Assembly: GCA_029260215.1 (NCBI GenBank)
Contig: JAJDDQ010000015.1
Span: 1 to 62,467 of the forward strand
DNA: 62,467 nt
Source of the DNA: Phycisphaerae bacterium
GTDB taxonomy: Bacteria > Planctomycetota > Phycisphaerae > UBA1845
Direction of reading: 5' to 3'
Of the stretch, positions 1 through 62,467 are shown piece after piece. The notes below the pieces were generated by a model. That model saw nothing but the letters and a program-made list of their open reading frames with translations. It had not been told where the DNA came from and did no database searches. How positions within the stretch are numbered: the stretch's first letter is position 1; each line of letters begins with the position of its first letter. The position numbers were made by a program, and so were the translations under genes.

Positions 1-90
1 TTGTTTGGACTTTGGCCATCTTGAGTCGATTCGACACAGCTTTCTCCTTTCACAGGAGAAGCTATGCGACGAACCGAAGACTCCTCAAAA

Positions 91-134
91 TGGCCGGTTT
101 TCACCTGCCCACTACTGGCCGGTTTTGCCTGCCC
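91..134. repeat. Two tandem repeats resembling an IS21-type terminus
   Basis: Bases 91-110 (TGGCCGGTTTTCACCTGCCC) recur at 116-134 with one base missing, at a 25-base pitch. Multiple short repeats inside the ends are typical of IS21-family elements, and this sequence resembles such ends from memory. If so, the transposase genes lie off the left edge. No open frame in bases 1-244 has a convincing start or ribosome site. Confidence 0.4.
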
Positions 135-244
135 GATGACACTACCCCTATGAATTGGGGCGGGACTATTCTTAGGAATACAGCTCCGCCACAAGGGGCG
201 TAGCGCAAAACTGAGAGGAGGTTTTGCCAAGAAAGGAAAACAAC

Positions 245-445
245 ATGGGTTGGTGGAAAACGGTTGGCGGCGGCGTCATTGGTGATGCGGCGGTCAATTA
301 TCTTGAGGAACTCGAAGGGCGATGGAAGGAGCCCGAAGACGTTCCGGTGCATGTAAGAGCGGAGATTGCATCGCTCTACCAGCAAGGGATTGGTCGGCCG
401 CCAAGCGAGCAGGACTTACGAGACTTGCTCGCGTTCAGCGCGTGA
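245..445 (+). CDS. Small hypothetical protein (66 aa)
   Basis: A 66-residue protein of unknown function. It begins with MGWWKTVGG, followed by a Gly/Ala-rich stretch and then an acidic helix-forming part containing EELEGRWKEPEDV. The ATG at 245 is preferred over a TTG at 224 because an AAAGG ribosome site lies 8 bases upstream of it, whereas the GGAGG at 217-221 is too close to the TTG. No signal peptide is seen. It is followed 56 bases later by another plus-strand gene and may be co-transcribed with it. No family was recognised. Confidence 0.5.
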   Translation: MGWWKTVGGGVIGDAAVNYLEELEGRWKEPEDVPVHVRAEIASLYQQGIGRPPSEQDLRDLLAFSA

Positions 446-501
446 TCCGCTCATTTAGGTTCGTATTCGAACAGGAAAGGGTTTGAGGCTTTCAGGGGAG
501 A

Positions 502-1179
502 TTGTGCCATAACAACGTCCCCACTTTTGTCCGCAACAACCAGTACGGAAGCGAAGTGTATCGATGTGAGGCAACAACCGTGGGCGGGTTCGTCCAACAA
601 CTCGCCGTGGCGTACGTGCAACACGGATACTGGTTCTACGTGACCGGGCAGGTGCCAGAGCGAAAGTGCCCGCTGGCGGTGGATGCCAAGCTGCTCGACC
701 GATACGAGATTGCGATTTCCAAGTGGGCGCGAGCAAGGCGGAAGCGAACCGGCGGGGCCAACGTCCAGTATCTTCGCTTCGGCCGCTTCTTCGTGCTGAT
801 CGCCACACGCGGGGAGCATCGATTCTTCGAGGATGAGCCGACGTTCCGTGACATTCGCCGGGACTCACTGAGCTTCGCGGGCTACTCCATCAGCTATAAG
901 CTGGGAGCCGACCGCAAGTGGCACGCCTCCGTGCGTATTCATCCGTCAGAATACCTGACGCTCAAGGCGTACCTCCTAGACTTGGCGACACGTCGTTCCG
1001 TCGAGAAGCTCACGGCCGAGTTCCAGCGGATTCCGTTTGAACCATACGCCCCAGTGAGGCGTCAGTTCCTTAACATCCTGCGTGCCGTGAACAGGGAACG
1101 GAGACGAGCCCAGTATGGACTCGTTCCCATCGAGGCCCTGCGCCTCCGACGGCAGATGCTCAAACCGTTCGAAGAATAG
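502..1179 (+). CDS. Conserved Planctomycete hypothetical protein (225 aa)
   Basis: A basic, Arg/Tyr-rich cytoplasmic protein of unknown function. From memory it matches a family common in Planctomycete genomes, often in accessory regions, marked by GSEVYRCEATTVGGFVQQLA near the N-terminus, then HGYWFYVTG, RARRKR, a GRFFVLIATRG strand and a C-terminal EPYAPVRRQFLNILRAVNRER segment. The many arginines suggest nucleic-acid binding, which is inference only. TTG at 502 is the only start available after an upstream stop. GGGGAG lies almost directly against it, so the true start is uncertain. The gene converges with the ABC ATPase gene ending at 1233. Confidence 0.6.
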   Translation: MCHNNVPTFVRNNQYGSEVYRCEATTVGGFVQQLAVAYVQHGYWFYVTGQVPERKCPLAVDAKLLDRYEIAISKWARARRKRTGGANVQYLRFGRFFVLIATRGEHRFFEDEPTFRDIRRDSLSFAGYSISYKLGADRKWHASVRIHPSEYLTLKAYLLDLATRRSVEKLTAEFQRIPFEPYAPVRRQFLNILRAVNRERRRAQYGLVPIEALRLRRQMLKPFEE

Positions 1180-1232
1180 GACAAGTAATGCGGCGCGGCG
1201 TTAGGACACTAGAATCTGCACGCAAACGGGAA

Positions 1233-3212
1233 CTAGGACAGCCACTCGAGTGGCACGAGTTTCTTACCTTGCCGCCATTCCTCAACTAAATGCACTCCCG
1301 GAACGCCCTCCCAAACGTCCGGCCCGGCGTGGTCAAGTATCAGAGCTTGCAGAGCACCTTCGGATCGCTGGACTACGCTGGCTATCGCGGCGAAGACCTT
1401 TCGAACAGCCTCGACGTCCTCATCTTCGAGCGTAGGATCCAAGTCAGTGTCTTTGGCCTCTGTCGTGCGTTGCGCAGCTAGTCGTCGCGGGAAGTACACT
1501 TGGCTCGGCTGATCGTAGACGAGAAACGACGGTACAGGGCTCGCTTGGCTGTCGAGGAAGAACTGCTGAAGTGCAAGGGAGACGGCGACGTGATAAGATA
1601 GCCAATTAGCTCCACTGCCGATTTCCCACAAGTAATCCACACGCTGCTGGCCTTTGACTTTGACGGTCAGGTCTGTGATCGACAGTTCGATCGGATCGTC
1701 GGGTTTTTCGGCATCCAGGCTCGGCAATAATCGACGGGCCAGTACAGAGATTTTCTCCAACGCACGCCGCTTACGATTCGCAACGCCCTCCTTCGCGATC
1801 AACTTCATTAGCTTCTCTTCTCGCTCGCGCAGCCGCGCAATCTCCTCGGTGAGGACGCTATCCTGCCCAAGAGATTGGTGCATCTCCAGCCCTTTCTCGA
1901 CTCGACCCAAGAAACGAGAACCCTCCGACTGCTTGTAACGTGCTTGCTGTGCTTCTCTCGACCGCCCACTCGCCTCAGTCTTTCGAATCGCAATTCCTTC
2001 AAGTTTCTCGATGCTTAGCTCAACATCCTCCTTGACGCGAAGCATTTCACGATCAAAAGAAGCCGGAACCGATCCAGCACGTTTGACGTTGGCCTCAACC
2101 TCTTGGAGGGAGTCGAGCATCTCCGTGACTCCGTCATGTTGCCCAATGGGACTACTGCAAACGGGACACGTGCTGGCTTCATCGTCGAGCGACCGCAGCC
2201 ATTTGGAAACGCTAAGGCGATCGCGCTGAATTGAGAGTGCGTTTTTGAAACGCACGGCGTTCTGCTTCAGCTTCGACATTTCCGCAAGGCGGCGGCGGAG
2301 ATTCAGCAGTTGTGCCTCCACAACCGATTCTTCCTCTTCCAACTCGATCAGTTCCGCGATCGCCTCATTGATGCCATCGGCACTCGGCAAGGTGTCTCCT
2401 CGGTGCTCGACAACTTGTTGAAGAAGCAGAAGCAGCTCATCGCGGCTTGCGTCGTCGGGAACCGGCTGGTCGAGCAGGCCTAATTCCCGTGCGCGTAATG
2501 CTGATGCTTGGAGTTCGGCAAGCCATCGTATCGATACTTGCTGAAGATTCGCCAGTTCGCGCTGCTTGCGCACGAGCTGACGTTGAATGGAGTGTAATTC
2601 GTGTTGTGCGGCAAGCACCTCTGGGCTGATTGCCTGGAGAACATACGGGAAAATCGTCTTCAGCTTCTCGCGATGTTCATATGTATCAGCCTTGAAGAAC
2701 AGAACATCCGGGTTGGCGACAACGTTTTGAGGCTGAAATGTGAACGCAACGAGATCACGAAGACTAGGACGCGTCTTGAATCCGCTGCCTGTGTTTTCGA
2801 AGTCAAAGTCCAGCTTACTCAGACCAGAGAGTTCATCGAACCGTGTCTTGACCGCGTCCGCCGTCGTGTTTTTCTCGGGTGTAATATCGGGGATGTCAAC
2901 GGATTCACCTTCGACCAAGTACATGTCTCCAGTCGACTTTTGTTCGCCCGGTTCGCGTCGGGCGAACAGCTTTTGCCCTTCCTCTGTCTCCACGAGTATA
3001 CCAAACCAGCAGCATGAATCGCGAATAGTCTCAACAGGGATGGCGCACCGGTCCGCTGCCATGCAGTAGTCGATGATGGGAATAATTGCGGATTTTCCGG
3101 TCTTGGAAGCTCCACTGATGACGTTTGCTTTGTTGGGCTCTAGCTTGACACGTCGGGGAGGGAATCCGGTCTTCCTCGGCCACAGTATGATCTCTCTGAT
3201 TTGGAATTTCAT
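1233..3212 (-). CDS. ABC-three-component (ABC-3C) system ATPase, DUF3732 family
   Basis: An SMC/Rad50-like ABC ATPase of 659 aa. Walker A GASKTGKS is at residues 34-41. Long helical arms, likely coiled coil, run from about 200 to 480 and are interrupted by a zinc-hook-like CPVC at 349-352. A signature-like IGSGANWLSYH sits at about 531-541 and a Walker-B-like segment with YDQPSQ at 566-571. The YDQPSQ form and overall layout match DUF3732, the ATPase of the ABC-3C conflict systems predicted by comparative genomics. It overlaps the middle-component gene by one base (TGATG), so translation is probably coupled. It likely senses nucleic acid or phage products and controls the nuclease component encoded two genes upstream. 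This is the last gene of the operon. Confidence 0.85.
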   Translation of the reverse strand: MKFQIREIILWPRKTGFPPRRVKLEPNKANVISGASKTGKSAIIPIIDYCMAADRCAIPVETIRDSCCWFGILVETEEGQKLFARREPGEQKSTGDMYLVEGESVDIPDITPEKNTTADAVKTRFDELSGLSKLDFDFENTGSGFKTRPSLRDLVAFTFQPQNVVANPDVLFFKADTYEHREKLKTIFPYVLQAISPEVLAAQHELHSIQRQLVRKQRELANLQQVSIRWLAELQASALRARELGLLDQPVPDDASRDELLLLLQQVVEHRGDTLPSADGINEAIAELIELEEEESVVEAQLLNLRRRLAEMSKLKQNAVRFKNALSIQRDRLSVSKWLRSLDDEASTCPVCSSPIGQHDGVTEMLDSLQEVEANVKRAGSVPASFDREMLRVKEDVELSIEKLEGIAIRKTEASGRSREAQQARYKQSEGSRFLGRVEKGLEMHQSLGQDSVLTEEIARLREREEKLMKLIAKEGVANRKRRALEKISVLARRLLPSLDAEKPDDPIELSITDLTVKVKGQQRVDYLWEIGSGANWLSYHVAVSLALQQFFLDSQASPVPSFLVYDQPSQVYFPRRLAAQRTTEAKDTDLDPTLEDEDVEAVRKVFAAIASVVQRSEGALQALILDHAGPDVWEGVPGVHLVEEWRQGKKLVPLEWLS

Positions 3213-3715
3213 CAGAACCCCACCTTGAGTATTGTGCCGACTTCAAACAGTGACAATGCGGAGCACCATTGCCCTAGTTTCTGGGCATTGGAGAGCAAAG
3301 GCTTGACAGATGCGGGAATCCTAGTCGGTGACGAAGTGGTCAGCGGTATGGCAGTGGCGTGCGTCCTTGACAACGTGAGGATTCGCGATCGAATCGCTAG
3401 TTGAACAGACTTCCAAGTAAGATCGCGCCACGTTAGAGAACGGGATTGGATACCAAAGAGCACGTCACTCTTCCCGAGTTTGCTTTTCGAGAATTTGTTC
3501 GCAAAGCCGTGAAGCCCCGTGGGTTGATTGGTCGCTCTGAGAACCTCACACGTCTCGCGATGAAAGAGGATGGGGAGCACGATGAAGAGAAGTTGAAGCG
3601 GCGGGTGCTCGCTCGTCTTATGGTGCTCCGTGTAACCGCAAGCGTATCGCCAGAGCAAAACGCCGCCGAGAGCCGGATTCTGGACGTGCCTGGTTTCTTG
3701 TGTCAGTGTTGACAT
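3212..3715 (-). CDS. ABC-3C system middle component
   Basis: A 167-aa protein lying between the nuclease/CTD gene and the DUF3732 ATPase gene, as expected for the middle component of an ABC-3C system. The segment PALGGVLLWRYACGY followed by PPLQLLFIVLPILFH is typical of these proteins as remembered. The rest has no enzymatic motif. It probably bridges the ATPase and the effector. The gene begins 2 bases after the upstream stop and its own stop overlaps the ATPase start by one base, so the three subunits should be made together. Which middle-component subfamily it belongs to was not resolved. Confidence 0.75.
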   Translation of the reverse strand: MSTLTQETRHVQNPALGGVLLWRYACGYTEHHKTSEHPPLQLLFIVLPILFHRETCEVLRATNQPTGLHGFANKFSKSKLGKSDVLFGIQSRSLTWRDLTWKSVQLAIRSRILTLSRTHATAIPLTTSSPTRIPASVKPLLSNAQKLGQWCSALSLFEVGTILKVGF

Positions 3716-3717
3716 GC

Positions 3718-4941
3718 CTATTCCTCCGTAACTTCCTCAGTCGTCGATTCGAGAGCAGCCAAGGCGTTTACGTATTCGGGGTGCCAACCGATCGTCAGGT
3801 CATCGGCGAGTGCATGCCAGCTTCCTCGGATGAATGGCCTCGGCGTTTCGAGACCGTCCATTCGGGCATTGTGCTCCATGCAGTCTGTATAAGTGAGCTG
3901 CCCTTGGTCCTTGGGGTCCTTGTCGCCATGACCGAGTTTCGTTCGTCGCCTTTTGTTTCGCCACGTTGTCTCCAGATCCTTCTCCAACGTCGAAATTGAG
4001 GCTTCCGAGATCATTCCTTGATCCGACCACGTTGTCCGATCAACCGACGCACTCAGAAAGTCGTTTACGGCTTCGAGCACATCCACGTCATCCAAGTCGA
4101 TTATCCGAAGCTGGTTTACGTAATCTCGCGCGGCAAGTTCCGTCGCAACTTCTTCATCGGTTGGCGTACCCGCCACGCTTCGTAGAATGTCGGCGCGGTC
4201 GTGATTGCGGACGAATTCCAGCAATGCCTTGTGAAACGTCTTCTGGACGATGCGTGCTGGCTGACCGTGTTTGACAAACCGATCAATCTGTCGCTTGACC
4301 CATCCGTGAGCCCACGTGATGACCAGATCGAACGAGTCTTCTCCAACGAGCTTTCCGAGGAGTAGCGGCTTAAGCGCATCTTCGGGGCTCTCGTCGGTGG
4401 CATCGACAATGAACCGCTTGATGATTCTACCGACCACTCTCACGTCGGCACCAAGTACCACGTCGACGTGCTCTTTTGCGGCGTCGCTGATTTCCCAACC
4501 GTCGCCGTTCTTAAGTATGCCTCTTGCTTTTCTCAGAGCTTTCTCTGCTTTTTCTATCGTCTCTGCGTTATGAAACGCTTGGACGATCTCGCCCATGTTG
4601 GCGTTCGGAGCATAGACGACGAAATACGATTCAGCTGGCGGCAACACGCCTGCCTCAGCGGCGTCAACCCAGTTCCGGAGCGTCTTCCAAAACACGACGG
4701 AGCGATCCGTTAATGGATTGCTCGATAGGTAGCTCTTATCCTGCTCTGCGAGCTTCGTGCCATCGGCCCTTTCGACCCCGACATCCTCAAAGTACTCGAG
4801 GCTGACAATGTCATCCTGTTCTGCTTTGAGCAAGTAATAGAGGAAACGCGTGGCCTGAAGGGAGAATCCCCGAACCGTGCCTGGGACGCTTGTTGTTCGC
4901 GTCTTCTTGGGAGGCTTTGCGGATGAGTTTTTCTTAGCCAT
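3718..4941 (-). CDS. ABC-3C system effector: DUF4297/Cap4-like nuclease with CTD
   Basis: A 407-aa protein with a basic, Lys/Ser-rich start, then GFSLQATRFLYYLLKAE, the acidic pair around EYFEDV (residues 49-54), EQDK (66-69) and LTDRSVVFWKTLRNW (78-91). The E...D...Q-x-K order is that of restriction-endonuclease-fold Cap4/DUF4297 nucleases, with EQDK in the place of the usual Q-V-K. The remaining 300 residues are mainly helical and are inferred to be the C-terminal interaction domain. As part of ABC-3C it would be the DNA-cutting effector held in check by the ATPase. It is first of the three genes, 21 bases after the small ORF at 4963-5190. Confidence 0.7.
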   Translation of the reverse strand: MAKKNSSAKPPKKTRTTSVPGTVRGFSLQATRFLYYLLKAEQDDIVSLEYFEDVGVERADGTKLAEQDKSYLSSNPLTDRSVVFWKTLRNWVDAAEAGVLPPAESYFVVYAPNANMGEIVQAFHNAETIEKAEKALRKARGILKNGDGWEISDAAKEHVDVVLGADVRVVGRIIKRFIVDATDESPEDALKPLLLGKLVGEDSFDLVITWAHGWVKRQIDRFVKHGQPARIVQKTFHKALLEFVRNHDRADILRSVAGTPTDEEVATELAARDYVNQLRIIDLDDVDVLEAVNDFLSASVDRTTWSDQGMISEASISTLEKDLETTWRNKRRRTKLGHGDKDPKDQGQLTYTDCMEHNARMDGLETPRPFIRGSWHALADDLTIGWHPEYVNALAALESTTEEVTEE

Positions 4942-4962
4942 GCGAGCGTTCCAATGGACAGG

Positions 4963-5190
4963 CTACGAAGATCGTTCGTAGAAACCGAACCCGTACGGCT
5001 CGCATCGGGATGCAAGCCGACAGTACAAATCAACAGTAAACAGCGACATAAAAACGTGTCCTAATGGGCTTGGACAGTAATGTCCTCCATGACCACGACG
5101 TCCACTCGACGAGCGACGCAAGACGTATGGGCCCACTGGAGATGTAAGGCAAACCCGATCCCAGTCAACTTTTTCAATATTCTCGCCCAT
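4963..5190 (-). CDS. Possible small protein between hsdR and the ABC-3C genes
   Basis: A 75-residue reading frame filling the gap between hsdR and the ABC-3C nuclease gene. It is preceded by AGGTGA 5-6 bases before its ATG, which is the best support for it. The sequence is Arg/Ser/Gly/His-rich in the middle and then carries a hydrophobic stretch, GHVFMSLFTVDLY. No family was recognised. It could instead be a non-coding linker carrying a promoter for the ABC-3C genes. Confidence 0.35.
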   Translation of the reverse strand: MGENIEKVDWDRVCLTSPVGPYVLRRSSSGRRGHGGHYCPSPLGHVFMSLFTVDLYCRLASRCEPYGFGFYERSS

Positions 5191-5205
5191 TGCTTCACCT
5201 GCGCC

Positions 5206-8148
5206 TCATGCACTCTCGTCGTACGTTACGTTGAAGATCGTGTCTGTCAGCCACTTGCGGAACGAGTCGTTGTCGCAGAACTGCTTGAACAGTTCGGTGT
5301 GGTCTGAGATGAGTTCTGTCATTACTCGGGTCAGCGCTTTGTCGTGCTCGATCCTCGCGTTCTGTTTGTCCGAATTCTTCTTGGCATTTTGATATGCGGT
5401 GTCAGCGGCCACCTTCGCCGGTATCTCCTCTGTGATAACTGCGCGAATCTTGTCCCCGTCCTTCCACTCGATACTCCCGAAGAGTTCGTTGAACGACCGA
5501 ACGATGTTGCTCAGGACGTCGAGCTCCGGCTCGGCCTTCCGGCCACCGCCACTCGTTGGCACCGGTTCGATCTCGGCGTCTTGGTCCTGCAGAGCGATCG
5601 ACATGGTTGCCTTCACTTCGCTGCGATAGCTGTCCATATCGATGGACTCAAGAACGCCCTTCGATAGGTCCTCGTCCTTTGGCGGAGGCAGCTTGGGAAC
5701 CAAGAAATTCAGGAAGATTGAGAGCATCTCCCAGTCGGCGTTCGAGTATGGCAGGACGGATGCGAGGAACCCGTAGGTCCGCACAAACGCCTTCGCCTTC
5801 CCCTTGAAGTCGACTTGGCCGTCTTCATCCAAGTCGTCTATGTAGCGCTGAACGCACACGTCGAGCAGCGGATCGAGCTGGTCACGCGGCACGTTGGCCA
5901 GGAACCGTCGGGCGAGTTCCACGACGTGGGCTTGGTCATAGACCTGATGACCATCGAGCGCCGCCTTCAGGTCGTGCAACTTGTTGGGATCCGTCTCAGA
6001 ACTAAGGAGCGTGGTGCGATAGTAATCGTCGAAAGCCGACCTAATCGTGTCTGGGTCATTACTGAAATCGAGGACAAACGTATCGCGTTTCCTTGGGTGG
6101 GCACGATTGAGCCGCGAGAGCGTCTGCACGGCCTTGATGCCGGAGAGCGTCTTGTCTACATACATCGTGTGCAGCAGCGGCTCGTCGTAGCCCGTCTGGA
6201 ACTTGTCGGCGCAAACCAGGAAGCGATACGGGTCTTCTTGAATCTTGTCGGTAATCTGACCGCTCGGAAACCCATTGAGCGATGCTTCTGTGACTTTGTC
6301 GCCGGCGTACTCGTGCTCACCGGAGAAAGCGACAATGGCCTTGTGCTGGCTCTTACGTTCCTTGAGGTATTCAAGAATCGCGTGAAAGTACTGGATCGCC
6401 CGCATAATGCCGCTCGTGATCACCATCGCTCGAGCCTCGCCGCCTATCTTCTGCTTGGCGAGCACCTGGTTGTGGAAGTGGTCCACCATGATCTCGGCCT
6501 TGTGCCGAATCGCGTGCTCGTGGCCTTCGACGTAGCGACGCAGTTTTTTGTTCGCCTTCTTCACATCGAACTCGGGGTCATCCTCGACAGTCATCATTAG
6601 CCGGTAGTAGCTGAGAACGGGCGTGTAGTGCTCCAGCACGTCCAGGATGAAGCCCTCCCGAATCGCCTGCTTCATCGTATAGCAGTGGAAGGGGCGATGC
6701 TTCGTTTCGCCATCAACCTGATAGGCCTCGCCGAAGACTTCCAGCGTCTTGTTCTTGGGCGTCGCGGTGAACGCGAAGTAGCTCGCGTTCTTGAGCATCT
6801 TCTTCTGCTCGATGATCGCGTTGATCTGGTCCTCGAAGCTCACTTCATCGTCAGGCGACTCTTCTGAAGACAATGCGATGTTCAGCTTCGCCGACGTGCG
6901 GCTGCCCTGGCTGGAGTGGGCTTCATCAATCACGATGGCAAACGTCCGCGAACGGTGATCTGCGCCGATCTCGTCGAGCACAAATGGAAACTTCTGCACC
7001 GTTGTGATGATGATCTTCTTGCCGTCCTGAATGAATTTGCGCAGGTCGCCGGAATGCTCAGCGTGACCGACGATAGCGCCTACCTGCGCGAATTGCCTGA
7101 TGGTGTCGCGAATCTGCTTGTCCAGGATCCGGCGGTCAGTCACGACTACCACGGAGTCGAATGTGGGCTTACTCTTTTCTTCAAGCCCGATGAGTTGATG
7201 GGCGAGCCACGCGATGGAGTTGCTCTTACCGCTGCCGGCCGAATGCTGAATCAGGTATCGCTTGCCCGCTCCAGCCCCATCAGCATTGGCAAGCAGCTTG
7301 CGGACCACGTCGAGTTGATGATAGCGCGGGAAGATCTGCGTCCGGCGTTTTCTCCCGGTCTTCGGATCCTTGGTCTCCACGATCTGGGCGTAGTTCTCCA
7401 GGATGTCGGTTAGGCCGGGCTTGGTCAGCACCGTCTTCCACAGATAGTCGGTCTTCAGGCCGGTCGGGTTCGGCGGATTGCCGGCCCCGTCATTGTATCC
7501 CTTATTGAAGGGAAGGAACCACGAGGCCTTGCCCTTGAGCTGCGTACAGAACCTCACTTCCTGATCGTCCACAGCGAAGTGTGCGAGGCATCGCCCAAAC
7601 TCAAAGAGCTTCTCGCGCGGGTCGCGGTCGTTCTTGTACTGCTGCACGGCGTCATCGACGGTCTGCTTGGTGAGGCGGTTTTTGAGTTCGAACGTCGCCA
7701 TTGGCAATCCATTTAGGAATAGGCCGAGGTCGAGGGCGAGTTGCCCTTCATCACGGCTGTAACGGAGTTGACGGGTCACGCTGAAGATGTTCTTCTCGAA
7801 GAGTTCCTTAGCCCACTCGTTGCCTTGTGACGGCGTCCCGTAGAACAGCGTGACATGAAACGGTCCGTCCGAGATTCCCTTCCGCAGCACGTCCACAACG
7901 CCGCGTTTGGCGATTTCGCCGGTGAGGCGAGCGAGGAACTTCACTCGCTTCGGTGAGTCGGCGTCCAGGTCGAGTTGCGTGACGATGTCAGGCTGCGTTG
8001 CCTTCATAAAACTAAGTAGCTTGGCGAGGTCGACGGCGTGGTCGCGGTCGTAGTCCTTGGGCTCGCCGGGTTGGTATCCCGCATCCCGCTGAAGCGACTC
8101 GAAAAAGAGTACCTCCAGGCCCGTTTCGCTCGTGTCAGTCGGTGACAT
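5206..8148 (-). CDS. hsdR: Type I restriction enzyme, R subunit
   Basis: The 980-aa motor and nuclease subunit of a type I restriction-modification complex. It cuts unmethylated DNA after ATP-driven translocation. The nuclease core is visible as D140 ... E154-L-K156 in LALDLGLFLNGLPMATFELK. A superfamily 2 helicase follows, with Walker A HSAGSGKS (302-309), a DEAH box in IVIDEAHSS (406-413), SAT-like FAFTATP, and motif VI-like LSRLNRAHP. The length is normal for the family. It starts with ATG 2 bases after the stop of the preceding gene, in the order hsdM, hsdS, unknown gene, hsdR. All key residues are present, so the enzyme should be active. Confidence 0.95.
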   Translation of the reverse strand: MSPTDTSETGLEVLFFESLQRDAGYQPGEPKDYDRDHAVDLAKLLSFMKATQPDIVTQLDLDADSPKRVKFLARLTGEIAKRGVVDVLRKGISDGPFHVTLFYGTPSQGNEWAKELFEKNIFSVTRQLRYSRDEGQLALDLGLFLNGLPMATFELKNRLTKQTVDDAVQQYKNDRDPREKLFEFGRCLAHFAVDDQEVRFCTQLKGKASWFLPFNKGYNDGAGNPPNPTGLKTDYLWKTVLTKPGLTDILENYAQIVETKDPKTGRKRRTQIFPRYHQLDVVRKLLANADGAGAGKRYLIQHSAGSGKSNSIAWLAHQLIGLEEKSKPTFDSVVVVTDRRILDKQIRDTIRQFAQVGAIVGHAEHSGDLRKFIQDGKKIIITTVQKFPFVLDEIGADHRSRTFAIVIDEAHSSQGSRTSAKLNIALSSEESPDDEVSFEDQINAIIEQKKMLKNASYFAFTATPKNKTLEVFGEAYQVDGETKHRPFHCYTMKQAIREGFILDVLEHYTPVLSYYRLMMTVEDDPEFDVKKANKKLRRYVEGHEHAIRHKAEIMVDHFHNQVLAKQKIGGEARAMVITSGIMRAIQYFHAILEYLKERKSQHKAIVAFSGEHEYAGDKVTEASLNGFPSGQITDKIQEDPYRFLVCADKFQTGYDEPLLHTMYVDKTLSGIKAVQTLSRLNRAHPRKRDTFVLDFSNDPDTIRSAFDDYYRTTLLSSETDPNKLHDLKAALDGHQVYDQAHVVELARRFLANVPRDQLDPLLDVCVQRYIDDLDEDGQVDFKGKAKAFVRTYGFLASVLPYSNADWEMLSIFLNFLVPKLPPPKDEDLSKGVLESIDMDSYRSEVKATMSIALQDQDAEIEPVPTSGGGRKAEPELDVLSNIVRSFNELFGSIEWKDGDKIRAVITEEIPAKVAADTAYQNAKKNSDKQNARIEHDKALTRVMTELISDHTELFKQFCDNDSFRKWLTDTIFNVTYDESA

Positions 8149-8150
8149 GG

Positions 8151-9080
8151 CTACCGAATCTCCGCTGAATCCGCTGTCAGAATTGCAATGCCATCTGCGC
8201 CCAAGTAATAATCATCGCCTTCCGCGTCCCTGAGCAACTCCGGCATATGACCTGCACATACGTGCTCCAACGTCCCTTCATCCATTCCAAGGAACAGGAA
8301 TTCCTCATCCACACTGTCAAAGCCAATACGCCGAACTCGGATTCTGCGACCCTCACGTTCTACGGCCGCACTTGATGGCTTCAGCACATCGCGAAACGGG
8401 CCGTAGTACCCCTCAACAAGATCAGCGTCTCCACCCGGAAAAAGGAGAGCCACACCGTCCGATCTGGGCGGAGGGTCGCGCAGTTCAACTGAATAGGTCC
8501 CTTGAACTTTGGAATAACAGAAACTCCGCGTATCCGGCACTTTGCCATCGATGGAGGCGATTGTCTCTGCCTGTGTTTTCCATTTGCTCCGGGTTTCGTC
8601 GGACACCTCCTGCTGCCGAGCCTTGGCTTCCAGAACGTGCCAATTCTTGCTGCTATCCTGCCCTACAAGATCTGCTAAACTCCGTGAAGCAGGGTTTGTC
8701 CGGGCAAGCCGTTGCTTCTTCAACGCTCCAGCGTGCAGCAAACGAGGTACGTCCAGAATCTGGTCAGCAACTAGAGTAGCAAAAGTCATGCCCGTCCAGT
8801 AAGAGATGTTGCCCTTCTCGGTTGAATCAAGCTTAGTGTAGGGTCTGGGACGTTTCAATTTGGCACCCGTGAAATCAACGGCGAGTTTGATGGCTTGGCT
8901 CTTATACGCTGCTAAGCTAACGGCGTGGGCCGCGCTGGGAGTTCCTGCCCGAAACACCGCCACGCACATGGTCTGGGTGGCCTTCAGGCAACGATGTTTG
9001 GAGATGGTGAGTGTGTGAGCCTTGTTAAGACTGTTGTAACTACCGATGAAGTCGGTAGCGAACACCCTAAGATTGGGCAT
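8151..9080 (-). CDS. Uncharacterised nuclease-like protein between hsdS and hsdR
   Basis: A 309-aa protein inserted in a type I restriction operon. Residues 137-153 read DLVGQD...WHVLEAKAR, giving D, a spacer of about 10, then E151-A-K153. This is the spacing of PD-(D/E)XK nuclease cores and comes in a family I remember only as hypothetical proteins. The C-terminal third is acidic and ends DSAEIR. The ATG at 9080 is chosen because GGAGGAGG lies about 5-6 bases upstream; a longer frame back to 9185 would overlap hsdS deeply. The chosen start overlaps hsdS by 14 bases, and the gene ends 2 bases before hsdR, so it is fully embedded in the operon. Its function is unknown. It may be an accessory nuclease or a regulator of restriction. 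Confidence 0.8.
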   Translation of the reverse strand: MPNLRVFATDFIGSYNSLNKAHTLTISKHRCLKATQTMCVAVFRAGTPSAAHAVSLAAYKSQAIKLAVDFTGAKLKRPRPYTKLDSTEKGNISYWTGMTFATLVADQILDVPRLLHAGALKKQRLARTNPASRSLADLVGQDSSKNWHVLEAKARQQEVSDETRSKWKTQAETIASIDGKVPDTRSFCYSKVQGTYSVELRDPPPRSDGVALLFPGGDADLVEGYYGPFRDVLKPSSAAVEREGRRIRVRRIGFDSVDEEFLFLGMDEGTLEHVCAGHMPELLRDAEGDDYYLGADGIAILTADSAEIR

Positions 9081-10488
9081 CGGCCACCTCCTCCAGTGTG
9101 TCCTCGAACTCCGTGTCGGTGTCCGCCAGCGGTTCGGGCTCAGCATCTGCGATATCGTCCAGCTCCGCTGCCGCCGAGCGGACATCCAGTTTGCCTGTCA
9201 CAACATCGGCGGTGAGCCTAGTTCGGTGCTCGCGGATCAAGTCAATTTCACGAGTGGCCCGCTGCACTGCCTTCCGAAGCTCGTGCGTCGAGTGATCAAT
9301 CGAGATGTAGATATCCCGCTGCTCATCCAAGGGTGGTACCGGCAAGAGAAGCGCCTTGATGTCTCCTTGGGACAGTGCATACCGAGTCACGCCACGCGCG
9401 CTAACACTAAACTGTGCAGTGGCAGACCGCGCTTGCAGGGCATACGCGAGATACCTTCCATGAAGACAATTCGGCCTTGGGCGAAGAATCGCAAGGTGGT
9501 AACCACACACCAAGTCATTAATGTCGTCTACTACGATCGACGGCACGCCGATATCCTGCCAGTCCTCGGAATCTTTGGTAATCACCACGTCGCCCGGAAG
9601 AAGGCGGAAGCTCTCGATTTCCTTCGAGGATGCAGTCGCCTGCATGAATTCAAGACTGCTTGTGATTCGATCGTTCTTGTACACATCTGTGTAATTGCAT
9701 AGTCGCACTTGTGTCTCATACGAGTACGACAGTTTGTTCACATTACTTGTCCGGAGATCAGCAACCGTTCGAAGTCTTCTAATTGTCCAGTGATTCGGAA
9801 TCTCTCCGAGCCAATCCATACCCGACGTTATCATCGGAACCGAGAGGTTAAGACCTCTGGTGACGGCTTGAGTGACGACGGCCTGCTTCTGCTCATTAAG
9901 TAATGCCACTAACTGCCGCTTGTGCTGGATCAGACGGTTTGTGCGGCGTCCTGCCTCGGCGAGAAAACGGACGATAGCCCCTTGCTCTTCTGTTGGCGGA
10001 GTGCAGCTCCCGATCTGCTTAAAGTCCTCCCAGTAGAGACGGTTACGATCTTTAACGATTCCGTGCGAATGACCATCGACTTCGCCCTTGTACGCGTCAG
10101 TCTTGAACAAGTAAGCGAAATAACGAGAATTGACTCCAGTGCGAGGACGCGCAACTACATAGGCGGGACTAATCAACCCATCCTGAGGAGTAACGCCAAC
10201 GGCGCCCTGCCACATACGCATCATGTTGTACGCAATGTCCCCAGACACGGCTCGCTTGTACTTGTTGCGATCGGACATGACTTGCTTGCGGGTGAGGTTC
10301 TCCATGTTCCTCACTCTGACGCCCGTCCTCAGAGATACTTCCAAAATCGGGAGGTGACCAAATCCCGTCTCCTTCCGCTGAGCGAAGAGCCTTCCGTTTC
10401 GGCACACCTCCCAATGTGCAGGTATCTGTTCTAGCCAGCAGAGGCTAGACTGCTTGTACTCGGCATAAGGCTTGAGTTCGTCGATCAT
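9067..10488 (-). CDS. hsdS: Type I restriction enzyme, specificity subunit
   Basis: The 473-aa DNA-recognition subunit. Two target-recognition domains are each introduced by a W-L-x-x-I-P-x-H-W motif (WLEQIPAHW near the start and WLGEIPNHW near residue 235) and each is followed by a conserved helical region (PPTEEQGAIVRFL and PPLDEQRDIYISI), so the protein has the classical two-repeat layout and should read a bipartite site. The ATG at 10488 has GGGAGG 5 bases upstream and is preferred over one at 10518. The tail is acidic. It lies downstream of hsdM and overlaps the next gene by 14 bases. Confidence 0.93.
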   Translation of the reverse strand: MIDELKPYAEYKQSSLCWLEQIPAHWEVCRNGRLFAQRKETGFGHLPILEVSLRTGVRVRNMENLTRKQVMSDRNKYKRAVSGDIAYNMMRMWQGAVGVTPQDGLISPAYVVARPRTGVNSRYFAYLFKTDAYKGEVDGHSHGIVKDRNRLYWEDFKQIGSCTPPTEEQGAIVRFLAEAGRRTNRLIQHKRQLVALLNEQKQAVVTQAVTRGLNLSVPMITSGMDWLGEIPNHWTIRRLRTVADLRTSNVNKLSYSYETQVRLCNYTDVYKNDRITSSLEFMQATASSKEIESFRLLPGDVVITKDSEDWQDIGVPSIVVDDINDLVCGYHLAILRPRPNCLHGRYLAYALQARSATAQFSVSARGVTRYALSQGDIKALLLPVPPLDEQRDIYISIDHSTHELRKAVQRATREIDLIREHRTRLTADVVTGKLDVRSAAAELDDIADAEPEPLADTDTEFEDTLEEVADAQS

Positions 10489-10552
10489 GACGACCTCCCG
10501 AGTGTCTGCTCGAACCACAGCCCGGCTGTGGCTTCTCTTTCGGGAAGACCGT

Positions 10553-12886
10553 TCATGCCTTGGCCCCTCCTACGATTTCAGCCAGCAGTCCTTCCGTTTC
10601 GCTCTCAAGAGCGAGAATGTCTGCTTTGATTGCGTTCAGTGCGCGTAGCTTCGGCGGTTTGTAGAAGTGCCGTGTGAACGAGATCTCGTAGCCGATCTTG
10701 GTCTTGCGGTCATCGATCCAAGCGTCCACGGCGTGGGGCAGAACCTCGCGCTCAAAAAACGCCTCGATTCCACCCTCTCCAAGTAGCGGAACTTGCTCGG
10801 TGTCGCGCAGCTCCGTGTCCGGCTCGTATTCGACGATGCCGTTTTGGCCGTTGATGGCAGCCTCATACAGGCCGTGGAGCGGATCGAGCTCGACCTTGTC
10901 TGGTTTGTGAGTTTTCTTTACGACCGGCGGCGCCTTTTCGTCGCGCCAGCTCATCGCTCGTGCGACGATTTTCCGTTCTCCGGCGGAGAGCTTCAGTTTG
11001 AGCTTCTTACAGGCCTCGGTGACCCGGTCGTCGAACATGTTGTAATCATCAAACTGGTCTGGCCCGATGCGCTCCGCGAGTTTCTTTGCGGCTTGAACGA
11101 GCTCGTGGTCCCGCTGCCAGTGCTTGGCAGTCAGCAACTTCTTGCGCTTCTTTTCGGGTGCTTTGGCCTTGCTACCGCCTGACTCCTCCTCCTCTTCGCC
11201 CGTTCCTTCCTCCGATTCACCCTTAAGCCATTTCTCCATTTCGGGACGAGCTTTTGGGAAATGCTCATAGATGTCGTGGCCGAACTGGGACCAGAGCTCT
11301 CGGCGAAGGTCTTCGTCCCCTGAAGCAAAACGCAGGCCTTCGATCGCCTTCTTCGTGAATTGTGCGCGGAGACGTAGTGGGCGCTCGACCGTAATCTTCC
11401 AGTAGCCGAGGGCCTCGTTCGGAAACAGCTTCGAGTACTCGGTCTCCTCGAACGCAAGGAAGGCATCGGTGATTCGTTCGATGTCTTCGGGCGAAAACTC
11501 GCAATTCTTCTTCCCGAGGTTCTTCCTCAGTGGCTTGGACCATTGCGAGGCATCGATGAGTTGAACCTTGCCTCGACGCGGATCTGGTTTTCTATTCGAT
11601 AGCACCCAAATGTAGGTGGCGATGCCGGTGTTGTAGAACATGTTCAACGGCAGTGCGACGATTGCCTCTAGCCAATCGTTCTCGATGATCCATCGACGGA
11701 TGTTGCTTTCGCCCTGGCCAGCGTCGCCGGTAAAGAGAGACGAGCCGTTATGGACTTGGGCGATGCGGCTGCCGAGTGGCGTATTCTCCTTCATTTTCGC
11801 CAGCTTGTTGGCGAGGAACAGCATCTGGCCATCGCTGGAACGCGTCACAAGGCTGTATTCCGGATCGCCGGCGTGCTCGATTATGAAGCGTGGATCCTTC
11901 AGGCCGCTCTTACCACCAATCTTTTCGAGGTCGGTCTTCCAGCTCTTACCATAGGGCGGATTCGAGAGCATGAAGTCGAACTCGCGAGCCAAGAATCCGT
12001 CCGCGGATATAGTCGAGGCGTGGACGAAATTCTCGGCTTCGTCGCCTTCGCCTTTGAGCAGTAAATCGGCTTTCGTGATGGCGTATGTCTCGGCGTTGAC
12101 TTCCTGGCCGAACAGGTGAATCGAGGCCTGCTTCCCATGCTGCTGTGCCAACTCGCGAAGCCGAGTCTCAGCAACGGTAAGCATACCGCCGGTTCCGCAC
12201 GCGCCGTCGTACACTGTGTAAGTAGCGTCCTGAATCTGTTCCGCTATGGGTAGGAAGATCAGCTCGGCCATGAGACGCACCACGTCTCGTGGCGTAAAGT
12301 GTTCCCCAGCCTCCTCGTTATTTTCCTCGTTGAAGCGGCGGATCAGCTCTTCGAAAATCGTACCCATCGCGTGATTGTCGAGCGCGGGTAATCGAATGGA
12401 GCCATCTTCATTCAAGACTGGATTGGGCGAGAGGTTAATGGAACGGTCGAGAAACTTCTCAATCAGAGCACCAATTGTGTCGCTCTCGTGTAGTGTGGGG
12501 ATCTGATTGTGGAACTTGAACTTCTGCAGAATCTCCTTGACGTTCTCGGAGAAGCCATCCAGATACGCCTCGAAGTCGGCTTTGAGTTGGGACGCCTTGC
12601 CGCGGTTCTTGAGGTCCTTAAGTGTGAACGGTGATGCGTTGTAGAACGCCTGGCTGGCTGCCTTGCAGAGAGCTGCCTCCTGGTTCGCGATCTTGGCCTT
12701 ATCCAGCGATGCCTTCATGTCGAGGACTGCCCGCTTTGTCGGCTCCAGAACGGCGTCGAGCCGCCGGATGACGACCATGGGCAGGATGACGTCTCGATAT
12801 TTGCCGCGAACGTAAACGTCGCGAAGGACGTCATCTGCGATGCCCCAGATGAAATTCGCGATCCAATTGAGTTGTCCATTATCCAT
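10553..12886 (-). CDS. hsdM: Type I restriction enzyme, adenine methyltransferase subunit
   Basis: A 777-aa N6-adenine DNA methyltransferase. An N-terminal HsdM helical domain (LNWIANFIWGIADDVLRDVY) precedes SAM-binding motif I DGACGTGG (227-234) and catalytic motif IV NPPY (309-312). The C-terminal 300 residues contain a charged linker of Glu/Gly and Lys stretches, longer than in the E. coli enzyme. With HsdS it protects host sites, and with HsdR it forms the restriction complex. It begins 19 bases after the RloC-like gene and is followed by hsdS after 64 bases. Confidence 0.95.
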   Translation of the reverse strand: MDNGQLNWIANFIWGIADDVLRDVYVRGKYRDVILPMVVIRRLDAVLEPTKRAVLDMKASLDKAKIANQEAALCKAASQAFYNASPFTLKDLKNRGKASQLKADFEAYLDGFSENVKEILQKFKFHNQIPTLHESDTIGALIEKFLDRSINLSPNPVLNEDGSIRLPALDNHAMGTIFEELIRRFNEENNEEAGEHFTPRDVVRLMAELIFLPIAEQIQDATYTVYDGACGTGGMLTVAETRLRELAQQHGKQASIHLFGQEVNAETYAITKADLLLKGEGDEAENFVHASTISADGFLAREFDFMLSNPPYGKSWKTDLEKIGGKSGLKDPRFIIEHAGDPEYSLVTRSSDGQMLFLANKLAKMKENTPLGSRIAQVHNGSSLFTGDAGQGESNIRRWIIENDWLEAIVALPLNMFYNTGIATYIWVLSNRKPDPRRGKVQLIDASQWSKPLRKNLGKKNCEFSPEDIERITDAFLAFEETEYSKLFPNEALGYWKITVERPLRLRAQFTKKAIEGLRFASGDEDLRRELWSQFGHDIYEHFPKARPEMEKWLKGESEEGTGEEEEESGGSKAKAPEKKRKKLLTAKHWQRDHELVQAAKKLAERIGPDQFDDYNMFDDRVTEACKKLKLKLSAGERKIVARAMSWRDEKAPPVVKKTHKPDKVELDPLHGLYEAAINGQNGIVEYEPDTELRDTEQVPLLGEGGIEAFFEREVLPHAVDAWIDDRKTKIGYEISFTRHFYKPPKLRALNAIKADILALESETEGLLAEIVGGAKA

Positions 12887-12905
12887 AGTCAGGCTCTCAA
12901 GATGC

Positions 12906-15215
12906 TTACTGTCGCGTCGTAAACGTTACGGTTCGACCGGCGAAACCAAGAAGCTCAGTTTCATTGATGTTGTTCACGGCAACGTCCCATGCTGGATTGC
13001 TGTCGTGGTGAAAACGATTCGCGTATTCCTTGATCGCGTCAAGTTCGGCCAAATCCCGGCCGGGCAGAATCGGGCGACTATTCTCCGCCAGCTGCCGCGC
13101 CCGATTGATGAACGGACCGAGTAGAGTCCCAGGCGGGAAGTACTCGCTACACGCAACGCGCAGGTACGCTTCTAGAACCGGCCGAAGACTGATTGCCACT
13201 TGCCGTCCATCTCGATGAGTTGCTCCAACGAACCCCCGAAGCAGGGCGTGACGTCGATCGTACTCAGTGATAGCCGCATCATGCACTGCCCACTGTTCGA
13301 TGCTAGAGCCATCAGCCGCGCGAACAATCTCCAACGCCGCCGCGTTTTCTTGATCACAGTGTTCCCAGACCATGCAGAGTATTTGCTTCGAGTGGGACAA
13401 TAAGATTACCTGTTCGACTCCTGCCGCCAGGGCTCGAAGTTCTTGGGCGGTTGTTAGCGTCCTCCCATCATCGAGACTGGAGACAGGATCATCAATCACG
13501 ACGACGGTCGTGGCAAGGTCTGGTTCTTGATCCAAAGCGGCGAAGAAAAACGCCAGCGCCAGAGCGTTGCGGTCTCCGGCGCTCAGGGTGTTCTTAAAGG
13601 TCGGTGTCGGCTCATTTGCGTTGGCAGATGCGATCGGTACTTGGCAGTTGTTGATCTCAATCTGATAGACTGAGCTGGGCGTACCGCGCGGATTTGTTGC
13701 CTGGACCTCGACGATACGAAACCCCGCATAGAACTTGGCCAAGTACTCGTTAATCGTAGCCTGATAACGTGGAAAGATGGTGGCACGGTGCCGATCCAGG
13801 GCCTCGCGTGCCTCCACCTTACGTCGTTCAGCTTCCGCCTTACTAGTTTGTGCCGCAAGGTATTCGTCACATAGCGGGCGCACAGCATCGCTAAAACGTG
13901 ATTGGACTCGCTTGAGCCGCTCAAGGTCGCGCGATGCGACGGCGGCGTCGCCTTCGGCCGCCGCCTCCTTGGTCGTTGTGATTGCATTGTTGGATGCGAG
14001 GAGAGTGCGGCTGAGATCGCGACATTGTTGCCGGATGCCTTCGTATTGTTCGACCGCTGTCCTAGCGGCTTCATCGAAGTCGATTATCTCAAGAGGCGTG
14101 GCCTGCTTGGCGCGGGCCAGCCGGAGCAACTGGTCTCTAGCGTGCTGCCATGATTCGGCAATCTGCTGCGGATCCAAGTCGATTGCTTGGAGTTCATGAA
14201 ACTGGGCCCAGAAACGGTGTCGGTCGATTTGTTGCGTAAGGCGCTGCTGGAAGGCCGCCAACGAATCGCCGCCGAGAATGCGGTCGACATTGGACATTAT
14301 CTCAGTTATGGACCGATGATGATCAGCGTAGGCGTCACTGAAGTACGCGCGGTAATGACTTAGGATATCTGATTCACGCAGCGTTTGGGTGCAGAACGGA
14401 CACGGCTGCGTCGAGGGATCCCCGGTAGCAGATGCATACCGCATGCCTCTTTCGACCCAACTTTCCGCTCCGTCGCCGAGTTGTGCAAAATGGTCCTGAA
14501 CAGCCGTCGCCGCAGTCGTATCAAGTTGGGGAAGGTCCCGGGCAATTACTGCCTGCAACTCATCAACATCGATCGACGGTGGTTCGAGCGGTTGGAACGG
14601 TTCAGTAGTGGCAACGGCCTGCGATTGACGAAGTGCGGCCAAGCGTCGCTCGGCATCGGCGAGCGCTCCGGCCAGTCCTTCAACTGGGGACAACGCACAG
14701 AACTCATCGACGGAAAAGGTGCCTCGTACGTCCGTGGATATCGCCGTCGTGTTTTCGCGAACCACGCCTTGGAGTCTGGTTATTTCCGATGCGAGGTTCT
14801 CAACCTCTCTTGCGAGACTAACACCCTGTCGTCCAATGATAACTTGATGGAGGTTCTGACGGTGCTCAGCTGTGACATCGAGACCTGAGTGGACATTCTC
14901 GTGCACGAATATATCGTCGAAAACGCAAATCGCTGGATAGGTTCGGCTCCAGGTATCGTTCTCAAGAGTCGCTGGTTGTGGGTTACCGTCACAGTCAATG
15001 ACAACATGGGGTGCCTGCTCGGCTCCAAGACGGTGCCGCTCTTTGACCGGTACGCTACTGCCGCTCTGAAGAGAGCGTAGAATAGCAGAGAGTGTCGTCT
15101 TGCCTCGTCCGTTTTCGGCGTAGATCAGCGTCAGGCGCGCAAGCTCGGTTCCGGGAGTGCCGGCAACTGAGTCGAACGGCCCGACATTGCGTATTAGCCT
15201 TACTTGATTGAGCAA
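12906..15215 (-). CDS. RloC-like AAA_13 ATPase with zinc hook, candidate anticodon nuclease
   Basis: A 769-aa ABC/SMC-type ATPase. Walker A AENGRGKTT is at 33-41, a zinc hook CPFC at 272-275 between helical arms, ABC signature-like TLSAGDRNALALA and Walker B VVVIDDPVSSLDD after residue 550, then a switch LLSHSKQ. The C-terminus carries R-P-V-L-E (about 678-682) and RFHHD (about 734-738). Its R-x3-E and later His recall the catalytic residues of the PrrC/RloC tRNA-cleaving nucleases. PrrC and RloC genes often lie inside type I restriction operons, as here, 19 bases before hsdM. Start TTG at 15215 has CGGAG 7 bases upstream. It may be a related AAA_13 protein without nuclease activity. Confidence 0.7.
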   Translation of the reverse strand: MLNQVRLIRNVGPFDSVAGTPGTELARLTLIYAENGRGKTTLSAILRSLQSGSSVPVKERHRLGAEQAPHVVIDCDGNPQPATLENDTWSRTYPAICVFDDIFVHENVHSGLDVTAEHRQNLHQVIIGRQGVSLAREVENLASEITRLQGVVRENTTAISTDVRGTFSVDEFCALSPVEGLAGALADAERRLAALRQSQAVATTEPFQPLEPPSIDVDELQAVIARDLPQLDTTAATAVQDHFAQLGDGAESWVERGMRYASATGDPSTQPCPFCTQTLRESDILSHYRAYFSDAYADHHRSITEIMSNVDRILGGDSLAAFQQRLTQQIDRHRFWAQFHELQAIDLDPQQIAESWQHARDQLLRLARAKQATPLEIIDFDEAARTAVEQYEGIRQQCRDLSRTLLASNNAITTTKEAAAEGDAAVASRDLERLKRVQSRFSDAVRPLCDEYLAAQTSKAEAERRKVEAREALDRHRATIFPRYQATINEYLAKFYAGFRIVEVQATNPRGTPSSVYQIEINNCQVPIASANANEPTPTFKNTLSAGDRNALALAFFFAALDQEPDLATTVVVIDDPVSSLDDGRTLTTAQELRALAAGVEQVILLSHSKQILCMVWEHCDQENAAALEIVRAADGSSIEQWAVHDAAITEYDRRHALLRGFVGATHRDGRQVAISLRPVLEAYLRVACSEYFPPGTLLGPFINRARQLAENSRPILPGRDLAELDAIKEYANRFHHDSNPAWDVAVNNINETELLGFAGRTVTFTTRQ

Positions 15216-15230
15216 CGGACGGCTCCGTAA

Positions 15231-16214
15231 TCAGATGGAGATTCGCTCGACTTCATCGAGGGTTATCTCGTCTCCCGTTCGGTCGTATAGCTTTGTCGTT
15301 CGCGGCGATTCGTGCGCCGCGATAGCTTGGGCGTTCTCTATAGTTCCACCGGCTTCTAGGTAAGCCGTGATTCCAGTGGCTCTGAATGTATGGCAACAAA
15401 TGCACTCGGGCAATTCATTCGCTATTGCGCGACGCTTGACCATTCGCAAAGCATCGTCACGATTCATCCGCTTTCCGGTGAGTCGTCTTTGCTTGTCGAG
15501 CGTGCGAAACAGTGGCGTATTCTTGTCATCACCGATACCTGCAGCATGGACATACTCATGAACGTACTCGACCGCGCTGTGATGGGCAGGCACTTCGTGG
15601 AACTTTCCGCCTTTCTCGTGCAGGCGAATTGTCCAGCGGAAACCGATGTTGTAGAAGTCACCGACGTTCATGTTCATGACGGCTGAGACGCGCGCGAACG
15701 AATAGACCATCACGCCGATTATTGCTCGGTCGCGCAGCCCGACGATCCGCGATGTGTCGATGCTATCAAGCAGGTCTCGACACTGCTCAGCTGTGAGGAC
15801 CGGGCTCTTGCCCTTCTTGACGACGTGCCTGGGGCCACGAACGGAGCTGGCCGGGTTTACGGGAAGAATTTGGCCGGTCACCAGCCAGTCGAAAAGCATC
15901 CGGATCGCGGCAAGATGGAGCTTCACGGTTGGGGCCGATCTCACCACCTGAAGTCCTTCAACATACGTGGCGACGATAATCGGCTCGATTTGGTCCAGGT
16001 GCGTGATTCCACGGACGTCGCACCAGTCGAGGAAGCCCCGAACGGCCCGGGCGTACGCTTCGCGCGTATTGGGGTTTCGGATGGTGGCGGTGAAGAACTC
16101 GACGAACCGTCGAGCGGCATCAGGCCCGGCGTCCGCCACGATGCGAGGAACCACCCTCGTCAGCGATTTCGTCGCCGATGGCGGTTTTCCCAAAAGTGCG
16201 GTTTCCTCGTACAT
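15231..16214 (-). CDS. Tyrosine recombinase / integrase
   Basis: A 327-aa phage-type integrase. An N-terminal SAM-like DNA-binding domain (NPNTREAYARAVRGFLDWC, about 47-65) is followed by a catalytic domain with R175 in YSFARVSAV, a likely lysine at 201-204, H275 and R278 in CCHTFRATGIT, H301 in AAHESPRTTKLY and nucleophile Y310. The catalytic set is complete, so it should cut and join DNA. It is the first gene of the minus-strand defence operon, only 15 bases from the next start, which is unusual for an integrase and links defence-gene expression to mobility. No attachment site could be identified. Confidence 0.92.
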   Translation of the reverse strand: MYEETALLGKPPSATKSLTRVVPRIVADAGPDAARRFVEFFTATIRNPNTREAYARAVRGFLDWCDVRGITHLDQIEPIIVATYVEGLQVVRSAPTVKLHLAAIRMLFDWLVTGQILPVNPASSVRGPRHVVKKGKSPVLTAEQCRDLLDSIDTSRIVGLRDRAIIGVMVYSFARVSAVMNMNVGDFYNIGFRWTIRLHEKGGKFHEVPAHHSAVEYVHEYVHAAGIGDDKNTPLFRTLDKQRRLTGKRMNRDDALRMVKRRAIANELPECICCHTFRATGITAYLEAGGTIENAQAIAAHESPRTTKLYDRTGDEITLDEVERISI

Positions 16215-16297
16215 GTCGCGGCCGTTCCGTGTCCCGATGATGAAACAGCGTTTCTGGGCCGCCGAGCACGGCGGGCCTTTGACGCTGCATAACGTCC

Positions 16298-16326
16298 TTT
16301 ATGCTACATCAAGCGGCGGGCGTCAA
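16298..16326 (-). promoter_or_regulatory. Candidate promoter of the integrase/defence operon
   Basis: On the minus strand TTGACG is followed after 17 bases by CATAAA, with about 80 bases to the integrase ATG. The -35 box is strong, the -10 weak. No operator was recognised. Confidence 0.3.
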
Positions 16327-16731
16327 GAACATCAGATCGACGGTGCGCAGGAGGGACTGGACTGCTCAGGGGGGCAGGACTGCTTTGGAGTACAGTCACC
16401 GGGCCCGCTGCATGGTTCGTCGGCTTCTGTTCGCGAAGCCGGTTGAACACGACGCCTTGTTGATATCCGGAAGGCGCGATGCGAGTGCGGCCGGTCAGCC
16501 ACGCCGACGCTGGTTCCGTTGGGCCAGACGTGCGTCGGGAACCGATTCGTGTAACATGGCAGGGGCTGCCTGCGGCTTCACCTGGATGGAGCAATCCATG
16601 TGGATGATGGTAAAGCGCTCGTGGCGTCGGACAAGATCGTCTCGCACGAGAAGGCGGCTTTGGGGTTGACCATCGCCCACCAATCAAGCTGTCGCGGTGT
16701 TCTTGGGCGAAGGATTATAGTCTGAGAACAG
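16327..16731. other. Intergenic region between divergent operons, no gene recognised
   Basis: About 400 bases separate the integrase promoter from the metallopeptidase gene. Short frames exist on both strands but have low-complexity Arg/Ser translations and no good ribosome site. A plus-strand stretch at about 16560-16720 could be read without a stop as a degenerate fragment, but nothing recognisable was seen. Confidence 0.4.
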
Positions 16732-17991
16732 TTGATCGCCTCGGCAGGCCTTACAGCAACGAAAGAGTTCGCCAGGGGTGGTTTCGGAGTTGAGTCCTTC
16801 ATCGCAAGCGTCGGAGTGTGCAACGTGCTTCTATTTGCGCCGTCATATCGAAAATACTGGCGCTCCGACCGTCAGTTCCGCTCAGCAGACGATTTTCTGG
16901 AAGCGGTGCTGTCCCATCACCACAAAATCCAACTGAATCTCCACGGTGGGCCTGCATCGTGGGGGCAGGAAAGGCCGCCACGACGCGCGCCTTGGTTCTA
17001 TGGTCCACACCTTACTTTCAAATACGGGATAGACTTTCATCTAGATGGTGAGCGCTGGTCTAGTTCGACTTTTGAGCAATATCTTGACGAGAGCCCTCCT
17101 TGGAAGCATCGCGTTCACGAGACGCTGCAAACCTTTATCGATAAGAGTAAATCCTTCATTCAGGACGCACGTCTTGATGGGACCCCAGTAGGGGAACTTG
17201 CGGGCTCGGCGTGGGATGCCGGTGCCGCGCCCGCGCCATGCGAAGGAGATATAGTCGTCATCTCATCAGCAGTCCTGCATTACTATTTGTGGGTCCGAAG
17301 ATTCATGGAGATTCAGCAACTTGTCATAGGCGGTCGTCAAGAATTCAACATCGCGTTGGCGTATCAGCCTGACCTAGCCAACCTCTTGTTCGAAACTCCT
17401 GGCCACGATGAACATCGGGCATATTCATCGCTTCTCCTTCCGGGACTCGAAACGATAGAGATTGATCGCGATGCCTTATTTGCTGGCACAGCACTCGGTA
17501 TACACTTCTTGATATTGCATGAATTCGCCCACGTTGTATTGGGACATACCGACCGATACAGAGAACATTGCGCGGAATCATGCACTTTGTCACCGGAGGA
17601 CTTTCTTGTCCTAGAGTACGAAGCGGACGCTTTCGCCTTGTCCACGATACGCGCGGGCTACAACCTTACGCCCAATCAGACTAAGCTCATGCTCTGGTAC
17701 CTGTTCTCGCTTCTTCACTTCACAGAACCAAAAGGAGAGGCAAGCGGCAGGCATCCATCCGCCGTAAGCAGGTTGAATGAGCTTGGAGGCAAAGGGGAAG
17801 ATCTAGTGACCTATGGCGCGGAAAGCCAGAAGCACAGACAACTCCTTGATGATGAGGGCTTTGTGTATCCTTACGATGTCTACGATATCATCGGAGAGCT
17901 TCCCACCGATCCCCAAGCACTCCTGGATTCTCCCCCTCTCTTGGACTCAACATCATGCTTGACAGTATTCAAACCCTCAACAAACTACTAA
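16732..17991 (+). CDS. HExxH zinc metallopeptidase-like protein
   Basis: A protein of about 419 aa with a zinc-protease core, IHFLILHEFAHVVLGH (HEFAH at 263-267) followed about 28 residues later by EYEADAFA (295-302), giving the third ligand. The arrangement resembles gluzincin peptidases such as Lit/U49-like or M48-like enzymes. No membrane segment or signal peptide is present, so it should act in the cytoplasm. The N-terminal 250 residues match nothing I know. TTG at 16732 is the first possible start but has no clear ribosome site, and a GTG near 16816 is an alternative. The last 37 bases overlap the next gene in another frame, suggesting coupled translation and a shared function. Its position beside a defence operon makes a role in conflict plausible but unproven. 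Confidence 0.65.
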   Translation: MIASAGLTATKEFARGGFGVESFIASVGVCNVLLFAPSYRKYWRSDRQFRSADDFLEAVLSHHHKIQLNLHGGPASWGQERPPRRAPWFYGPHLTFKYGIDFHLDGERWSSSTFEQYLDESPPWKHRVHETLQTFIDKSKSFIQDARLDGTPVGELAGSAWDAGAAPAPCEGDIVVISSAVLHYYLWVRRFMEIQQLVIGGRQEFNIALAYQPDLANLLFETPGHDEHRAYSSLLLPGLETIEIDRDALFAGTALGIHFLILHEFAHVVLGHTDRYREHCAESCTLSPEDFLVLEYEADAFALSTIRAGYNLTPNQTKLMLWYLFSLLHFTEPKGEASGRHPSAVSRLNELGGKGEDLVTYGAESQKHRQLLDDEGFVYPYDVYDIIGELPTDPQALLDSPPLLDSTSCLTVFKPSTNY

Positions 17992-18815
17992 AGCGCAGCG
18001 CGGTGCAACGCGACCACATACTGCGGGATGCTCTCGGGGCGGGTCTTGCATTCCAGCATCGTTCTGGAGCGGAACAGTGGTTCCAGGATGGCGCATCGGA
18101 GATATCCGAAGAACTTGGTCACCTGATCTCGATTGGCGAGTATTACTTGGCGACGAAGTTTCTTGCGGACAAGGTGAGGCCTCGTCTTGACAACGAAGAG
18201 CAGGCCTTCGTCGCATCGTTGCAGATCATACAAGAAACAGCTGATGGGTCTTTCCTTGATCGGCTTGCGCAAGACTTGAGAACGTGGCAAACTGGAAGAG
18301 TGAAGCATCAAGAAACCAAGGCGCTAGACGCCCAGCTACAAGAGCACATCCAATTAGAGAAGGAAAACCTCCCGAGTTCACCTTCGCCAGCGGATGCCGC
18401 GATACACGCAAGAAAGCTTGCATCAACCATCCATTCGGTCGTAGTTTCTCACGATAAGCGGAGCGCCGCCGACATAGTTGCTGCGGAGAGAGCTGCTGCC
18501 GCGCTGAGCCGTGCCGCGCTGAAGGAGTTGAAAGTCGTCTTACAACCTCTCTATGGCAACCAAGAAATCCGCTCCTGGCGGACGCAAGACCGTCGCGATC
18601 TGGTTGATCACATAAACGACATTGCACGTCGGTGTGGCATGGTGGTCGCTGGGTCCACGACAGGTCCTTGGGGCGCCTTGGACCTTGAAAAGGGGGAGTA
18701 CTTTCGAATCAAGTACACTCACCCGGACACCGGTGCAACGACCAGCAAACACCTCGGGACTCCTCTGCCTCGCCTTCATTTCAGACGAAAACAGCAAATT
18801 CCCCCGACCGCTTGA
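17955..18815 (+). CDS. Hypothetical helical protein, partner of the metallopeptidase gene
   Basis: A 286-aa protein of unknown function, rich in Ala/Glu/Lys/Gln helices (for example the stretch around residues 105-210) and ending in a basic strand-rich tail around HPDTGATTSKHLGTPLPR. No catalytic motif is visible. Its ATG lies inside the end of the peptidase gene with a 37-base overlap, so the two are likely made together, for instance as protease and substrate, adaptor or inhibitor. Its stop codon overlaps the -35 box of the next operon's promoter. Confidence 0.6.
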   Translation: MLDSIQTLNKLLKRSAVQRDHILRDALGAGLAFQHRSGAEQWFQDGASEISEELGHLISIGEYYLATKFLADKVRPRLDNEEQAFVASLQIIQETADGSFLDRLAQDLRTWQTGRVKHQETKALDAQLQEHIQLEKENLPSSPSPADAAIHARKLASTIHSVVVSHDKRSAADIVAAERAAAALSRAALKELKVVLQPLYGNQEIRSWRTQDRRDLVDHINDIARRCGMVVAGSTTGPWGALDLEKGEYFRIKYTHPDTGATTSKHLGTPLPRLHFRRKQQIPPTA

Positions 18816-18839
18816 CATCGGGCGAAGTCGTGCTATACT
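18812..18839 (+). promoter_or_regulatory. Strong sigma-70-type promoter for the Hsp70/vWA/TraG-like operon
   Basis: TTGACA at 18812-18817 and TATACT at 18834-18839 are separated by 16 bases, close to consensus. Transcription would begin near 18846, about 200 bases before the first coding start. Confidence 0.65.
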
Positions 18840-19044
18840 CCTACTGACGCGGCCCTGCAATCCGCGAGGGCCGGTCGTTCGGCATGAGCCGCGACTATCT
18901 TCGGTGGTGCCGTTCTAGGCTGAAAACCCGATTCCAGGACGTGGCCGTTGCGGCGAGCGCGGATGGTCTGCGCTTGCCACGGCACTGGGCGGCAATCTGG
19001 GAGGCGGCGATGCACGCGGCGTACTTTCAGAAGGAGACTTCATC
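18840..19044 (+). other. Leader of the chaperone/coupling operon with a hairpin
   Basis: This is the untranslated leader after the promoter. CGGCCCT (18850-18856) pairs with AGGGCCG (18867-18873) around a 10-base loop right at the predicted transcript start. No T-run follows, so it may stabilise the 5' end or bind a regulator rather than terminate. No gene was recognised in the remainder. Confidence 0.4.
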
Positions 19045-19194
19045 ATGTCGTTTGCGATTCCAGACAAAATGAGAGGTGCGTTGGATGATCTGACCATTTC
19101 GCCGCCGTCCGAATGTGCCCACCAGGCCGGGCAACTCGCCCAATCCACACTCAGGCCGGCAATGCCAACGGCGCTTGAAGGGAGGCGAGTATGA
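19045..19194 (+). CDS. 49-residue protein opening the Hsp70/vWA/TraG-like operon
   Basis: A short gene with a clear AAGGAG ribosome site 8 bases before its ATG. The protein begins MSFAIPDKMRGALDDL, continues with Pro/Ala/Gln-rich sequence and ends EGRRV. Its stop overlaps the ATG of the GrpE-like gene (ATGA), a hallmark of a real coupled gene. There is no signal peptide or membrane segment. No family was recognised; it could be a small adaptor or a leader peptide whose translation controls the downstream genes. Confidence 0.6.
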   Translation: MSFAIPDKMRGALDDLTISPPSECAHQAGQLAQSTLRPAMPTALEGRRV

Positions 19195-20009
19195 ACGCGA
19201 ACGACCAGCCTCCGTTCATGGATGGTGCGGCGTCATCGGACAAACCTGGTGGCGAAGATGCTCGAACGCCCAAACCGACCACCAGAAACGGCGAGCCGTC
19301 GTGTGCAGACCTGCACGAGTCACCGTCCTCAAGTACGCCCACCGTTGAAAGCTGGCGCGAATGTACAGACGAGCACTACGTAGTCCGAAGGAATGGCCAG
19401 CAATTCTTCGGTTGGGTCAATCTAGTGGATGTACTGCGCTCTGTGGCCAACGAAGCCCAGGCGGGATACTCATCGGCAGCAATTACCATCATCGAGTACC
19501 ACCCGGGTCGCACACCTCCAAGTGAGGACTCGCTCCTAACGCAGTTCAGAAAGATCGAAGAGCAGCTCGGGGCCATAGGCGAACGGCAGAAACGCGTCAT
19601 TGAGCCGCTCGCCGAGCAGAACGCGTCGCTTCGTAATGACGAAATCGACAGCAGGTTTGTGCGTCCGTTGCTAGAAGCCGTGATTCAGACACTCGATCGG
19701 CTCGATGACGAGTTGATTGGTTGCTGTGAAATGGACGACGCACTCAGGAACGGCCGAGAGTCCGACCGAGAGGAGTACCTCCAGCTTCTACGGCGGTTCG
19801 GAGTGAGGCTCATTCGTGCGATTCGCGGTGATCCGTTCAACCCCAAGTACCACAAAGTGAGTTCACGTCGCATCTCAGATTCCCCTGCGAAGATCGGCCG
19901 CGTCCGCCATGCACGGCGACCAGGATACATCCGCGAGTGTGACGGTGCGGTAATCAGAGGAGCGTGGGTCGAGGTGTACGTTGAGGCGAACGGCGCGGCC
20001 CGTGAGTAA
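19191..20009 (+). CDS. GrpE-like nucleotide-exchange factor
   Basis: A 272-aa protein with a disordered Pro/Thr/Ser N-terminus of about 50 residues, a middle domain around EHYVVRRNGQQFFGWVN, a long helix (about 115-150, QFRKIEEQLGAIGERQKRV) and a four-helix-like segment. It ends in a strand-rich tail, DPFNPKYHKVSSRR ... GAVIRGAWVEVYV, that matches the GrpE beta-domain pattern. GrpE drives ADP release from Hsp70. The next gene encodes an Hsp70, which supports the call. The protein is longer than housekeeping GrpE (about 190 aa) and divergent, so it is probably dedicated to this operon. The start has GGGAGG a few bases upstream and overlaps the previous stop. Confidence 0.65.
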   Translation: MNANDQPPFMDGAASSDKPGGEDARTPKPTTRNGEPSCADLHESPSSSTPTVESWRECTDEHYVVRRNGQQFFGWVNLVDVLRSVANEAQAGYSSAAITIIEYHPGRTPPSEDSLLTQFRKIEEQLGAIGERQKRVIEPLAEQNASLRNDEIDSRFVRPLLEAVIQTLDRLDDELIGCCEMDDALRNGRESDREEYLQLLRRFGVRLIRAIRGDPFNPKYHKVSSRRISDSPAKIGRVRHARRPGYIRECDGAVIRGAWVEVYVEANGAARE

Positions 20010-20029
20010 CCGGAAGGAAAGGAATCGCT

Positions 20030-21544
20030 ATGCCTAATGGTGAGTGTGTCAATGGTCAGGGTCCTATTCTCGCGATTGACCTCGGAACTGACGGAATCAA
20101 GGCGGCCATTTGTGGCCCCTCCGGACTTGCTGAGACCATCCGAAGTGATCACGGCGCAAGAAGGACCAACAGCGCTTTGTGCTTTGCTGCGGACGGGAGC
20201 GTCGTACTCGGTGAGGAAGCGAGTGAACAGGCGCAAGTGTCCCCCGAAGATGTTGCGGTGGAATGGAAGATGGAGCTGGCGAACCAGGCCAAGCGCTTCA
20301 TCAGGAACACGATGAACGCGGAAGAAATCGCCACGTTGGCAATCAAAATAATCGTTGAACGAGCCGAGAAACAGACTGGCCAGAAGATCAGCCGCTTGGT
20401 CCTGACGATCCCGGCGAACTTCCCAGATCAGGGTAGGGCCGCAGCGATTCGAGCGGCCGAGGCCGGCGGATTCGAAGTTGTTCAGGTGATCACTGAGCCG
20501 GGAGCCGTAGGTTTGGCATATTGTGTCAAGAAGCAGGTGGAATGCATCATCTGTGTCGATGTCGGCGCTGGCACGACCGATGTCTCGGTGCTGGAGGTTG
20601 AGAACGGCATCGCCGCAGTGAAAGCAACGGGCGGCGTGGCAAGGCTTGGCGGGCGAGATTTTACTGCCGCGGTTGTTGATCTTCTCATCGAGAAGATGAG
20701 CGCGGATACCGGGAAAAGCATCACGCGAGAGTCATTCACGCCCGAGCAGGTGGCCGAACTGGAAGCGAAAGCTGAGAAAGCCAAGATTGCGCTTGGGATG
20801 CAGCCCGCCACGAAAGTCGCCCTTCGCGTAAACAACGACACAAAGCTCGTTGAGATCACGCAGGAGGAATTTGAGCGAGCAACCCAAGCGTTCACCAAGC
20901 AAATCTTGGCATGCGTCGATCAGGTTAAGACGGATGCCCAGAAGGAATGGGGCGACTTCGACATGCTGGCCGTGGCAGGCGGCGCTTGCGAAAGCCCCAG
21001 GGTCCAATTGACGATCGCCGATCACACGGGCCTCGTCGCCAAAGCCGAAATCGACCCGGCCATCGTCGTGTCCCATGGGGCAGCTCTTCACGCGCACAAC
21101 TTGCTTATTGCCGAGGGTGCAGGCAAGGTCATTCCGAATCGCCCCGTTCTCCAAGAAGCGACTGGCCACGACATTGGAGTTGCTGTCGAAGACGAAACGA
21201 AGGACGAACGTCCGCTCGCTTGCGATGTTGTCGTTCCGAAGAACAAGCCGGTTCCGGGTGAGTTTTCTACCGAATATCGTCTCTTGAGCGAGACTGCTAC
21301 CGAAGCGTTTATCGAGATCCTGCAAGGTCCGCAAGATGCACCGATCGACAAGTGCAGCAAGATCGGCGTCATTCACTTGCAGGGGCTCCCCCGCGAAACG
21401 CTGCGGACATACCGCATCGTTGTCATCTTCAAGTTCGACAACAACACGCTGTGCGAAGCAACCGCGCGCGACAAGATCAGCGGAATCTCCCAAACAGTGA
21501 GCGTGAAGCTCACCCACCAAAAGGATCAAGGAGAGACGAAATGA
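20030..21544 (+). CDS. Hsp70 family chaperone, short form without lid
   Basis: A 504-aa DnaK relative. The ATPase domain shows phosphate-1 DLGTDGIK (17-24), phosphate-2 DVGAGTTD (177-184) and the adenosine motif AVAGGACESPRV (about 314-325). Residues 390-504 keep a beta-rich substrate-binding part beginning ATGHDIGVAV. The helical lid of DnaK (about 100 residues) is missing, and no DnaJ gene is nearby. The preceding gene encodes a GrpE-like protein and the following vWA gene overlaps its stop (ATGA), so it is a dedicated chaperone of this operon rather than the housekeeping dnaK. Its role may be assembling or switching the vWA or coupling-ATPase proteins (inference). Confidence 0.88.
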   Translation: MPNGECVNGQGPILAIDLGTDGIKAAICGPSGLAETIRSDHGARRTNSALCFAADGSVVLGEEASEQAQVSPEDVAVEWKMELANQAKRFIRNTMNAEEIATLAIKIIVERAEKQTGQKISRLVLTIPANFPDQGRAAAIRAAEAGGFEVVQVITEPGAVGLAYCVKKQVECIICVDVGAGTTDVSVLEVENGIAAVKATGGVARLGGRDFTAAVVDLLIEKMSADTGKSITRESFTPEQVAELEAKAEKAKIALGMQPATKVALRVNNDTKLVEITQEEFERATQAFTKQILACVDQVKTDAQKEWGDFDMLAVAGGACESPRVQLTIADHTGLVAKAEIDPAIVVSHGAALHAHNLLIAEGAGKVIPNRPVLQEATGHDIGVAVEDETKDERPLACDVVVPKNKPVPGEFSTEYRLLSETATEAFIEILQGPQDAPIDKCSKIGVIHLQGLPRETLRTYRIVVIFKFDNNTLCEATARDKISGISQTVSVKLTHQKDQGETK

Positions 21545-22185
21545 TCAAACGCATCTTGTCATGCCTACCCGAGCGGTTCGGCAGACAGCTTCCATCAACG
21601 AACCACTTCTGCGATACGTCCGGCTGTGACAGTGTGCTGCTGCTCGACAGCAGTGGTTCAATGGGGCAGCCCATGGGAACCGGATCACGCCTAGACGCAG
21701 GCATGGCAGCCGCCATTGCTTTCGTTGATGAGCGAGCTAGTAATGAGGCAGCTCGGATTGCCGTCGTCGGCTTCCACGACATCGCACTTCCGGTTTGCCC
21801 ACTCACGCCCGCTACAAACAAGCGTACCCTCTACCGGGGCATTCGGTCACTCAAACCTAGCAATCGAACGAACATGACGGCAGGTCTTCTTGCAGCGGAA
21901 CAAGCACTCGCTTGTAGCGATGAGTACCGACGGAACCGAGAGATAGTGTTCCTCACCGACGGATACAACAAAAGTTGTTGTCCGCTCGTTGTCGCCGATC
22001 GTCTTAAACAGGCCGGGTGCCGAATCTTCACGGTCGGCATCGGTCCCGCGCCCGCGACGGTAGATGAGGCGCTGCTGACGAAGATCGCGTCCCGGGACAA
22101 CTCCGGACTTCCCTTGTACCGATTCGTCGACGATCGAATCCGGCTGACGCGGCACTTCAGGCGCGTCGCACGGATCGTGCGGTAG
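21541..22185 (+). CDS. von Willebrand factor A domain protein
   Basis: A 214-aa protein that is nearly all one vWA domain. The metal-ion site is complete: DSSGS at 36-40, a Thr in the NRTNMTAGLL loop, and the Asp of FLTDGYN. Such domains bind partner proteins through Mg2+. There is no signal peptide, so it should be cytoplasmic. ATG at 21541 has AAGGAG 7 bases upstream and overlaps the hsp70 stop (ATGA); a longer frame from 21352 would lie inside hsp70 and is rejected. It sits between an Hsp70 and a membrane ATPase and could be the adaptor that recruits one to the other. Confidence 0.88.
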   Translation: MIKRILSCLPERFGRQLPSTNHFCDTSGCDSVLLLDSSGSMGQPMGTGSRLDAGMAAAIAFVDERASNEAARIAVVGFHDIALPVCPLTPATNKRTLYRGIRSLKPSNRTNMTAGLLAAEQALACSDEYRRNREIVFLTDGYNKSCCPLVVADRLKQAGCRIFTVGIGPAPATVDEALLTKIASRDNSGLPLYRFVDDRIRLTRHFRRVARIVR

Positions 22186-22209
22186 GAAACCCAACCAAGG
22201 AGCGCCTTC

Positions 22210-24552
22210 GTGCCAGATTCCGAAGAAATGTTGTTTCCGTGTACCGTGTTGGCCAACACAAGGGACGCCGCCATTCGGAGCGTTCATGTGGAGGCGGCCG
22301 TGGCTGCGTTAGTGTTGAATGCCATACTGCTACCCCTCACCATCGCGACATTTGGCATTGGGACGATTGCCGCGTTGGCGCTATTGGTCGGCTACCTCTA
22401 CAGGGCATCTGCAGAGAACCGATTGATGGAATTCGATCGACGTAGGCAATGGCACGCGGGATTCGAGGCGCCGGCGGACGCAGTCGAACCGCTCGGACCA
22501 CCCAAGTTGGCAACAGCGCTCCTGCTGGCAACGGCAGTGCCGTTCATTGGCACCCTCATAGCAGGCTATATCCTGAAGCGACGCTTCCGGGAGCACTCGC
22601 GCGAAATCGATGTAGATTTTCGCGAGATTCTGCGCAGGCATAATGGAATCCTCTTTGTGTTTCTGGCGTACCCGGACAATCGCTTCCGCGCGACCGCTGG
22701 CACCGCCGCCATGTGGCTTCCCGGCGACTCGATGAGTTCACGCGAGGGTCACGTCATTGGATTGCTCCTACCGTTCTACGCAGCTGTCGTCGTGCCAGTC
22801 GTGGTTCTTATGCCGATCGCACCGATCCTGGCGGCTGTCGTCGGCGTGCTGGCCATCCCTTTGCCCAGGCTCACGCTTACGGCGCTTACGATGCATTCGC
22901 TTGCAAAACTCCATGGGGCACTTCGCCCCACGCTTCCTGCATCCGACACAGAATGGAGTGAAGCAGTTAGCCGCGTTGCCACCTCCAAATACCAAGCCAA
23001 CGGCGTGGCACTGGCACGACACTTCTTCCTTGGCTGGGTGATTCCAAGTTTCGCGGAAGCGTGGCATCCATTCCGGAAAATACTCAACCATGAGCTGCCT
23101 TGCCCCACGCCCGCACTCGTCCATGAAAGCGTGCTTGATGGACACCTTAGCTTCACCGGCCCCGCGCAGTCTGGCAAGACCAGCAACGGAGCAAGCGGGC
23201 TAATGACGCAGTTTATCAGGGGGCACATCCGTCCAGTCACAGATGACAACGGGACGCCGCGATATGACCGCAAAGGCGAAGCCATTTGGACGCGGTCAGA
23301 TCCCTCTTCGATCTTGGCCATCGACCTCAAAGGTGACTTGGCACTGTTTAATACAATGCGCGAGGAGTGCGTGCTCCGTGGCCAGACGTTCCGATTCTTT
23401 ACGGCTGAGCAAGGCAAGGCGAGCAGCTTCTTCAACCCAATCACGAATCTGCAAGCTGTATCACGTCCCCCGATCGAGTTTTGCGAAATCTCGCTCAACA
23501 TGCTTGACCTCTACCATGGCATGTTCTACGGCGGCGGGTACTACAGCGAGCAGTCTCGCAACCTCTTGCTAAAGACGCTTAAGTCGGCACGCCAGGCTCC
23601 CACGTCGTGGGAAGAACTTTACGAGTTGCTCACCGATACGCTCGATCGTCGGGAACACCGAGACGTCTTCGAGCTCTTGGGTCGGATTTTCGCCTTGGCG
23701 CAATATCCCGTCCTGGGGCCCGCACCGGCCGGTATCGACACGATCCACATGCCGACTGTGATCGAGAACAACGAATGCGTGTACATGTGGCTTCCGGCTT
23801 TGGAAAGCGCGATGAGCGTCGTGTCGATCGCCAAAATGGGTCTCTTCTGTTTCTTGGATGCGGCGCGCAAGTGGAACAACAGCGGCCGCGAAAGAAAACA
23901 TTCCTACCTCATGCTCGACGAAGGGCAGGTCATTTGTGGTTCGAATACGGAACGTGTGTGCCAGCAGGCCTCCGGGGCCAGGGTCCGGATGATCCTAAGC
24001 AACCAGTCGCTGGCAAACCTCGATACTCGCGACGCGCCCAACTTGAGCAAGACCATCTGGACGAACACTCGGGTCAAGCAGACCTTCGGATTGCTCGATT
24101 CTCGCGAGCGCCGGGATTGGATCGATCTGTCGGGTGAGGACATCGGCACGTTGCCAAATGGCGAGAATCAAGGATGCAGCACGCCCGGCCGCGCAGTTGT
24201 GCATCCACGCCTCAACCAGAATGCAATCAGCGAAGTGAACAACACAGCAGGTCAGTCGCTCCTGTACGTGAACGGGGACACGGGGCTGTCGCGATTCGAG
24301 TGCATCCCGCGCCAAGTGTGGTGCCCGTACCCGATGACCTATTCCGAGTACCTGCGACGCTCGCAGACGCCTTGGCCGACACAATCCGAGCCCCAGGTCC
24401 AGGACGGGAAAGTCGAAGCAACCGTAGTCAACACGCAGGCGCCAGAAGAGGTCCAGCAGCAGGCCGACAGCAAGTACACCGCGCTGGAGCAGCTCTTTCG
24501 GGACGTGGCCAGGCAATCGAACCGAGGAGGGTCGATTCGGCTGGGCGAATGA
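22210..24552 (+). CDS. VirD4/TraG/TraD-like membrane coupling ATPase
   Basis: A 780-aa protein. Four or more hydrophobic segments (about 30-65, 100-122 and 180-225) anchor it in the membrane. A RecA-like motor domain follows with Walker A GPAQSGKTS (317-325), ILAIDLKGDLALF, Walker B SYLMLDEGQ (about 569-577) and a MILSNQSL segment, as in type IV coupling proteins of the TraG/VirD4 group. The tail of about 60 residues is Gln/Glu-rich. Such ATPases pump DNA or proteins through a type IV channel. No relaxase or channel genes are seen nearby, so this one may be used in a mobilisable element or repurposed. GTG at 22210 has AAGGAG 7 bases upstream. Confidence 0.82.
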   Translation: MPDSEEMLFPCTVLANTRDAAIRSVHVEAAVAALVLNAILLPLTIATFGIGTIAALALLVGYLYRASAENRLMEFDRRRQWHAGFEAPADAVEPLGPPKLATALLLATAVPFIGTLIAGYILKRRFREHSREIDVDFREILRRHNGILFVFLAYPDNRFRATAGTAAMWLPGDSMSSREGHVIGLLLPFYAAVVVPVVVLMPIAPILAAVVGVLAIPLPRLTLTALTMHSLAKLHGALRPTLPASDTEWSEAVSRVATSKYQANGVALARHFFLGWVIPSFAEAWHPFRKILNHELPCPTPALVHESVLDGHLSFTGPAQSGKTSNGASGLMTQFIRGHIRPVTDDNGTPRYDRKGEAIWTRSDPSSILAIDLKGDLALFNTMREECVLRGQTFRFFTAEQGKASSFFNPITNLQAVSRPPIEFCEISLNMLDLYHGMFYGGGYYSEQSRNLLLKTLKSARQAPTSWEELYELLTDTLDRREHRDVFELLGRIFALAQYPVLGPAPAGIDTIHMPTVIENNECVYMWLPALESAMSVVSIAKMGLFCFLDAARKWNNSGRERKHSYLMLDEGQVICGSNTERVCQQASGARVRMILSNQSLANLDTRDAPNLSKTIWTNTRVKQTFGLLDSRERRDWIDLSGEDIGTLPNGENQGCSTPGRAVVHPRLNQNAISEVNNTAGQSLLYVNGDTGLSRFECIPRQVWCPYPMTYSEYLRRSQTPWPTQSEPQVQDGKVEATVVNTQAPEEVQQQADSKYTALEQLFRDVARQSNRGGSIRLGE

Positions 24553-24722
24553 TTTTCATCTGACGCAGCAGCCTCTGCGATCTCGCCGCCGTCCGAGACT
24601 AAGCGTTGACGGCCCAGGTGACATGATGCTTCAGGATACTCCATTCAACGGTTTTGATTCCAACAGCGGATATCGCCGCTGCTGGATTGAGAACGTTATG
24701 CATAACTACAATGGAGGAGTTC

Positions 24723-24890
24723 ATGAAGCTATTCACTCTGAAACGGCGAAAGTCGGACCCGACGACAATCGTCGTATACCTGGAATTGGGGCACGCTCTT
24801 CGCGCAGTTGCCGAACATGTCATTTGGTATGGTTCGTGGGTGCTCCTCGGATTTGCGTTGCACCACGCCCTTATCGCCTTGACAGGTTGA
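24723..24890 (+). CDS. Small single-pass membrane protein
   Basis: A 55-residue protein, basic at the start (MKLFTLKRRKSD), with a hydrophobic C-terminal half (VIWYGSWVLLGFALHHALIAL) that should form one membrane helix. GGAGGAG stands 3 bases before the ATG at 24723, and a longer frame from 24654 lacks support. It is last in the operon after the TraG-like ATPase gene and just before a strong terminator, so it may be a membrane partner of that ATPase. A small hairpin, CAGCGG(N6)CCGCTG, lies in the 170-base gap before it. Confidence 0.55.
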   Translation: MKLFTLKRRKSDPTTIVVYLELGHALRAVAEHVIWYGSWVLLGFALHHALIALTG

Positions 24891-24921
24891 GAGCGCGGAC
24901 TGCAGGTCGTCAGTTACGGCC

Positions 24922-24954
24922 CTGCCCTCGGTTTCCGACCGAGGGCAGTCTTTC
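24922..24954 (+). terminator. Rho-independent terminator
   Basis: CTGCCCTCGGT (24922-24932) pairs perfectly with ACCGAGGGCAG (24938-24948) around TTCCG, an 11-base-pair stem followed by TCTTTC. It closes the operon that starts at 18812. Confidence 0.85.
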
Positions 24955-25377
24955 ATCCAGTAAGCCACGGCACAGCCAGCCATCCAGTCGCGAGGCCGAT
25001 CGCCGCCACAAGCAGGCGCGCGTGAAGGCGATACGCCTCCGATCTCCAGGCAACCGTGAGCAGGTAGAGAAAATGCTTCATGGCTCGAAAATAGCACGGG
25101 GCATGGGCCGGTGGCAACGGAAGAATGGCTTTTTTCGTCGGACGGCTGCAACGACGCAAAACCATGCAGCCAAAACGATCACGCTTGCGTGCCTGCAACA
25201 TCACCTTGTCGGTTGAAGTTGCGGCGCATGCATGCGGCGCTTTGCACTTCAACGGAACGGACCATTCAGCGTGAATGGGAGAACAGACAAGAACGGTTGA
25301 TGCAAGTGCAAAGCGTTGATCACCGGCGTTGGTCTTCTCAGACGTGAGGAGGCCAATGCCTTATTTGCGGAGATTGG
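24955..25377. other. Intergenic region, possible 42-aa minus-strand membrane peptide
   Basis: Most of this stretch shows nothing recognisable. On the minus strand, 25081 down to 24953 reads as a 42-residue peptide starting MKHFLYLLTVAWR, with a hydrophobic C-terminal helix, converging on the terminator at 24922. It has no good ribosome site, so it is only a possibility. A GAGGAGG at about 25348 lies before a 23-codon frame that runs into the next gene and may help its translation. Confidence 0.25.
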
Positions 25378-26025
25378 ATGTTCGTGGAAACGAAAATCAA
25401 ACATCATGTCGTTCTGACCGGCCGTGATCGGGCGATGCTGAGTGCGCTCTCCAACTGCGTGAAGGTATTCAGCGTCGAACAGATCACGGAGACCTGGTGG
25501 CACGTTGGTGGGAACCCGAACCCACGGCTCAAACGGCTCGAAGGCGCCGGATGGATCGAACGCTCTTGGGCGATCGCTTGCGTTTCGCATCGTTCGCCCG
25601 AACCGCTCGCAGCCTGGAGTCCAGGCCACCCCGAACCCGAATGGTCGGCGATCATCGCTTCCTCTTGCGCCCGTTGGAGGACCGACGCCCGAGCGGTGAG
25701 TCTCGTTTCGGTGTCCGAAACCGCTGCGGTGCATTTTGGCGGAGTCGCCCGATACCCGAGATTGAGCGAAGTCTCCCACGATCTCTTTCTTGCGCTGGTG
25801 TTCTTACACATTCGCTCCATCCGCCCCCGCGACGCAAGAGTATGGGTCGGCGAAGGTGCCCTTGCTGCCCAGTCCGGCTGCGCTTCTGCGGTGCCGGACG
25901 CCCTTCTCAGGCGGCCCGGGCGACCGGTTGCGATCGAGGTCGTTGGTGAGTCCTACCGGCCCAGCAAGCTGAGATCTCTTCACGATTACTGCGCCGAACA
26001 GGGATGGGGGTACGAGCTGTGGTAG
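25378..26025 (+). CDS. Replication-relaxation-like winged-helix protein
   Basis: A 215-aa protein. The N-terminus (LTGRDRAMLSALSNCVKVFSVEQITE, then RLKRLEGAGWIER) is a winged helix of the kind found in replication-relaxation proteins of plasmids and integrative elements. The C-terminus (VPDALLRRPG, AIEVVGES, then a Lys-containing helix) looks like the degenerate nuclease fold of that family. It probably binds element DNA during replication or mobilisation. The ATG at 25378 has GGAG 6-7 bases upstream. Its end overlaps the next gene, a second protein of similar design. Confidence 0.55.
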   Translation: MFVETKIKHHVVLTGRDRAMLSALSNCVKVFSVEQITETWWHVGGNPNPRLKRLEGAGWIERSWAIACVSHRSPEPLAAWSPGHPEPEWSAIIASSCARWRTDARAVSLVSVSETAAVHFGGVARYPRLSEVSHDLFLALVFLHIRSIRPRDARVWVGEGALAAQSGCASAVPDALLRRPGRPVAIEVVGESYRPSKLRSLHDYCAEQGWGYELW

Positions 26026-26756
26026 TCAGTGAAGTGAGTCTCAACATCCTTCAGGCTGTGGGCCTATATAGAATCGCCACCCGTGCGACGATCGGCACGC
26101 TGATTCCGGGCGAACCGGACAAGCGCCTGGGGAGTCTCGTTCGGGACGGGTTTCTGCGCACGATCAAGGGCTTTCCGAGCAACCGCACGCTCTATCAGCT
26201 CACGAAGAAAGGGGCAGCCACTGCCGGCGTATCTGTCGCTCGCTCTCGCAGGATGGGCGGGCAGTCGTTGCAGAAGAACCTGGGCGTCCTCCTGTTCTGC
26301 CATATTCCAGGCGTTGAGCGGCACCGAATCGAGGCTACTCATTTGTCCGCCGTCCTGGGCGACAAGCTGCAGGATCGCGCCTTCTGCCTTTGCCGCGTCA
26401 AGGACCGGACGATTGCGTTCGACTGCTATGTGCCGGGTCCGCACACACCGGTGCCCACGGTACACCGAAGAATCGGAATTCTCCTGAAGGCGACCCGGTC
26501 ATCACCCGCGTTGTCGGAGGCGGTTCGAGACCAGCGTTTCGGTTTCGCCGTCATTACGCATACCGCTCAGCGCCGTAAGGCAATCATGGATGCGGTGCGT
26601 ACCAAGCGGTCCGATGAACCGATGCCGCTCATCAAGCGCGTGAGGATCTGGGTAGAGGCCGTTGACGAGCTGGGCGTGTTTTCGGGCACTGCCCAACCTG
26701 ACCTTGGACATGTGTCCAGGGGTGCCCAACAAACGCGGTTACATGAAGCTGGATAA
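26004..26756 (+). CDS. Second replication-relaxation-like protein
   Basis: A protein of about 250 aa whose first 80 residues form a winged helix (VSLNILQAVGLYRIATRATI, then KRLGSLVRDGFLRTIKG, and LYQLTKKGAATAGV). The rest is mixed alpha/beta with no clear catalytic motif and an Arg/Lys-rich late region. Together with the overlapping upstream gene it resembles the DNA-binding replication-relaxation proteins of mobile elements. The start is uncertain: ATG 26004 lies inside the previous gene and GTG 26019 overlaps its stop. About 170 bases follow without a recognisable gene. Confidence 0.5.
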   Translation: MGVRAVVVSEVSLNILQAVGLYRIATRATIGTLIPGEPDKRLGSLVRDGFLRTIKGFPSNRTLYQLTKKGAATAGVSVARSRRMGGQSLQKNLGVLLFCHIPGVERHRIEATHLSAVLGDKLQDRAFCLCRVKDRTIAFDCYVPGPHTPVPTVHRRIGILLKATRSSPALSEAVRDQRFGFAVITHTAQRRKAIMDAVRTKRSDEPMPLIKRVRIWVEAVDELGVFSGTAQPDLGHVSRGAQQTRLHEAG

Positions 26757-26929
26757 CGAGTTACGGAGCTCAACAGGGATGAACCGAAGTCAGGTCGATA
26801 GCAAGGCGATTCGTCCACGGAACATGCCCTGTTTCGTAGCAAACGATGCGCTTTGTCGGCTTGGTTGGAGCTGTCGAACGGCTGATTCGACCGGGTATGT
26901 GAGACACCGGGCGAAACGAGCATGACGAA

Positions 26930-27319
26930 ATGATCGACATCACTTGTGAGCAACTTGTCTCGATTCGCGACATCCCTCGCCATCTCCCGCGACGGCCGAG
27001 TGGGAAGCGCGTCCATATCAGCGCCTGCTACCGGTGGCTCTCGCGTGGGGTCAGTGGCGTCAAACTGGAGGCCATACGGATCGGTGGCACGACCTACACG
27101 TCGGTCGAAGCGCTGCAGCGATTTGCTGAGCGGTTGAGTTCGTCGACGCCGCGCCCGCTCATTGAGCCGGCACCGAGCCTGAGCCGCCAGAAGATGATCG
27201 ATCGGGCCGCACGTGAGCTTGAAAAATCACTGAACCCATCTCGCTCTGGGCCAAACGGCACCAGCCGGCGTCAGTCGGAGTCAGCGAGAGCAGTCAATCC
27301 TCAAGGAGAGAATTCATGA
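26930..27319 (+). CDS. DUF1580 domain protein
   Basis: A 129-aa protein with the Planctomycete DUF1580 pattern: RDIPRHLPRRPSGKRVHISA, YRWLSRGVSGVKLEAIRIGG, then TYTSVEALQRFAERL. The fold is a helix-turn-helix like that of excisionases, so DNA binding is expected, perhaps to control element excision or transcription. The C-terminal 50 residues are basic and Ser/Arg-rich. The stop overlaps the next ATG (ATGA), tying it to the small protein downstream. Confidence 0.8.
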   Translation: MIDITCEQLVSIRDIPRHLPRRPSGKRVHISACYRWLSRGVSGVKLEAIRIGGTTYTSVEALQRFAERLSSSTPRPLIEPAPSLSRQKMIDRAARELEKSLNPSRSGPNGTSRRQSESARAVNPQGENS

Positions 27320-27591
27320 GTCAGCAACCACAACCTCCCGCCAAGGAGTTCCGTGCGGGGACGATTTGCGCCTCCATCTGGACCAAGGCGGAAACGCGCG
27401 ATGGCCGGAGCGTGATGCAGCACAGCATTCGCATCCAGAAACGCTATCGCGACGAACGAACCGGTGACTGGAAAACGACTTCTTACTTTCGGCCTGAGGA
27501 CATGCCGCGTCTCGCCCTCGTGGCCAACCGGGTGTTCGAGCTCGTTACGCTCAGAGAGATCGAGCCCGGGGTGGAGTCGAAAACCAAGTGA
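27316..27591 (+). CDS. Small conserved accessory-element protein, copy 1
   Basis: A 91-aa protein of unknown function with the pattern R-A-G-x-I-x-A-x-I-W near the start, then IQKRYRDERTGDWKTT and FRPEDMPRLALVANRVFEL. It is paralogous to the protein at 27707-27991 (shared R-x-G-x-I-x-A-x-x-W, R-x-Y-R-D, G-D-W and a closing helix). Such small beta-strand-rich proteins recur beside DUF1580 genes in Planctomycete accessory regions as I remember them. A compact single-stranded-DNA-binding or regulatory role is possible but unproven. GAGAG precedes the ATG, which overlaps the DUF1580 stop. Confidence 0.6.
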   Translation: MSQQPQPPAKEFRAGTICASIWTKAETRDGRSVMQHSIRIQKRYRDERTGDWKTTSYFRPEDMPRLALVANRVFELVTLREIEPGVESKTK

Positions 27592-27706
27592 TCACGATGC
27601 GTTGCGTCGCGCCACAGGCTAACGCACACACTCGCCTGGTCAGGCCATAACAGAAGCAGACCAGGTGATGGACACTTAGTCGAAGGATACCGAAAGGAGA
27701 AATGTT

Positions 27707-27991
27707 ATGAGCAACAATGAAACCAAGAACCAGCCCGTCCAGGAGATTCGGATGGGGCTGATCAAGGCGGTCGTCTGGGCCAACCCGACGAAGTCGAACG
27801 GCATCATGCACAACGTCACGTTGTCGCGCATTTATCGCGATACAAACGGCGATTGGCAGGAGACCCAGTCATTGGGTCGCAATGACCTGCTGCTCGCTGC
27901 GAAGGTTCTGGATGCAGCCCATACCTACATCTGTCGAACCGAACAGCAACGCGAGGTTCCTGCGGAAGAGGCTGCGGCTACGCAGCATTGA
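27707..27991 (+). CDS. Small conserved accessory-element protein, copy 2
   Basis: A 94-aa paralogue of the protein at 27316-27591. It shows IRMGLIKAVVWAN, then LSRIYRDTNGDWQETQSLGRNDLLLAAKVLDAAHTYI, and a short acidic tail. The ATG has a clear AAAGGAG 6-7 bases upstream. No membrane segment or catalytic motif is seen. Two diverged copies 115 bases apart suggest an old tandem duplication with divided roles. Confidence 0.65.
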   Translation: MSNNETKNQPVQEIRMGLIKAVVWANPTKSNGIMHNVTLSRIYRDTNGDWQETQSLGRNDLLLAAKVLDAAHTYICRTEQQREVPAEEAAATQH

Positions 27992-28053
27992 GGTTCTGAC
28001 CCCGTCCATCACCTGGGTCTTTTCGTGCCACGAGGCAAGGGAGTGTCCGCCTG

Positions 28054-28510
28054 ATGCAGCCTAACTTGCAAGTGCATTTCTCATCGGCATCGGCCGAATG
28101 GGCAACCCCCGACGATCTCTTTGCCGAACTCGACACCATCTTCCACTTCGATCTCGACGCGTGCGCCTCGCCGGAAAATGCGAAATGTGTGCGGTACTTC
28201 ACGAAGGACGACAATGCCCTCGGAAAACACTGGACGGGCACGGTTTTGGATGAACCCACCGTATGGGCGAGAATTCAACGCATTCATGGGCAAGGCGTAC
28301 GAAGAGTCGTTCCGTGGTTCCACCGTGGTGTGCCTGGTGCCAAGTAGGCCAGACACCGCATGGTGGCATAAGTACGCGAGACGTGGCCAAGTGGTCTCTC
28401 TACGTGGCCGGCTAGAGTTCGGTGGTGCTCGCCATTCGGCCCCGTTCTCTTCGGCAATCGTGATCCCCTGGAGCGGCCGACTCGGACAGGCAACGAGACC
28501 TGGAGCATGA
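28054..28510 (+). pseudogene. Phage-type DNA N6-adenine methyltransferase, frameshifted
   Basis: The first frame begins MQPNLQVHFSSASAEWATPD and continues with DLDACASPENAKCVRYF, the hallmark of phage-type DNA N6-adenine methyltransferases. It leaves frame just before the catalytic motif. In the +1 frame the protein resumes as FWMNPPYGREF, then VVCLVPSRPDTAWWHKYA and LRGRLEFGGARHSAPFSSA, all family-typical. Removing one T from the TTTT run at 28244-28247 restores a single frame of about 151 codons. So this is either a recent inactivating mutation, a read error in a homopolymer, or a programmed shift. As it stands no intact enzyme is made. Confidence 0.8.
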
Positions 28511-28725
28511 CAACGATCCACGCCGTGCCAACGGGCTCTTTTGATAACAATCATCGCGCTGCCGTATCCGCCTGCGGCTCGGGACCCTGTCGGCCGTCGC
28601 TCACCCGACCGAGCGAAGCGAGTCGGCGACGGGCGATAGGGTGTGGCGCAGGTGGCCTGCGGACGGGCACTCCGAGGCATGAGCGGTGGATTGCGCCCGG
28701 TTGAGTGTCTTGAGTAGAACTGCTG

Positions 28726-29349
28726 ATGAGCAATCATTACTATAGCATCTGTGAGCGTTGTACGGCGAAGTGGTTCGGTGGCACGAAGGCGACCGAATGC
28801 CCACGATGCGGGTCTGACCGCATTCAACACACGCGGGCAACTCCACCCTGGAGCACCAAGGCCCCAAGCCCGGACAACATCGCAGCCCAGGCTATCACCG
28901 ATTCAGCCAGCGGCATGACGAAGGTCTTGCAATCTGAAGTTGTGCGCAGGGCCTATCGTGACAAGAAGGCGACACTTGTCGAAGAATTCAACCTTGATCC
29001 CGAGCGTTTGCCCACGACACTCTCCCGAACTCGCATTCAGCAACTATCGGTACTTTCGCTCTCGTGCGTATCCGCGCAAGATCTGGGGCTCTCTCCGGTC
29101 CTGCAATTCTCAAACACGCGGGAGGATTGCAAGCCGGTGCCACGGGCGTTTTACATGCAGCTTTGGGGCGAGGTGTATCAGGATGGGCTTGAGGTGGAGT
29201 ATCAAGGAGGATTGTGGACCGTGCTTTCGCTTGAGCCGTTCGATAGCCAATCTCAACGCGCCGTCAGGCCGGGCCATGTGATCTTCGCCGGATTCCGATT
29301 CGATGCGGTCTGCATTGCGCCCGCGTGCCTGATCGAAAACGACCTGTAA
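28726..29349 (+). CDS. Zinc-ribbon hypothetical protein
   Basis: A 207-aa protein. The N-terminus carries C-x2-C (CERC, about 9-12) and CPRC (about 25-28), a zinc ribbon. A polar linker and a mixed alpha/beta C-terminal region follow, containing AFYMQLWGEVYQDG. No enzyme motif was recognised. The ATG is near 28726 with no perfect ribosome site. The 215 bases before it are very G+C-rich with no gene recognised. It lies among mobile-element genes, so a role in DNA or RNA binding of the element is possible. Confidence 0.55.
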   Translation: MSNHYYSICERCTAKWFGGTKATECPRCGSDRIQHTRATPPWSTKAPSPDNIAAQAITDSASGMTKVLQSEVVRRAYRDKKATLVEEFNLDPERLPTTLSRTRIQQLSVLSLSCVSAQDLGLSPVLQFSNTREDCKPVPRAFYMQLWGEVYQDGLEVEYQGGLWTVLSLEPFDSQSQRAVRPGHVIFAGFRFDAVCIAPACLIENDL

Positions 29350-29494
29350 ACCCGGCGAGCATCTCGTGTCAGAAGGCTTGAGCGCAAGCGCTACGCGTTT
29401 CGAGATCCGTGAACGTACTGGGTGGCCGGCTCCGGCTCAGCGTTTGAACAGCCCGCCACAAACCACAGCAAACCAGACACGGAGGATTGAGACT

Positions 29495-29563
29495 ATGGGC
29501 GTGCAAGAGGTTCGCGAGGACAAACAGGTCACAGGGCGCTCGCCGCGCCCGGCGACTCTGTAA
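29495..29563 (+). CDS. Possible 22-aa peptide
   Basis: GGAGG lies 9 bases before an ATG that opens a 22-codon frame, MGVQEVREDKQ to ATL, ending 17 bases before the converging ArdC-like gene. Only the ribosome site supports it. It may be a remnant of a longer gene. Upstream, GCTTGAGCGCAAGC forms a weak hairpin. Confidence 0.25.
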   Translation: MGVQEVREDKQVTGRSPRPATL

Positions 29564-29579
29564 GACTGTCGAGCCGTCG

Positions 29580-30428
29580 CTACGCCACACGGCGCCGGGG
29601 CTCTGCTTCGTCGCGGTCGAGGGAAATCTCCTCGATGATGGTTGTCGCGGTCTTCTGAATACGATCGAGCGACTCGGCAAGCGTGTCCTTGTCGCCAGCG
29701 TAGAGGTGAATGTAATCCGGCGCGGCGGTGTTGGTGTCGAGGCCGATTGCTTGGGACACAACGAACGCCACAGCCTCAGCCTCGGTCTCACGGACGGTCT
29801 TCGAGAGCGTCTTGCGGTTTTCGTCGCGGTGGAGCATCTCGTGAGCAAGCTCATGCACAAGCACGGAGAACTCGAGAGCCGGCGACAGGTCGTCCCGAAC
29901 GATGATCGAGCCGCCAAGCGATGCGCCGTCGGCGTTGCCGAGTTCGACTATCGCGTCAAACTCCCCGGCGTAGGTGAGGGTGATGTCACGGCGCGCGATG
30001 GCTTCCTTGACCCGTTCGGTGTACCCGTTCGGATTGCCGCCAACGCTGGCGAACTCAGGCAGTGGCTCGCCGTCGGTCTGGCTGATGTCGAACACGTACG
30101 CCGCCTTGAAGCGGAGGATTCTCTCGTCGTCGCGACTTGCGGCGGAACTCTCGTCCTGTTTACGGATCATCATAGGTGCAATGATTACGATGCCCTTTTC
30201 GCCCTTCTTCACGTACCGGCCGATTTTCTTCCAGGTGCGGAATCCCGCGACGCGGGTCGCGTCGGTCTTTTGCGTCATGATGAGCATCACGTTTCCGAAG
30301 CTGTAACGGTGAAACCTCGCCATGGTGGCGAGATAGGCCGTGAGCGTTTCGCTCCTGCCCTGTTCGAGCGCGGCTGCGAGATTGGCTATTCCGGTATCTG
30401 CGAGTTGTTTGGCTTGTTCTGCTTTCAT
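29580..30428 (-). CDS. ArdC-like antirestriction protein
   Basis: A 282-aa protein with the ArdC layout. The N-terminal single-stranded-DNA-binding region includes RFHRYSFGNVMLIMTQ and VAGFRTWKKIGRYVKKGEKG. A C-terminal zinc-peptidase-like domain has HELAHEMLH followed by a second conserved acidic segment (ETEAEAVAFVV). ArdC proteins shield incoming plasmid DNA from restriction. Here it shares the island with a complete type I system. ATG at 30428 has GGAGG 8 bases upstream; a TTG 15 bases earlier overlaps that site and is rejected. It is transcribed alone, opposite to its neighbours. Confidence 0.8.
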   Translation of the reverse strand: MKAEQAKQLADTGIANLAAALEQGRSETLTAYLATMARFHRYSFGNVMLIMTQKTDATRVAGFRTWKKIGRYVKKGEKGIVIIAPMMIRKQDESSAASRDDERILRFKAAYVFDISQTDGEPLPEFASVGGNPNGYTERVKEAIARRDITLTYAGEFDAIVELGNADGASLGGSIIVRDDLSPALEFSVLVHELAHEMLHRDENRKTLSKTVRETEAEAVAFVVSQAIGLDTNTAAPDYIHLYAGDKDTLAESLDRIQKTATTIIEEISLDRDEAEPRRRVA

Positions 30429-30450
30429 TTTTCTGTCCTCCAAAGTAAGG

Positions 30451-30489
30451 GGTTTTCATTTCGTTCGCCCTCGCTGGCGAATGAAAACC
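30451..30489. repeat. Imperfect inverted repeat upstream of the ArdC-like gene
   Basis: GGTTTTCATT...TTCGCC (30451-30469) is mirrored by GGCGAATGAAAACC (30476-30489) with a short bulge, just upstream of the ArdC-like ribosome site. It could be an operator or an RNA hairpin in the leader. Confidence 0.4.
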
Positions 30490-30896
30490 ACTTGCTGGAG
30501 GACTGAGCGTAGAGACCGGCGGGACTAGGTCGGAGCGACCAGCGGCGGGCGTGACAGCTTTGCTGGCCGCGACCGTTGCCGAGCGTAGACCGGAAGCGAA
30601 GCGGGGCCCGCCGGGCTCGAAGCGGGATAGCACGATGAACATGCCGTACAGATGGCTAGAGATTCGGATGCCAATGCCGTCGTGTGCATCGGGTTGGAGC
30701 TGCATCCGGCTGTCTTTGGTGTGGTTTGCGTTGCATACGGTGGGTTCGGACAAGATGCGGACGTTGCCCCCGACGGGGCGGAGGGACCGACCTGGGCGGG
30801 GGATGCGGAGAATGGGTGCTGAGGACTGGACAGGGTCAGAGAGTTCACTAAAATACGACTGTTGAACACGTAGTCAACTTGCCGAGTATAGTGAAT
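30490..30896. other. Intergenic region, no gene recognised
   Basis: About 400 G+C-rich bases lie between the divergent ArdC-like gene and the AbiEi-like gene. No frame with a plausible start or recognisable product was found on either strand. The region presumably holds the promoters of both flanking genes, but no clear -35/-10 pair was seen. Confidence 0.4.
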
Positions 30897-31940
30897 ATGG
30901 TCGCGAAGGAAGACATCCTGGATCGCGTGCCCGGATTGCTGGAGGAGTTGGTACGGCTGCCGGCACGGCGCGTGAAGCGCAGAGCCGATGCCGATCTGGT
31001 CCTGCGGGTTGGATCGCACGTTTTCGTGATCGAAGCCAAGTCGAGTTCGCGAGCAGAGTCCATCGCTCAGGCCGCTGATAGCGCTCGGTCGGCTGCGGCG
31101 GCCGTGAGCGGCGAGGCCATCGCCCTGGTCGTGGTGCCTTTCATGGGTGAACTTGGCGGACGACTCTGCCAGGATGAGGGCGTCAGCTATGTGGACCTCT
31201 CCGGCAACGCGCGGATCGAGGCACCCGGTCTGCGTGTGCATGTCGCCGGGCAGCCGAACCAATTCGTGCGTCGTGGCAGACCTTCATCGGTGTTCGCGCC
31301 GAAGAGCGCCCGCGTCTCGCGTCTCCTGCTGCTCGATCCGCAACGGTGGTGGCGGCAAGCCGACTTGGCCGAGAACGCGAATCTCGGCGCCGGATATGTG
31401 AGCCGAATCTGCAAGCGACTTGAAGATGATCGCCTCATCGAGCGGGATGATGACCGGGCCGTGCGCCCCCGGGATCCCAGCCTGCTCCTGGATGCGTGGC
31501 AAAGCCAGTATGATTTCCGGCGACACGAGATTCGCGAAGGCCACGTCTCGGCGCGTTCGGGGCAGGAACTCGTTCAGCGGGTTGTCGATGCGTGCGATGA
31601 AGTCGGGTGCTCGTACGCCCTGACCGGATTAGCCGCCGCGTGGCTGCTCGCGCCCTTCGCCGGCTACCGGCTCGTCGCCGTTTACTTGAAGAAGGCGCCG
31701 AGCGAGAAGCTGCTCTCGAAGCTGAAGTGGCACGAAGAGAATCGCGGCGCGAATCTCTGGCTCGTCCGGCCGAACGACAAAGGTGTGCTACACGGCGCCG
31801 AGTCGGTGCAGAGCATGTCGTGCGTCAGCGCGGTGCAAACGTATCTCGATCTGCAAGGCATGCCGGAAAGAGCTGATGAAGCTGCGGAGCAGTTGCGAAA
31901 GGAGCGTCTGCGGTGGCAGAAAACCAAGGGCCGCGCGTAG
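30897..31940 (+). CDS. AbiEi-type antitoxin with nuclease-like N-terminus
   Basis: A protein of about 347 aa. Residues 28-52 contain ADLVL...HVFVIEAKSS, with D33 and E47-A-K49, the pattern of a PD-(D/E)XK fold. GVSYVDLSGNARI follows, then a winged helix (LENANLGAGYVSRICKRLEDDRLIERD, about 157-183). The C-terminal domain (SYALTGLAAAWLLAPFAGYRL, RGANLWLVRPND) matches AbiEi-family antitoxins of type IV toxin-antitoxin systems. The antitoxin usually represses its own operon through the winged helix. ATG 30897 is chosen; TTG 30879 and GTG 30891 are alternatives, none with a good ribosome site. It overlaps the toxin-like gene by 28 bases. Confidence 0.7.
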   Translation: MVAKEDILDRVPGLLEELVRLPARRVKRRADADLVLRVGSHVFVIEAKSSSRAESIAQAADSARSAAAAVSGEAIALVVVPFMGELGGRLCQDEGVSYVDLSGNARIEAPGLRVHVAGQPNQFVRRGRPSSVFAPKSARVSRLLLLDPQRWWRQADLAENANLGAGYVSRICKRLEDDRLIERDDDRAVRPRDPSLLLDAWQSQYDFRRHEIREGHVSARSGQELVQRVVDACDEVGCSYALTGLAAAWLLAPFAGYRLVAVYLKKAPSEKLLSKLKWHEENRGANLWLVRPNDKGVLHGAESVQSMSCVSAVQTYLDLQGMPERADEAAEQLRKERLRWQKTKGRA

Positions 31941-32764
31941 CGGCGGACTATTCGCCGGGTTGCAGCAAGCTGGTGCGCCAGACGTGCGTCGAAGTCGCCA
32001 CACGGCTTGGAGACTTCCGGGATGAGATGTGTGTGGTCGGCGGACTCGTTCCCTCGCTGATCGTGGATCAGAGTAATCTCGCGAACGATGTTGAAGAGCA
32101 CATCGGCACGATCGACCTGGACCTCGGCTTCTCCGTCGTCGTTCTCGATAACCACCTCTACGAAGAAATCGCAAAGCGCCTGAGCGAGGCGGGATTCTCA
32201 CCGGACACGAACCTCGAAGGGAATCGGACCGCGCAGCGCTGGCGATCGGGTGAAGGCGTCACAGTTGATTTCCTGATCCCGCCGACAGCAAAGGCGGACC
32301 GAGGCGGGCGTCTCCGAAACCTGGAAGTGGGTTTCGCGGCCATCATTACGCCGGCGTTGGACTTGGCGTTTCAGGACTGCGAGACGGTCGTGCTGCGGGA
32401 AGCGCTACCAGGCGGACGCGGGGAGGCTGAGCGAAAAATCAAAGTGTGCGGACCGGGCGCGTTCATCGTGCTCAAGGCGCTGGCGTTCGACAAACGTGGT
32501 AAGCCAAAGGACGGATACGACCTCTTCTACGTCTTGCGGAACCACTGCGCCGGCGTCGAGAAGATCGCGGGGAGCATTCGCTCGTTCGGGGATCGCCCCG
32601 AAGTTGCCGAGGCGATCTCGATCCTGGACCGCGACTTCAAGTCGGGTGGGTTGGTCGGGCCGGCCAGCGTAGCCGAATTCATCGGCGGCGCGGATGACGC
32701 CCTTCAGGCCGACGTTGCCGGTATCGTGCGCGAACTCCTCCGAGCAATCGGCGAGCGAAGCTGA
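31913..32764 (+). CDS. AbiEii-type nucleotidyltransferase toxin
   Basis: A 283-aa protein with a nucleotidyltransferase core: VVGGLVPSLI (the GG motif) followed by IDLDLGFSVVV (the D-x-D motif), then VTVDFLIPP carrying a third acidic residue. AbiEii toxins transfer nucleotides to RNA or other targets and stop growth during phage infection. The 28-base overlap with the AbiEi-like antitoxin gene fits a type IV toxin-antitoxin operon. All recognisable catalytic residues are kept. Substrate is unknown. Confidence 0.72.
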   Translation: MAENQGPRVAADYSPGCSKLVRQTCVEVATRLGDFRDEMCVVGGLVPSLIVDQSNLANDVEEHIGTIDLDLGFSVVVLDNHLYEEIAKRLSEAGFSPDTNLEGNRTAQRWRSGEGVTVDFLIPPTAKADRGGRLRNLEVGFAAIITPALDLAFQDCETVVLREALPGGRGEAERKIKVCGPGAFIVLKALAFDKRGKPKDGYDLFYVLRNHCAGVEKIAGSIRSFGDRPEVAEAISILDRDFKSGGLVGPASVAEFIGGADDALQADVAGIVRELLRAIGERS

Positions 32765-32828
32765 CGCAAGAGCACGGGTGGCAGCGCGGTATTGCAGTTC
32801 GTGATACCCTCTTACATTCGGAGATGCG

Positions 32829-33071
32829 ATGAGCACCAATGGAAACGAAGGCCCTCGGTGGCTAACCGTCGACCAGATCCGGAAACAGCAGCGGATGCGG
32901 CGCGAGAAGGTCGTCGCAGCCATGCTGTCCGGCGAGTTGCCCTACGAACAGAGAGGCCGTATCCGGTACGCTCGTGTTTCCGACGTGGAGGCATGGGAAC
33001 AGAGCCGGCTGAGGCGTTCCGCTCCGACCGAGGGCGGCTTGGTTCACCCAGATCTGGCCGATTATGCGTAG
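32829..33071 (+). CDS. Excisionase-like helix-turn-helix protein
   Basis: An 80-aa protein with a MerR/Xis-like helix-turn-helix: WLTVDQIRKQQRMRREKVV, then a strand RGRIRYARVSDVEAW. Such proteins place DNA recombinases or act as small regulators. GGAG stands 5 bases before the ATG. It is the last plus-strand gene before the change to chromosomal-looking genes, and a 16-base palindrome lies 45 bases downstream, a possible binding site (inference). Confidence 0.65.
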   Translation: MSTNGNEGPRWLTVDQIRKQQRMRREKVVAAMLSGELPYEQRGRIRYARVSDVEAWEQSRLRRSAPTEGGLVHPDLADYA

Positions 33072-33115
33072 TTGCCGATCGCACAAGGCCTCGGCCTCAG
33101 CTCTGCCCGCGACAG

Positions 33116-33131
33116 GTGGTAGTACTACCAC
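33116..33131. promoter_or_regulatory. Perfect 16-base palindrome, candidate operator
   Basis: GTGGTAGTACTACCAC is fully self-complementary with no loop, which fits a dimeric DNA-binding protein better than an RNA hairpin. Just beyond it, TCAAAACGC occurs twice (33141-33149 and 33152-33160). It lies at the apparent right edge of the accessory region. Confidence 0.4.
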
Positions 33132-33185
33132 ATTTCGCGTCAAAACGCCTCAAAACGCGACGATTTGCGAAAGCGAGGAATCACG

Positions 33186-33353
33186 CTAAGATGCTGTAAA
33201 CAAAGGCTTTCCGAGCTTTTCACCAAGGGCTCTTCTCTGTTTCCCAGTCGGTGTGTAATCCTTGAACTTGAACTTGGCAGGTTTGTCACCGGCGTGCGCG
33301 CCGGACACCAACAACACCACACCGACAATCGTGTACCCGACGCATTTGGACAT
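33186..33353 (-). CDS. Small secreted protein (55 aa)
   Basis: A short gene with a strong AGGAGG ribosome site 8 bases before its ATG. The product starts MSKCVGYTIVGVVLLVSGAHAG, a typical Sec signal peptide cut after AHA, leaving a basic mature peptide of about 34 residues (KPAKFKFKDYTPTGKQRR). No family was recognised. It stands alone between the accessory island and etfA. Confidence 0.6.
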   Translation of the reverse strand: MSKCVGYTIVGVVLLVSGAHAGDKPAKFKFKDYTPTGKQRRALGEKLGKPLFTAS

Positions 33354-33479
33354 AAGACGTGCCTCCTGTTCCTATGAACGCGCGCAGCCGACCGATCCGC
33401 TCATCCCGTAATGCGGAAACACGCGATCACTGTCTTCGTTACTTCCCTCCAAACGGAGAGAGGCAGAAGAACAAACACT

Positions 33480-33509
33480 CACTCCTTCAACAACTACGTA
33501 GAAGGAGTG
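33480..33509 (-). terminator. Likely terminator of the etf operon
   Basis: CACTCCTTC (33480-33488) pairs with GAAGGAGTG (33501-33509) around a 12-base loop, directly after the etfA stop on the minus strand. A moderately T-rich run follows. Confidence 0.6.
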
Positions 33510-33513
33510 TCAA

Positions 33514-34497
33514 TCACGCCAGAAGTTTCTTAAACTCCTGCGTGATCAGCGGGACCATGACGAACAGGTCGGCTACGCAACCGTAGTTGGCGACTTTGAA
33601 GATTGGGGCTTCCTGCTTTGTGTTGATCGCGACGATCACCTTGCTGCCGCGCATGCCGGCTAAGTGCTGGATGGCACCGTCGATTCCGCAGGCGATGTAG
33701 AGTGCGGGCGTGACCACCTTGCCGGTCAGCCCGACTTGGCGCGTGTGCGGCTGATAACCCGCGTCGCAGGCGGCGCGTGAAGCGCCCACCGCACCGTCCA
33801 GAGTTTCCGCCAATTCGTAGATGATTTTGAAGTTTTCTTCCGACTTCATCGCCCGACCGCCGGAGACCACGATTTCGCCTTCGGTCACATCCTTGACGCC
33901 GCTGGACGTGCCAGCTAACTCCTTGAACTTCATGCGCGTGTCTTGGGGACGAAGCGCGACATCGACCGCGACGGTCTCGGCTGACCCGCCGGTCTCGGCT
34001 GCGGCGGGGAAGACGTTCGAGCGGATGGTGACGACCTGCAATCGCGAGCCGGTCAGCTTGAATTTTCCGAAGATTTTGCCGCAATACAGGGTCGTGGTGA
34101 TGACAAGGTCATCGCCCTGATAAGCGGCTTCGGTGCAATCGATCATCATGGCGGCGCGCTTGCGGGCACCGATGCGCGAAGCCAAGTCGCGCCCGAGGGC
34201 GGTCGTGGGCATCAGGACCAGTTTGGGCTGAGCTGCGTCGATAACGGCGGCCAGCGCCTGCGTCTGGGCCATCGCACGGTAGTTCTCAAGCTCAGGGTTG
34301 TCGGCGATGTACGTCTTTTTCACGCCGTATTTTGCGACTTCGTCCGCGAGCGATCCGACGTTGCTGCCGACGATACACGCTTCCACATCGCCGCCGATCG
34401 ACGTCGCGAGTTGCTGCGCGAGGTGGATCAGTTGAAACGTGGCGGGCAGGATTTTCGCACCGCGATGTTCGACGTAAACGAGTATGTTGCTTGCCAT
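33514..34497 (-). CDS. etfA: Electron transfer flavoprotein, alpha subunit
   Basis: The 327-aa alpha subunit of the heterodimeric flavoprotein that carries electrons from acyl-CoA and related dehydrogenases to the quinone pool. The N-terminal domain starts NILVYVEHRGAKI. The FAD-binding C-terminal domain is evident from VVSGGRAM, GAVGASRAACDAGY, the QVGLTGKVVTP segment, YIACGIDGAIQHLAGM and VAINTKQEAPIFKVANYG. The length is normal. It starts 2 bases after the etfB stop. No dehydrogenase gene is next to it. Confidence 0.95.
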   Translation of the reverse strand: MASNILVYVEHRGAKILPATFQLIHLAQQLATSIGGDVEACIVGSNVGSLADEVAKYGVKKTYIADNPELENYRAMAQTQALAAVIDAAQPKLVLMPTTALGRDLASRIGARKRAAMMIDCTEAAYQGDDLVITTTLYCGKIFGKFKLTGSRLQVVTIRSNVFPAAAETGGSAETVAVDVALRPQDTRMKFKELAGTSSGVKDVTEGEIVVSGGRAMKSEENFKIIYELAETLDGAVGASRAACDAGYQPHTRQVGLTGKVVTPALYIACGIDGAIQHLAGMRGSKVIVAINTKQEAPIFKVANYGCVADLFVMVPLITQEFKKLLA

Positions 34498-34499
34498 AT

Positions 34500-35291
34500 C
34501 TAAACGACCTTTGCCTCTTCGCGTAACAGTCGAACCAACTCGCGAGCCATTTCTTCCGGCTCGCCTTCCACAAATTTACAGTCGGGGCGCGGGGGCGGCG
34601 GCGACATTTCAATAAAGTCCGTGCCGGCCGTCGATGCGTCGATGTCCGGCAGCTCTGCCGACGTCACGACCTGGACCGGCTTTTTCTTGGCTTTCATCAG
34701 GTTGGGGAGCGAGGGATAGCGCGGCTCTACCAGACCTTTTTCGATGGTCAGCAAAGCCGGTGTTTCGCCCTCGAGCACTTCCTCTGCCCCTTCGACGCGC
34801 CTGCGGGCGACGAAGCTCTTGCCGCCGTTGGTCAAATCCAAACCCGTGACCGCCCCGACGTGCGGAAGATCCAAATACTCCGCCAACGCAGGCCCTACGG
34901 CTCCGCTGTCCAGGTCGATGTTGTTCTTGCCGCAGAAGACGAAGCCGTATCCCTTTTCGTCCTTCTTGACGACCTCGGCCATCACGTAGGCGATGAACAG
35001 CTCGTTCATGGATTGAAACTTGGGGTCGTTAATATGCACGGCTCGGTCGGCTCCCATAGCCAGCGCTGTGCGAAGGGCTTCGGCCGCTTTGTCTCCGCCG
35101 ACGCAGATGGCGACGATTTCCTCGACATCGTTGCCTTTTTCGCGAAGCTGGATGGCCAATTCCACGCCGAACTCGTCAAATGGGTCGCAGACCTGCTTCA
35201 GCCCCGCGGTTTCGATGCCGCTGCCGTCGCCTTTGACCTTGATGGCTGCGTTGGAATCGGGCACCTGCTTGATGACCGTCAGAATTCTCAC
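34500..35291 (-). CDS. etfB: Electron transfer flavoprotein, beta subunit
   Basis: The 263-aa beta subunit, partner of EtfA. It begins RILTVIKQVPDSN and shows the family pattern around DPFDEFGVELAIQLREKG, ALAMGADRAVHI, CGKNNIDLDSGAVGPALAEYL and LLTIEKGLVEPRYPSL. GTG at 35291 is the likely start, because AAGGAG lies 9 bases upstream and the family begins here; the longer frame back to 35489 adds unrelated residues. The 280 bases upstream, shared with the divergent GNAT-like gene, should hold both promoters. Confidence 0.95.
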   Translation of the reverse strand: MRILTVIKQVPDSNAAIKVKGDGSGIETAGLKQVCDPFDEFGVELAIQLREKGNDVEEIVAICVGGDKAAEALRTALAMGADRAVHINDPKFQSMNELFIAYVMAEVVKKDEKGYGFVFCGKNNIDLDSGAVGPALAEYLDLPHVGAVTGLDLTNGGKSFVARRRVEGAEEVLEGETPALLTIEKGLVEPRYPSLPNLMKAKKKPVQVVTSAELPDIDASTAGTDFIEMSPPPPRPDCKFVEGEPEEMARELVRLLREEAKVV

Positions 35292-35572
35292 GTTGCGATT
35301 CTCCTTAATTGCGTAAACCCGGACGCCGCGGCGGAGTGTTCCGACCGCATCGATCGCCGCCGCAGGGCGGGCTATGCTAGCGGAAGTCGGGCGTCTTGTG
35401 GACCCCATCGGGACCGGTTTCGCGTCCCCCGCACCACTTGATGCCGAATCCCGGGTCGGATACCAAGGCAAGTGCGTGGCCGCTGCCAATTGTGCGGTTT
35501 TTTTGCCAACCGCTCCTTTCGTGCTCCCGCCCTACCGTCGCCGGGCGGGAAACCCGGGCTACGCGCGTTCGT

Positions 35573-37297
35573 ATGTGCAGCGAGATTATGGCCACGAACT
35601 CCGGATCAGAATTCGTCTCGACGCTTCACGCGATTCGCAATCGCTTCGACCAAGCATCGTCGCGAGAAAAGGTGCGTCTGCTCACGTCGCTGGCGGACGC
35701 GACCGTTTCTGCGACGAAGAGCCTGAGGACACTTCATTCCGTGTTGTGCTATCTGCGAGCGTTTCCGGACAACGAGCATGTGTTTCGGGCGGCGGATACG
35801 CTTCTCGGCGATTTCGGGCAGCGTATCAAGCGGTTGAGCCGGTCGCGACGCAACGCACTCGACGATTCCGGCATCGCGGGCACGACGACGCGCTATGAAT
35901 ACTCGTACCACGTGGCCAAGCTCCTTTCGAAGCGCTATCCGGCGAACGTCGATATAGATTGGCCTCGCTATGAGGAGCCCGAGAAGCTGGACGAGATTCT
36001 CTGCCACACGCTGGCCCACGCCGAGGAAGCGGTGTTCGAGGAGGGAGAGGTCTCGACGCGCCAATGGGTTCGTAATGCCAAAGGAAAGCTGACGCTCACC
36101 GATTTGGCGTGGCTGTTGATTCAACTCGAAAACACACCGCAGCTCCGAAATCTGCGTGCGTTGAGCTATGATGCAGCGGCAGTGCCGCTCGTGATTGGTC
36201 TCGGCTCGTCCGACGCTTCGATCACGCACAACCGCCTGCCGGTTCGACGCATGCATTACCGACACGACGGCATGCGACCGGCACCGTCATCTGCTCGGCG
36301 GCTCATCACGTGCGAGCTTCCCGGCATTCGACGGCTGCCGCGCGATCGAGCGCGACGACTGATCGACACGGCGACGACCTGCCTGGCTGTCCGGCATCGA
36401 GAGGTTTACAGCATTACCCACGGCAACCCGGACGAAGTCTACGAAGCTCCGCTGGGGTGCGGCGTGACGCTGGGGGTAATCGGCGTGCTGCCCGAACATC
36501 GTCTGAACCTTGAAGCCAACTACGGCTACCTGCTGTTCGCCAATGGCATGCCGGTCGGCTACGGCGGTGTCAGCCCGTTGTTTCGACAGGCCAACACGGG
36601 CGTCAACATTTTCGAGGAATATCGTCGCAGCGAGGCTGCGTTTTTGTTCGCCCAGACGCTGCGCGCGTTTCGTACGTTGTTTGGGGTTACGCGCTTTGTG
36701 GCCAACCCGTACCAATTCGGCGAGGGGAATCTGGAAGCCATCGGCAGCGGCGCGTTCTGGTTTTACTACAAGCTCGGTTTCCGCCCGGCTGACGCAGCCG
36801 TCGCGCGTCTGGCGGACCGGGAATGGACGCAGTTGCAGTCCAAACCGCGTCATCGTAGCGATGCAGCTACTTTGAAACGCTTGGCCCACGGCGATCTGCA
36901 TCTGACGCTGCCGGGGGCGAGGAAAAATCAGCTTTTCGAGGAACGCGGGCTTTATCGGTGTGCGTTGGGCATCACCTCCCTGATCGCGGAACAGGAAATG
37001 CCCGATCGGCGCAAGGCGGTGGCTGGGATCGTCGCCCGCGTGGCGGAGACACTGTCCGCCAGCGGGGTCAGCCGTTGGCCCGCTTCGGAAAGACGGGCGT
37101 TTGTGCGTCTCGCGCCGGTCGTTGGGTTGATCGAGGGGCTTGACGGATGGCCGGCGGGCGAGAAACGCAAACTTGTCTCGCTGATGCGTGCCAAGGGCGG
37201 ACCATCGGAGCGGGTGTTTGCTCATCGGTTGCGCGATCACGATCAGTTCCGAGCAGCGCTGACGCGCTATTGCAAAAATTGCGCCAAGCGTGGTTGA
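35573..37297 (+). CDS. Large protein with GNAT-like acetyltransferase region
   Basis: A protein of about 574 aa. The N-terminal 230 residues are helical (leucine- and arginine-rich) and unrecognised. Residues about 290-440 (GCGVTLGVIGVLPEHRLN, GYLLFANGMPVGYGGVSPLF, FLFAQTLRAFRTLFGVTRF, AFWFYYKLGFRPAD) look like a GNAT fold with its late F-Y-x-K-L-G-F signature, so acyl transfer from CoA is possible. The C-terminal 130 residues are helical. ATG 35573 or ATG 35588 may be the start; neither has a clear ribosome site. The gene converges on dgt, ending 3 bases before its stop. Confidence 0.65.
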   Translation: MCSEIMATNSGSEFVSTLHAIRNRFDQASSREKVRLLTSLADATVSATKSLRTLHSVLCYLRAFPDNEHVFRAADTLLGDFGQRIKRLSRSRRNALDDSGIAGTTTRYEYSYHVAKLLSKRYPANVDIDWPRYEEPEKLDEILCHTLAHAEEAVFEEGEVSTRQWVRNAKGKLTLTDLAWLLIQLENTPQLRNLRALSYDAAAVPLVIGLGSSDASITHNRLPVRRMHYRHDGMRPAPSSARRLITCELPGIRRLPRDRARRLIDTATTCLAVRHREVYSITHGNPDEVYEAPLGCGVTLGVIGVLPEHRLNLEANYGYLLFANGMPVGYGGVSPLFRQANTGVNIFEEYRRSEAAFLFAQTLRAFRTLFGVTRFVANPYQFGEGNLEAIGSGAFWFYYKLGFRPADAAVARLADREWTQLQSKPRHRSDAATLKRLAHGDLHLTLPGARKNQLFEERGLYRCALGITSLIAEQEMPDRRKAVAGIVARVAETLSASGVSRWPASERRAFVRLAPVVGLIEGLDGWPAGEKRKLVSLMRAKGGPSERVFAHRLRDHDQFRAALTRYCKNCAKRG

Positions 37298-37300
37298 GGA

Positions 37301-38461
37301 TCAAACCCGTTCGTGTGGTTCGAAGAGTCGCTGATATTCGTCCTGACAGTAGCGGTCGGTCATGCCGGCGATGTAATCGCAGACGACGCGCTTGACGCCG
37401 TGGGCGTCCAATCGGCGCGCGAATCGGGGCGGGAGCATGGCTGGGTCTTGGACATAGGCTGCGAATATCTGTTCGATGAAGCGACGCGCTTTGGCGTCCA
37501 TACGCACCAAGCGGTAATGACGATAGACCCTTTCAGCCAGGAATCCCTCCAACTCGCGGAGGTTTGTGAACTCGGTTTCCGAAAACGTGACGACGGACTG
37601 GCTATGGGCGCGGACGTCGTCAACGTCGCCGGCTGCGATGCGTTCCAGTTCAGCCGAAGTCGCGCGAGCACAGTCAGCCACCATGCGATCGACTACGGCA
37701 TTGAGCACGGGCCTGCGAATCGCGAAGAGATTGGCTTTTCCGTAACGCTCGCGAGCCGCATTGGCTGACTCGCTCCACAGGGCCAGTTCTTCGAGGTCGG
37801 TCTCGCCGATAAGCTGGGCACCGATGGCGTCCTCGAGATCGTGACAATCGTAGGCGATACGGTCGGCTGCGTTGACCAGTTGGGCTTCGACGCTGGCCTG
37901 CGGACCGCTTTCGATGAGATCGGACACATCGACGCCTGCGGCTGCGGACATGTCGGGGCGGTCGAATTCGGTGGCGTGCTTGGCCAACCCCTCGCGCAAT
38001 TCAAATGTCAGGTTCAGACCGCGAAAACCGGGGAAGGGGTGCTCCAGGTAATCGACGATGCGCAGGGCTTGAATATTGTGCTCAAAGCCGCCGTCGCCGG
38101 CCATCAGTTCGCGCAGCGTCGCTTCACCGGCGTGGCCAAAGGGCGGATGGCCGAGGTCGTGGGCGAGCGCGACGGACTCAGCCAGGTATTCGTTGGCACG
38201 CAGCGCCCGGGCCAATCTTCGGGCAATTTGGGCGACTTCGAGCGTGTGGGTCAATCGCGTGCGGAAGTGGTCGTGCTCGTCGGTCACGAAAACCTGCGTC
38301 TTGTACTGCAATCGCCGAAACGCGGGGCTGGCAAAGATGCGAAGACGGTCAAGCTCAAACGGATCGCGGTCAGCCAGTCCTTCTTCGGCGTGAATGCGCC
38401 CCAGCGAGGCGGCCGGTTGCACGGCGTAGGAAGCCAGCGTGTTTGGGGAATCGGCGATCAC
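37301..38461 (-). CDS. dgt: Deoxyguanosinetriphosphate triphosphohydrolase
   Basis: A 386-aa HD-domain dGTPase that splits dGTP into deoxyguanosine and triphosphate. Metal ligands are visible as H in RTRLTHTLEVAQIARRLAR, HD in ALAHDLGHPPFGHAGE and a late D in AADRIAYDCHDLEDA. PAFRRLQYKTQVF near the start is also typical. GTG at 38461 overlaps the HIT gene's stop (GTGA), so translation is coupled; the longer frame to 38629 runs inside that gene and is rejected. Loss of dGTPase raises dNTP pools in bacteria, and the pairing with a nucleotide hydrolase suggests joint nucleotide housekeeping. Confidence 0.92.
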   Translation of the reverse strand: MIADSPNTLASYAVQPAASLGRIHAEEGLADRDPFELDRLRIFASPAFRRLQYKTQVFVTDEHDHFRTRLTHTLEVAQIARRLARALRANEYLAESVALAHDLGHPPFGHAGEATLRELMAGDGGFEHNIQALRIVDYLEHPFPGFRGLNLTFELREGLAKHATEFDRPDMSAAAGVDVSDLIESGPQASVEAQLVNAADRIAYDCHDLEDAIGAQLIGETDLEELALWSESANAARERYGKANLFAIRRPVLNAVVDRMVADCARATSAELERIAAGDVDDVRAHSQSVVTFSETEFTNLRELEGFLAERVYRHYRLVRMDAKARRFIEQIFAAYVQDPAMLPPRFARRLDAHGVKRVVCDYIAGMTDRYCQDEYQRLFEPHERV

Positions 38462-38979
38462 GATGCGAACCCCAGTTTCCGGGCACAGGCTGTGAGTTTC
38501 TCGTGGAGCCGGTCCAGCGATTGCGGAATAACGCGGACATCGCCCACGATGGCCATGAAGTTGGTGTCGCCGCTCCACCGGGGGACTATGTGGGCGTGGA
38601 CGTGTCCCGGCAGGCCCGCGCCGGCACATCGGCCCAGATTAACGCCGACGTTGAAACCCTGTGGATTGAGCACGTTACGCAGCACGCGGAGGGCTTCCCG
38701 GGTCAGCCGGGTGATTTCGATGGCGTCTTCCTCGGTCAGATCGAGCAGATCGCCGACGTGCGCTTGCGGGGCGATGAGCAGGTGCCCATTTGTGTACGGA
38801 AAGCGGTTCATGACGACAAACGCCCGTTCGCTTCGCCAGAGGACATGCTGGGGGGCGTCATCCTGCGGGGAAGCCCAATACCGGCAGAGGAAGCAGCCGT
38901 CGTCATCGGCTGAGCTGTCAAGCGTCTGGATGTACTCCATCCGCCAGGGTGCCCAGAGATTGGTGTTGTCTTCAGCCAT
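38458..38979 (-). CDS. HIT family hydrolase (Ap4A phosphorylase/Fhit-like)
   Basis: A 173-aa histidine-triad protein. The triad HVHAHIVPRW lies near residue 125 and the N-terminal part has LWAPWRMEYI and CFLCRYWAS, typical of the Ap4A-related HIT branch with a CxxC. It probably cleaves dinucleoside polyphosphates or nucleotide conjugates. ATG at 38979 has AAGGA about 8 bases upstream; the frame extends further but adds unrelated sequence. The stop overlaps the dgt start. Confidence 0.9.
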   Translation of the reverse strand: MAEDNTNLWAPWRMEYIQTLDSSADDDGCFLCRYWASPQDDAPQHVLWRSERAFVVMNRFPYTNGHLLIAPQAHVGDLLDLTEEDAIEITRLTREALRVLRNVLNPQGFNVGVNLGRCAGAGLPGHVHAHIVPRWSGDTNFMAIVGDVRVIPQSLDRLHEKLTACARKLGFAS

Positions 38980-39096
38980 GCGGCGTCCTTGGTCCGGCTG
39001 GTCCTGCGAACGAGTGTAGTGGCCTCCGCTGGCGGGGACAAGCTGTGGAGGCGGGATGATTGAATTCCGGCGGGATGGAACTACACTCTGGCGACG

Positions 39097-39786
39097 ATGA
39101 ACAAAACGATTCAAATACGAAACATGCGGTGGCTGAGACAGCCTGGGACGATTTGGGCGTGGTCGGGGCTGTTGATTGCGCTGGTCGCTTCGAGCGGCTG
39201 CAATGACGAGTCGCGCAACGTCGGCAAGGGCATTCGCCATCACGTCGTCGAGCCTGTCACGGATCAGGGGTTGACGCTGGATCAGAACGCCGACCCCAAG
39301 GACGTGGTCTACGTGCTGCTGCGGGCGATTGTGGACGACTACGACGCCGGCGACGATGCCGCCGCCCGGGAAGCGGCTTTCGACCGGCAACTTGCGTTGT
39401 GCGCTCCGGACTACATTTTTGAGCGGGCGTTTCATCAGAGTTTCGGACGGGACGAGGCGGTCCAGAGAATCGTCTGGCGATGGGGGCCTACGCTTGGTCA
39501 CTATCGGGCGGACTTCCCGAAGAGCGTTGACGAGGTCCGCGGGCGCCTGCTTCGGGCGACCTCCGATACGGTCAAGGACGCTTCGGGGGCGGAGATCGAG
39601 CGGACGCGACTTTTTCTCGAATTGGCGTCGCCAACGGGAAATGTCAATGCCAACATTGTGGCACAATTCCAACTGGTGAAGGAAAAGGGGTTCTGGCGCG
39701 TCTCACAAGTGGGTTTCGCCAGCGGCATCCGGCATATCTCCGTGATCGCGGAGCGGTTGAAAAGTAAGGGCATCACGCCGGGCTAG
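39097..39786 (+). CDS. Predicted lipoprotein
   Basis: A 229-aa protein with a positively charged start (MNKTIQIRNMRWLRQ), a hydrophobic segment and a lipobox ending ALVASSGC, followed by NDES. It should be exported and lipid-anchored. The mature part is acidic at first (DQNADPKDVVYVLLRAIVDDYDAGDDAA) and later shows an NTF2-like feel with FWRVSQVGFAS at the end. No function is known to me. It diverges from the HIT gene across about 115 bases. Confidence 0.65.
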   Translation: MNKTIQIRNMRWLRQPGTIWAWSGLLIALVASSGCNDESRNVGKGIRHHVVEPVTDQGLTLDQNADPKDVVYVLLRAIVDDYDAGDDAAAREAAFDRQLALCAPDYIFERAFHQSFGRDEAVQRIVWRWGPTLGHYRADFPKSVDEVRGRLLRATSDTVKDASGAEIERTRLFLELASPTGNVNANIVAQFQLVKEKGFWRVSQVGFASGIRHISVIAERLKSKGITPG

Positions 39787-39802
39787 CAGGTTGTTGGAAA
39801 AG

Positions 39803-39897
39803 TGTGGCGCGGGTTTCCAACCCGTGTCTTCACTGGCAGAAATACCGGCGCCGCGTTGAGCACCATCGTTTGCACCGGTTAGAAACCGGTGCCACAC
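39803..39897. repeat. Inverted pair of REP-like hairpins
   Basis: GTGTGGC followed by CGGGTT-TCC-AACCCG (39810-39824) on the plus strand is matched on the minus strand by GTGTGGC followed by ACCGGTT-TCT-AACCGGT (39872-39892 region). The two units align over about 25 bases, with a compensatory G-C to C-G change in the stem. This is the layout of a REP doublet. Confidence 0.6.
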
Positions 39898-39964
39898 CGG
39901 AAGCCTATGTTCTTAAACAGGGTTGCCAACAAAGGCGGACCCGGACGGATCGGAGCGGGAGGAG

Positions 39965-41941
39965 ATGGAACCGGACACGATCGTCGTCAAGGGGGCACGC
40001 GAGCACAATCTTCAGGACGTCCACCTTGAGCTTCCGCGCAACCGGTTGATCTGCCTGACCGGCGTCTCCGGCAGCGGCAAGAGCAGCCTCGCCTTCGACA
40101 CGCTGCACGCCGAAGGGCAGCGTCGCTACATCGAATCGCTCAGTTCGTACGCCCGTCAATTCATGGGCCAAATGACCAAGCCGGACGTGGACCTGATCAC
40201 AGGCTTGAGTCCGACGATCTCCATCCAGCAGAAATCGACCGGCTGGAACCCGCGCAGCACGGTCGGCACGGTGACGCAGATTCACGATTTTCTGCGCGTG
40301 TTGTTCGCCCGCGTCGGGACGCAGCACTGCACGCAATGTGACCAGCCCATATCGGCCCAAACGCGCGATCAGATTGTGGGGCAGATTTTGGACCTGCCCG
40401 AAGGAAGCCGAATCGTGCTGCTGGCCCCCGTCGTCCGGCAGCAGAAGGGGGAATATCGCGACCTGTTCGAGGACATGCTCCGGCGCGGCTTCGCCCGGGC
40501 GCGGGTGGACGGGCGCATCGTGAGCCTGTCCGACGATCCGATGCTGGACCGCAACCGCAAGCACAACATCGAGATCGTTGTGGATCGCCTCGCGCTCCAA
40601 GGCGGCGAGCAGACGAGGCTGGCGGAGGCGGTCGAAAACGCGCTCGAACTGGGCGAGGGCATGCTGATCGTCTCGCCGATGGACGACGACATCGACGCCC
40701 CACAAACCGGGCGACGGAAGAAAACGTCGGGCGACCTGCTGCTCTCCTCGCGCTACGCATGCACCGCGTGCGGGCTGAGCTTTGAGCCGCCGTCGCCGCA
40801 AATGTTCAGCTTCAACTCGCCCGCCGGCATGTGCATGGCCTGTCACGGGTTGGGCGTACGCATCGGCTTCGATCCCGAGTTGATGATTCCCTTTCCGAGG
40901 AAGTCGTTCATCGGATTGGCCATCGAACCGATGCGGACCAAAATCGGTAAATGGCGACGACACATTTACGAAGCTGTCGCCAAGCACGTCGGGTTCAAGC
41001 TGAGCACGCCGTGGCAGGATCTGTCGCCGGCGGCTCAATACGCACTGCTTTTCGGCACGGGCGACGTGCATCTCACGTATTCTTGGCGGTGGTCGGGCGG
41101 GACGTGGCGGCATGGCGGGACGTTTGAGGGCGTGATCGCGGAGTTGGGGGAGAAGTATCGGCAGACGAAATCCAAGATGGTGCGCACCTATTATGAGAAA
41201 TACATGCGCAAGACCGATTGCCCGGAGTGTCACGGCGGGCGGATCAACCCGCAGGCGCTGGCGGTAAGGCTCGGCGGACGGACGCTGCGCGAGGTGCTGG
41301 GCTTGTCCATCGCGGAGGTGTCTGCCTTCTTCGACGCACTCGAACTCAACAGTGTGCAACGGATCATCGCGGAGGAGGCGCTTAAGGAGATTCGGGCGCG
41401 GCTGCGGTTTCTGAACGATGTCGGCCTGCATTACCTTACGCTGGCGCGAACAGCCCCAACGCTCTCCGGCGGAGAATCTCAACGCATTCGCTTGGCTTCA
41501 CAGATCGGGGCAGGGCTGGTGGGCGTGCTGTACGTGCTCGACGAGCCGAGCATAGGCCTGCACGCGCGCGACAACCAGCGGCTGCTCGATTCGCTCCTGC
41601 GTTTGCGCGACATGGGCAACACCGTCATCGTGGTCGAGCACGACGAGGAGACCATGCGTGCGGCGGACACCATCGTCGACTTCGGCCCCGGACCGGGCGT
41701 GCGCGGCGGGCATGTGGTGGCACACGGACCGCTCGACGCGATCCGCAAGGCGAAGAAGTCCGTGACCGGTCGGTATTTGAGTGGGGCGGAATGCATCGAA
41801 ATTCCGAAGGAGCGGCGACCTGTTCCGTCCGAAACTACCGCCGTAAACCGGGCGGCGACTGACGGTGTCGCACGCGACACCGCTAAGCAATCGCCTCAGA
41901 AAAGCGTCAAGAAACGCAAGGTCAAGCGTAAGAAACAATGA
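39965..41941 (+). CDS. uvrA: UvrA, ABC-I half only (split UvrA)
   Basis: A 658-aa protein equal to the first ATPase half of UvrA, the DNA-damage sensor of nucleotide excision repair. Walker A GVSGSGKS is at 33-40, then the UvrB-binding and insertion regions (QRRYIESLSSYARQFMGQM, CTQCDQP, CTACGLSF, CMACHGLG), signature LSGGESQR near 500 and Walker B VLYVLDEPS near 522. The sequence stops after ALTGRYLSG-like text plus a Lys/Arg-rich tail of about 40 residues, exactly where a normal UvrA continues into ABC-II. ABC-II is encoded at the start of the gene at 42832. A REP-like palindrome lies in its last codons. ATG 39965 is preferred over TTG 39923. Confidence 0.88.
   Translation: MEPDTIVVKGAREHNLQDVHLELPRNRLICLTGVSGSGKSSLAFDTLHAEGQRRYIESLSSYARQFMGQMTKPDVDLITGLSPTISIQQKSTGWNPRSTVGTVTQIHDFLRVLFARVGTQHCTQCDQPISAQTRDQIVGQILDLPEGSRIVLLAPVVRQQKGEYRDLFEDMLRRGFARARVDGRIVSLSDDPMLDRNRKHNIEIVVDRLALQGGEQTRLAEAVENALELGEGMLIVSPMDDDIDAPQTGRRKKTSGDLLLSSRYACTACGLSFEPPSPQMFSFNSPAGMCMACHGLGVRIGFDPELMIPFPRKSFIGLAIEPMRTKIGKWRRHIYEAVAKHVGFKLSTPWQDLSPAAQYALLFGTGDVHLTYSWRWSGGTWRHGGTFEGVIAELGEKYRQTKSKMVRTYYEKYMRKTDCPECHGGRINPQALAVRLGGRTLREVLGLSIAEVSAFFDALELNSVQRIIAEEALKEIRARLRFLNDVGLHYLTLARTAPTLSGGESQRIRLASQIGAGLVGVLYVLDEPSIGLHARDNQRLLDSLLRLRDMGNTVIVVEHDEETMRAADTIVDFGPGPGVRGGHVVAHGPLDAIRKAKKSVTGRYLSGAECIEIPKERRPVPSETTAVNRAATDGVARDTAKQSPQKSVKKRKVKRKKQ
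41864..41887 (-). repeat. REP-like palindrome, copy 1
   Basis: GGTGTCGC-AC-GCGACACC (41864-41881), then GCTAAGC; on the minus strand it reads TTAG C followed by the palindrome. It lies inside the 3' end of the uvrA ABC-I gene and points opposite to copy 2. Confidence 0.6.
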
Positions 41942-42681
41942 ACGCACCGCACGCCAATCAAATCAACGATGCCGCCGATCGCGATCGGCGCATGCAGGTG
42001 TTCCTGACGCAGGCACGCGGACCGGCACGCAACGGCAACCTCCTTCGGCAGGCGGTGGACCGAGCGTTACGCATGAAAGCGCTTCGCGACGACAGCATGA
42101 AAGGTGCTCTTATCAATGACGCTCTAATCGACACGCTCACGCAGGCTACAGACGCGATGGAAGGACTGGGTATCGCGTACGCCGTTACGGGGTCCGTGGC
42201 CAGCAGCCTCTACGGGGAAATTCGCTCGACATTCAATGTGGACATGATTCTCATCGCGACTCCACAGGAAGCGAACAAGCTCCCGCAGTCGCTGAAGCCG
42301 CGATTCTACGCACCGGAGGACATGCTGACCGACGCCGCCCGGACGGCCACAATGGTCAATGTGGTGGACAACCGTCAGGCGCTGAAGATCGACCTTTCGT
42401 TCGTCGGCACCGATGCGTTCCTGCAAAGCGTGTTGCAGCGTCGCGTCCAGGCAGCCATCGGTGACGGTCAACCGAAATTCTGGTTTGTGACGGCGGAGGA
42501 TGTGATTCTGATGAAACTGCTCTGGCGGAAGGATTCGCAATCGAGCAAGCAATGGAATGATGCGCTGGGCGTGGTTAGCGTGCGTGGGGCGCGGTTGGAT
42601 TGGCAGTACATGTTTGAGCAAGCGCGGGGAATGGACGTTGAGGATCAATTGACGCAATTGCGCGATGAGGGTGGTGTGTGA
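41938..42681 (+). CDS. Nucleotidyltransferase-fold protein (AbiEii-like family)
   Basis: A 247-aa protein with a nucleotidyltransferase core: YAVTGSVASSLYGEIRSTFNVDMI, then LKIDLSFVG and FVTAEDVILMKLLWRK, followed by a C-terminal helix pair (RLDWQYMFEQARGMDVEDQL). It matches a family often listed under AbiEii-like toxins. One of the usual acidic pair in the D-x-D motif appears as N-V-D, so activity is unsure. Its ATG overlaps the stop of uvrA ABC-I (ATGA). It sits inside a segment that separates the two halves of uvrA, so it looks like cargo of an insertion. Confidence 0.72.
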   Translation: MNAPHANQINDAADRDRRMQVFLTQARGPARNGNLLRQAVDRALRMKALRDDSMKGALINDALIDTLTQATDAMEGLGIAYAVTGSVASSLYGEIRSTFNVDMILIATPQEANKLPQSLKPRFYAPEDMLTDAARTATMVNVVDNRQALKIDLSFVGTDAFLQSVLQRRVQAAIGDGQPKFWFVTAEDVILMKLLWRKDSQSSKQWNDALGVVSVRGARLDWQYMFEQARGMDVEDQLTQLRDEGGV

Positions 42682-42853
42682 CGTGATTGGAACAAAACGT
42701 GTCGCACACGAGCGCGTACCAATCTGGACACAGGGGTACTGGGTGAGGTTCGTCAACGATGAAACCCAAATGGACAACGTGATTTCGTACGTTCGCAACA
42801 ACGGACATCGCGAGGGACGGGAGTTCCAGGAGTGGGGGTTCGTCACATCGTGA
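42665..42853 (+). pseudogene. C-terminal remnant of a REP-associated (Y1) transposase
   Basis: A 62-codon fragment containing PIWTQGYWVRFVNDETQ, DNVISYVRNNGHREG and FQEWGFVTS. This matches the end of REP-associated tyrosine transposases (W-x-x-G-x-W-V, I-x-Y-V-x-x-N-x-x-x-E-G, W-x-F-V-T). The HUH motif and catalytic tyrosine, which lie upstream in such proteins, are absent. It overlaps the genes on both sides. REP-like palindromes flank the same segment, as expected for a decayed RAYT insertion. Confidence 0.6.
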
Positions 42854-45800
42854 AAAAACGTGGTCCAAAACGTTTAGCAGTGTCGCGTGCGACACCGTCT
42901 TCTCGAAAAGTCACAACGACGCGCAAGACGTCGTCGCGCGCGACGACGCAAAACGGTACGACCGAACGCAACGGTGATTCTCCGCGCGACGGATCACCCA
43001 ACGTCAACTGGTTAACTGTCCACGGTGCGCGACAGAACAACCTGAAAAACGTCGATGTTCGCATTCCTCTTGGTCGGTTCGTGTGCGTGACGGGTGTCTC
43101 CGGTTCGGGAAAAAGCTCGCTGGTCAACGACATTCTGCGCGAGCGACTGGCGCGGGATTTGAACGGGGCGGAGAATGTCGATATCGGGAAGCATGACGAT
43201 ATCACCGGCATCGAGCATCTCGACAAACTCGTGGACATCGATCAATCGCCCATCGGTCGAACGCCGCGTTCCAACCCGGGCACGTACATCAAGGTGTTCG
43301 ATCAGGTGCGCGACCTGTTCACGAAACTGCCCGACGCCAAAGTCCGAGGCTACAAACCGGGGCGATTCAGCTTCAACGTGCCCTCCGGCCTCAAAGGCGG
43401 CGGGCGATGCGAAGCCTGCGAGGGCAACGGGGCCAACAAAATCGAGATGGACTTTCTCGCCGACGTGTGGGTGACCTGCCCGGTATGTGCGGGCCGGCGG
43501 TTCAGTCGCGAGACGCTGCAAATTCTCTTCAAGGGCAAGAGCATCGCCGACGTGCTCGAAATGGACGTCGCCGACGCGCTCGAACACTTCGCAGCCATCC
43601 CCAAGGTCGCGCACATGCTGCAAACCCTGCACGATGTCGGTCTGGACTACATCAAGCTGGGCCAATCCTCCACAACGCTCTCCGGCGGCGAAGCTCAGCG
43701 GATCAAACTGGCCCGCGAGCTGGTCAAGAAATCGACAGGCCAAACGCTCTACCTGCTCGACGAACCGACCACAGGCCTGCACTTTGACGACATCAAGAGA
43801 TTGCTTTCGGTGCTGCACGGTTTCGTGGACGCGGGGAACTCGGTGATCGTGGTCGAGCACAATCTGGACGTAATCAAGACAGCCGACTGGGTGTTCGACC
43901 TGGGGCCTGAGGGCGGCGCGGAGGGCGGTCGCATCGTCGCACAGGGCACGCCGGAGGCCATCGCACGCGAACCAGCCAGCTACACCGGGCAAGCGCTGGC
44001 TGAAATCCTCCCGGTCGATTCCGGGAGCGGGAAGAAACCGGCAAAGGCCCGCTCGGGAAAAAGCAAAAAGCCCGCACGCGGCGCGAAACGGTTCGACGCG
44101 ATCACGGTCGTCGGGGCGGCTCAGCACAATCTCAAGGGGATCGACGTTTCGATTCCGCGCGGGAAAACAAACGTGTTCTGCGGACCCAGCGGGAGCGGCA
44201 AGAGCAGCCTGGCACTCGATACGATCTACGCAGAGGGGCAGCGGCGGTACGTCGAATCGCTGAGCGCGTACGCGCGGCAGTTTCTCGGGCAGGTCGAGAA
44301 ACCGAAGGTCGAGCACATTTCAGGCCTGTCGCCGGCGATTGCCATCGAACAAAAATCCGCCAGCAAGTCGCCGCGCTCAACCGTGGGGACGGTCACCGAA
44401 ATCTACGATTACATGCGACTGCTCTGGGCACGCCTGGGCCAACCGCATTGCCCGAAGTGCCGCGTGCCCATCGGAACGCAAACGAGCGACGAAATTGTCG
44501 AACGCATCCTGTCCCTCGGAGACGGCACCAAAGCCATCCTTCTGGCACCCATCGAGCGAAGCGGGCAGGAATCCTACGACGAACTGTTGGAACGCGAGAA
44601 AGCCAACGGCTTCGCACGCGTGCGTGTGGACGGCGAAATCAAATCGCTGAACGAGACGATCTCACTCAGCCCGCGTCGCCGGCACACCGTGGAACTCGTG
44701 GTCGATCGCATCGTGGTCAAAAAGCAGGCACGCTCCCGCGTGACGGACAGCGTGGAGCAGGGGCTGTCGCTGGGCCAGGGCGTGATCCTGCTTCAAATCG
44801 TCGATCAGAGTGAGGCTGACGCGTCGAATCAGACCGAATACCGATTCTCACAGATTCATTCATGCGAGCAGTGCGGAACCAGTTACGACGAACCCACGCC
44901 CCACCACTTTTCGTTCAACGCGCGCATGGGCTGGTGTACGACATGCGAGGGGCTTGGCGTGCAACGTGGTGCAAGTCCAGCCGCCATCGCGGTACATCCG
45001 AACCGATCGATTCTCGACGGCGCGCTCGCCGGATGGGAATACGCACGGGTCAACACAGCCCAGTCAATTGTCCTGCGGACGTTGGCCAAGCATCTCGGTT
45101 TCGAAGTCGAGACCCCGTGGAACGAACTTGACGAGGGTATCCAATTGTCCCTGCTCCAGGGTTGCGGCGACAAGTGGATCACCCCCAACACATCCGACGC
45201 GCGTAAAGCCAACCTGGCCAACATGCGATTCCGCTGGCAGGGGTTCTTCCCCGCGATTGATCGGGCCACACGCGCAAGCTGGACGTTTCGCAAGCGTCTT
45301 GAAGAACTCGTCACGGACGTGCCCTGCGAAGGGTGTGCGGGATCGCGCCTGAGACCCGAATCGCGTTTTGTCGAACTCGGCGGTTGTCACATCGAGGACA
45401 TCTGCCGCAGGCCTTTGTCGGCGACGCATGCGTTCTTTTCAAAGCTCAAGCTCGACCGTCGCGAGAAGCGTATCGCGGGCGAATTGCTGCACGAAATCCG
45501 CGCGCGGTTGAATTTCCTGATCGACGTGGGCCTGGAATACCTGACGCTGCACCGCTCTGCCCCGACACTTTCGGGCGGCGAATCGCAGCGTATCCGGCTG
45601 GCGTCCCAAATCGGCAGCGGGTTGACCGGCGTGCTGTACGTACTGGACGAACCCACCATAGGCCTGCATCCGCGCGATAACGGTCGCCTGATTTCCGCGT
45701 TCGACAAACTACGCGACTTGGGTAATACCCTCATCATCGTGGAGCACGACCGCGAAGTGATCGACAGCGCGGACCATGTTTTCGACTTCGGCCCGGGTGC

Positions 45801-48003
45801 AGGTTCGGAAGGGGGAACGATCACCGCGTCCGCCCCGCCAGCCAAGCTCAGGCGGGCCAAGCAATCGCTCACCGGGCGGTACCTCGCGGGCAAGGAAGCC
45901 ATTCCCGTTCCGATCAATCGCCGCGAAGTGGTCGCGGACGAACCGGACCCCACGCCGGAGAAATGGCTCACCGTCCACGGCGCACGACAGCACAATCTCA
46001 AGGAAATCGACGTCGCGTTCCCGCTGGGCAGGTTCATCACCGTCACCGGCGTCTCGGGCAGTGGCAAAAGCTCGCTCGTATCGGACACGCTGTACAACGC
46101 GCTCGCAGCCCGCATCCACCGCGCCCGGGCGCTACCCGGCGGGCACGACCGCATCAGCGGGGCTGAGCACATCGACAAAGTCATCAACGTCGATCAATCG
46201 CCCATCGGCAACAGCCCTTCCAGCAACCCAGCCACGTACACCGGCGTGTTCGATCTGATCCGCGAGTTGTACGCGAAGTTGCCCGACGCGAAAGTTCGCG
46301 GATTCACCACCAACCGGTTCAGCTTCAATCGAGCCGGCGGTCGCTGCGAAGTCTGCTTCGGTATGGGCCAGCAATGCATCGAAATGCACTTCCTGCCGGA
46401 CGTCTGGATCGAATGCGATGCCTGCAACGGAACGCGCTACGTCAGCGAAACGCTCGAAGTGAAATACAAGGGTCGACACATCGCGGATGTCCTGTCGATG
46501 CGCATCGTCGAAGCCCGCGACCTGTTCTCCTCCGTACCGAAACTGAAACGCATGCTGCAAATGCTGGTCGACGTCGGACTGGGATACCTTCAACTGGGCC
46601 AATCCGCCCCGACGCTCTCAGGCGGCGAAGCTCAGCGCGTCAAGCTGGCCGCCGAACTGGGCCGACCTTCGACGGGCAAAACGCTTTACATCCTCGACGA
46701 ACCGACCACCGGGCTGCACTTTGACGATCTGCAAAAACTGCTCAGCGTCCTGCACCGACTGGTCGATTTGGGCAACACCGTCATCTGCATCGAACACAAC
46801 CTCGACGTCATCAAGACCGCCGACCACGTCATCGACATAGGCCCCGAAGCAGGCGCGGACGGCGGGGAAGTCGTGACCGCCGGCACGCCCGAAAACGTGG
46901 CTGACTGCGCGAAGTCACACACCGGCCTGGCGCTCAAACCGGTTCTTCAGGCTGGCCCAGCCAAGGTGCGCGAAATCTTCGATCCGCAAGAACAGAAGGA
47001 CATCGAAAAGGCAATCCGAGGCCCACTCAAACTCACCAAGGGCGATGTGCAAACCAAGATGCCGTGGGAAACCGACGGTCGCCGCTGGCACACGGTCAAC
47101 CACGTGGATCGATTCGGCAAGCAATCGCAATGGGAACCCGATGTGCTCAATTGGCTGGTCGAGGCCATCGAGCAATGCGGTGAATTCGCACCGACCGACT
47201 GGAACGACCGGGCCAGAGTCGAGATTCGCGCCCCCCGAACGCAACCGGCGATGTGGTTCGCCCATTTTCGCACGGGCAACCGCGAGATGCTCGACCTCAG
47301 CGTACGCACCCCGGCGCGTGCGTTCGACAACAAATCCGTCGTGCAGCGGTTGAAGATCAAGACGCTCGACGAACGCACGGATCTGCCCATTTACGGCCAA
47401 CTGTCTCGCGTCCGACTTCGGGCGGCCGGTCGGGAACACGACGACATTCGCATCCTGCTGCGTGACTTTCAGGACGTGAACAAGACAGCCTTCCGCGCGT
47501 TTCTCAAGGACGCCGCCTCGACTTACTTCAGCATGATTCGCGAGCACCAGACCGACCCCATCAAAGGGCAGCCGTGGAAGGCGGACGGCCGGGCGTGGCA
47601 TCTCTCGCAAAAGAACATCAACGCCCGTCATGCGATAAAATGGAAACCGCAACTGCTTCTGGAACTCATTGGCCGCATCAAGAAGATCGCTCCGGGCATA
47701 GATTTCGAATGGACCGGGAAGATCGGCGTGGGCCTGAAACACCAGGGCGCAACCCGGGGCATCGGCAAGATCGTGACCAACATGGGCGCAGGCCTGCGTG
47801 TGGACATTCGCGTTCCGAGATCGCGCTTCACACCACTGCAAGTGGACCGCCTCGGTCGCGATGTCGTCATTCAACCAGCCGGCAAGGGTGAATCCGTCCA
47901 GTTCTGGCTGACCTCGATGTCCGAGAACGACTCGGAGCAGTTGGCCAACGTACTCGCATCAACGGGCGACGATCAGGACCGCCTGCGTGAAGACGTAGCC
48001 TAG
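42832..48003 (+). CDS. uvrA: Giant UvrA: ABC-II + ABC-I + ABC-II with a C-terminal repeat domain
   Basis: A 1723-aa fusion. A basic, low-complexity start of about 55 residues leads into an ABC-II half (Walker A near 88, CEAC and CPVC zinc cysteines, LSGGEAQ near 282). A complete ABC-I half follows (Walker A near 450, CPKC, CEQC, CTTC, LSGGESQ near 913), then a second ABC-II half (Walker A near 1072, CEVC and CDAC, LSGGEAQ near 1261). Residues about 1375-1723 carry no ATPase motif but a duplicated unit with PW-x-x-DGR-x-WH (near 1412 and 1582). With the 658-aa upstream gene this equals two whole UvrA proteins in tandem. It should load UvrB at lesions. GTG 42832 is used with GGGAG 8 bases upstream; GTG 42850 is an alternative. 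Confidence 0.9.
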   Translation: MGVRHIVKKRGPKRLAVSRATPSSRKVTTTRKTSSRATTQNGTTERNGDSPRDGSPNVNWLTVHGARQNNLKNVDVRIPLGRFVCVTGVSGSGKSSLVNDILRERLARDLNGAENVDIGKHDDITGIEHLDKLVDIDQSPIGRTPRSNPGTYIKVFDQVRDLFTKLPDAKVRGYKPGRFSFNVPSGLKGGGRCEACEGNGANKIEMDFLADVWVTCPVCAGRRFSRETLQILFKGKSIADVLEMDVADALEHFAAIPKVAHMLQTLHDVGLDYIKLGQSSTTLSGGEAQRIKLARELVKKSTGQTLYLLDEPTTGLHFDDIKRLLSVLHGFVDAGNSVIVVEHNLDVIKTADWVFDLGPEGGAEGGRIVAQGTPEAIAREPASYTGQALAEILPVDSGSGKKPAKARSGKSKKPARGAKRFDAITVVGAAQHNLKGIDVSIPRGKTNVFCGPSGSGKSSLALDTIYAEGQRRYVESLSAYARQFLGQVEKPKVEHISGLSPAIAIEQKSASKSPRSTVGTVTEIYDYMRLLWARLGQPHCPKCRVPIGTQTSDEIVERILSLGDGTKAILLAPIERSGQESYDELLEREKANGFARVRVDGEIKSLNETISLSPRRRHTVELVVDRIVVKKQARSRVTDSVEQGLSLGQGVILLQIVDQSEADASNQTEYRFSQIHSCEQCGTSYDEPTPHHFSFNARMGWCTTCEGLGVQRGASPAAIAVHPNRSILDGALAGWEYARVNTAQSIVLRTLAKHLGFEVETPWNELDEGIQLSLLQGCGDKWITPNTSDARKANLANMRFRWQGFFPAIDRATRASWTFRKRLEELVTDVPCEGCAGSRLRPESRFVELGGCHIEDICRRPLSATHAFFSKLKLDRREKRIAGELLHEIRARLNFLIDVGLEYLTLHRSAPTLSGGESQRIRLASQIGSGLTGVLYVLDEPTIGLHPRDNGRLISAFDKLRDLGNTLIIVEHDREVIDSADHVFDFGPGAGSEGGTITASAPPAKLRRAKQSLTGRYLAGKEAIPVPINRREVVADEPDPTPEKWLTVHGARQHNLKEIDVAFPLGRFITVTGVSGSGKSSLVSDTLYNALAARIHRARALPGGHDRISGAEHIDKVINVDQSPIGNSPSSNPATYTGVFDLIRELYAKLPDAKVRGFTTNRFSFNRAGGRCEVCFGMGQQCIEMHFLPDVWIECDACNGTRYVSETLEVKYKGRHIADVLSMRIVEARDLFSSVPKLKRMLQMLVDVGLGYLQLGQSAPTLSGGEAQRVKLAAELGRPSTGKTLYILDEPTTGLHFDDLQKLLSVLHRLVDLGNTVICIEHNLDVIKTADHVIDIGPEAGADGGEVVTAGTPENVADCAKSHTGLALKPVLQAGPAKVREIFDPQEQKDIEKAIRGPLKLTKGDVQTKMPWETDGRRWHTVNHVDRFGKQSQWEPDVLNWLVEAIEQCGEFAPTDWNDRARVEIRAPRTQPAMWFAHFRTGNREMLDLSVRTPARAFDNKSVVQRLKIKTLDERTDLPIYGQLSRVRLRAAGREHDDIRILLRDFQDVNKTAFRAFLKDAASTYFSMIREHQTDPIKGQPWKADGRAWHLSQKNINARHAIKWKPQLLLELIGRIKKIAPGIDFEWTGKIGVGLKHQGATRGIGKIVTNMGAGLRVDIRVPRSRFTPLQVDRLGRDVVIQPAGKGESVQFWLTSMSENDSEQLANVLASTGDDQDRLREDVA
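42874..42898 (+). repeat. REP-like palindrome, copy 2
   Basis: TTAG C A then GTGTCGC-GT-GCGACAC then CGTC, inside the first codons of the giant uvrA gene, in inverted orientation to copy 1. The two copies bracket about 1 kb. Confidence 0.6.
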
Positions 48004-48018
48004 AAAGGAATCCCTGAC

Positions 48019-48687
48019 GTGACGCAACTCGTCCCCAATCGCCTGTTGATGAACTTCGAGATCACGCTGCCCTACCGCAAGACACCCCCCGCCATCGACG
48101 GGCAACTGAGCGGTTGGTCCGACAAGGAACGCCTGCCCGACCTCTCGCAACTAGACGGGCACGAAGCTTTCGCGCCCGTCTGGGCCTGCTGGAACGAAGG
48201 CGGGCTGTACATCGCGACCAAGGTCACCGGAAAAAGACTCTCACCGAGCTGCGATCCGAAAGTTTACTGGAAAAGCGATAATCTTCGCCTCTGCATCGAC
48301 ACGCGTGACGCACGACGCAACAAGCGTGCGACACGGTTCTGCCACCAATTTTTTCTCATGCCAACCGGCGGCGGCAAAGAAGGCCAAAACGCGGTCGGAG
48401 GCTCCGCCAAAATCCATCGCGCACGCGAAGACGCACCGCGCTACTCTTCCGAAAAAGGTGAAAATCGCCTGCTCATCGCCTCAAGTGTGCAACGCGATCA
48501 GTACACGCTCGAAGCCAAAATCCCCGCCGACTGCCTCAGCGGATTCGACCCGATCGAACACCCCCGCATCGGGCTGTTCTACATCCTCGAAGACCGCGAA
48601 CTAGGCCAACAATACCTCACCGTCGGCGACGAACTCAATTGGCACGTCGATCCGTCGACATGGGCGACCGCCGTTCTCGCCCGATAA
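48019..48687 (+). CDS. CBM9/DOMON-like domain protein
   Basis: A 222-aa protein with a single beta-sandwich domain of the family-9 carbohydrate-binding type (PPAIDGQLSGWSDKERLPDL, then VWACWNEGGLYIATKVTG, DNLRLCIDTRDARR and QYTLEAKIPADCL). In Planctomycetes such domains are common and their ligands mostly unknown. No signal peptide is seen, so it may be cytoplasmic. GTG at 48019 has AAAGGA about 9 bases upstream. It follows the giant uvrA gene after 15 bases and may share its transcript. Confidence 0.7.
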   Translation: MTQLVPNRLLMNFEITLPYRKTPPAIDGQLSGWSDKERLPDLSQLDGHEAFAPVWACWNEGGLYIATKVTGKRLSPSCDPKVYWKSDNLRLCIDTRDARRNKRATRFCHQFFLMPTGGGKEGQNAVGGSAKIHRAREDAPRYSSEKGENRLLIASSVQRDQYTLEAKIPADCLSGFDPIEHPRIGLFYILEDRELGQQYLTVGDELNWHVDPSTWATAVLAR

Positions 48688-48792
48688 GATCAAGAGCCTC
48701 CAACTCTGCGTCAAGCTCTCTCACGCGTGCATGAAGCCACGACCCCATTCAGCCGACCGACTACAGGTAGGACTAACCCGGCTGGAGCGCCA

Positions 48793-49551
48793 ATGGCGAC
48801 ACAGGTAGACACAGAACAATGCGACGAACTTCTAATCGAAGCCTGCGCACGCAATCTGCCGATTGAGCTTCACCGGCGAACAAGTTCAGATGAACTCGTG
48901 GTTGCACGGTCGCGCATCCTCGGCCTGACCGATCAGAACATACTCATTGACACACCACAGTCCGGCGGGCGCCCTCTGCCGATCGGCAAGGGCAGACGCC
49001 TCAACGTGTACTTTCAAACAAACAACGGGCAATACGAATTCCAAACTCAGGTCACCGAAACGCGCCTGCGATTCGATCTCAACGATGAGGTGAAGGTTCT
49101 CGGGTGCGCACTACGCCGCCCGACAAGCATCCAGCGCGGGCAAAGACGAGAAGATTATCGCATCTCCCTCGCATCCCTCGATGAGATTGCGGCAGAGCTG
49201 CACGAAGTCGCGGACAACAAGCCGGACGTCTGCCCGCTACCGTCCAAGCGCTTTCGCGGGCGACTGGTCGACATTTCGCGCGGCGGCGTAGCCGTCAAAG
49301 TCGACGCGAGCGAGCGTCGCTACTTCGACCAGGGGCAGCGGTTCTTTCTGACCGCAACCCTGCCACTCGGGTTCAGGCAAGTCACCCTGCTCGTCCAGTT
49401 GAGACACCAGCGACCCATCCTGCGCGGCGACGCCACACGGCTTGGGATGAAATTTCTCTTTTGGAACCCCGAGTTCACGCTCCCCCAGATTCAGACCGTT
49501 GGCAGATTCTGCCCCGCCGTCGAACGCCGATCGATCCGCAAAAAACGGTAA
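48793..49551 (+). CDS. PilZ domain protein (YcgR-like), c-di-GMP receptor
   Basis: A 252-aa protein. The N-terminal half resembles the YcgR-type domain. The C-terminal PilZ domain shows QRREDYR (R-x3-R) near residue 117 and DISRGGVAV (D-x-S-x2-G) near 157, the two c-di-GMP-binding motifs. It probably converts c-di-GMP levels into changes in motility or surface behaviour. ATG at 48793 has GGAG 5 bases upstream; a longer frame from 48727 is less likely. Confidence 0.8.
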   Translation: MATQVDTEQCDELLIEACARNLPIELHRRTSSDELVVARSRILGLTDQNILIDTPQSGGRPLPIGKGRRLNVYFQTNNGQYEFQTQVTETRLRFDLNDEVKVLGCALRRPTSIQRGQRREDYRISLASLDEIAAELHEVADNKPDVCPLPSKRFRGRLVDISRGGVAVKVDASERRYFDQGQRFFLTATLPLGFRQVTLLVQLRHQRPILRGDATRLGMKFLFWNPEFTLPQIQTVGRFCPAVERRSIRKKR

Positions 49552-49691
49552 ATCCTCGCTTTTTTTGAACCCGCAATCTCACCGCCACGCTACAATGCTA
49601 CGAGTCTCAGTGACACACGGTAGGCGGACGATGAAACGCAAGCGTGGCAAGTCGAGGCACCAGCGTCTCGCATCACACGCACCCACGTGGC

Positions 49692-49713
49692 TTAGCCGTG
49701 TCGCGTGCGACAC
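49692..49713 (+). repeat. REP-like palindrome, copy 3
   Basis: TTAG C C then GTGTCGC-GT-GCGACAC, identical in its core to copies 1 and 2, lying just upstream of the DUF1501 gene. Confidence 0.6.
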
Positions 49714-49733
49714 GAACCAAAGACGCTCCAACC

Positions 49734-51020
49734 ATGAATCGAAGCGGATGTGACGAATACGATCGCCTGTCCCGCAGAGAATTCCTCGGAACAACTGCGG
49801 GCATGGGAGCTGCCGGCATGCTGGGACTGTGCAACCCAGCCCTGCTGTTCGCTCAGTCGGGAAAAAAAGCGACGGCTGACAGCGTCATTCTCCTGTTCAT
49901 GCGCGGCGGGCAAAGTCACATCGACACCTGGGATCCAAAACCCAAAACCGAAACCGGAGGCCCCTTCGAATCCGTCAAAACATCGGCGCCTGGCATTCAA
50001 ATCGCGGAGCATCTTCCACGGCTGGCAAAGCAGTTCGACGACATCTCCCTCATTCGCTCGCTGACCTCGCGCGAGGGCAGCCACGAACGTGCCCAATACC
50101 TGGTCCACACCGGCTACGTGCCGCTGGGCAGCTTTCAACACTCGACCCTCGGCTCCGTGCTGACCAGCATGAAGGACCGGATCAACCCTGACCTTCCACC
50201 CTACGTCACCATCGGCGGCGCAACTTGGCCAGCCGGTTTTCTCGGATCACGATACGCCGCCTACCACATCGGCAGCACCGACAACACGATGGACAACCTG
50301 GAATTCCACGACTCCGTCAATGCCAAACGATTCAACAATCGCCTCAAACTGCTGCGAAAATTCGATCAGAAATTCGCCCGTCAATACCGAGGCAGAGAAG
50401 TGATCGAAGCCTACGCGGACCATTACCAAGCAGCTTACGACCTGATGCGCAGCAAGAGTGCGGATGCTTTCGATTTATCCAAGGAACCGGACGCCGTGCG
50501 CACAGCCTACGGCACAACATTCTTCGGCCAAGGCTGTCTGCTGGCCCGCCGATTGGTGCAGGTCGGCGTGCGCTTCGTCGAAGTCATGCTACCGGGGTGG
50601 GATACACATCAGGAAAACTTTGAAACCGTCAAAACCCTCAGCGCCGACATGGATCAGTCTGTCAGCGCGTTGCTGGAAGATTTGAAACGCAGAAAACTGC
50701 TCGACAGAACCCTGGTCATCCTTTGCGGTGAGTTTGGCCGCACACCGACCATCAACAGCAACAAAGGTCGCGACCATTGGCCCAGAGTGTGGAGCGGGAT
50801 GATCGCTGGCGGCGGCGTGGTCGGCGGACGTGTCGTGGGCGCCAGCACCCCCGGCGGCGAGGAGGTCGCAAAGGATCCGATCGAGATCGGCCGCCTGCAC
50901 GCCACCATCTGCAAATGTATCGACGTCGATCCGACCGAAATGAACTACGCCCCCGACGGCCGCCCAATCCGCGTGGTCAAGGAAGTCAGCCACAAACCCA
51001 TCTTCGACCTGCTCTCGTGA
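49734..51020 (+). CDS. DUF1501 protein with Tat signal
   Basis: A 428-aa exported protein. The Tat motif SRREFLG is at 13-19, followed by a hydrophobic stretch rich in Gly/Ala. The mature part has the DUF1501 (sulfatase-like fold) pattern: LLFMRGGQSHIDTWDPKP, SLTSREGSHERAQYLVHTGY, PGWDTHQENF, and CGEFGRTPTINSNKGRDHW with metal-ligand-type D and H residues. These proteins are abundant in Planctomycetes and usually pair with a DUF1553/DUF1549 gene, which is absent here. ATG 49734 puts the Tat motif at the N-terminus. Confidence 0.88.
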   Translation: MNRSGCDEYDRLSRREFLGTTAGMGAAGMLGLCNPALLFAQSGKKATADSVILLFMRGGQSHIDTWDPKPKTETGGPFESVKTSAPGIQIAEHLPRLAKQFDDISLIRSLTSREGSHERAQYLVHTGYVPLGSFQHSTLGSVLTSMKDRINPDLPPYVTIGGATWPAGFLGSRYAAYHIGSTDNTMDNLEFHDSVNAKRFNNRLKLLRKFDQKFARQYRGREVIEAYADHYQAAYDLMRSKSADAFDLSKEPDAVRTAYGTTFFGQGCLLARRLVQVGVRFVEVMLPGWDTHQENFETVKTLSADMDQSVSALLEDLKRRKLLDRTLVILCGEFGRTPTINSNKGRDHWPRVWSGMIAGGGVVGGRVVGASTPGGEEVAKDPIEIGRLHATICKCIDVDPTEMNYAPDGRPIRVVKEVSHKPIFDLLS

Positions 51021-51050
51021 AAAAGCAGCCCCAATCAAACCGCAACGAGC

Positions 51051-51068
51051 CGCGGACTTCAGTCCGCG
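51051..51068. repeat. Dispersed hairpin repeat, copy A
   Basis: CGCGGACT-TC-AGTCCGCG after AACGAGC, 30 bases past the DUF1501 stop. Copy B at 54621 has the same flank with a base-pair change in the stem. It may serve as a terminator or REP-like element. Confidence 0.55.
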
Positions 51069-51168
51069 AGGACGCCTTCCTTGGCTTAGGTCCATTCAAA
51101 CGCCCCAAAGGCTCAGGGTATTTCGCGGCAGCAGGAACACCGCACAATTTCTGAATCCGCTCCACGAT

Positions 51169-51197
51169 TTGATCCCGCGTCCGCCGAATAGTATGGT
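51169..51197 (+). promoter_or_regulatory. Candidate nadA promoter
   Basis: TTGATC at 51169-51174 and TATGGT at 51192-51197 are spaced by 17 bases, 37 bases before the nadA start. No NadR- or NiaR-type operator was recognised. Confidence 0.35.
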
Positions 51198-51233
51198 AGC
51201 GGACGAACGACGCCCACGATAAAGTGAGTCATC

Positions 51234-52346
51234 ATGTTATTTCAACCGCCGCTGCCGACCCGATACGATGAGGACACCCTTGACGCACTCCGCGATCGTA
51301 TCCGCCAAGCCAAGGCGAAACTCGGTCGCGAACTCGTCATCCTCGGCCACCACTACCAGGAAGACGACATCGTCGCCTTCGCCGACTTCACCGGCGACAG
51401 TCTCAAGCTCTCGCAGGTCGCCGCCGACCAGAAAGACGCCCACTACGTCGTCTTCTGCGGCGTGCATTTCATGGCCGAAAGCGCGGACATCCTCACCGAC
51501 GACTCTGTGAAGGTCATCCTCCCGGACCTCTCCGCCGGGTGCAGCATGGCTGACATGGCCGACATCGACCAACTCGAAGACGCGTGGGAAGTTCTGAACG
51601 AGCATGTTTCGGACCGCATCATTCCCATCACCTACGTAAATTCCACCGCCGCCGTCAAAGCGTTCTGCGGCCGGCACGGCGGCGCTTGCTGCACAAGCAG
51701 CAACGCCAAGCTTGTTCTCGAATGGGCGCTCACACAGGGCGAACGCGTCCTGTTCCTGCCCGACCAACACTTGGGTCGAAACACCGCCTACGCCCTCGGC
51801 CACGCACTGGACGAAATGGTCGTATACGATCCACGAAAGCAGGACGGCGATCTGTCGCCCGAACAAATGCGCGACGCCCGCTTCTTTCTCTGGAAAGGGC
51901 ATTGCAGTGTGCATCAACTGTTCACCGCCGACGACCCGGACGATCTGCGTCGCGCCGATCCCGAATACCAAATCCTCGTCCACCCGGAATGCTCCTGGGA
52001 GGTCGTCCAAAAAGCCGATTTCGTCGGCAGCACCGAGTTCATCATCAAGACCGTCGCCGACGCAGCGCCCGGCACGAAGTGGGCCATCGGCACCGAAGTA
52101 CACCTCGTCAACCGTTTGGCCGACCGATTCAAGGACAAGACCGTCCGCTCGCTGGGACGGGTTCAATGCCTATGCACCACGATGTACCGCATCGACGTCA
52201 AGCACCTGGCCCACACCCTCGACGAGTTGTCAGCCGGTCGCGTGGTCAATCAGATTTCCGTAGACGCCGAGACCAGACGCGACGCACTGACCGCCCTGGA
52301 CCGCATGCTGGCCAACACCTCAGCAGCACCACTGTCCGCCCGTTGA
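51234..52346 (+). CDS. nadA: Quinolinate synthase
   Basis: A 370-aa [4Fe-4S] enzyme that joins iminoaspartate and dihydroxyacetone phosphate to form quinolinate in NAD synthesis. Family motifs are clear: VILGHHYQEDDIVAFADFTGDSL, VFCGVHFMAESA, ITYVNSTAAVKAF, FLPDQHLGRNTA, HPECSWEVV and GTEVHLVNRLA. Cysteines suited to the cluster include CCTSSN, HPECS and QCLCTTMYRID. No nadB or nadC lies adjacent. The length and start (MLFQPPLP) fit the family. Confidence 0.95.
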   Translation: MLFQPPLPTRYDEDTLDALRDRIRQAKAKLGRELVILGHHYQEDDIVAFADFTGDSLKLSQVAADQKDAHYVVFCGVHFMAESADILTDDSVKVILPDLSAGCSMADMADIDQLEDAWEVLNEHVSDRIIPITYVNSTAAVKAFCGRHGGACCTSSNAKLVLEWALTQGERVLFLPDQHLGRNTAYALGHALDEMVVYDPRKQDGDLSPEQMRDARFFLWKGHCSVHQLFTADDPDDLRRADPEYQILVHPECSWEVVQKADFVGSTEFIIKTVADAAPGTKWAIGTEVHLVNRLADRFKDKTVRSLGRVQCLCTTMYRIDVKHLAHTLDELSAGRVVNQISVDAETRRDALTALDRMLANTSAAPLSAR

Positions 52347-52377
52347 TTTTCCGATATACTCGCTGGTTGAGATACTC

Positions 52378-52959
52378 ATGCATACTGACGTAAACAAGAT
52401 TCTCATCACCCGCGAAGGCCTCGCAGACCGCGTCCAGCAGCTTGGCCGCGAGATGACGACGCTGTACCTGGGCCTGGATTCACCCCTCATCATCATCACG
52501 GTGCTGAACGGATCGATGGTTTTTATGGCCGATCTCATCCGCCATATGCCGATAACCATGAATCTGGGCGTGCTCGGCGTATCGAGCTACGCCGGTGCGA
52601 CCACCCGATCGCAAGGGGCGAAAATCGTCATGCAACTCGACACCGACATTCGCGATCGCCACGTTCTCGTCATCGACGACATCCTCGACACCGGGAACAC
52701 GCTCCGCCTGATCCACGAAGACCTGGGCAAGCTGAAACCCGCATCGCTGCGGACAGCCGTGCTCCTGCGAAAGCCCGCACGCGCACCCTCAGACGTAACC
52801 GTCGAATTCATCGGCTTCGATATCGAGGACCGCTTTGTGGTAGGATACGGGCTGGACTTCGACGGCAGGTATCGCAACCTGCCCTACATCGGCGTGCTGA
52901 AGCCGGATTGCTACCAGGCGTCAGCAGCAGGCACCGAACCGGCCGGCCGCACAATGTGA
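52378..52959 (+). CDS. hpt: Hypoxanthine phosphoribosyltransferase
   Basis: A 193-aa purine-salvage enzyme making IMP (and perhaps GMP) from hypoxanthine or guanine plus PRPP. The PRPP-binding motif is VLVIDDILDTGNTL. IIITVLNGSMVFMADLIR near the N-terminus and DRFVVGYGLDFDGRYRNLPYIG near the end are family-specific. Residues 180-193 form a short extra tail. It follows nadA by 31 bases and precedes a PH-domain gene by 7, so the three may be co-transcribed. Confidence 0.93.
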   Translation: MHTDVNKILITREGLADRVQQLGREMTTLYLGLDSPLIIITVLNGSMVFMADLIRHMPITMNLGVLGVSSYAGATTRSQGAKIVMQLDTDIRDRHVLVIDDILDTGNTLRLIHEDLGKLKPASLRTAVLLRKPARAPSDVTVEFIGFDIEDRFVVGYGLDFDGRYRNLPYIGVLKPDCYQASAAGTEPAGRTM

Positions 52960-52966
52960 GCCGAGT

Positions 52967-53602
52967 ATGACCATACTCACACCGCAAAACCCAGTGCGTC
53001 AAGCTTCGACCGTCGAACAGCGCGTGCCCGTCCTCCGAAAATCCGCAGCCGCCCGATCCTCCGACCAGGCGGTGGCCGACCCCGACGTGGTCGATACCCT
53101 CCTCCTGCCGGCCAACCTGATAGGCGGCGATGAATCAATCATCTTCGTCGTCAAACCGGCACTGTGGTTCGTCCTCTTCGATTGCACGAATTGGGCCATC
53201 GCCGCGCTTTGTCTGATCGGCTGCGCTTCGTGGTTCGCCGACCTGCTGCACATGGCTGAGTCGCGCTTCATGACCGTCGTGCTGACTCTTTTCGCGGTAC
53301 GCGTCGGATTGGCCCTGCTGCGGTGGGTGTCCCGGTTCTACGTGCTGACCAACCGTCGCATCATGCGCATTCGCGGCGTTATCAAGCCCGACGTGTTCGA
53401 GTGCTCCCTGGTCAACATTCGCAACACGTCCGTCACCACAAGCTTCCCCGAAGCCCTGACGAAACTCGGCACGATCAACTTCATCTCAACCGAATCCCAA
53501 TATCCCGACGGCTGCTGGAAAAACCTCAACAACCCGCATCAGGTCCACGAAGAAATCCGCCGAGCCATCCGCCGATCCCTGGACTGCCAACCGCATCTTT
53601 GA
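52967..53602 (+). CDS. Bacterial PH-domain (YdbS-like) membrane protein
   Basis: A 211-aa protein. A polar N-terminus leads to two hydrophobic helices (WAIAALCLIGCASWF and FMTVVLTLFAVRVGLALL), then a bPH2 domain with FYVLTNRRIMRIRGVI and the closing strands VNIRNTSVTTSF and LGTINFIST. Such proteins sit in the membrane with unknown roles. The gene starts 7 bases after hpt. Confidence 0.75.
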   Translation: MTILTPQNPVRQASTVEQRVPVLRKSAAARSSDQAVADPDVVDTLLLPANLIGGDESIIFVVKPALWFVLFDCTNWAIAALCLIGCASWFADLLHMAESRFMTVVLTLFAVRVGLALLRWVSRFYVLTNRRIMRIRGVIKPDVFECSLVNIRNTSVTTSFPEALTKLGTINFISTESQYPDGCWKNLNNPHQVHEEIRRAIRRSLDCQPHL

Positions 53603-53778
53603 ACCAACGCAGGAACCCATCCGCACCCAATGTCGCTTCGCAAAAACACGACGCGGACTGAGATGGTTTTGTGCGGGCGCAACCCGTTCCGAAAAAACGT
53701 GTCGCTCCGTCAGCCCGTGTTGTACGATAACGCGACGACCCCTGGCTGCACGATACGCCCGCAACAACAGGCTCGACC

Positions 53779-54585
53779 GTGAAAAATTTGCTTCAAGAAG
53801 CCGACAATCTCGTTTTCATGCAGTCCCTGCCCGAGGCTTCGTGCGATCTGATCTATGTCGATCCACCGTTCTGGACCGGAAAGCAGCGAACCTCCGCCCG
53901 GTCGCCGAACGGATACGACGACCGTTGGCCTGACGATATCGCGGACTACCTCGCGTTCATGGAACCGCGGCTGAAAGAAATGCACCGATTGCTAAGCGAA
54001 CGCGGCAGCCTCTACGTACACCTCGACTGGCGGGCCGTCCATTACGTTAAAGTCCTGCTGGACCGCATTTTCGGGCGTGAGAATTTCCTGAACGAAATCA
54101 TATGGGCCTACCGCACCGGCGGAGTCGGCAAACGCTGGTTCAGCCGGAAACACGACACGATCCTCCTCTACGCCCGTCACGCGGGTCGACATATTTTCAA
54201 CGCACAGCGCGAAGGTGAATTCCGCACCGACGGCCTGAAGCAAGACGAGAACGGCAGGCTCTACAAAAGCACGAAAAAGGGTCGCCTCTACTTCCATGCT
54301 GACGGGCCGACCATGACCGACGTCTGGGACATCCCGTTCCTCTCGACTGTCTCGCTCGAACGCACCGGCTATCCGTCGCAAAAACCGCTGGCCTTGCTGG
54401 AGCGCATCATCCGCGCAAGCTCGAATCCCGGCGATGTCGTGGCGGACTTCTTTTGCGGAAGCGGCACAACGCTCGTCGCCGCCGCCAAGCTGAACCGGCG
54501 ATGGATCGGCTGTGATCGCGGCGAAGAAGCGTGCGACATAGCAAGAAAGCGTCTCGCAGAACTCCAAACCAAGGCCAACGCATAG
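53779..54585 (+). CDS. Orphan DNA adenine methyltransferase (beta class)
   Basis: A 268-aa site-specific DNA methyltransferase. Catalytic motif DPPF stands early (residues 32-35, in LIYVDPPFWTG) and the SAM-binding FCGSGTT late (about 227-233), which is the beta-class order. YPSQKPLALLERIIRASS is also typical. No restriction gene or specificity subunit is near, so it is likely a solitary methylase, perhaps regulatory or a relic. GTG at 53779 has ACAGG about 7 bases upstream. A dispersed hairpin repeat lies just after its stop. Confidence 0.88.
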   Translation: MKNLLQEADNLVFMQSLPEASCDLIYVDPPFWTGKQRTSARSPNGYDDRWPDDIADYLAFMEPRLKEMHRLLSERGSLYVHLDWRAVHYVKVLLDRIFGRENFLNEIIWAYRTGGVGKRWFSRKHDTILLYARHAGRHIFNAQREGEFRTDGLKQDENGRLYKSTKKGRLYFHADGPTMTDVWDIPFLSTVSLERTGYPSQKPLALLERIIRASSNPGDVVADFFCGSGTTLVAAAKLNRRWIGCDRGEEACDIARKRLAELQTKANA

Positions 54586-54620
54586 TTTACGCGCGTAATG
54601 TCGATCAAGGCACAACGAGC

Positions 54621-54638
54621 CGCGAACTTCAGTTCGCG
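54621..54638. repeat. Dispersed hairpin repeat, copy B
   Basis: CGCGAACT-TC-AGTTCGCG after AACGAGC. Compared with copy A both arms changed together (G-C to A-T), showing selection on the hairpin or shared descent with compensation. Confidence 0.55.
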
Positions 54639-54860
54639 CGGACTCCGATCACAGTCCGCCACGCCCGGATTGAAAATGCGCCAGCGTCACGGTTTTCCCT
54701 ACCCGCCCGATAAAGTACAATCCCGCGACACGCGGGGGGCGATTCCGATTAACGAAATGTCGATTCACCGAGGATTGGCCGATAGCTAAACCCGTGTTCA
54801 GCGATGCTGGCGGATACGCACGCCACCGGCATGAATTGCAGGAACTCAGCGAGCGAACGT

Positions 54861-55832
54861 ATGGCACATGTATTGGTAACGGGCGGAGCCGGCTTCATCG
54901 GATCGCACCTGGTCGAACGACTCCTGGCCGATGGAAACCGCGTCTCAATCATCGACAATTTCGATGAATTCTACGACCCAGCCGCCAAACGACGCAACAT
55001 CGAAGCGTCCCTCAGCCACGCCGAGTGCCGTTTGTACGAGGGTGACATTCGTGAAATATCGACGCTGGATTCCGCCTGGAGTCGCGAGCCGATCGACATC
55101 GTCGTCCATTTGGCCGCACGCGCCGGCGTGCGACCTTCGATTCAAAACCCGACCCTCTACGCCGACGTCAACGTGGTCGGAACGGTCAAGCTCCTCGACG
55201 CCGCCCGCAAGCGAGGCTGCAAGAAGTTCGTCTTCGCCAGCAGCTCAAGCGTCTACGGCAACAACGAGAAAACGCCGTTCCACGAAGACGACCGCGTGGA
55301 CCACCCCATCTCACCCTACGCCGCCACGAAAAAAGCCGGCGAAGAAATCTGCTACACCTACCACCACCTTTACGACCTGCCCATGACCTGTTTGCGATTC
55401 TTCACCGTCTACGGCCCCCGCTGCCGGCCTGACCTCGCGGTGTCGAAATTCACACGCCTCATCGACGAAGATCAGCCCATCCCGATGTTCGGCGACGGCA
55501 CCATGCGGCGGGATTTCACCTACATCGACGACATCATCGGCGGCATCGTGAATGCCATCGACAACTGCGGCGACTTCCGCGTCTACAACCTCGGCGAATC
55601 GCAACCCATCGTCTTGCGTGACATGATCGCCACCATCGCGTCGGCCCTCGGCAAGGAAGCCACCATCGATCCGCAACCCGAACAGCCCGGCGATGTAAAG
55701 GTCACCTACGCCGACATCAGCCGTGCCAAAGACGAGCTTGGCTACAATCCCAAGACCGAGTTCGCCGAAGGCATCCGCCGATACGTCGCGTGGTATCAGG
55801 AAACATTGGCAACCCCCTCAAATGCTGGCTGA
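54861..55832 (+). CDS. NAD-dependent sugar epimerase/dehydratase
   Basis: A 323-aa extended short-chain dehydrogenase. The Rossmann motif TGGAGFIGSHL is at the start, the catalytic Ser/Thr in ASSSSVYGNN and the Y-x3-K in SPYAATKKAGE. It then has LRFFTVYGPRCRPDLAV and a DFTYIDDIIGGI segment, features closest to UDP-glucuronate or UDP-glucose 4-epimerases. It should act on nucleotide sugars for surface polysaccharides. ATG 54861 puts the Rossmann motif at residues 6-16; an upstream frame from 54804 adds unrelated residues. Confidence 0.9.
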   Translation: MAHVLVTGGAGFIGSHLVERLLADGNRVSIIDNFDEFYDPAAKRRNIEASLSHAECRLYEGDIREISTLDSAWSREPIDIVVHLAARAGVRPSIQNPTLYADVNVVGTVKLLDAARKRGCKKFVFASSSSVYGNNEKTPFHEDDRVDHPISPYAATKKAGEEICYTYHHLYDLPMTCLRFFTVYGPRCRPDLAVSKFTRLIDEDQPIPMFGDGTMRRDFTYIDDIIGGIVNAIDNCGDFRVYNLGESQPIVLRDMIATIASALGKEATIDPQPEQPGDVKVTYADISRAKDELGYNPKTEFAEGIRRYVAWYQETLATPSNAG

Positions 55833-55872
55833 TCCGGTGCGCAACCGAGCCATTCACGCTCCGCGCACGACA

Positions 55873-55889
55873 GGCGGGTAAATCCCGCC
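55873..55889. terminator. Hairpin after the epimerase gene
   Basis: GGCGGG-TAAAT-CCCGCC, 41 bases past the epimerase stop. No T-run follows, so its role as terminator is only possible. Confidence 0.35.
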
Positions 55890-55959
55890 GTTCGGCTTCG
55901 CCCTCCGAATCAAACCGGTTGGCAAGCCCCGCCCGTTTCGGTATCGTCAGCGCAGCACC

Positions 55960-56169
55960 GTGAACGAACCTCCAGACATGTCAAAGCAGCCCAGGCGATC
56001 AGTGTGGAACGCATTATTCGCCGCGTTGCTAATTCCCATCGCATACGCGATGTACACCGGCCGATTCGGCATGGCTTTGATCTGCGTCGTCGCGCTGGTA
56101 GCCGTCAGATTCCTCGGACTGCGAACGCTGCGGGATGACTCCGAAGATGGGCATGAAGAAGAAAGCTGA
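55960..56169 (+). CDS. Small membrane protein (63-69 aa)
   Basis: A short protein with two hydrophobic stretches (WNALFAALLIPIAYAMY and MALICVVALVAVRFLGL) forming a helical hairpin in the membrane, and an acidic tail DDSEDGHEEES. Either GTG 55960 or ATG 55978 may be the start. It overlaps the next gene by 23 to 35 bases, so they probably form an operon. Function unknown. Confidence 0.5.
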   Translation: MNEPPDMSKQPRRSVWNALFAALLIPIAYAMYTGRFGMALICVVALVAVRFLGLRTLRDDSEDGHEEES

Positions 56170-56713
56170 CCAAGGCTCGCGACGCAATGCACCGCAAGCG
56201 ATGCGCGCCTCGCACGGGGAGATCATCTTCGACGACAACGTCCAACCGCCCATGCGGGAAACCGTCCGCGAGATGTGGGCCAATCGGCTACTTGGCTTCC
56301 GCGCTCGCGACCTCTCTGCCTACCTTCGCGACAACACGGAAAGCACGCTTTACATCGTCAACAACCGCACCTGGAGCTTCGCCGCCTTTCGCAGATTCAA
56401 CCGCGTGTTGTTCTTCGTTCGTCGAATCACCGGATGGGTCGGCCTTGGTGTGGACGCGGAGGCACTCGACATCCGTGTCTCTCGCGAAAGCGATTGCTAC
56501 GTCGCGCGCGGATGGCTGGTACTGTCGATTCGCGGAATCGTCTTTCGGCAGAGTCGCCTCATCATGCCCGCGACCGAGCACAACGGACGCTGCGTGTGGC
56601 TGGAAGCCAACGACACCGCCCTGCCGCGCAGACAATGGCGTTACGTCGCAATCAGGAATGATGCGGGTTTCGCGCGCGCAGCGCACAACGCACAGCAAGA
56701 ACAGAAAAAATAG
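56135..56713 (+). CDS. Hypothetical protein (188-192 aa)
   Basis: A basic protein of unknown function. The middle region is mixed (REMWANRLLGFRARDL, TLYIVNNRTWSFAAF, VLFFVRRITGWVGLGVDAEAL) and the end Arg/Gln-rich. No catalytic motif or signal peptide is visible. Starts at 56135 or ATG 56147 are possible. It is tied to the upstream membrane protein by overlap and followed by hairpins. Confidence 0.45.
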   Translation: MTPKMGMKKKADQGSRRNAPQAMRASHGEIIFDDNVQPPMRETVREMWANRLLGFRARDLSAYLRDNTESTLYIVNNRTWSFAAFRRFNRVLFFVRRITGWVGLGVDAEALDIRVSRESDCYVARGWLVLSIRGIVFRQSRLIMPATEHNGRCVWLEANDTALPRRQWRYVAIRNDAGFARAAHNAQQEQKK

Positions 56714-56777
56714 GCAGGTTCGGCCCGGCCGGGCTTGGCGGGCAAAGCCCGCAAGTTAAGGCCAACGTGGTCGGTGC

Positions 56778-56801
56778 GACGCGGCAAGGCGTCTTATTTT
56801 T
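56778..56801 (+). terminator. Rho-independent terminator-like hairpin
   Basis: GACGC-GGCAAG-GCGTC followed by TTATTTTTG, 65 bases after the hypothetical gene. A second hairpin (GCGGGC-AAA-GCCCGC at 56738-56752) precedes it. Confidence 0.55.
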
Positions 56802-57135
56802 GTGACGGCGCTTGGGCGGAATCGTATACGTCTTCCACGGGGCGCCGACTAATTGGTTTACGTCCAAAGCCGCTTCGTATCACCATGCCGACGATGCCTT
56901 CATTGAATGCTTCGCCAGCCGAGCGGTGACCTGCCATCTGGCGCCCTGCGATACGCACGCAACGGTCGGGCGCTTCCGCTCTGGAGCCCGATGCGTACGA
57001 CGGCACCAGCCTTTCAATCAAACGGTGCCACATGCTCACCCACTACTATACCTCACGCGAAACCGATTCGCAAAGAAATTCGCTCCTTATCGACCCGCAC
57101 ATCGACCGCAAACCAAACCCGTCTCAAAAGCGATA
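56802..57135. other. Intergenic region, no gene recognised
   Basis: Plus-strand frames across 56812-57183 translate to a His/Arg/Thr/Pro mixture with no ribosome site, and none is credible as a gene. The stretch separates two converging transcription units. Confidence 0.5.
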
Positions 57136-57170
57136 GAAAAAGGGGCCGCCCCCAAAGCAGGGACGGCCCC
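57136..57170 (-). terminator. Terminator of the giant repeat-protein gene
   Basis: On the minus strand GGGGCCG and CGGCCCC form a stem (with further inner pairing) followed by TTTTTC, 36 bases after the stop of the 1351-aa protein. Confidence 0.75.
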
Positions 57171-57205
57171 AATCATGATTTAGAAACGTACGACCAGTCG
57201 GCCGA

Positions 57206-60200
57206 CTACGCCATCGCGCGACGACGCGCGAAGACGATCGTACCGGCGATCATCAACAACATCAGCGTCACAACCATGCCCCACTCCGACATCGTCGGAA
57301 TCGGGGTGGCCGGGCAACCGTCGATGTTGACACAATCCGCGTCAACACAGTCAACCATGCCGTCGCAATCGTTGTCGATACCGTCGTTGCACGTCGCTTC
57401 CGTGCCGCCTTGGCAATCGGTGTCGGCACAGTCGATGTCGCCATCGCAGTCATTGTCGATGCCGTCACCGCAGACGCCTTCCGTCCCCGGAGCCACGCCG
57501 CAGTCAGCCGGGCAATTACACTGGTCCTCAGCGCCGAGGCACATGCCGTCACCACAGACTTGGCAATTGTCGCACAGGACGTTCAGGTTATCGAAGCCAC
57601 CAATTCCGCCAGCGTCGCTGAACGCGCCGACACGAATCTTGTAGCAAGTACCCTGAATAACTTGAACAGACAACGACGCTTCAAGCGTACCCGGACAGGC
57701 AAATCCGGTGTCCGCCTCAGCCGTGTTGCCGTGATCGTCGTTGCACTCGAGCGGATCGACCAATGGCGGACAGTCCGCACAGCCTTCGTACACGGCGATG
57801 CGTGTATCAATGCTGCCGGAACCACAGGTATCAATGAACAAAGAGCCTGTCGCGGTCGCCGTGTAGTTGTACCAAATGTCCTGATGGACATCGTCGTCAC
57901 CGAACTGGAAGTTGCACGACGGGTGAACGAGAACCGGAGCGGTGTCCGTAGCCAACTCGAGATTGAACACGGTCGTTCCGTCAACAATCGCAATGCGATC
58001 GATACACGCGTCATTGGTCGGCGCGGCACAAAGCACCTCACCGGCACAGTCCGTATCGGCACAGTCAACGAACGTATCGCAGTCGTTGTCTTCGCCGTCG
58101 AAGCAATCTGCGGTTTCGTCAGCCACAAGCGGGCACTCGGTATCGGCACAGTCGATGTCACCATCGCAGTCGTTGTCGATACCGTCGGTGCAGCTCGTTT
58201 CCGTACCAACCTGACAATCGGTGTCGGCACAGTCGATCATGCCGTCGCAGTCGTTGTCCAAGCCGTCACCGCAATCAGACTCCGTCCCGACCATGCAATC
58301 CGGATCGAGGCAGTCGATCAGCGTATCGCAATCGCCATCCAGGCCGTCATCGCAGATGGTCTCCGTCAACGGAGGCGCACCGCAGTCAGCCGGGCAATTA
58401 CAAACATCCTCAAGAGCCATGTCGCAAATCGCGTCACCGCACTCAACACAACTGATCGAAAGCGTACCAGTCTGGTCGCCACCGAGGAAGCCGCCGATGC
58501 GGAACAGATACGAAGTGCCTGATGCCACGGGCACCGAAACCTCCGCACCAAGACCGGAAGACATACCGCACGCGTCATCTTCGCAGCCGAGCTGCGTCGT
58601 CGGCGGACACGTAGCTTCACCGAACACCTCAAGAATCACATCCGGCGTCGTCACGTCAGCACATCCGGCACCGATGATCGCTGTACCCGAACAGGTCGCC
58701 GTGTACACGTACCAGATGTCATCATCCAAGCCGGTGTCGCAAAGATCAGGCGAGGGTGCCGAACCGTCCAACGTCGCACCGGTCGTATCAAACGCAGTGT
58801 CGCCGTCGGTGACCGCTACCGCAGCCGTGCAGCAATCGTTGGCTGGAACGCTCAGGCAGGCAGCGTCCGCAGCACAATCACTGTCGCAACAATCGACATC
58901 GCCGTCGCAATCTTCATCGTTGCCGCCGGTGCAGACTTCGACACCACCGAGGCAATCCGCGTCGGCACAATCGGCGTTTCCGTCACAGTCATTGTCGACG
59001 CCGTCAAAGCAATCAACTTCCATACCACCCTGGCAATCAGTGTCGGCACAGTCGATGAAGGTATCACAGTCGTTGTCGATACCGTCGAAACAGTCCGTCT
59101 CAGCCAGCGGCGGCGCGCCGCAGTCAGCCGCGCAATTGCACTGGTCTTCCGGCGCGATACAGAATCCGTCGCCACAACTGCCGGCCTCACCGACGTACAG
59201 GTCGTCGATGGCCACATCGCCCGTGAAGTCCGTCCCGTTCAACGTGCGAACGCGAACGCGAACATTGGCAGTTGACGGCAACGCGACCTCCACCGGAGTC
59301 CAGACGTCACCCTGATCACCCGAGATGGTGAACAGGTTCGTGAACGCCCCACAATCATCCGTGCTGATATCGATCAACAGGTCGCCCTGCCCCGCGCCCA
59401 GCATGTGATAGAACATGCGGAAAGCCGGGCTGGTCAGCGAAGTCGTGTCGTAGCACTGGCTCAACAGACGCGCCTCGTCACCGTCGTCACAGGGGGAAGT
59501 CGCCTCAAGATACGCGTAGTTACCCAGAGCTGTCCCGAGCGTGTTATCAACCGCCGGACCGGTTCCGCCCGAACCCGTGCCGCCCGCGTCAACAGTCCAG
59601 TCCGAGCTGTCTACGTTGACTTCATTCCTCCAGTCAGGACCGATCAAGCAAGCCGCTGCACAAGTCGTCGTACAAGCTGCATCGTCCTCAAAGTCTTCGG
59701 TATGCGGGAACACCGAAATCGGCGTGACGCAGGCGCATCCGCAGACCGGGTCCAAAGCGCAATCAGCATCCGCACAGTCGGTGTCGCCATCGAAATCGTT
59801 GTCAAGCCCGTCGGCGCAGTTGCCTGCTTCGGGGGCGAATGGCGTACATGAAATGTCAAGCGTACCCACCTCGTCGCCGCCGTTAAATCCACTGATACGG
59901 AGCATGTAAGTGTTACCCGACGTGACTGGGACGTTCACATCAGCCGCGAAGCCGGAGCCCGTACCACACGTGTCATCCTCGCAACCGAGGAACATTGTTG
60001 TGAGCGTCGCGCACGTGCCTTCGCCGAAGACTTCAAGCACTGTATCAGGCTCTGCAACGTCATTGCAGCCTGCCTCGACATGCGCCTGGCCGGTGCAAGA
60101 TGCCGTGTACGCGAACCAGACGTCGTCGTCCAAATTCAGGTCACACTGAACTGGTGCCGTGGCGTCGAGCGTGGAATTCGCCGTGTCAAACGGGAATGAT

Positions 60201-61261
60201 CCCTCGCCAACCGCGATCGCACCCGAACAATCATCATTCGCCGGAGCCAAGCAGGCAGCATCCGCAGCACAGTCCGCGTCGGCGCAGTCTGTGTCACCGT
60301 CGCAGTCGTTGTCGTTACCATCGCCGCAATCGGTTTCCATACCACCCTGACAATCAAGGTCAGCGCAGTCCGTGGTGCCATCGCAATCGTTGTCGAAACC
60401 GTCAAAACATGCGGTCTCACCATTTGGAAGGCCCATGCAAGCTGCATCGGCGCAGTCGGTATCACCATTGAAATCATTGTCGAAACCGTCGTCGCAAACC
60501 TCAGCGCCGGCAACGAGGCAGGCGATGTTGAGATTGTCAGCGCCGGTCCCGGTCGTGGCACTGAAATTGCCAACACGGACAATGTAGGTGTTGCCCATCG
60601 TGACAGCCGAAACGAGCATCGAAGATTCGAGAGTCGCCGGACAGGCCGGACCACTATCAGCCTCAGTCGCGTTGCCATGATCATCGTTGCACTCAATCGG
60701 TGCACCGAGCGAACCGCACAAACCGTTGTTGTAGATAGCGATACGCGTGTCGAAAGTTCCCGCTCCACATGTGTCAACAGTGAGAGCGCCTGTGCATGTC
60801 GCTACATAAGTGAACCATGCGTCCTTGTGGAAGTCATCCGGAGGCGTGCCCGCGGAAGGAAACCCACAGCTCGGCTCTGCCGGTCCGCTATTGGTGAGAC
60901 CCGTAAGATCGATCGCGTTCAAGCCGTCCACGGCCGCACCCGCGACATTGCACTCGTCAGCACCTGGGCCTTCCGCTGGCTGCTGCGAATCACCAATCAC
61001 AAAAGTCACACTGTGCAGCATCTTGACGGCAGAATCCAAACCCGCAGGATCCTTCGCGCCCATCAAGCCGACAATCTGCTTGATTTGGTCAGCCGTAACC
61101 TGCTCCGACAGGCCGTACTTCTCAATCATCGCATGAAACTGATCGACGTCGCGCGCGTAAATCGCCTTCTCGATCGCGTTTTCCTGAGCTGTCGCGACCG
61201 CCGTCAGCGACAACATGGCTGCCATACAACAGCAGCCGATTGCAATTCTTCCTCGCTTCAT
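57206..61261 (-). CDS. Giant secreted Cys/Asp-repeat protein with IPTL-CTERM-like tail
   Basis: A 1351-aa secreted protein. A signal peptide (MKRGRIAIGCCCMAAMLSL to AVATAQ) opens it, then a helical stretch. The rest alternates about 13 copies of a calcium-binding-like unit, consensus C-x-DG-x-DNDCDG-x2-DC-x-D-x-DC, with roughly five beta-rich units of the kind D-x-W-F-x-Y-x-A-T-C-T-G ... DTRIAVY...CNDDHGN. It ends IPTMSEWGM, a hydrophobic helix and RRRA, the IPTL-CTERM-like sorting signal thought to be processed by a rhombosortase/exosortase-like enzyme. It likely is an adhesive or structural surface protein. ATG 61261 has AGGAGG 9 bases upstream. Confidence 0.88.
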   Translation of the reverse strand: MKRGRIAIGCCCMAAMLSLTAVATAQENAIEKAIYARDVDQFHAMIEKYGLSEQVTADQIKQIVGLMGAKDPAGLDSAVKMLHSVTFVIGDSQQPAEGPGADECNVAGAAVDGLNAIDLTGLTNSGPAEPSCGFPSAGTPPDDFHKDAWFTYVATCTGALTVDTCGAGTFDTRIAIYNNGLCGSLGAPIECNDDHGNATEADSGPACPATLESSMLVSAVTMGNTYIVRVGNFSATTGTGADNLNIACLVAGAEVCDDGFDNDFNGDTDCADAACMGLPNGETACFDGFDNDCDGTTDCADLDCQGGMETDCGDGNDNDCDGDTDCADADCAADAACLAPANDDCSGAIAVGEGSFPFDTANSTLDATAPVQCDLNLDDDVWFAYTASCTGQAHVEAGCNDVAEPDTVLEVFGEGTCATLTTMFLGCEDDTCGTGSGFAADVNVPVTSGNTYMLRISGFNGGDEVGTLDISCTPFAPEAGNCADGLDNDFDGDTDCADADCALDPVCGCACVTPISVFPHTEDFEDDAACTTTCAAACLIGPDWRNEVNVDSSDWTVDAGGTGSGGTGPAVDNTLGTALGNYAYLEATSPCDDGDEARLLSQCYDTTSLTSPAFRMFYHMLGAGQGDLLIDISTDDCGAFTNLFTISGDQGDVWTPVEVALPSTANVRVRVRTLNGTDFTGDVAIDDLYVGEAGSCGDGFCIAPEDQCNCAADCGAPPLAETDCFDGIDNDCDTFIDCADTDCQGGMEVDCFDGVDNDCDGNADCADADCLGGVEVCTGGNDEDCDGDVDCCDSDCAADAACLSVPANDCCTAAVAVTDGDTAFDTTGATLDGSAPSPDLCDTGLDDDIWYVYTATCSGTAIIGAGCADVTTPDVILEVFGEATCPPTTQLGCEDDACGMSSGLGAEVSVPVASGTSYLFRIGGFLGGDQTGTLSISCVECGDAICDMALEDVCNCPADCGAPPLTETICDDGLDGDCDTLIDCLDPDCMVGTESDCGDGLDNDCDGMIDCADTDCQVGTETSCTDGIDNDCDGDIDCADTECPLVADETADCFDGEDNDCDTFVDCADTDCAGEVLCAAPTNDACIDRIAIVDGTTVFNLELATDTAPVLVHPSCNFQFGDDDVHQDIWYNYTATATGSLFIDTCGSGSIDTRIAVYEGCADCPPLVDPLECNDDHGNTAEADTGFACPGTLEASLSVQVIQGTCYKIRVGAFSDAGGIGGFDNLNVLCDNCQVCGDGMCLGAEDQCNCPADCGVAPGTEGVCGDGIDNDCDGDIDCADTDCQGGTEATCNDGIDNDCDGMVDCVDADCVNIDGCPATPIPTMSEWGMVVTLMLLMIAGTIVFARRRAMA

Positions 61262-61386
61262 CAAACCGATCCTCCTGAACGTGTGATAAACCCACCGCAC
61301 GCGAAACCCGCGCACGGCTCACTTCCAAAAAAAACTTTCAATCTCAGAAAATCCGCAGCCACGCTCGGCCACGGTGATTGGACGAC

Positions 61387-61405
61387 AAAAAACGGGCAAA
61401 GCCCG
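61387..61405 (-). terminator. Rho-independent terminator of the Lnt-like gene
   Basis: On the minus strand CGGGC-TTT-GCCCG is followed by TTTTTT, 2 bases after the TAG stop. A short but canonical terminator. Confidence 0.75.
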
Positions 61406-61407
61406 AA

Positions 61408-62100
61408 CTAAATCCGATGCGGGGGTGCCCGAGGGCGAGAGGGGGCAGGCACAAAACAAGGCACAAAACGTAGCGCAGGTCGCCAGAGACACACGCCCGC
61501 GTCGCCAAGCTCAGCCACACACACTTGCCGCAGCGAACGAAACCGAACGCCGCTAAGCAAGGCAAGAATCAACGCACTCGTGTAGGCAACCACGAACGCG
61601 ATAAGGACATAACCAAGCAGTTGGCCAATCGCACCGACCAACCAACTATCACCCTGGGTAGCAGCCAGAAGCCCCCGGCTCAAACCCAGCGGCTGAAACA
61701 CCAGCTCCAGAAGCAACCAACCAACACTGAGCACAAACGGGCTGAACCCAATGGCCCGCGTCAGCGCCGCTCCGCCAAGTGCATAGGCCGCCGGTGCGGA
61801 TACCAGGACAACAAACGACGCCAGCGATGACGGTACAACGTCAACGACCGCTCCCGACCCAAAGAAGTAGAGCGATCCCCCCCATAAGGCACCGCTGACC
61901 GCCGCACCAAGGGGATTCTGCGTCTGAACCGCCCGAAGAAGCGGAACAAGCGCCAAACAGCCCAGCCAAGGCAAATCGCGCGTCGCCAAGGCATGCGCCA
62001 TCACGTACGCACCAGCCACCACGCAGACTAAAAGCCCGCAAGGCGGCCTATGAACGTTGGTTTTTTGGGGTAAAGACACCAATGCCGTCACGCTTCCCAC
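61408..62100 (-). CDS. Lnt-like membrane protein without the nitrilase domain
   Basis: A 230-aa polytopic membrane protein with about six hydrophobic segments. DLPWLGCLALVPLLRAVQ and AAVSGALWGGSLYFFG recall the N-terminal membrane part of apolipoprotein N-acyltransferase. The family's cytosol-facing nitrilase-type catalytic domain (about 270 residues with Glu-Lys-Cys) is completely missing. A terminator directly after the stop suggests that the short form is stable rather than recently broken. It may be a stand-alone membrane domain of other function or a long-decayed lnt. Start near 62100 without a strong ribosome site. Confidence 0.55.
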   Translation of the reverse strand: MGSVTALVSLPQKTNVHRPPCGLLVCVVAGAYVMAHALATRDLPWLGCLALVPLLRAVQTQNPLGAAVSGALWGGSLYFFGSGAVVDVVPSSLASFVVLVSAPAAYALGGAALTRAIGFSPFVLSVGWLLLELVFQPLGLSRGLLAATQGDSWLVGAIGQLLGYVLIAFVVAYTSALILALLSGVRFRSLRQVCVAELGDAGVCLWRPALRFVPCFVPAPSRPRAPPHRI

Positions 62101-62285
62101 CGCACACTGCCGTTACTGAGCCAATGCGCGGAACCCTCGGATCGACCCTACAGGTTATGAGGTGTACCAAAAAGCGGACCCCGGTGTCAAGCAACACCGC
62201 GAGAGTTGTGTGGAACGTGCAAATTAACGGAGCACGGACGTCACATTATGCCGTTTACACCGATTATGCCGCTCGAACACGGACG
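62101..62285. other. Intergenic region before the transposase remnant
   Basis: No gene recognised. GGTGT-CAAGCA-ACACC at about 62191-62206 can form a small hairpin. Confidence 0.4.
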
Positions 62286-62465
62286 TTATTGCGTCGTCCT
62301 ACAGCTCGCCAGCGGATGCGCATCGTGAAGCACACGTTGGACCTGGCCCAGCGCGATCTGTGGCTTGGAACGGTGTGTGATGTCTTCGGGAATGCCGGTT
62401 CGCTCCCGACGCACCCCGTCATTCGCCCAGCTTTCGGGAAGAAACAGTTCCCCGTCGAGCAGCGA
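62286..62465 (-). pseudogene. Transposase remnant (DDE/IS701-like), cut by the window end
   Basis: Reading on the minus strand from 62465 to a TAA at 62286 gives SLLDGELFLPESWANDGVRR, then TGIPEDITHRSKPQIALGQV, matching a conserved stretch of IS701-like DDE transposases. In intact proteins a catalytic Asp follows soon after; here the frame ends with unrelated residues and a stop. The start lies beyond the window. It is probably a degraded insertion sequence. Confidence 0.6.
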
Positions 62466-62467
62466 AT

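Follow-up and report, generated by a model that had tools for sequence, protein, structure and literature searches.

What might a GrpE-like factor, an Hsp70 without a lid and a von Willebrand factor A (vWA) protein do in one operon with a membrane ATPase of the VirD4/TraG type? The question is raised by contig JAJDDQ010000015.1 of a Phycisphaerae bacterium (GCA_029260215.1), the 62,467 nucleotides of which were analysed as a whole and are referred to as the window. A preliminary description of this DNA had proposed defence, control of DNA uptake or mobilisation of the island as possible roles.

The near-consensus promoter described earlier (TTGACA-16-TATACT, positions 18812..18839, plus strand) is present, with 11 of 12 consensus matches and a TG ahead of the second hexamer; the stretch holds four promoter-like sites, compared to 2.3 +/- 1.4 expected from shuffles. 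Also present is the terminator-like hairpin with a stem of 12 pairs (24922..24948), which sits between converging small genes. The GrpE-like nucleotide exchange factor (19191..20009, plus strand) carries an additional N-terminal part and matches PF01025 with residues 117-262 (E 2.5e-9; 37.5 bits, cut-off 25.8). The lid-less Hsp70 (20030..21544, plus strand; PF00012, E 5e-59) consists of a nucleotide-binding and a beta substrate-binding domain. The vWA protein (21541..22185, plus strand; PF00092, E 3e-16) displays in the alignment a MIDAS-like motif, DxSxS...T...D. These profile matches bear out the earlier naming of all three proteins, and the operon is real. The tight junctions claimed before correspond to two ATGA overlaps (19191-19194 and 21541-21544) and to gaps of 20 nt between GrpE and Hsp70 and of 24 nt between vWA and the ATPase. 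A 49-aa open reading frame (19045..19194, plus strand) had been listed as a further member; despite its good ribosome-binding-like site it is a doubtful gene, and it was rejected as a part of the system since nothing corresponding lies upstream of grpE in the related loci L028, L029 and L030.

The TraG/VirD4-like membrane coupling ATPase (22210..24552, plus strand; TraG in the following) has homologues within its order, and its Walker A (GPAQSGKTS) and Walker B (LMLDE) motifs were read from the sequence and an alignment. Its own score against PF12696 is 17.9 bits, below the cut-off of 22; L034, which belongs to the same cluster but is more distant, exceeds the cut-offs of PF10412, PF02534 and PF12696. 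The single-helix membrane protein of 55 aa that follows (24723..24890, plus strand; start at 24723 likelier, preceded by GGAGGAG) was recognised correctly, as L028, L029 and L030 encode counterparts of 50-54 aa 3' of TraG. A second small membrane protein of about 42 aa (24953..25081, minus strand) is convergent to it and resembles one-helix minus-strand proteins of 40-42 aa in L027, L028, L029 and L030. The DUF1580 protein (26930..27319, plus strand; PF07618), kept in L027-L030, belongs to the same backbone.

A relaxase had been thought absent, which is wrong. Just downstream of the operon lie two genes that the earlier description had left aside: wH1 (25378..26025, plus strand), which combines a winged helix with a Replic_Relax/MOBC-like domain containing the residues E, PD and E, and wH2 (26004..26756, plus strand), a second Replic_Relax-like protein in which catalytic residues were not seen. 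Against three versions of a canonical set of PF13814 proteins, hhalign gives 97.2-97.3% for wH1 (E 2e-11 to 5e-11) and 97.0-97.4% for wH2 (E 9e-12 to 9e-11; acidic residues missing), compared to at most 1.6% in six control profiles. By profile, a relaxase-like partner is therefore present. Single-sequence Pfam searches with wH1 and wH2 returned no match or sub-threshold matches, and at the PF13814 level of wH1, 7 of 14 control genomes match as well. The AF2 model of wH1 is poor (pLDDT 44). That of wH2 has phage G gp146, a PF13814 member, as its best viral match, and matches MarR-type winged helices in the PDB over residues 1-72; no Replic_Relax structure was listed among its PDB matches, which excludes nothing. 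MOBC relaxases are described in parts of a published account as having a restriction-endonuclease fold, with a winged helix in TraX (PMC12857230).

Upstream of wH1, a hairpin GGCTGC-loop-GCAGCC (25144..25171, plus strand) is a candidate oriT or operator. Its paired arms and the loop AACGACG are kept in all six members of the close TraG clade (four show Hsp70; two contigs end before that point). In this form the hairpin was not found ahead of wH1 in the remaining 24 loci, nor in L126.

The module of TraG, wH1 and wH2 recurs in 30 of 32 planctomycete loci that were selected by TraG. Only four of the 32 carry the chaperone trio, which is thus an optional cassette, and 26 of the 30 wH1 loci are without Hsp70 (L027 and L050 among them end before that point), so that the module does not depend on the trio. 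The full order GrpE-Hsp70-vWA-TraG-small membrane protein-wH1-wH2 is seen in four genomes of two families (the window, L028, L029 and L030); in L126, the trio, wH1 and wH2 are accompanied by a TraG that is very divergent (36 bits). TraG, wH1 and K3, the FtsK/HerA-like ATPase discussed below, had no match in 72,556 plasmids, nor had TraG and wH1 in viral contigs. A search of genome contigs returned four loci, one of them in a metagenome-assembled genome named Nitrospira; its gene layout and lengths are the same as in genome G061, and the contig may be misbinned.

The relatives stand in a mobile setting. In all three with enough sequence, the module is followed downstream by a PF00589 integrase next to tRNA-Gly(CCC). 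In G061, which is complete on a single contig, a 79-kb element is bounded by exact tRNA-Gly repeats of 42 nt with the integrase adjacent; it also holds ParA, an RND-type efflux system and a helicase-type protein. The window has a tyrosine integrase (15231..16214, minus strand; PF00589, E 1e-17) as a possible boundary gene, and integrases 57-58% identical to it stand left of the operons in G061 and G089. Left of the window integrase, a type I restriction set is encoded, as is a PDC-S06-like protein. No convincing pair of att repeats was found in the window, and no second tRNA copy in the sequence retrieved for G039, G089 and the loci of the second element kind (see below). PF19044, the single VirB4-type profile tried, was not found in G061, G039 and G089; the window's own genome has a match on another contig. 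As no channel genes were seen, transfer would need a helper.

The trio itself was followed in 21 loci that carry this Hsp70. Excluded from this count were L127 (an Hsp70-type match with no GrpE or vWA profile match) and L163, L164, L165 and L166 (GrpE present, vWA absent). All three genes are found in 20 of the 21 loci, the last being cut off by its contig end; a GrpE-like gene lies immediately 5' of Hsp70 in every case, and vWA follows in 20. The GrpE score against PF01025 falls below the cut-off in L124, and in L126 Pfam does not detect the protein. Hsp70 is 492-524 aa long in all 21 loci, and the PF00012 match of the window protein ends at profile position 504 of 599, which indicates a subfamily without the alpha-helical lid rather than DnaK. 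In DnaK numbering, none of the 16 aligned rows departs from the equivalents of D8, K70, E171, D194 and T199. In the five TraG-type Hsp70s, at least one of the two threonines aligning with T11/T12 is missing, and the ATPase may thus be altered. In the tree, most trio Hsp70s form their own group (18 rows, 88/93), with L124, L125 and L128 outside. In the phylum-wide count (301 of 392 genomes, three candidates scored per genome) the cut-off also catches DnaK-like proteins; among the six best foreign matches, the first three have the trio and the next three are without vWA. Across five genes, three copies within one genome give dN/dS of 0.04-0.43, i.e. purifying selection.

A J-domain query matched nothing in the 21 trio loci (E up to 0.1, reading frames of at least 60 aa) and found matches only in L163 and L166, both without vWA. 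C5, a degenerate J-like protein, occurs in 8 of the 32 TraG loci, none of them with Hsp70; the two of these eight proteins that were scanned match PF00226 below the cut-off (E 0.004 and 0.011).

The expectation that Hsp70 would always be lid-less and accompanied by vWA has thus held, the expected steady pairing with TraG has not: Hsp70 occurs in 4 of the 32 TraG loci, and 13 of the 21 Hsp70 loci have an ATPase other than TraG. A DNA-pump gene is near the trio in 18 of the 21. Integrative elements of a second kind carry the trio in the same order beside the FtsK/HerA-like ATPase K3 and a small nuclease-like protein (K8), and have no wH1 or wH2. An integrase of family K4 follows the trio in nine of these loci, and integrases stand at tRNA genes in L124, L125, L161 and L162. 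In L115 and L162 the trio is present and neither TraG nor K3 was seen. K8 was considered as a MOBC relative and rejected (profile kinship 0.2-0.5%); from its motif we read it as PD-(D/E)XK-like, with no such Pfam match.

Based on this dataset, we hypothesize that the operon belongs to a module for DNA processing and transfer in a planctomycete element that is integrative and probably mobilisable, with GrpE-Hsp70-vWA as its dedicated chaperone unit, and assign this reading a probability of about one half. The tests reported here support the mobile setting of the relatives and the relaxase-like partner; the action of the trio is what we infer. By homology, TraG would be a coupling ATPase like MobB of CloDF13, wH1 a MOBC-type relaxase or origin nuclease of restriction-endonuclease fold, and wH2 its non-catalytic partner; the conserved hairpin 5' of wH1 may be a nick or operator site. 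Having no lid, Hsp70 would take up and let go of its client rapidly and be reset by GrpE; as an adaptor, the metal-binding vWA protein would replace a J-protein. The client may be the complex of pump, relaxase and DNA at the membrane, which the unit would load, remodel or dismantle. Host DnaK and GrpE act likewise on plasmid and phage initiators.

Coupling proteins have been published together with MOBC relaxases for CloDF13 (MobB and MobC, MOBC1; parts of PMC7431656) and for class 8 of the streptococcal integrative and mobilisable elements (VirD4 and PF13814/MobC; parts of PMC5357655). As in CloDF13, an element-encoded VirD4-type membrane coupling protein adjoins a protein of the MOBC/Replic_Relax superfamily and a channel was not found; unlike CloDF13, there are two tandem Replic_Relax-like proteins, a GrpE-Hsp70-vWA unit and an integrated element, and the sequences are very remote. 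The streptococcal class shares the integrative element, the VirD4 coupling protein and a PF13814 relaxase (here Replic_Relax-like by profile). However, our elements have a tyrosine instead of a serine integrase, the chaperone trio and a planctomycete host. Of the three roles guessed earlier, mobilisation is the best supported: a MOBC-like module borders the operon, and relatives are found next to integrases at tRNA genes, in one case between clear att repeats. Nothing was found in favour of DNA uptake.

The main rival is a conflict or defence system merely carried by the elements, in which ATPase and nuclease attack foreign DNA and Hsp70-GrpE-vWA acts as a threshold or assembly switch, because defence systems already described likewise bring together Hsp70, vWA, FtsK/HerA and nucleases. 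Parts of PMC7159879 describe conflict systems in which vWA occurs together with NTPase chaperones, as well as HSP70 and GrpE in some GAP1-N2 neighbourhoods. In these GTPase-centric systems a subset has a second, shortened HSP70; here, no GAP1 GTPase was recognised among the scanned genes, vWA and a DNA pump keep a fixed order, and integrase and relaxase-like genes are present. CoCoNuT type IV restriction systems unite Hsp70-like proteins (CnuD), VWA genes, FtsK/HerA ATPases or extensions and nuclease-like factors in one region (parts of PMC11090510), whereas our loci contain GrpE and a mobile-element backbone, and no McrB-type GTPase was recognised among the scanned genes. MoxR-vWA ternary systems also join vWA to an ATP-driven chaperone, there a MoxR AAA+ ATPase and here Hsp70/GrpE. 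On a Rhodococcus plasmid, a single run of genes encodes Hsp70, a TPR protein that weakly matches the J-domain, GrpE and FtsK; two relatives of this FtsK on further plasmids have TerD or VWA/CARF/kinase neighbours and no Hsp70/GrpE, which leans towards conflict systems. The ATPases give weak mad8/HerA profile matches (mad8 E 7e-4 for the window TraG, 1.5e-9 for the L124 ATPase), and the restriction set and PDC-S06-like protein of the window fit this rival. Between L029 and L030, GrpE and parts of Hsp70 and vWA diverge far more than the backbone; however, dN/dS of 0.15-0.20 for Hsp70 and vWA at high dS (saturated for GrpE) fits recombination, not positive selection. Among the trio members scanned with PADLOC (from the window, L119 and L028), none had a strong match, the best for the window Hsp70 being PDC-M61B (E 1.8e-5). 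The partners of the TraG type are relaxase-like, and the same integrase family behind the trio in nine loci looks like backbone, not swapped cargo. We therefore regard defence as unlikely, with some weight left to it.

Two further readings appear less probable still. DnaK and GrpE activate the initiators of P1, F and lambda. It is conceivable, if rather improbable, that Hsp70/GrpE activate an initiator of the element after excision, be it wH1/wH2 or a 447-aa Rep-like protein: ParA and a Rep-like helix-turn-helix protein occur in several of the same elements, and Replic_Relax members are described as required for plasmid replication and relaxation (parts of PMC3756968). However, pump and membrane protein are encoded in the same operon as the trio, wH1 and wH2 lie beyond the terminator-like hairpin, and the second element kind keeps trio and pump without them. 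A spare chaperone set that benefits the host and has nothing to do with the adjacent pump would accord with Hsp70-type matches being common on plasmids (265 of 72,556 records). The fixed order with vWA, the frequent proximity of a pump in two element kinds and the separate grouping of most trio Hsp70s make such stress cargo very improbable.

Beyond the reading of the operon as a transfer module, we tentatively propose, with less confidence, that the trio is an undescribed chaperone device that plugs into two DNA pumps (TraG/VirD4 and FtsK/HerA) and their nuclease partners, its ATP-driven remodelling licensing excision, nicking or transfer, i.e. chaperone-gated DNA translocation. No description of the trio paired with DNA pumps, and no named system with this gene set, as had been claimed, turned up in the open-access papers searched.

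DNA exchange in planctomycetes is hardly treated in these papers. Planctomycete elements are now seen to contain a recognisable mobilisation-type module, a coupling ATPase with tandem MOBC-like proteins, and two different DNA pumps have each been joined by a chaperone cassette. This provides a testable link between transfer modules of mobile elements and conflict systems built of the same parts. Should the trio act on the pump, an Hsp70 machine would be supplied by the mobile DNA itself in place of host DnaK, and vWA would represent a novel type of adaptor for Hsp70; the trio may help the element to move itself.

The window, contig C7 of a 4.97-Mb draft genome, carries at 18812-24954 a conserved operon. 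All six open reading frames (ORFs) of the preliminary description, together with the ATGA overlaps, the promoter and a terminator-like hairpin, are present in the sequence, and Pfam bears out the identities of GrpE, Hsp70 and vWA. The TraG-like identity of the coupling ATPase is less direct: the window protein is sub-threshold in Pfam, whereas a homologue of the same cluster exceeds the cut-off in three coupling-protein profiles. As to the small proteins, three relatives lack a counterpart of the 49-aa ORF. The membrane protein is conserved and probably starts at 24723, which makes it shorter than first called; another tiny membrane protein runs towards it on the minus strand. The named records matching the window TraG protein are all MAGs: two of Phycisphaerae, one of Planctomycetaceae and one bearing the name Nitrospira.

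The order GrpE-Hsp70-vWA-TraG-small protein-wH1-wH2, where wH1 (25378-26025) and wH2 (26004-26756) are the two genes downstream of the operon, is also kept in three relatives, L028, L029 and L030, which represent two families of the order. A sample of 32 loci was scanned in all six frames; it was chosen for this TraG family, so that TraG is present by selection, it includes near-duplicates (e.g. L028/L050, L032/L033), and contig ends cut several loci. Within it, wH1 and wH2 are each found in 30 loci (wH2 with a further partial match in L094). Hsp70 and GrpE occur in 4 and vWA in 5. C3, a membrane protein with a coiled coil, is encoded in 18 loci and a degenerate J-like protein in 8, and 12 loci have a ParA match above 50 bits, with one more, cut off, in L083. 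Neither the C3 protein nor the J-like protein was seen in the four Hsp70-bearing loci. TraG-wH1-wH2 is therefore the core, and the trio of GrpE, Hsp70 and vWA one among several alternative attachments. Eight sister TraG loci (L041, L086-L089, L091, L097, L098) encode the degenerate J-like domain in a membrane protein directly ahead of C3, a further chaperone-like trait of elements that lack Hsp70. Upstream of wH1, the gap between the divergent genes contains, among other inverted repeats, a hairpin (25144-25171) that is kept in 6/6 loci of the close TraG clade; the remainder of this intergenic region has diverged. The hairpin loop, AACGACG(C/T)(G/A)AAA, is conserved, and the stem shows a single compensatory change, T-A versus C-G.

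The operon had been described as lacking a relaxase. By profile, wH1 and wH2 are MOBC-like and provide a relaxase-like partner. As single sequences they show no relevant Pfam match; PF13814 gives only weak matches to wH1 in three relatives (G039, G089, G061), a level also reached in 7 of 14 control genomes. Profiles of 30 wH1 and 29 wH2 sequences were compared with canonical Replic_Relax proteins (planctomycetes, phage G) in three versions of the set, yielding 97.2-97.3% over 155-173 columns for wH1 and 97.0-97.4% over 204-205 columns for wH2; six control profiles, one of a helix-turn-helix protein, gave at most 1.6%. Independently of this test, the best viral match to an AF2 model of wH2 (pLDDT 70, five sequences) is phage G gp146, a PF13814 member (90 bits). 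In a 22-sequence alignment wH1 keeps a W-x-x-E, PD-A, E pattern (P replaced in L095), which was not seen in wH2. PF13814 is among the families listed for MobC/MOBC relaxases (PMC5357655), MOBC relaxases have a restriction-endonuclease fold, with an N-terminal winged helix in TraX (PMC12857230), and CloDF13 pairs its own coupling protein with a MOBC-type relaxase (PMC7431656). Relaxase PF03432 and PF19044 had no match in G061, G039 or G089; in the window's genome, contig C3, not the window contig, has PF03432 sub-threshold and PF19044 above cut-off.

All three relatives with enough sequence (G061, G039, G089) carry downstream a tRNA-Gly(CCC) gene and an adjoining PF00589 integrase. The element boundaries are defined in one of them, the single-contig genome G061, where 42-nt exact copies of the tRNA part (1136593-1136634 and 1215603-1215644) bound a 79-kb element surrounding the operon; a second left copy lies at 1134990. 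No second copy was found in the shorter stretches of G039 and G089 examined. Of eight proteins scanned from the G061 element, two had no match; the others include two RND pumps, a CusB-like fusion protein and a strawberry-notch-type helicase. The window has an integrase 3 kb upstream of the operon, and no att pair was found in it. Directly left of this integrase, at 5206-15215, lie type I restriction-modification genes together with a gene for an AAA_13/PDC-S06-like protein. Further right lie a Dam-like methylase ORF (28054-28510), out of frame relative to an intact relative (L027), either a pseudogene or an assembly error, an ArdC-like anti-restriction protein (PF08401; 29580-30443, minus strand) and an AbiEi-like protein (30879-31940).

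The trio recurs as a unit in two kinds of element, beside TraG or beside K3, a HerA/FtsK-like ATPase with a winged-helix-like tail (PF01935 at 1.2e-6 in L124, sub-threshold or unmatched in four other K3 ATPases scanned). An HMM built from the four Hsp70s gave 17 matches (306-921 bits) in 114 genomes of the order, most adjoined by GrpE HMM matches; below 306 bits the list blends into DnaK-like proteins (G022, 278 bits, without the trio; G091, 272 bits, with it). Adding a phylum search, 21 Hsp70 loci were read. A GrpE-like gene lies upstream of Hsp70 in all of them (profile scores weak in L124, L125, L128, L161 and L162), and vWA follows in 20, the exception (L121) stopping at a contig end. A TraG or K3 ATPase is present in 18, counting L126 with a TraG match of only 36 bits, and was not seen in L115, L128 (a 3.4-kb contig) and L162. 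No pump was recognised beside the trio in L128 or L162; the latter also encodes another vWA protein, which contains a zinc ribbon. The small nuclease-like protein K8 occurs in 11/21 loci and wH1 in 5/21; the ATPases of L124 and L125 bear a C-terminal extension that, judged by eye, is K8-like. Nine loci have a K4-family integrase (600 bits or more) after the trio on the same strand; the match in L161 is weak. Integrase ORFs overlap tRNA-Thr in L124 and L125 and lie less than 100 bp from tRNA-Asp (L161) and tRNA-Ser (L162); a repeat of these tRNA parts was not seen in the sequence examined there.

In the Hsp70 tree the TraG-type trio forms 5 rows (support 87/86) nested in a 10-row group (99/99) otherwise made up of second-kind loci; this suggests a move of the cassette from K3-type into TraG-type elements. 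The direction is tentative, given the long branches of the window and L126 and the placement of L124, L125 and L128 outside the main group of trio Hsp70s. Genome G010 holds three copies of a K3-K8-GrpE-Hsp70 module (L120, L121, L122) with dN/dS well under 1: 0.04-0.05 for Hsp70, 0.20-0.21 for K3, 0.13-0.16 for K8, 0.20 for vWA (one pair) and 0.22-0.43 for GrpE. From TraG onward, the backbones of L029 and L030 share mostly 93-100% identity, with dips to 86%; divergence is far greater in GrpE, the first half of Hsp70 and the middle of vWA, where dS is high, a pattern that points to recombination.

No published description of this gene set was found in the open-access literature, the only literature covered. 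A defence role for the trio and its partners is a plausible, though less likely, alternative, since close analogues of the parts list occur in defence or conflict systems (PMC7159879, PMC11090510), and a Rhodococcus plasmid carries an Hsp70-TPR-GrpE-FtsK set. On this plasmid (NZ_CP070617; L166, 1576-7564) the run is Hsp70 (510 aa, its profile match ending before the lid), a TPR protein that matches the J-domain weakly, GrpE and an FtsK/SpoIIIE ATPase. For the trio itself, we infer that it would act by remodelling a complex of pump, nuclease and DNA.
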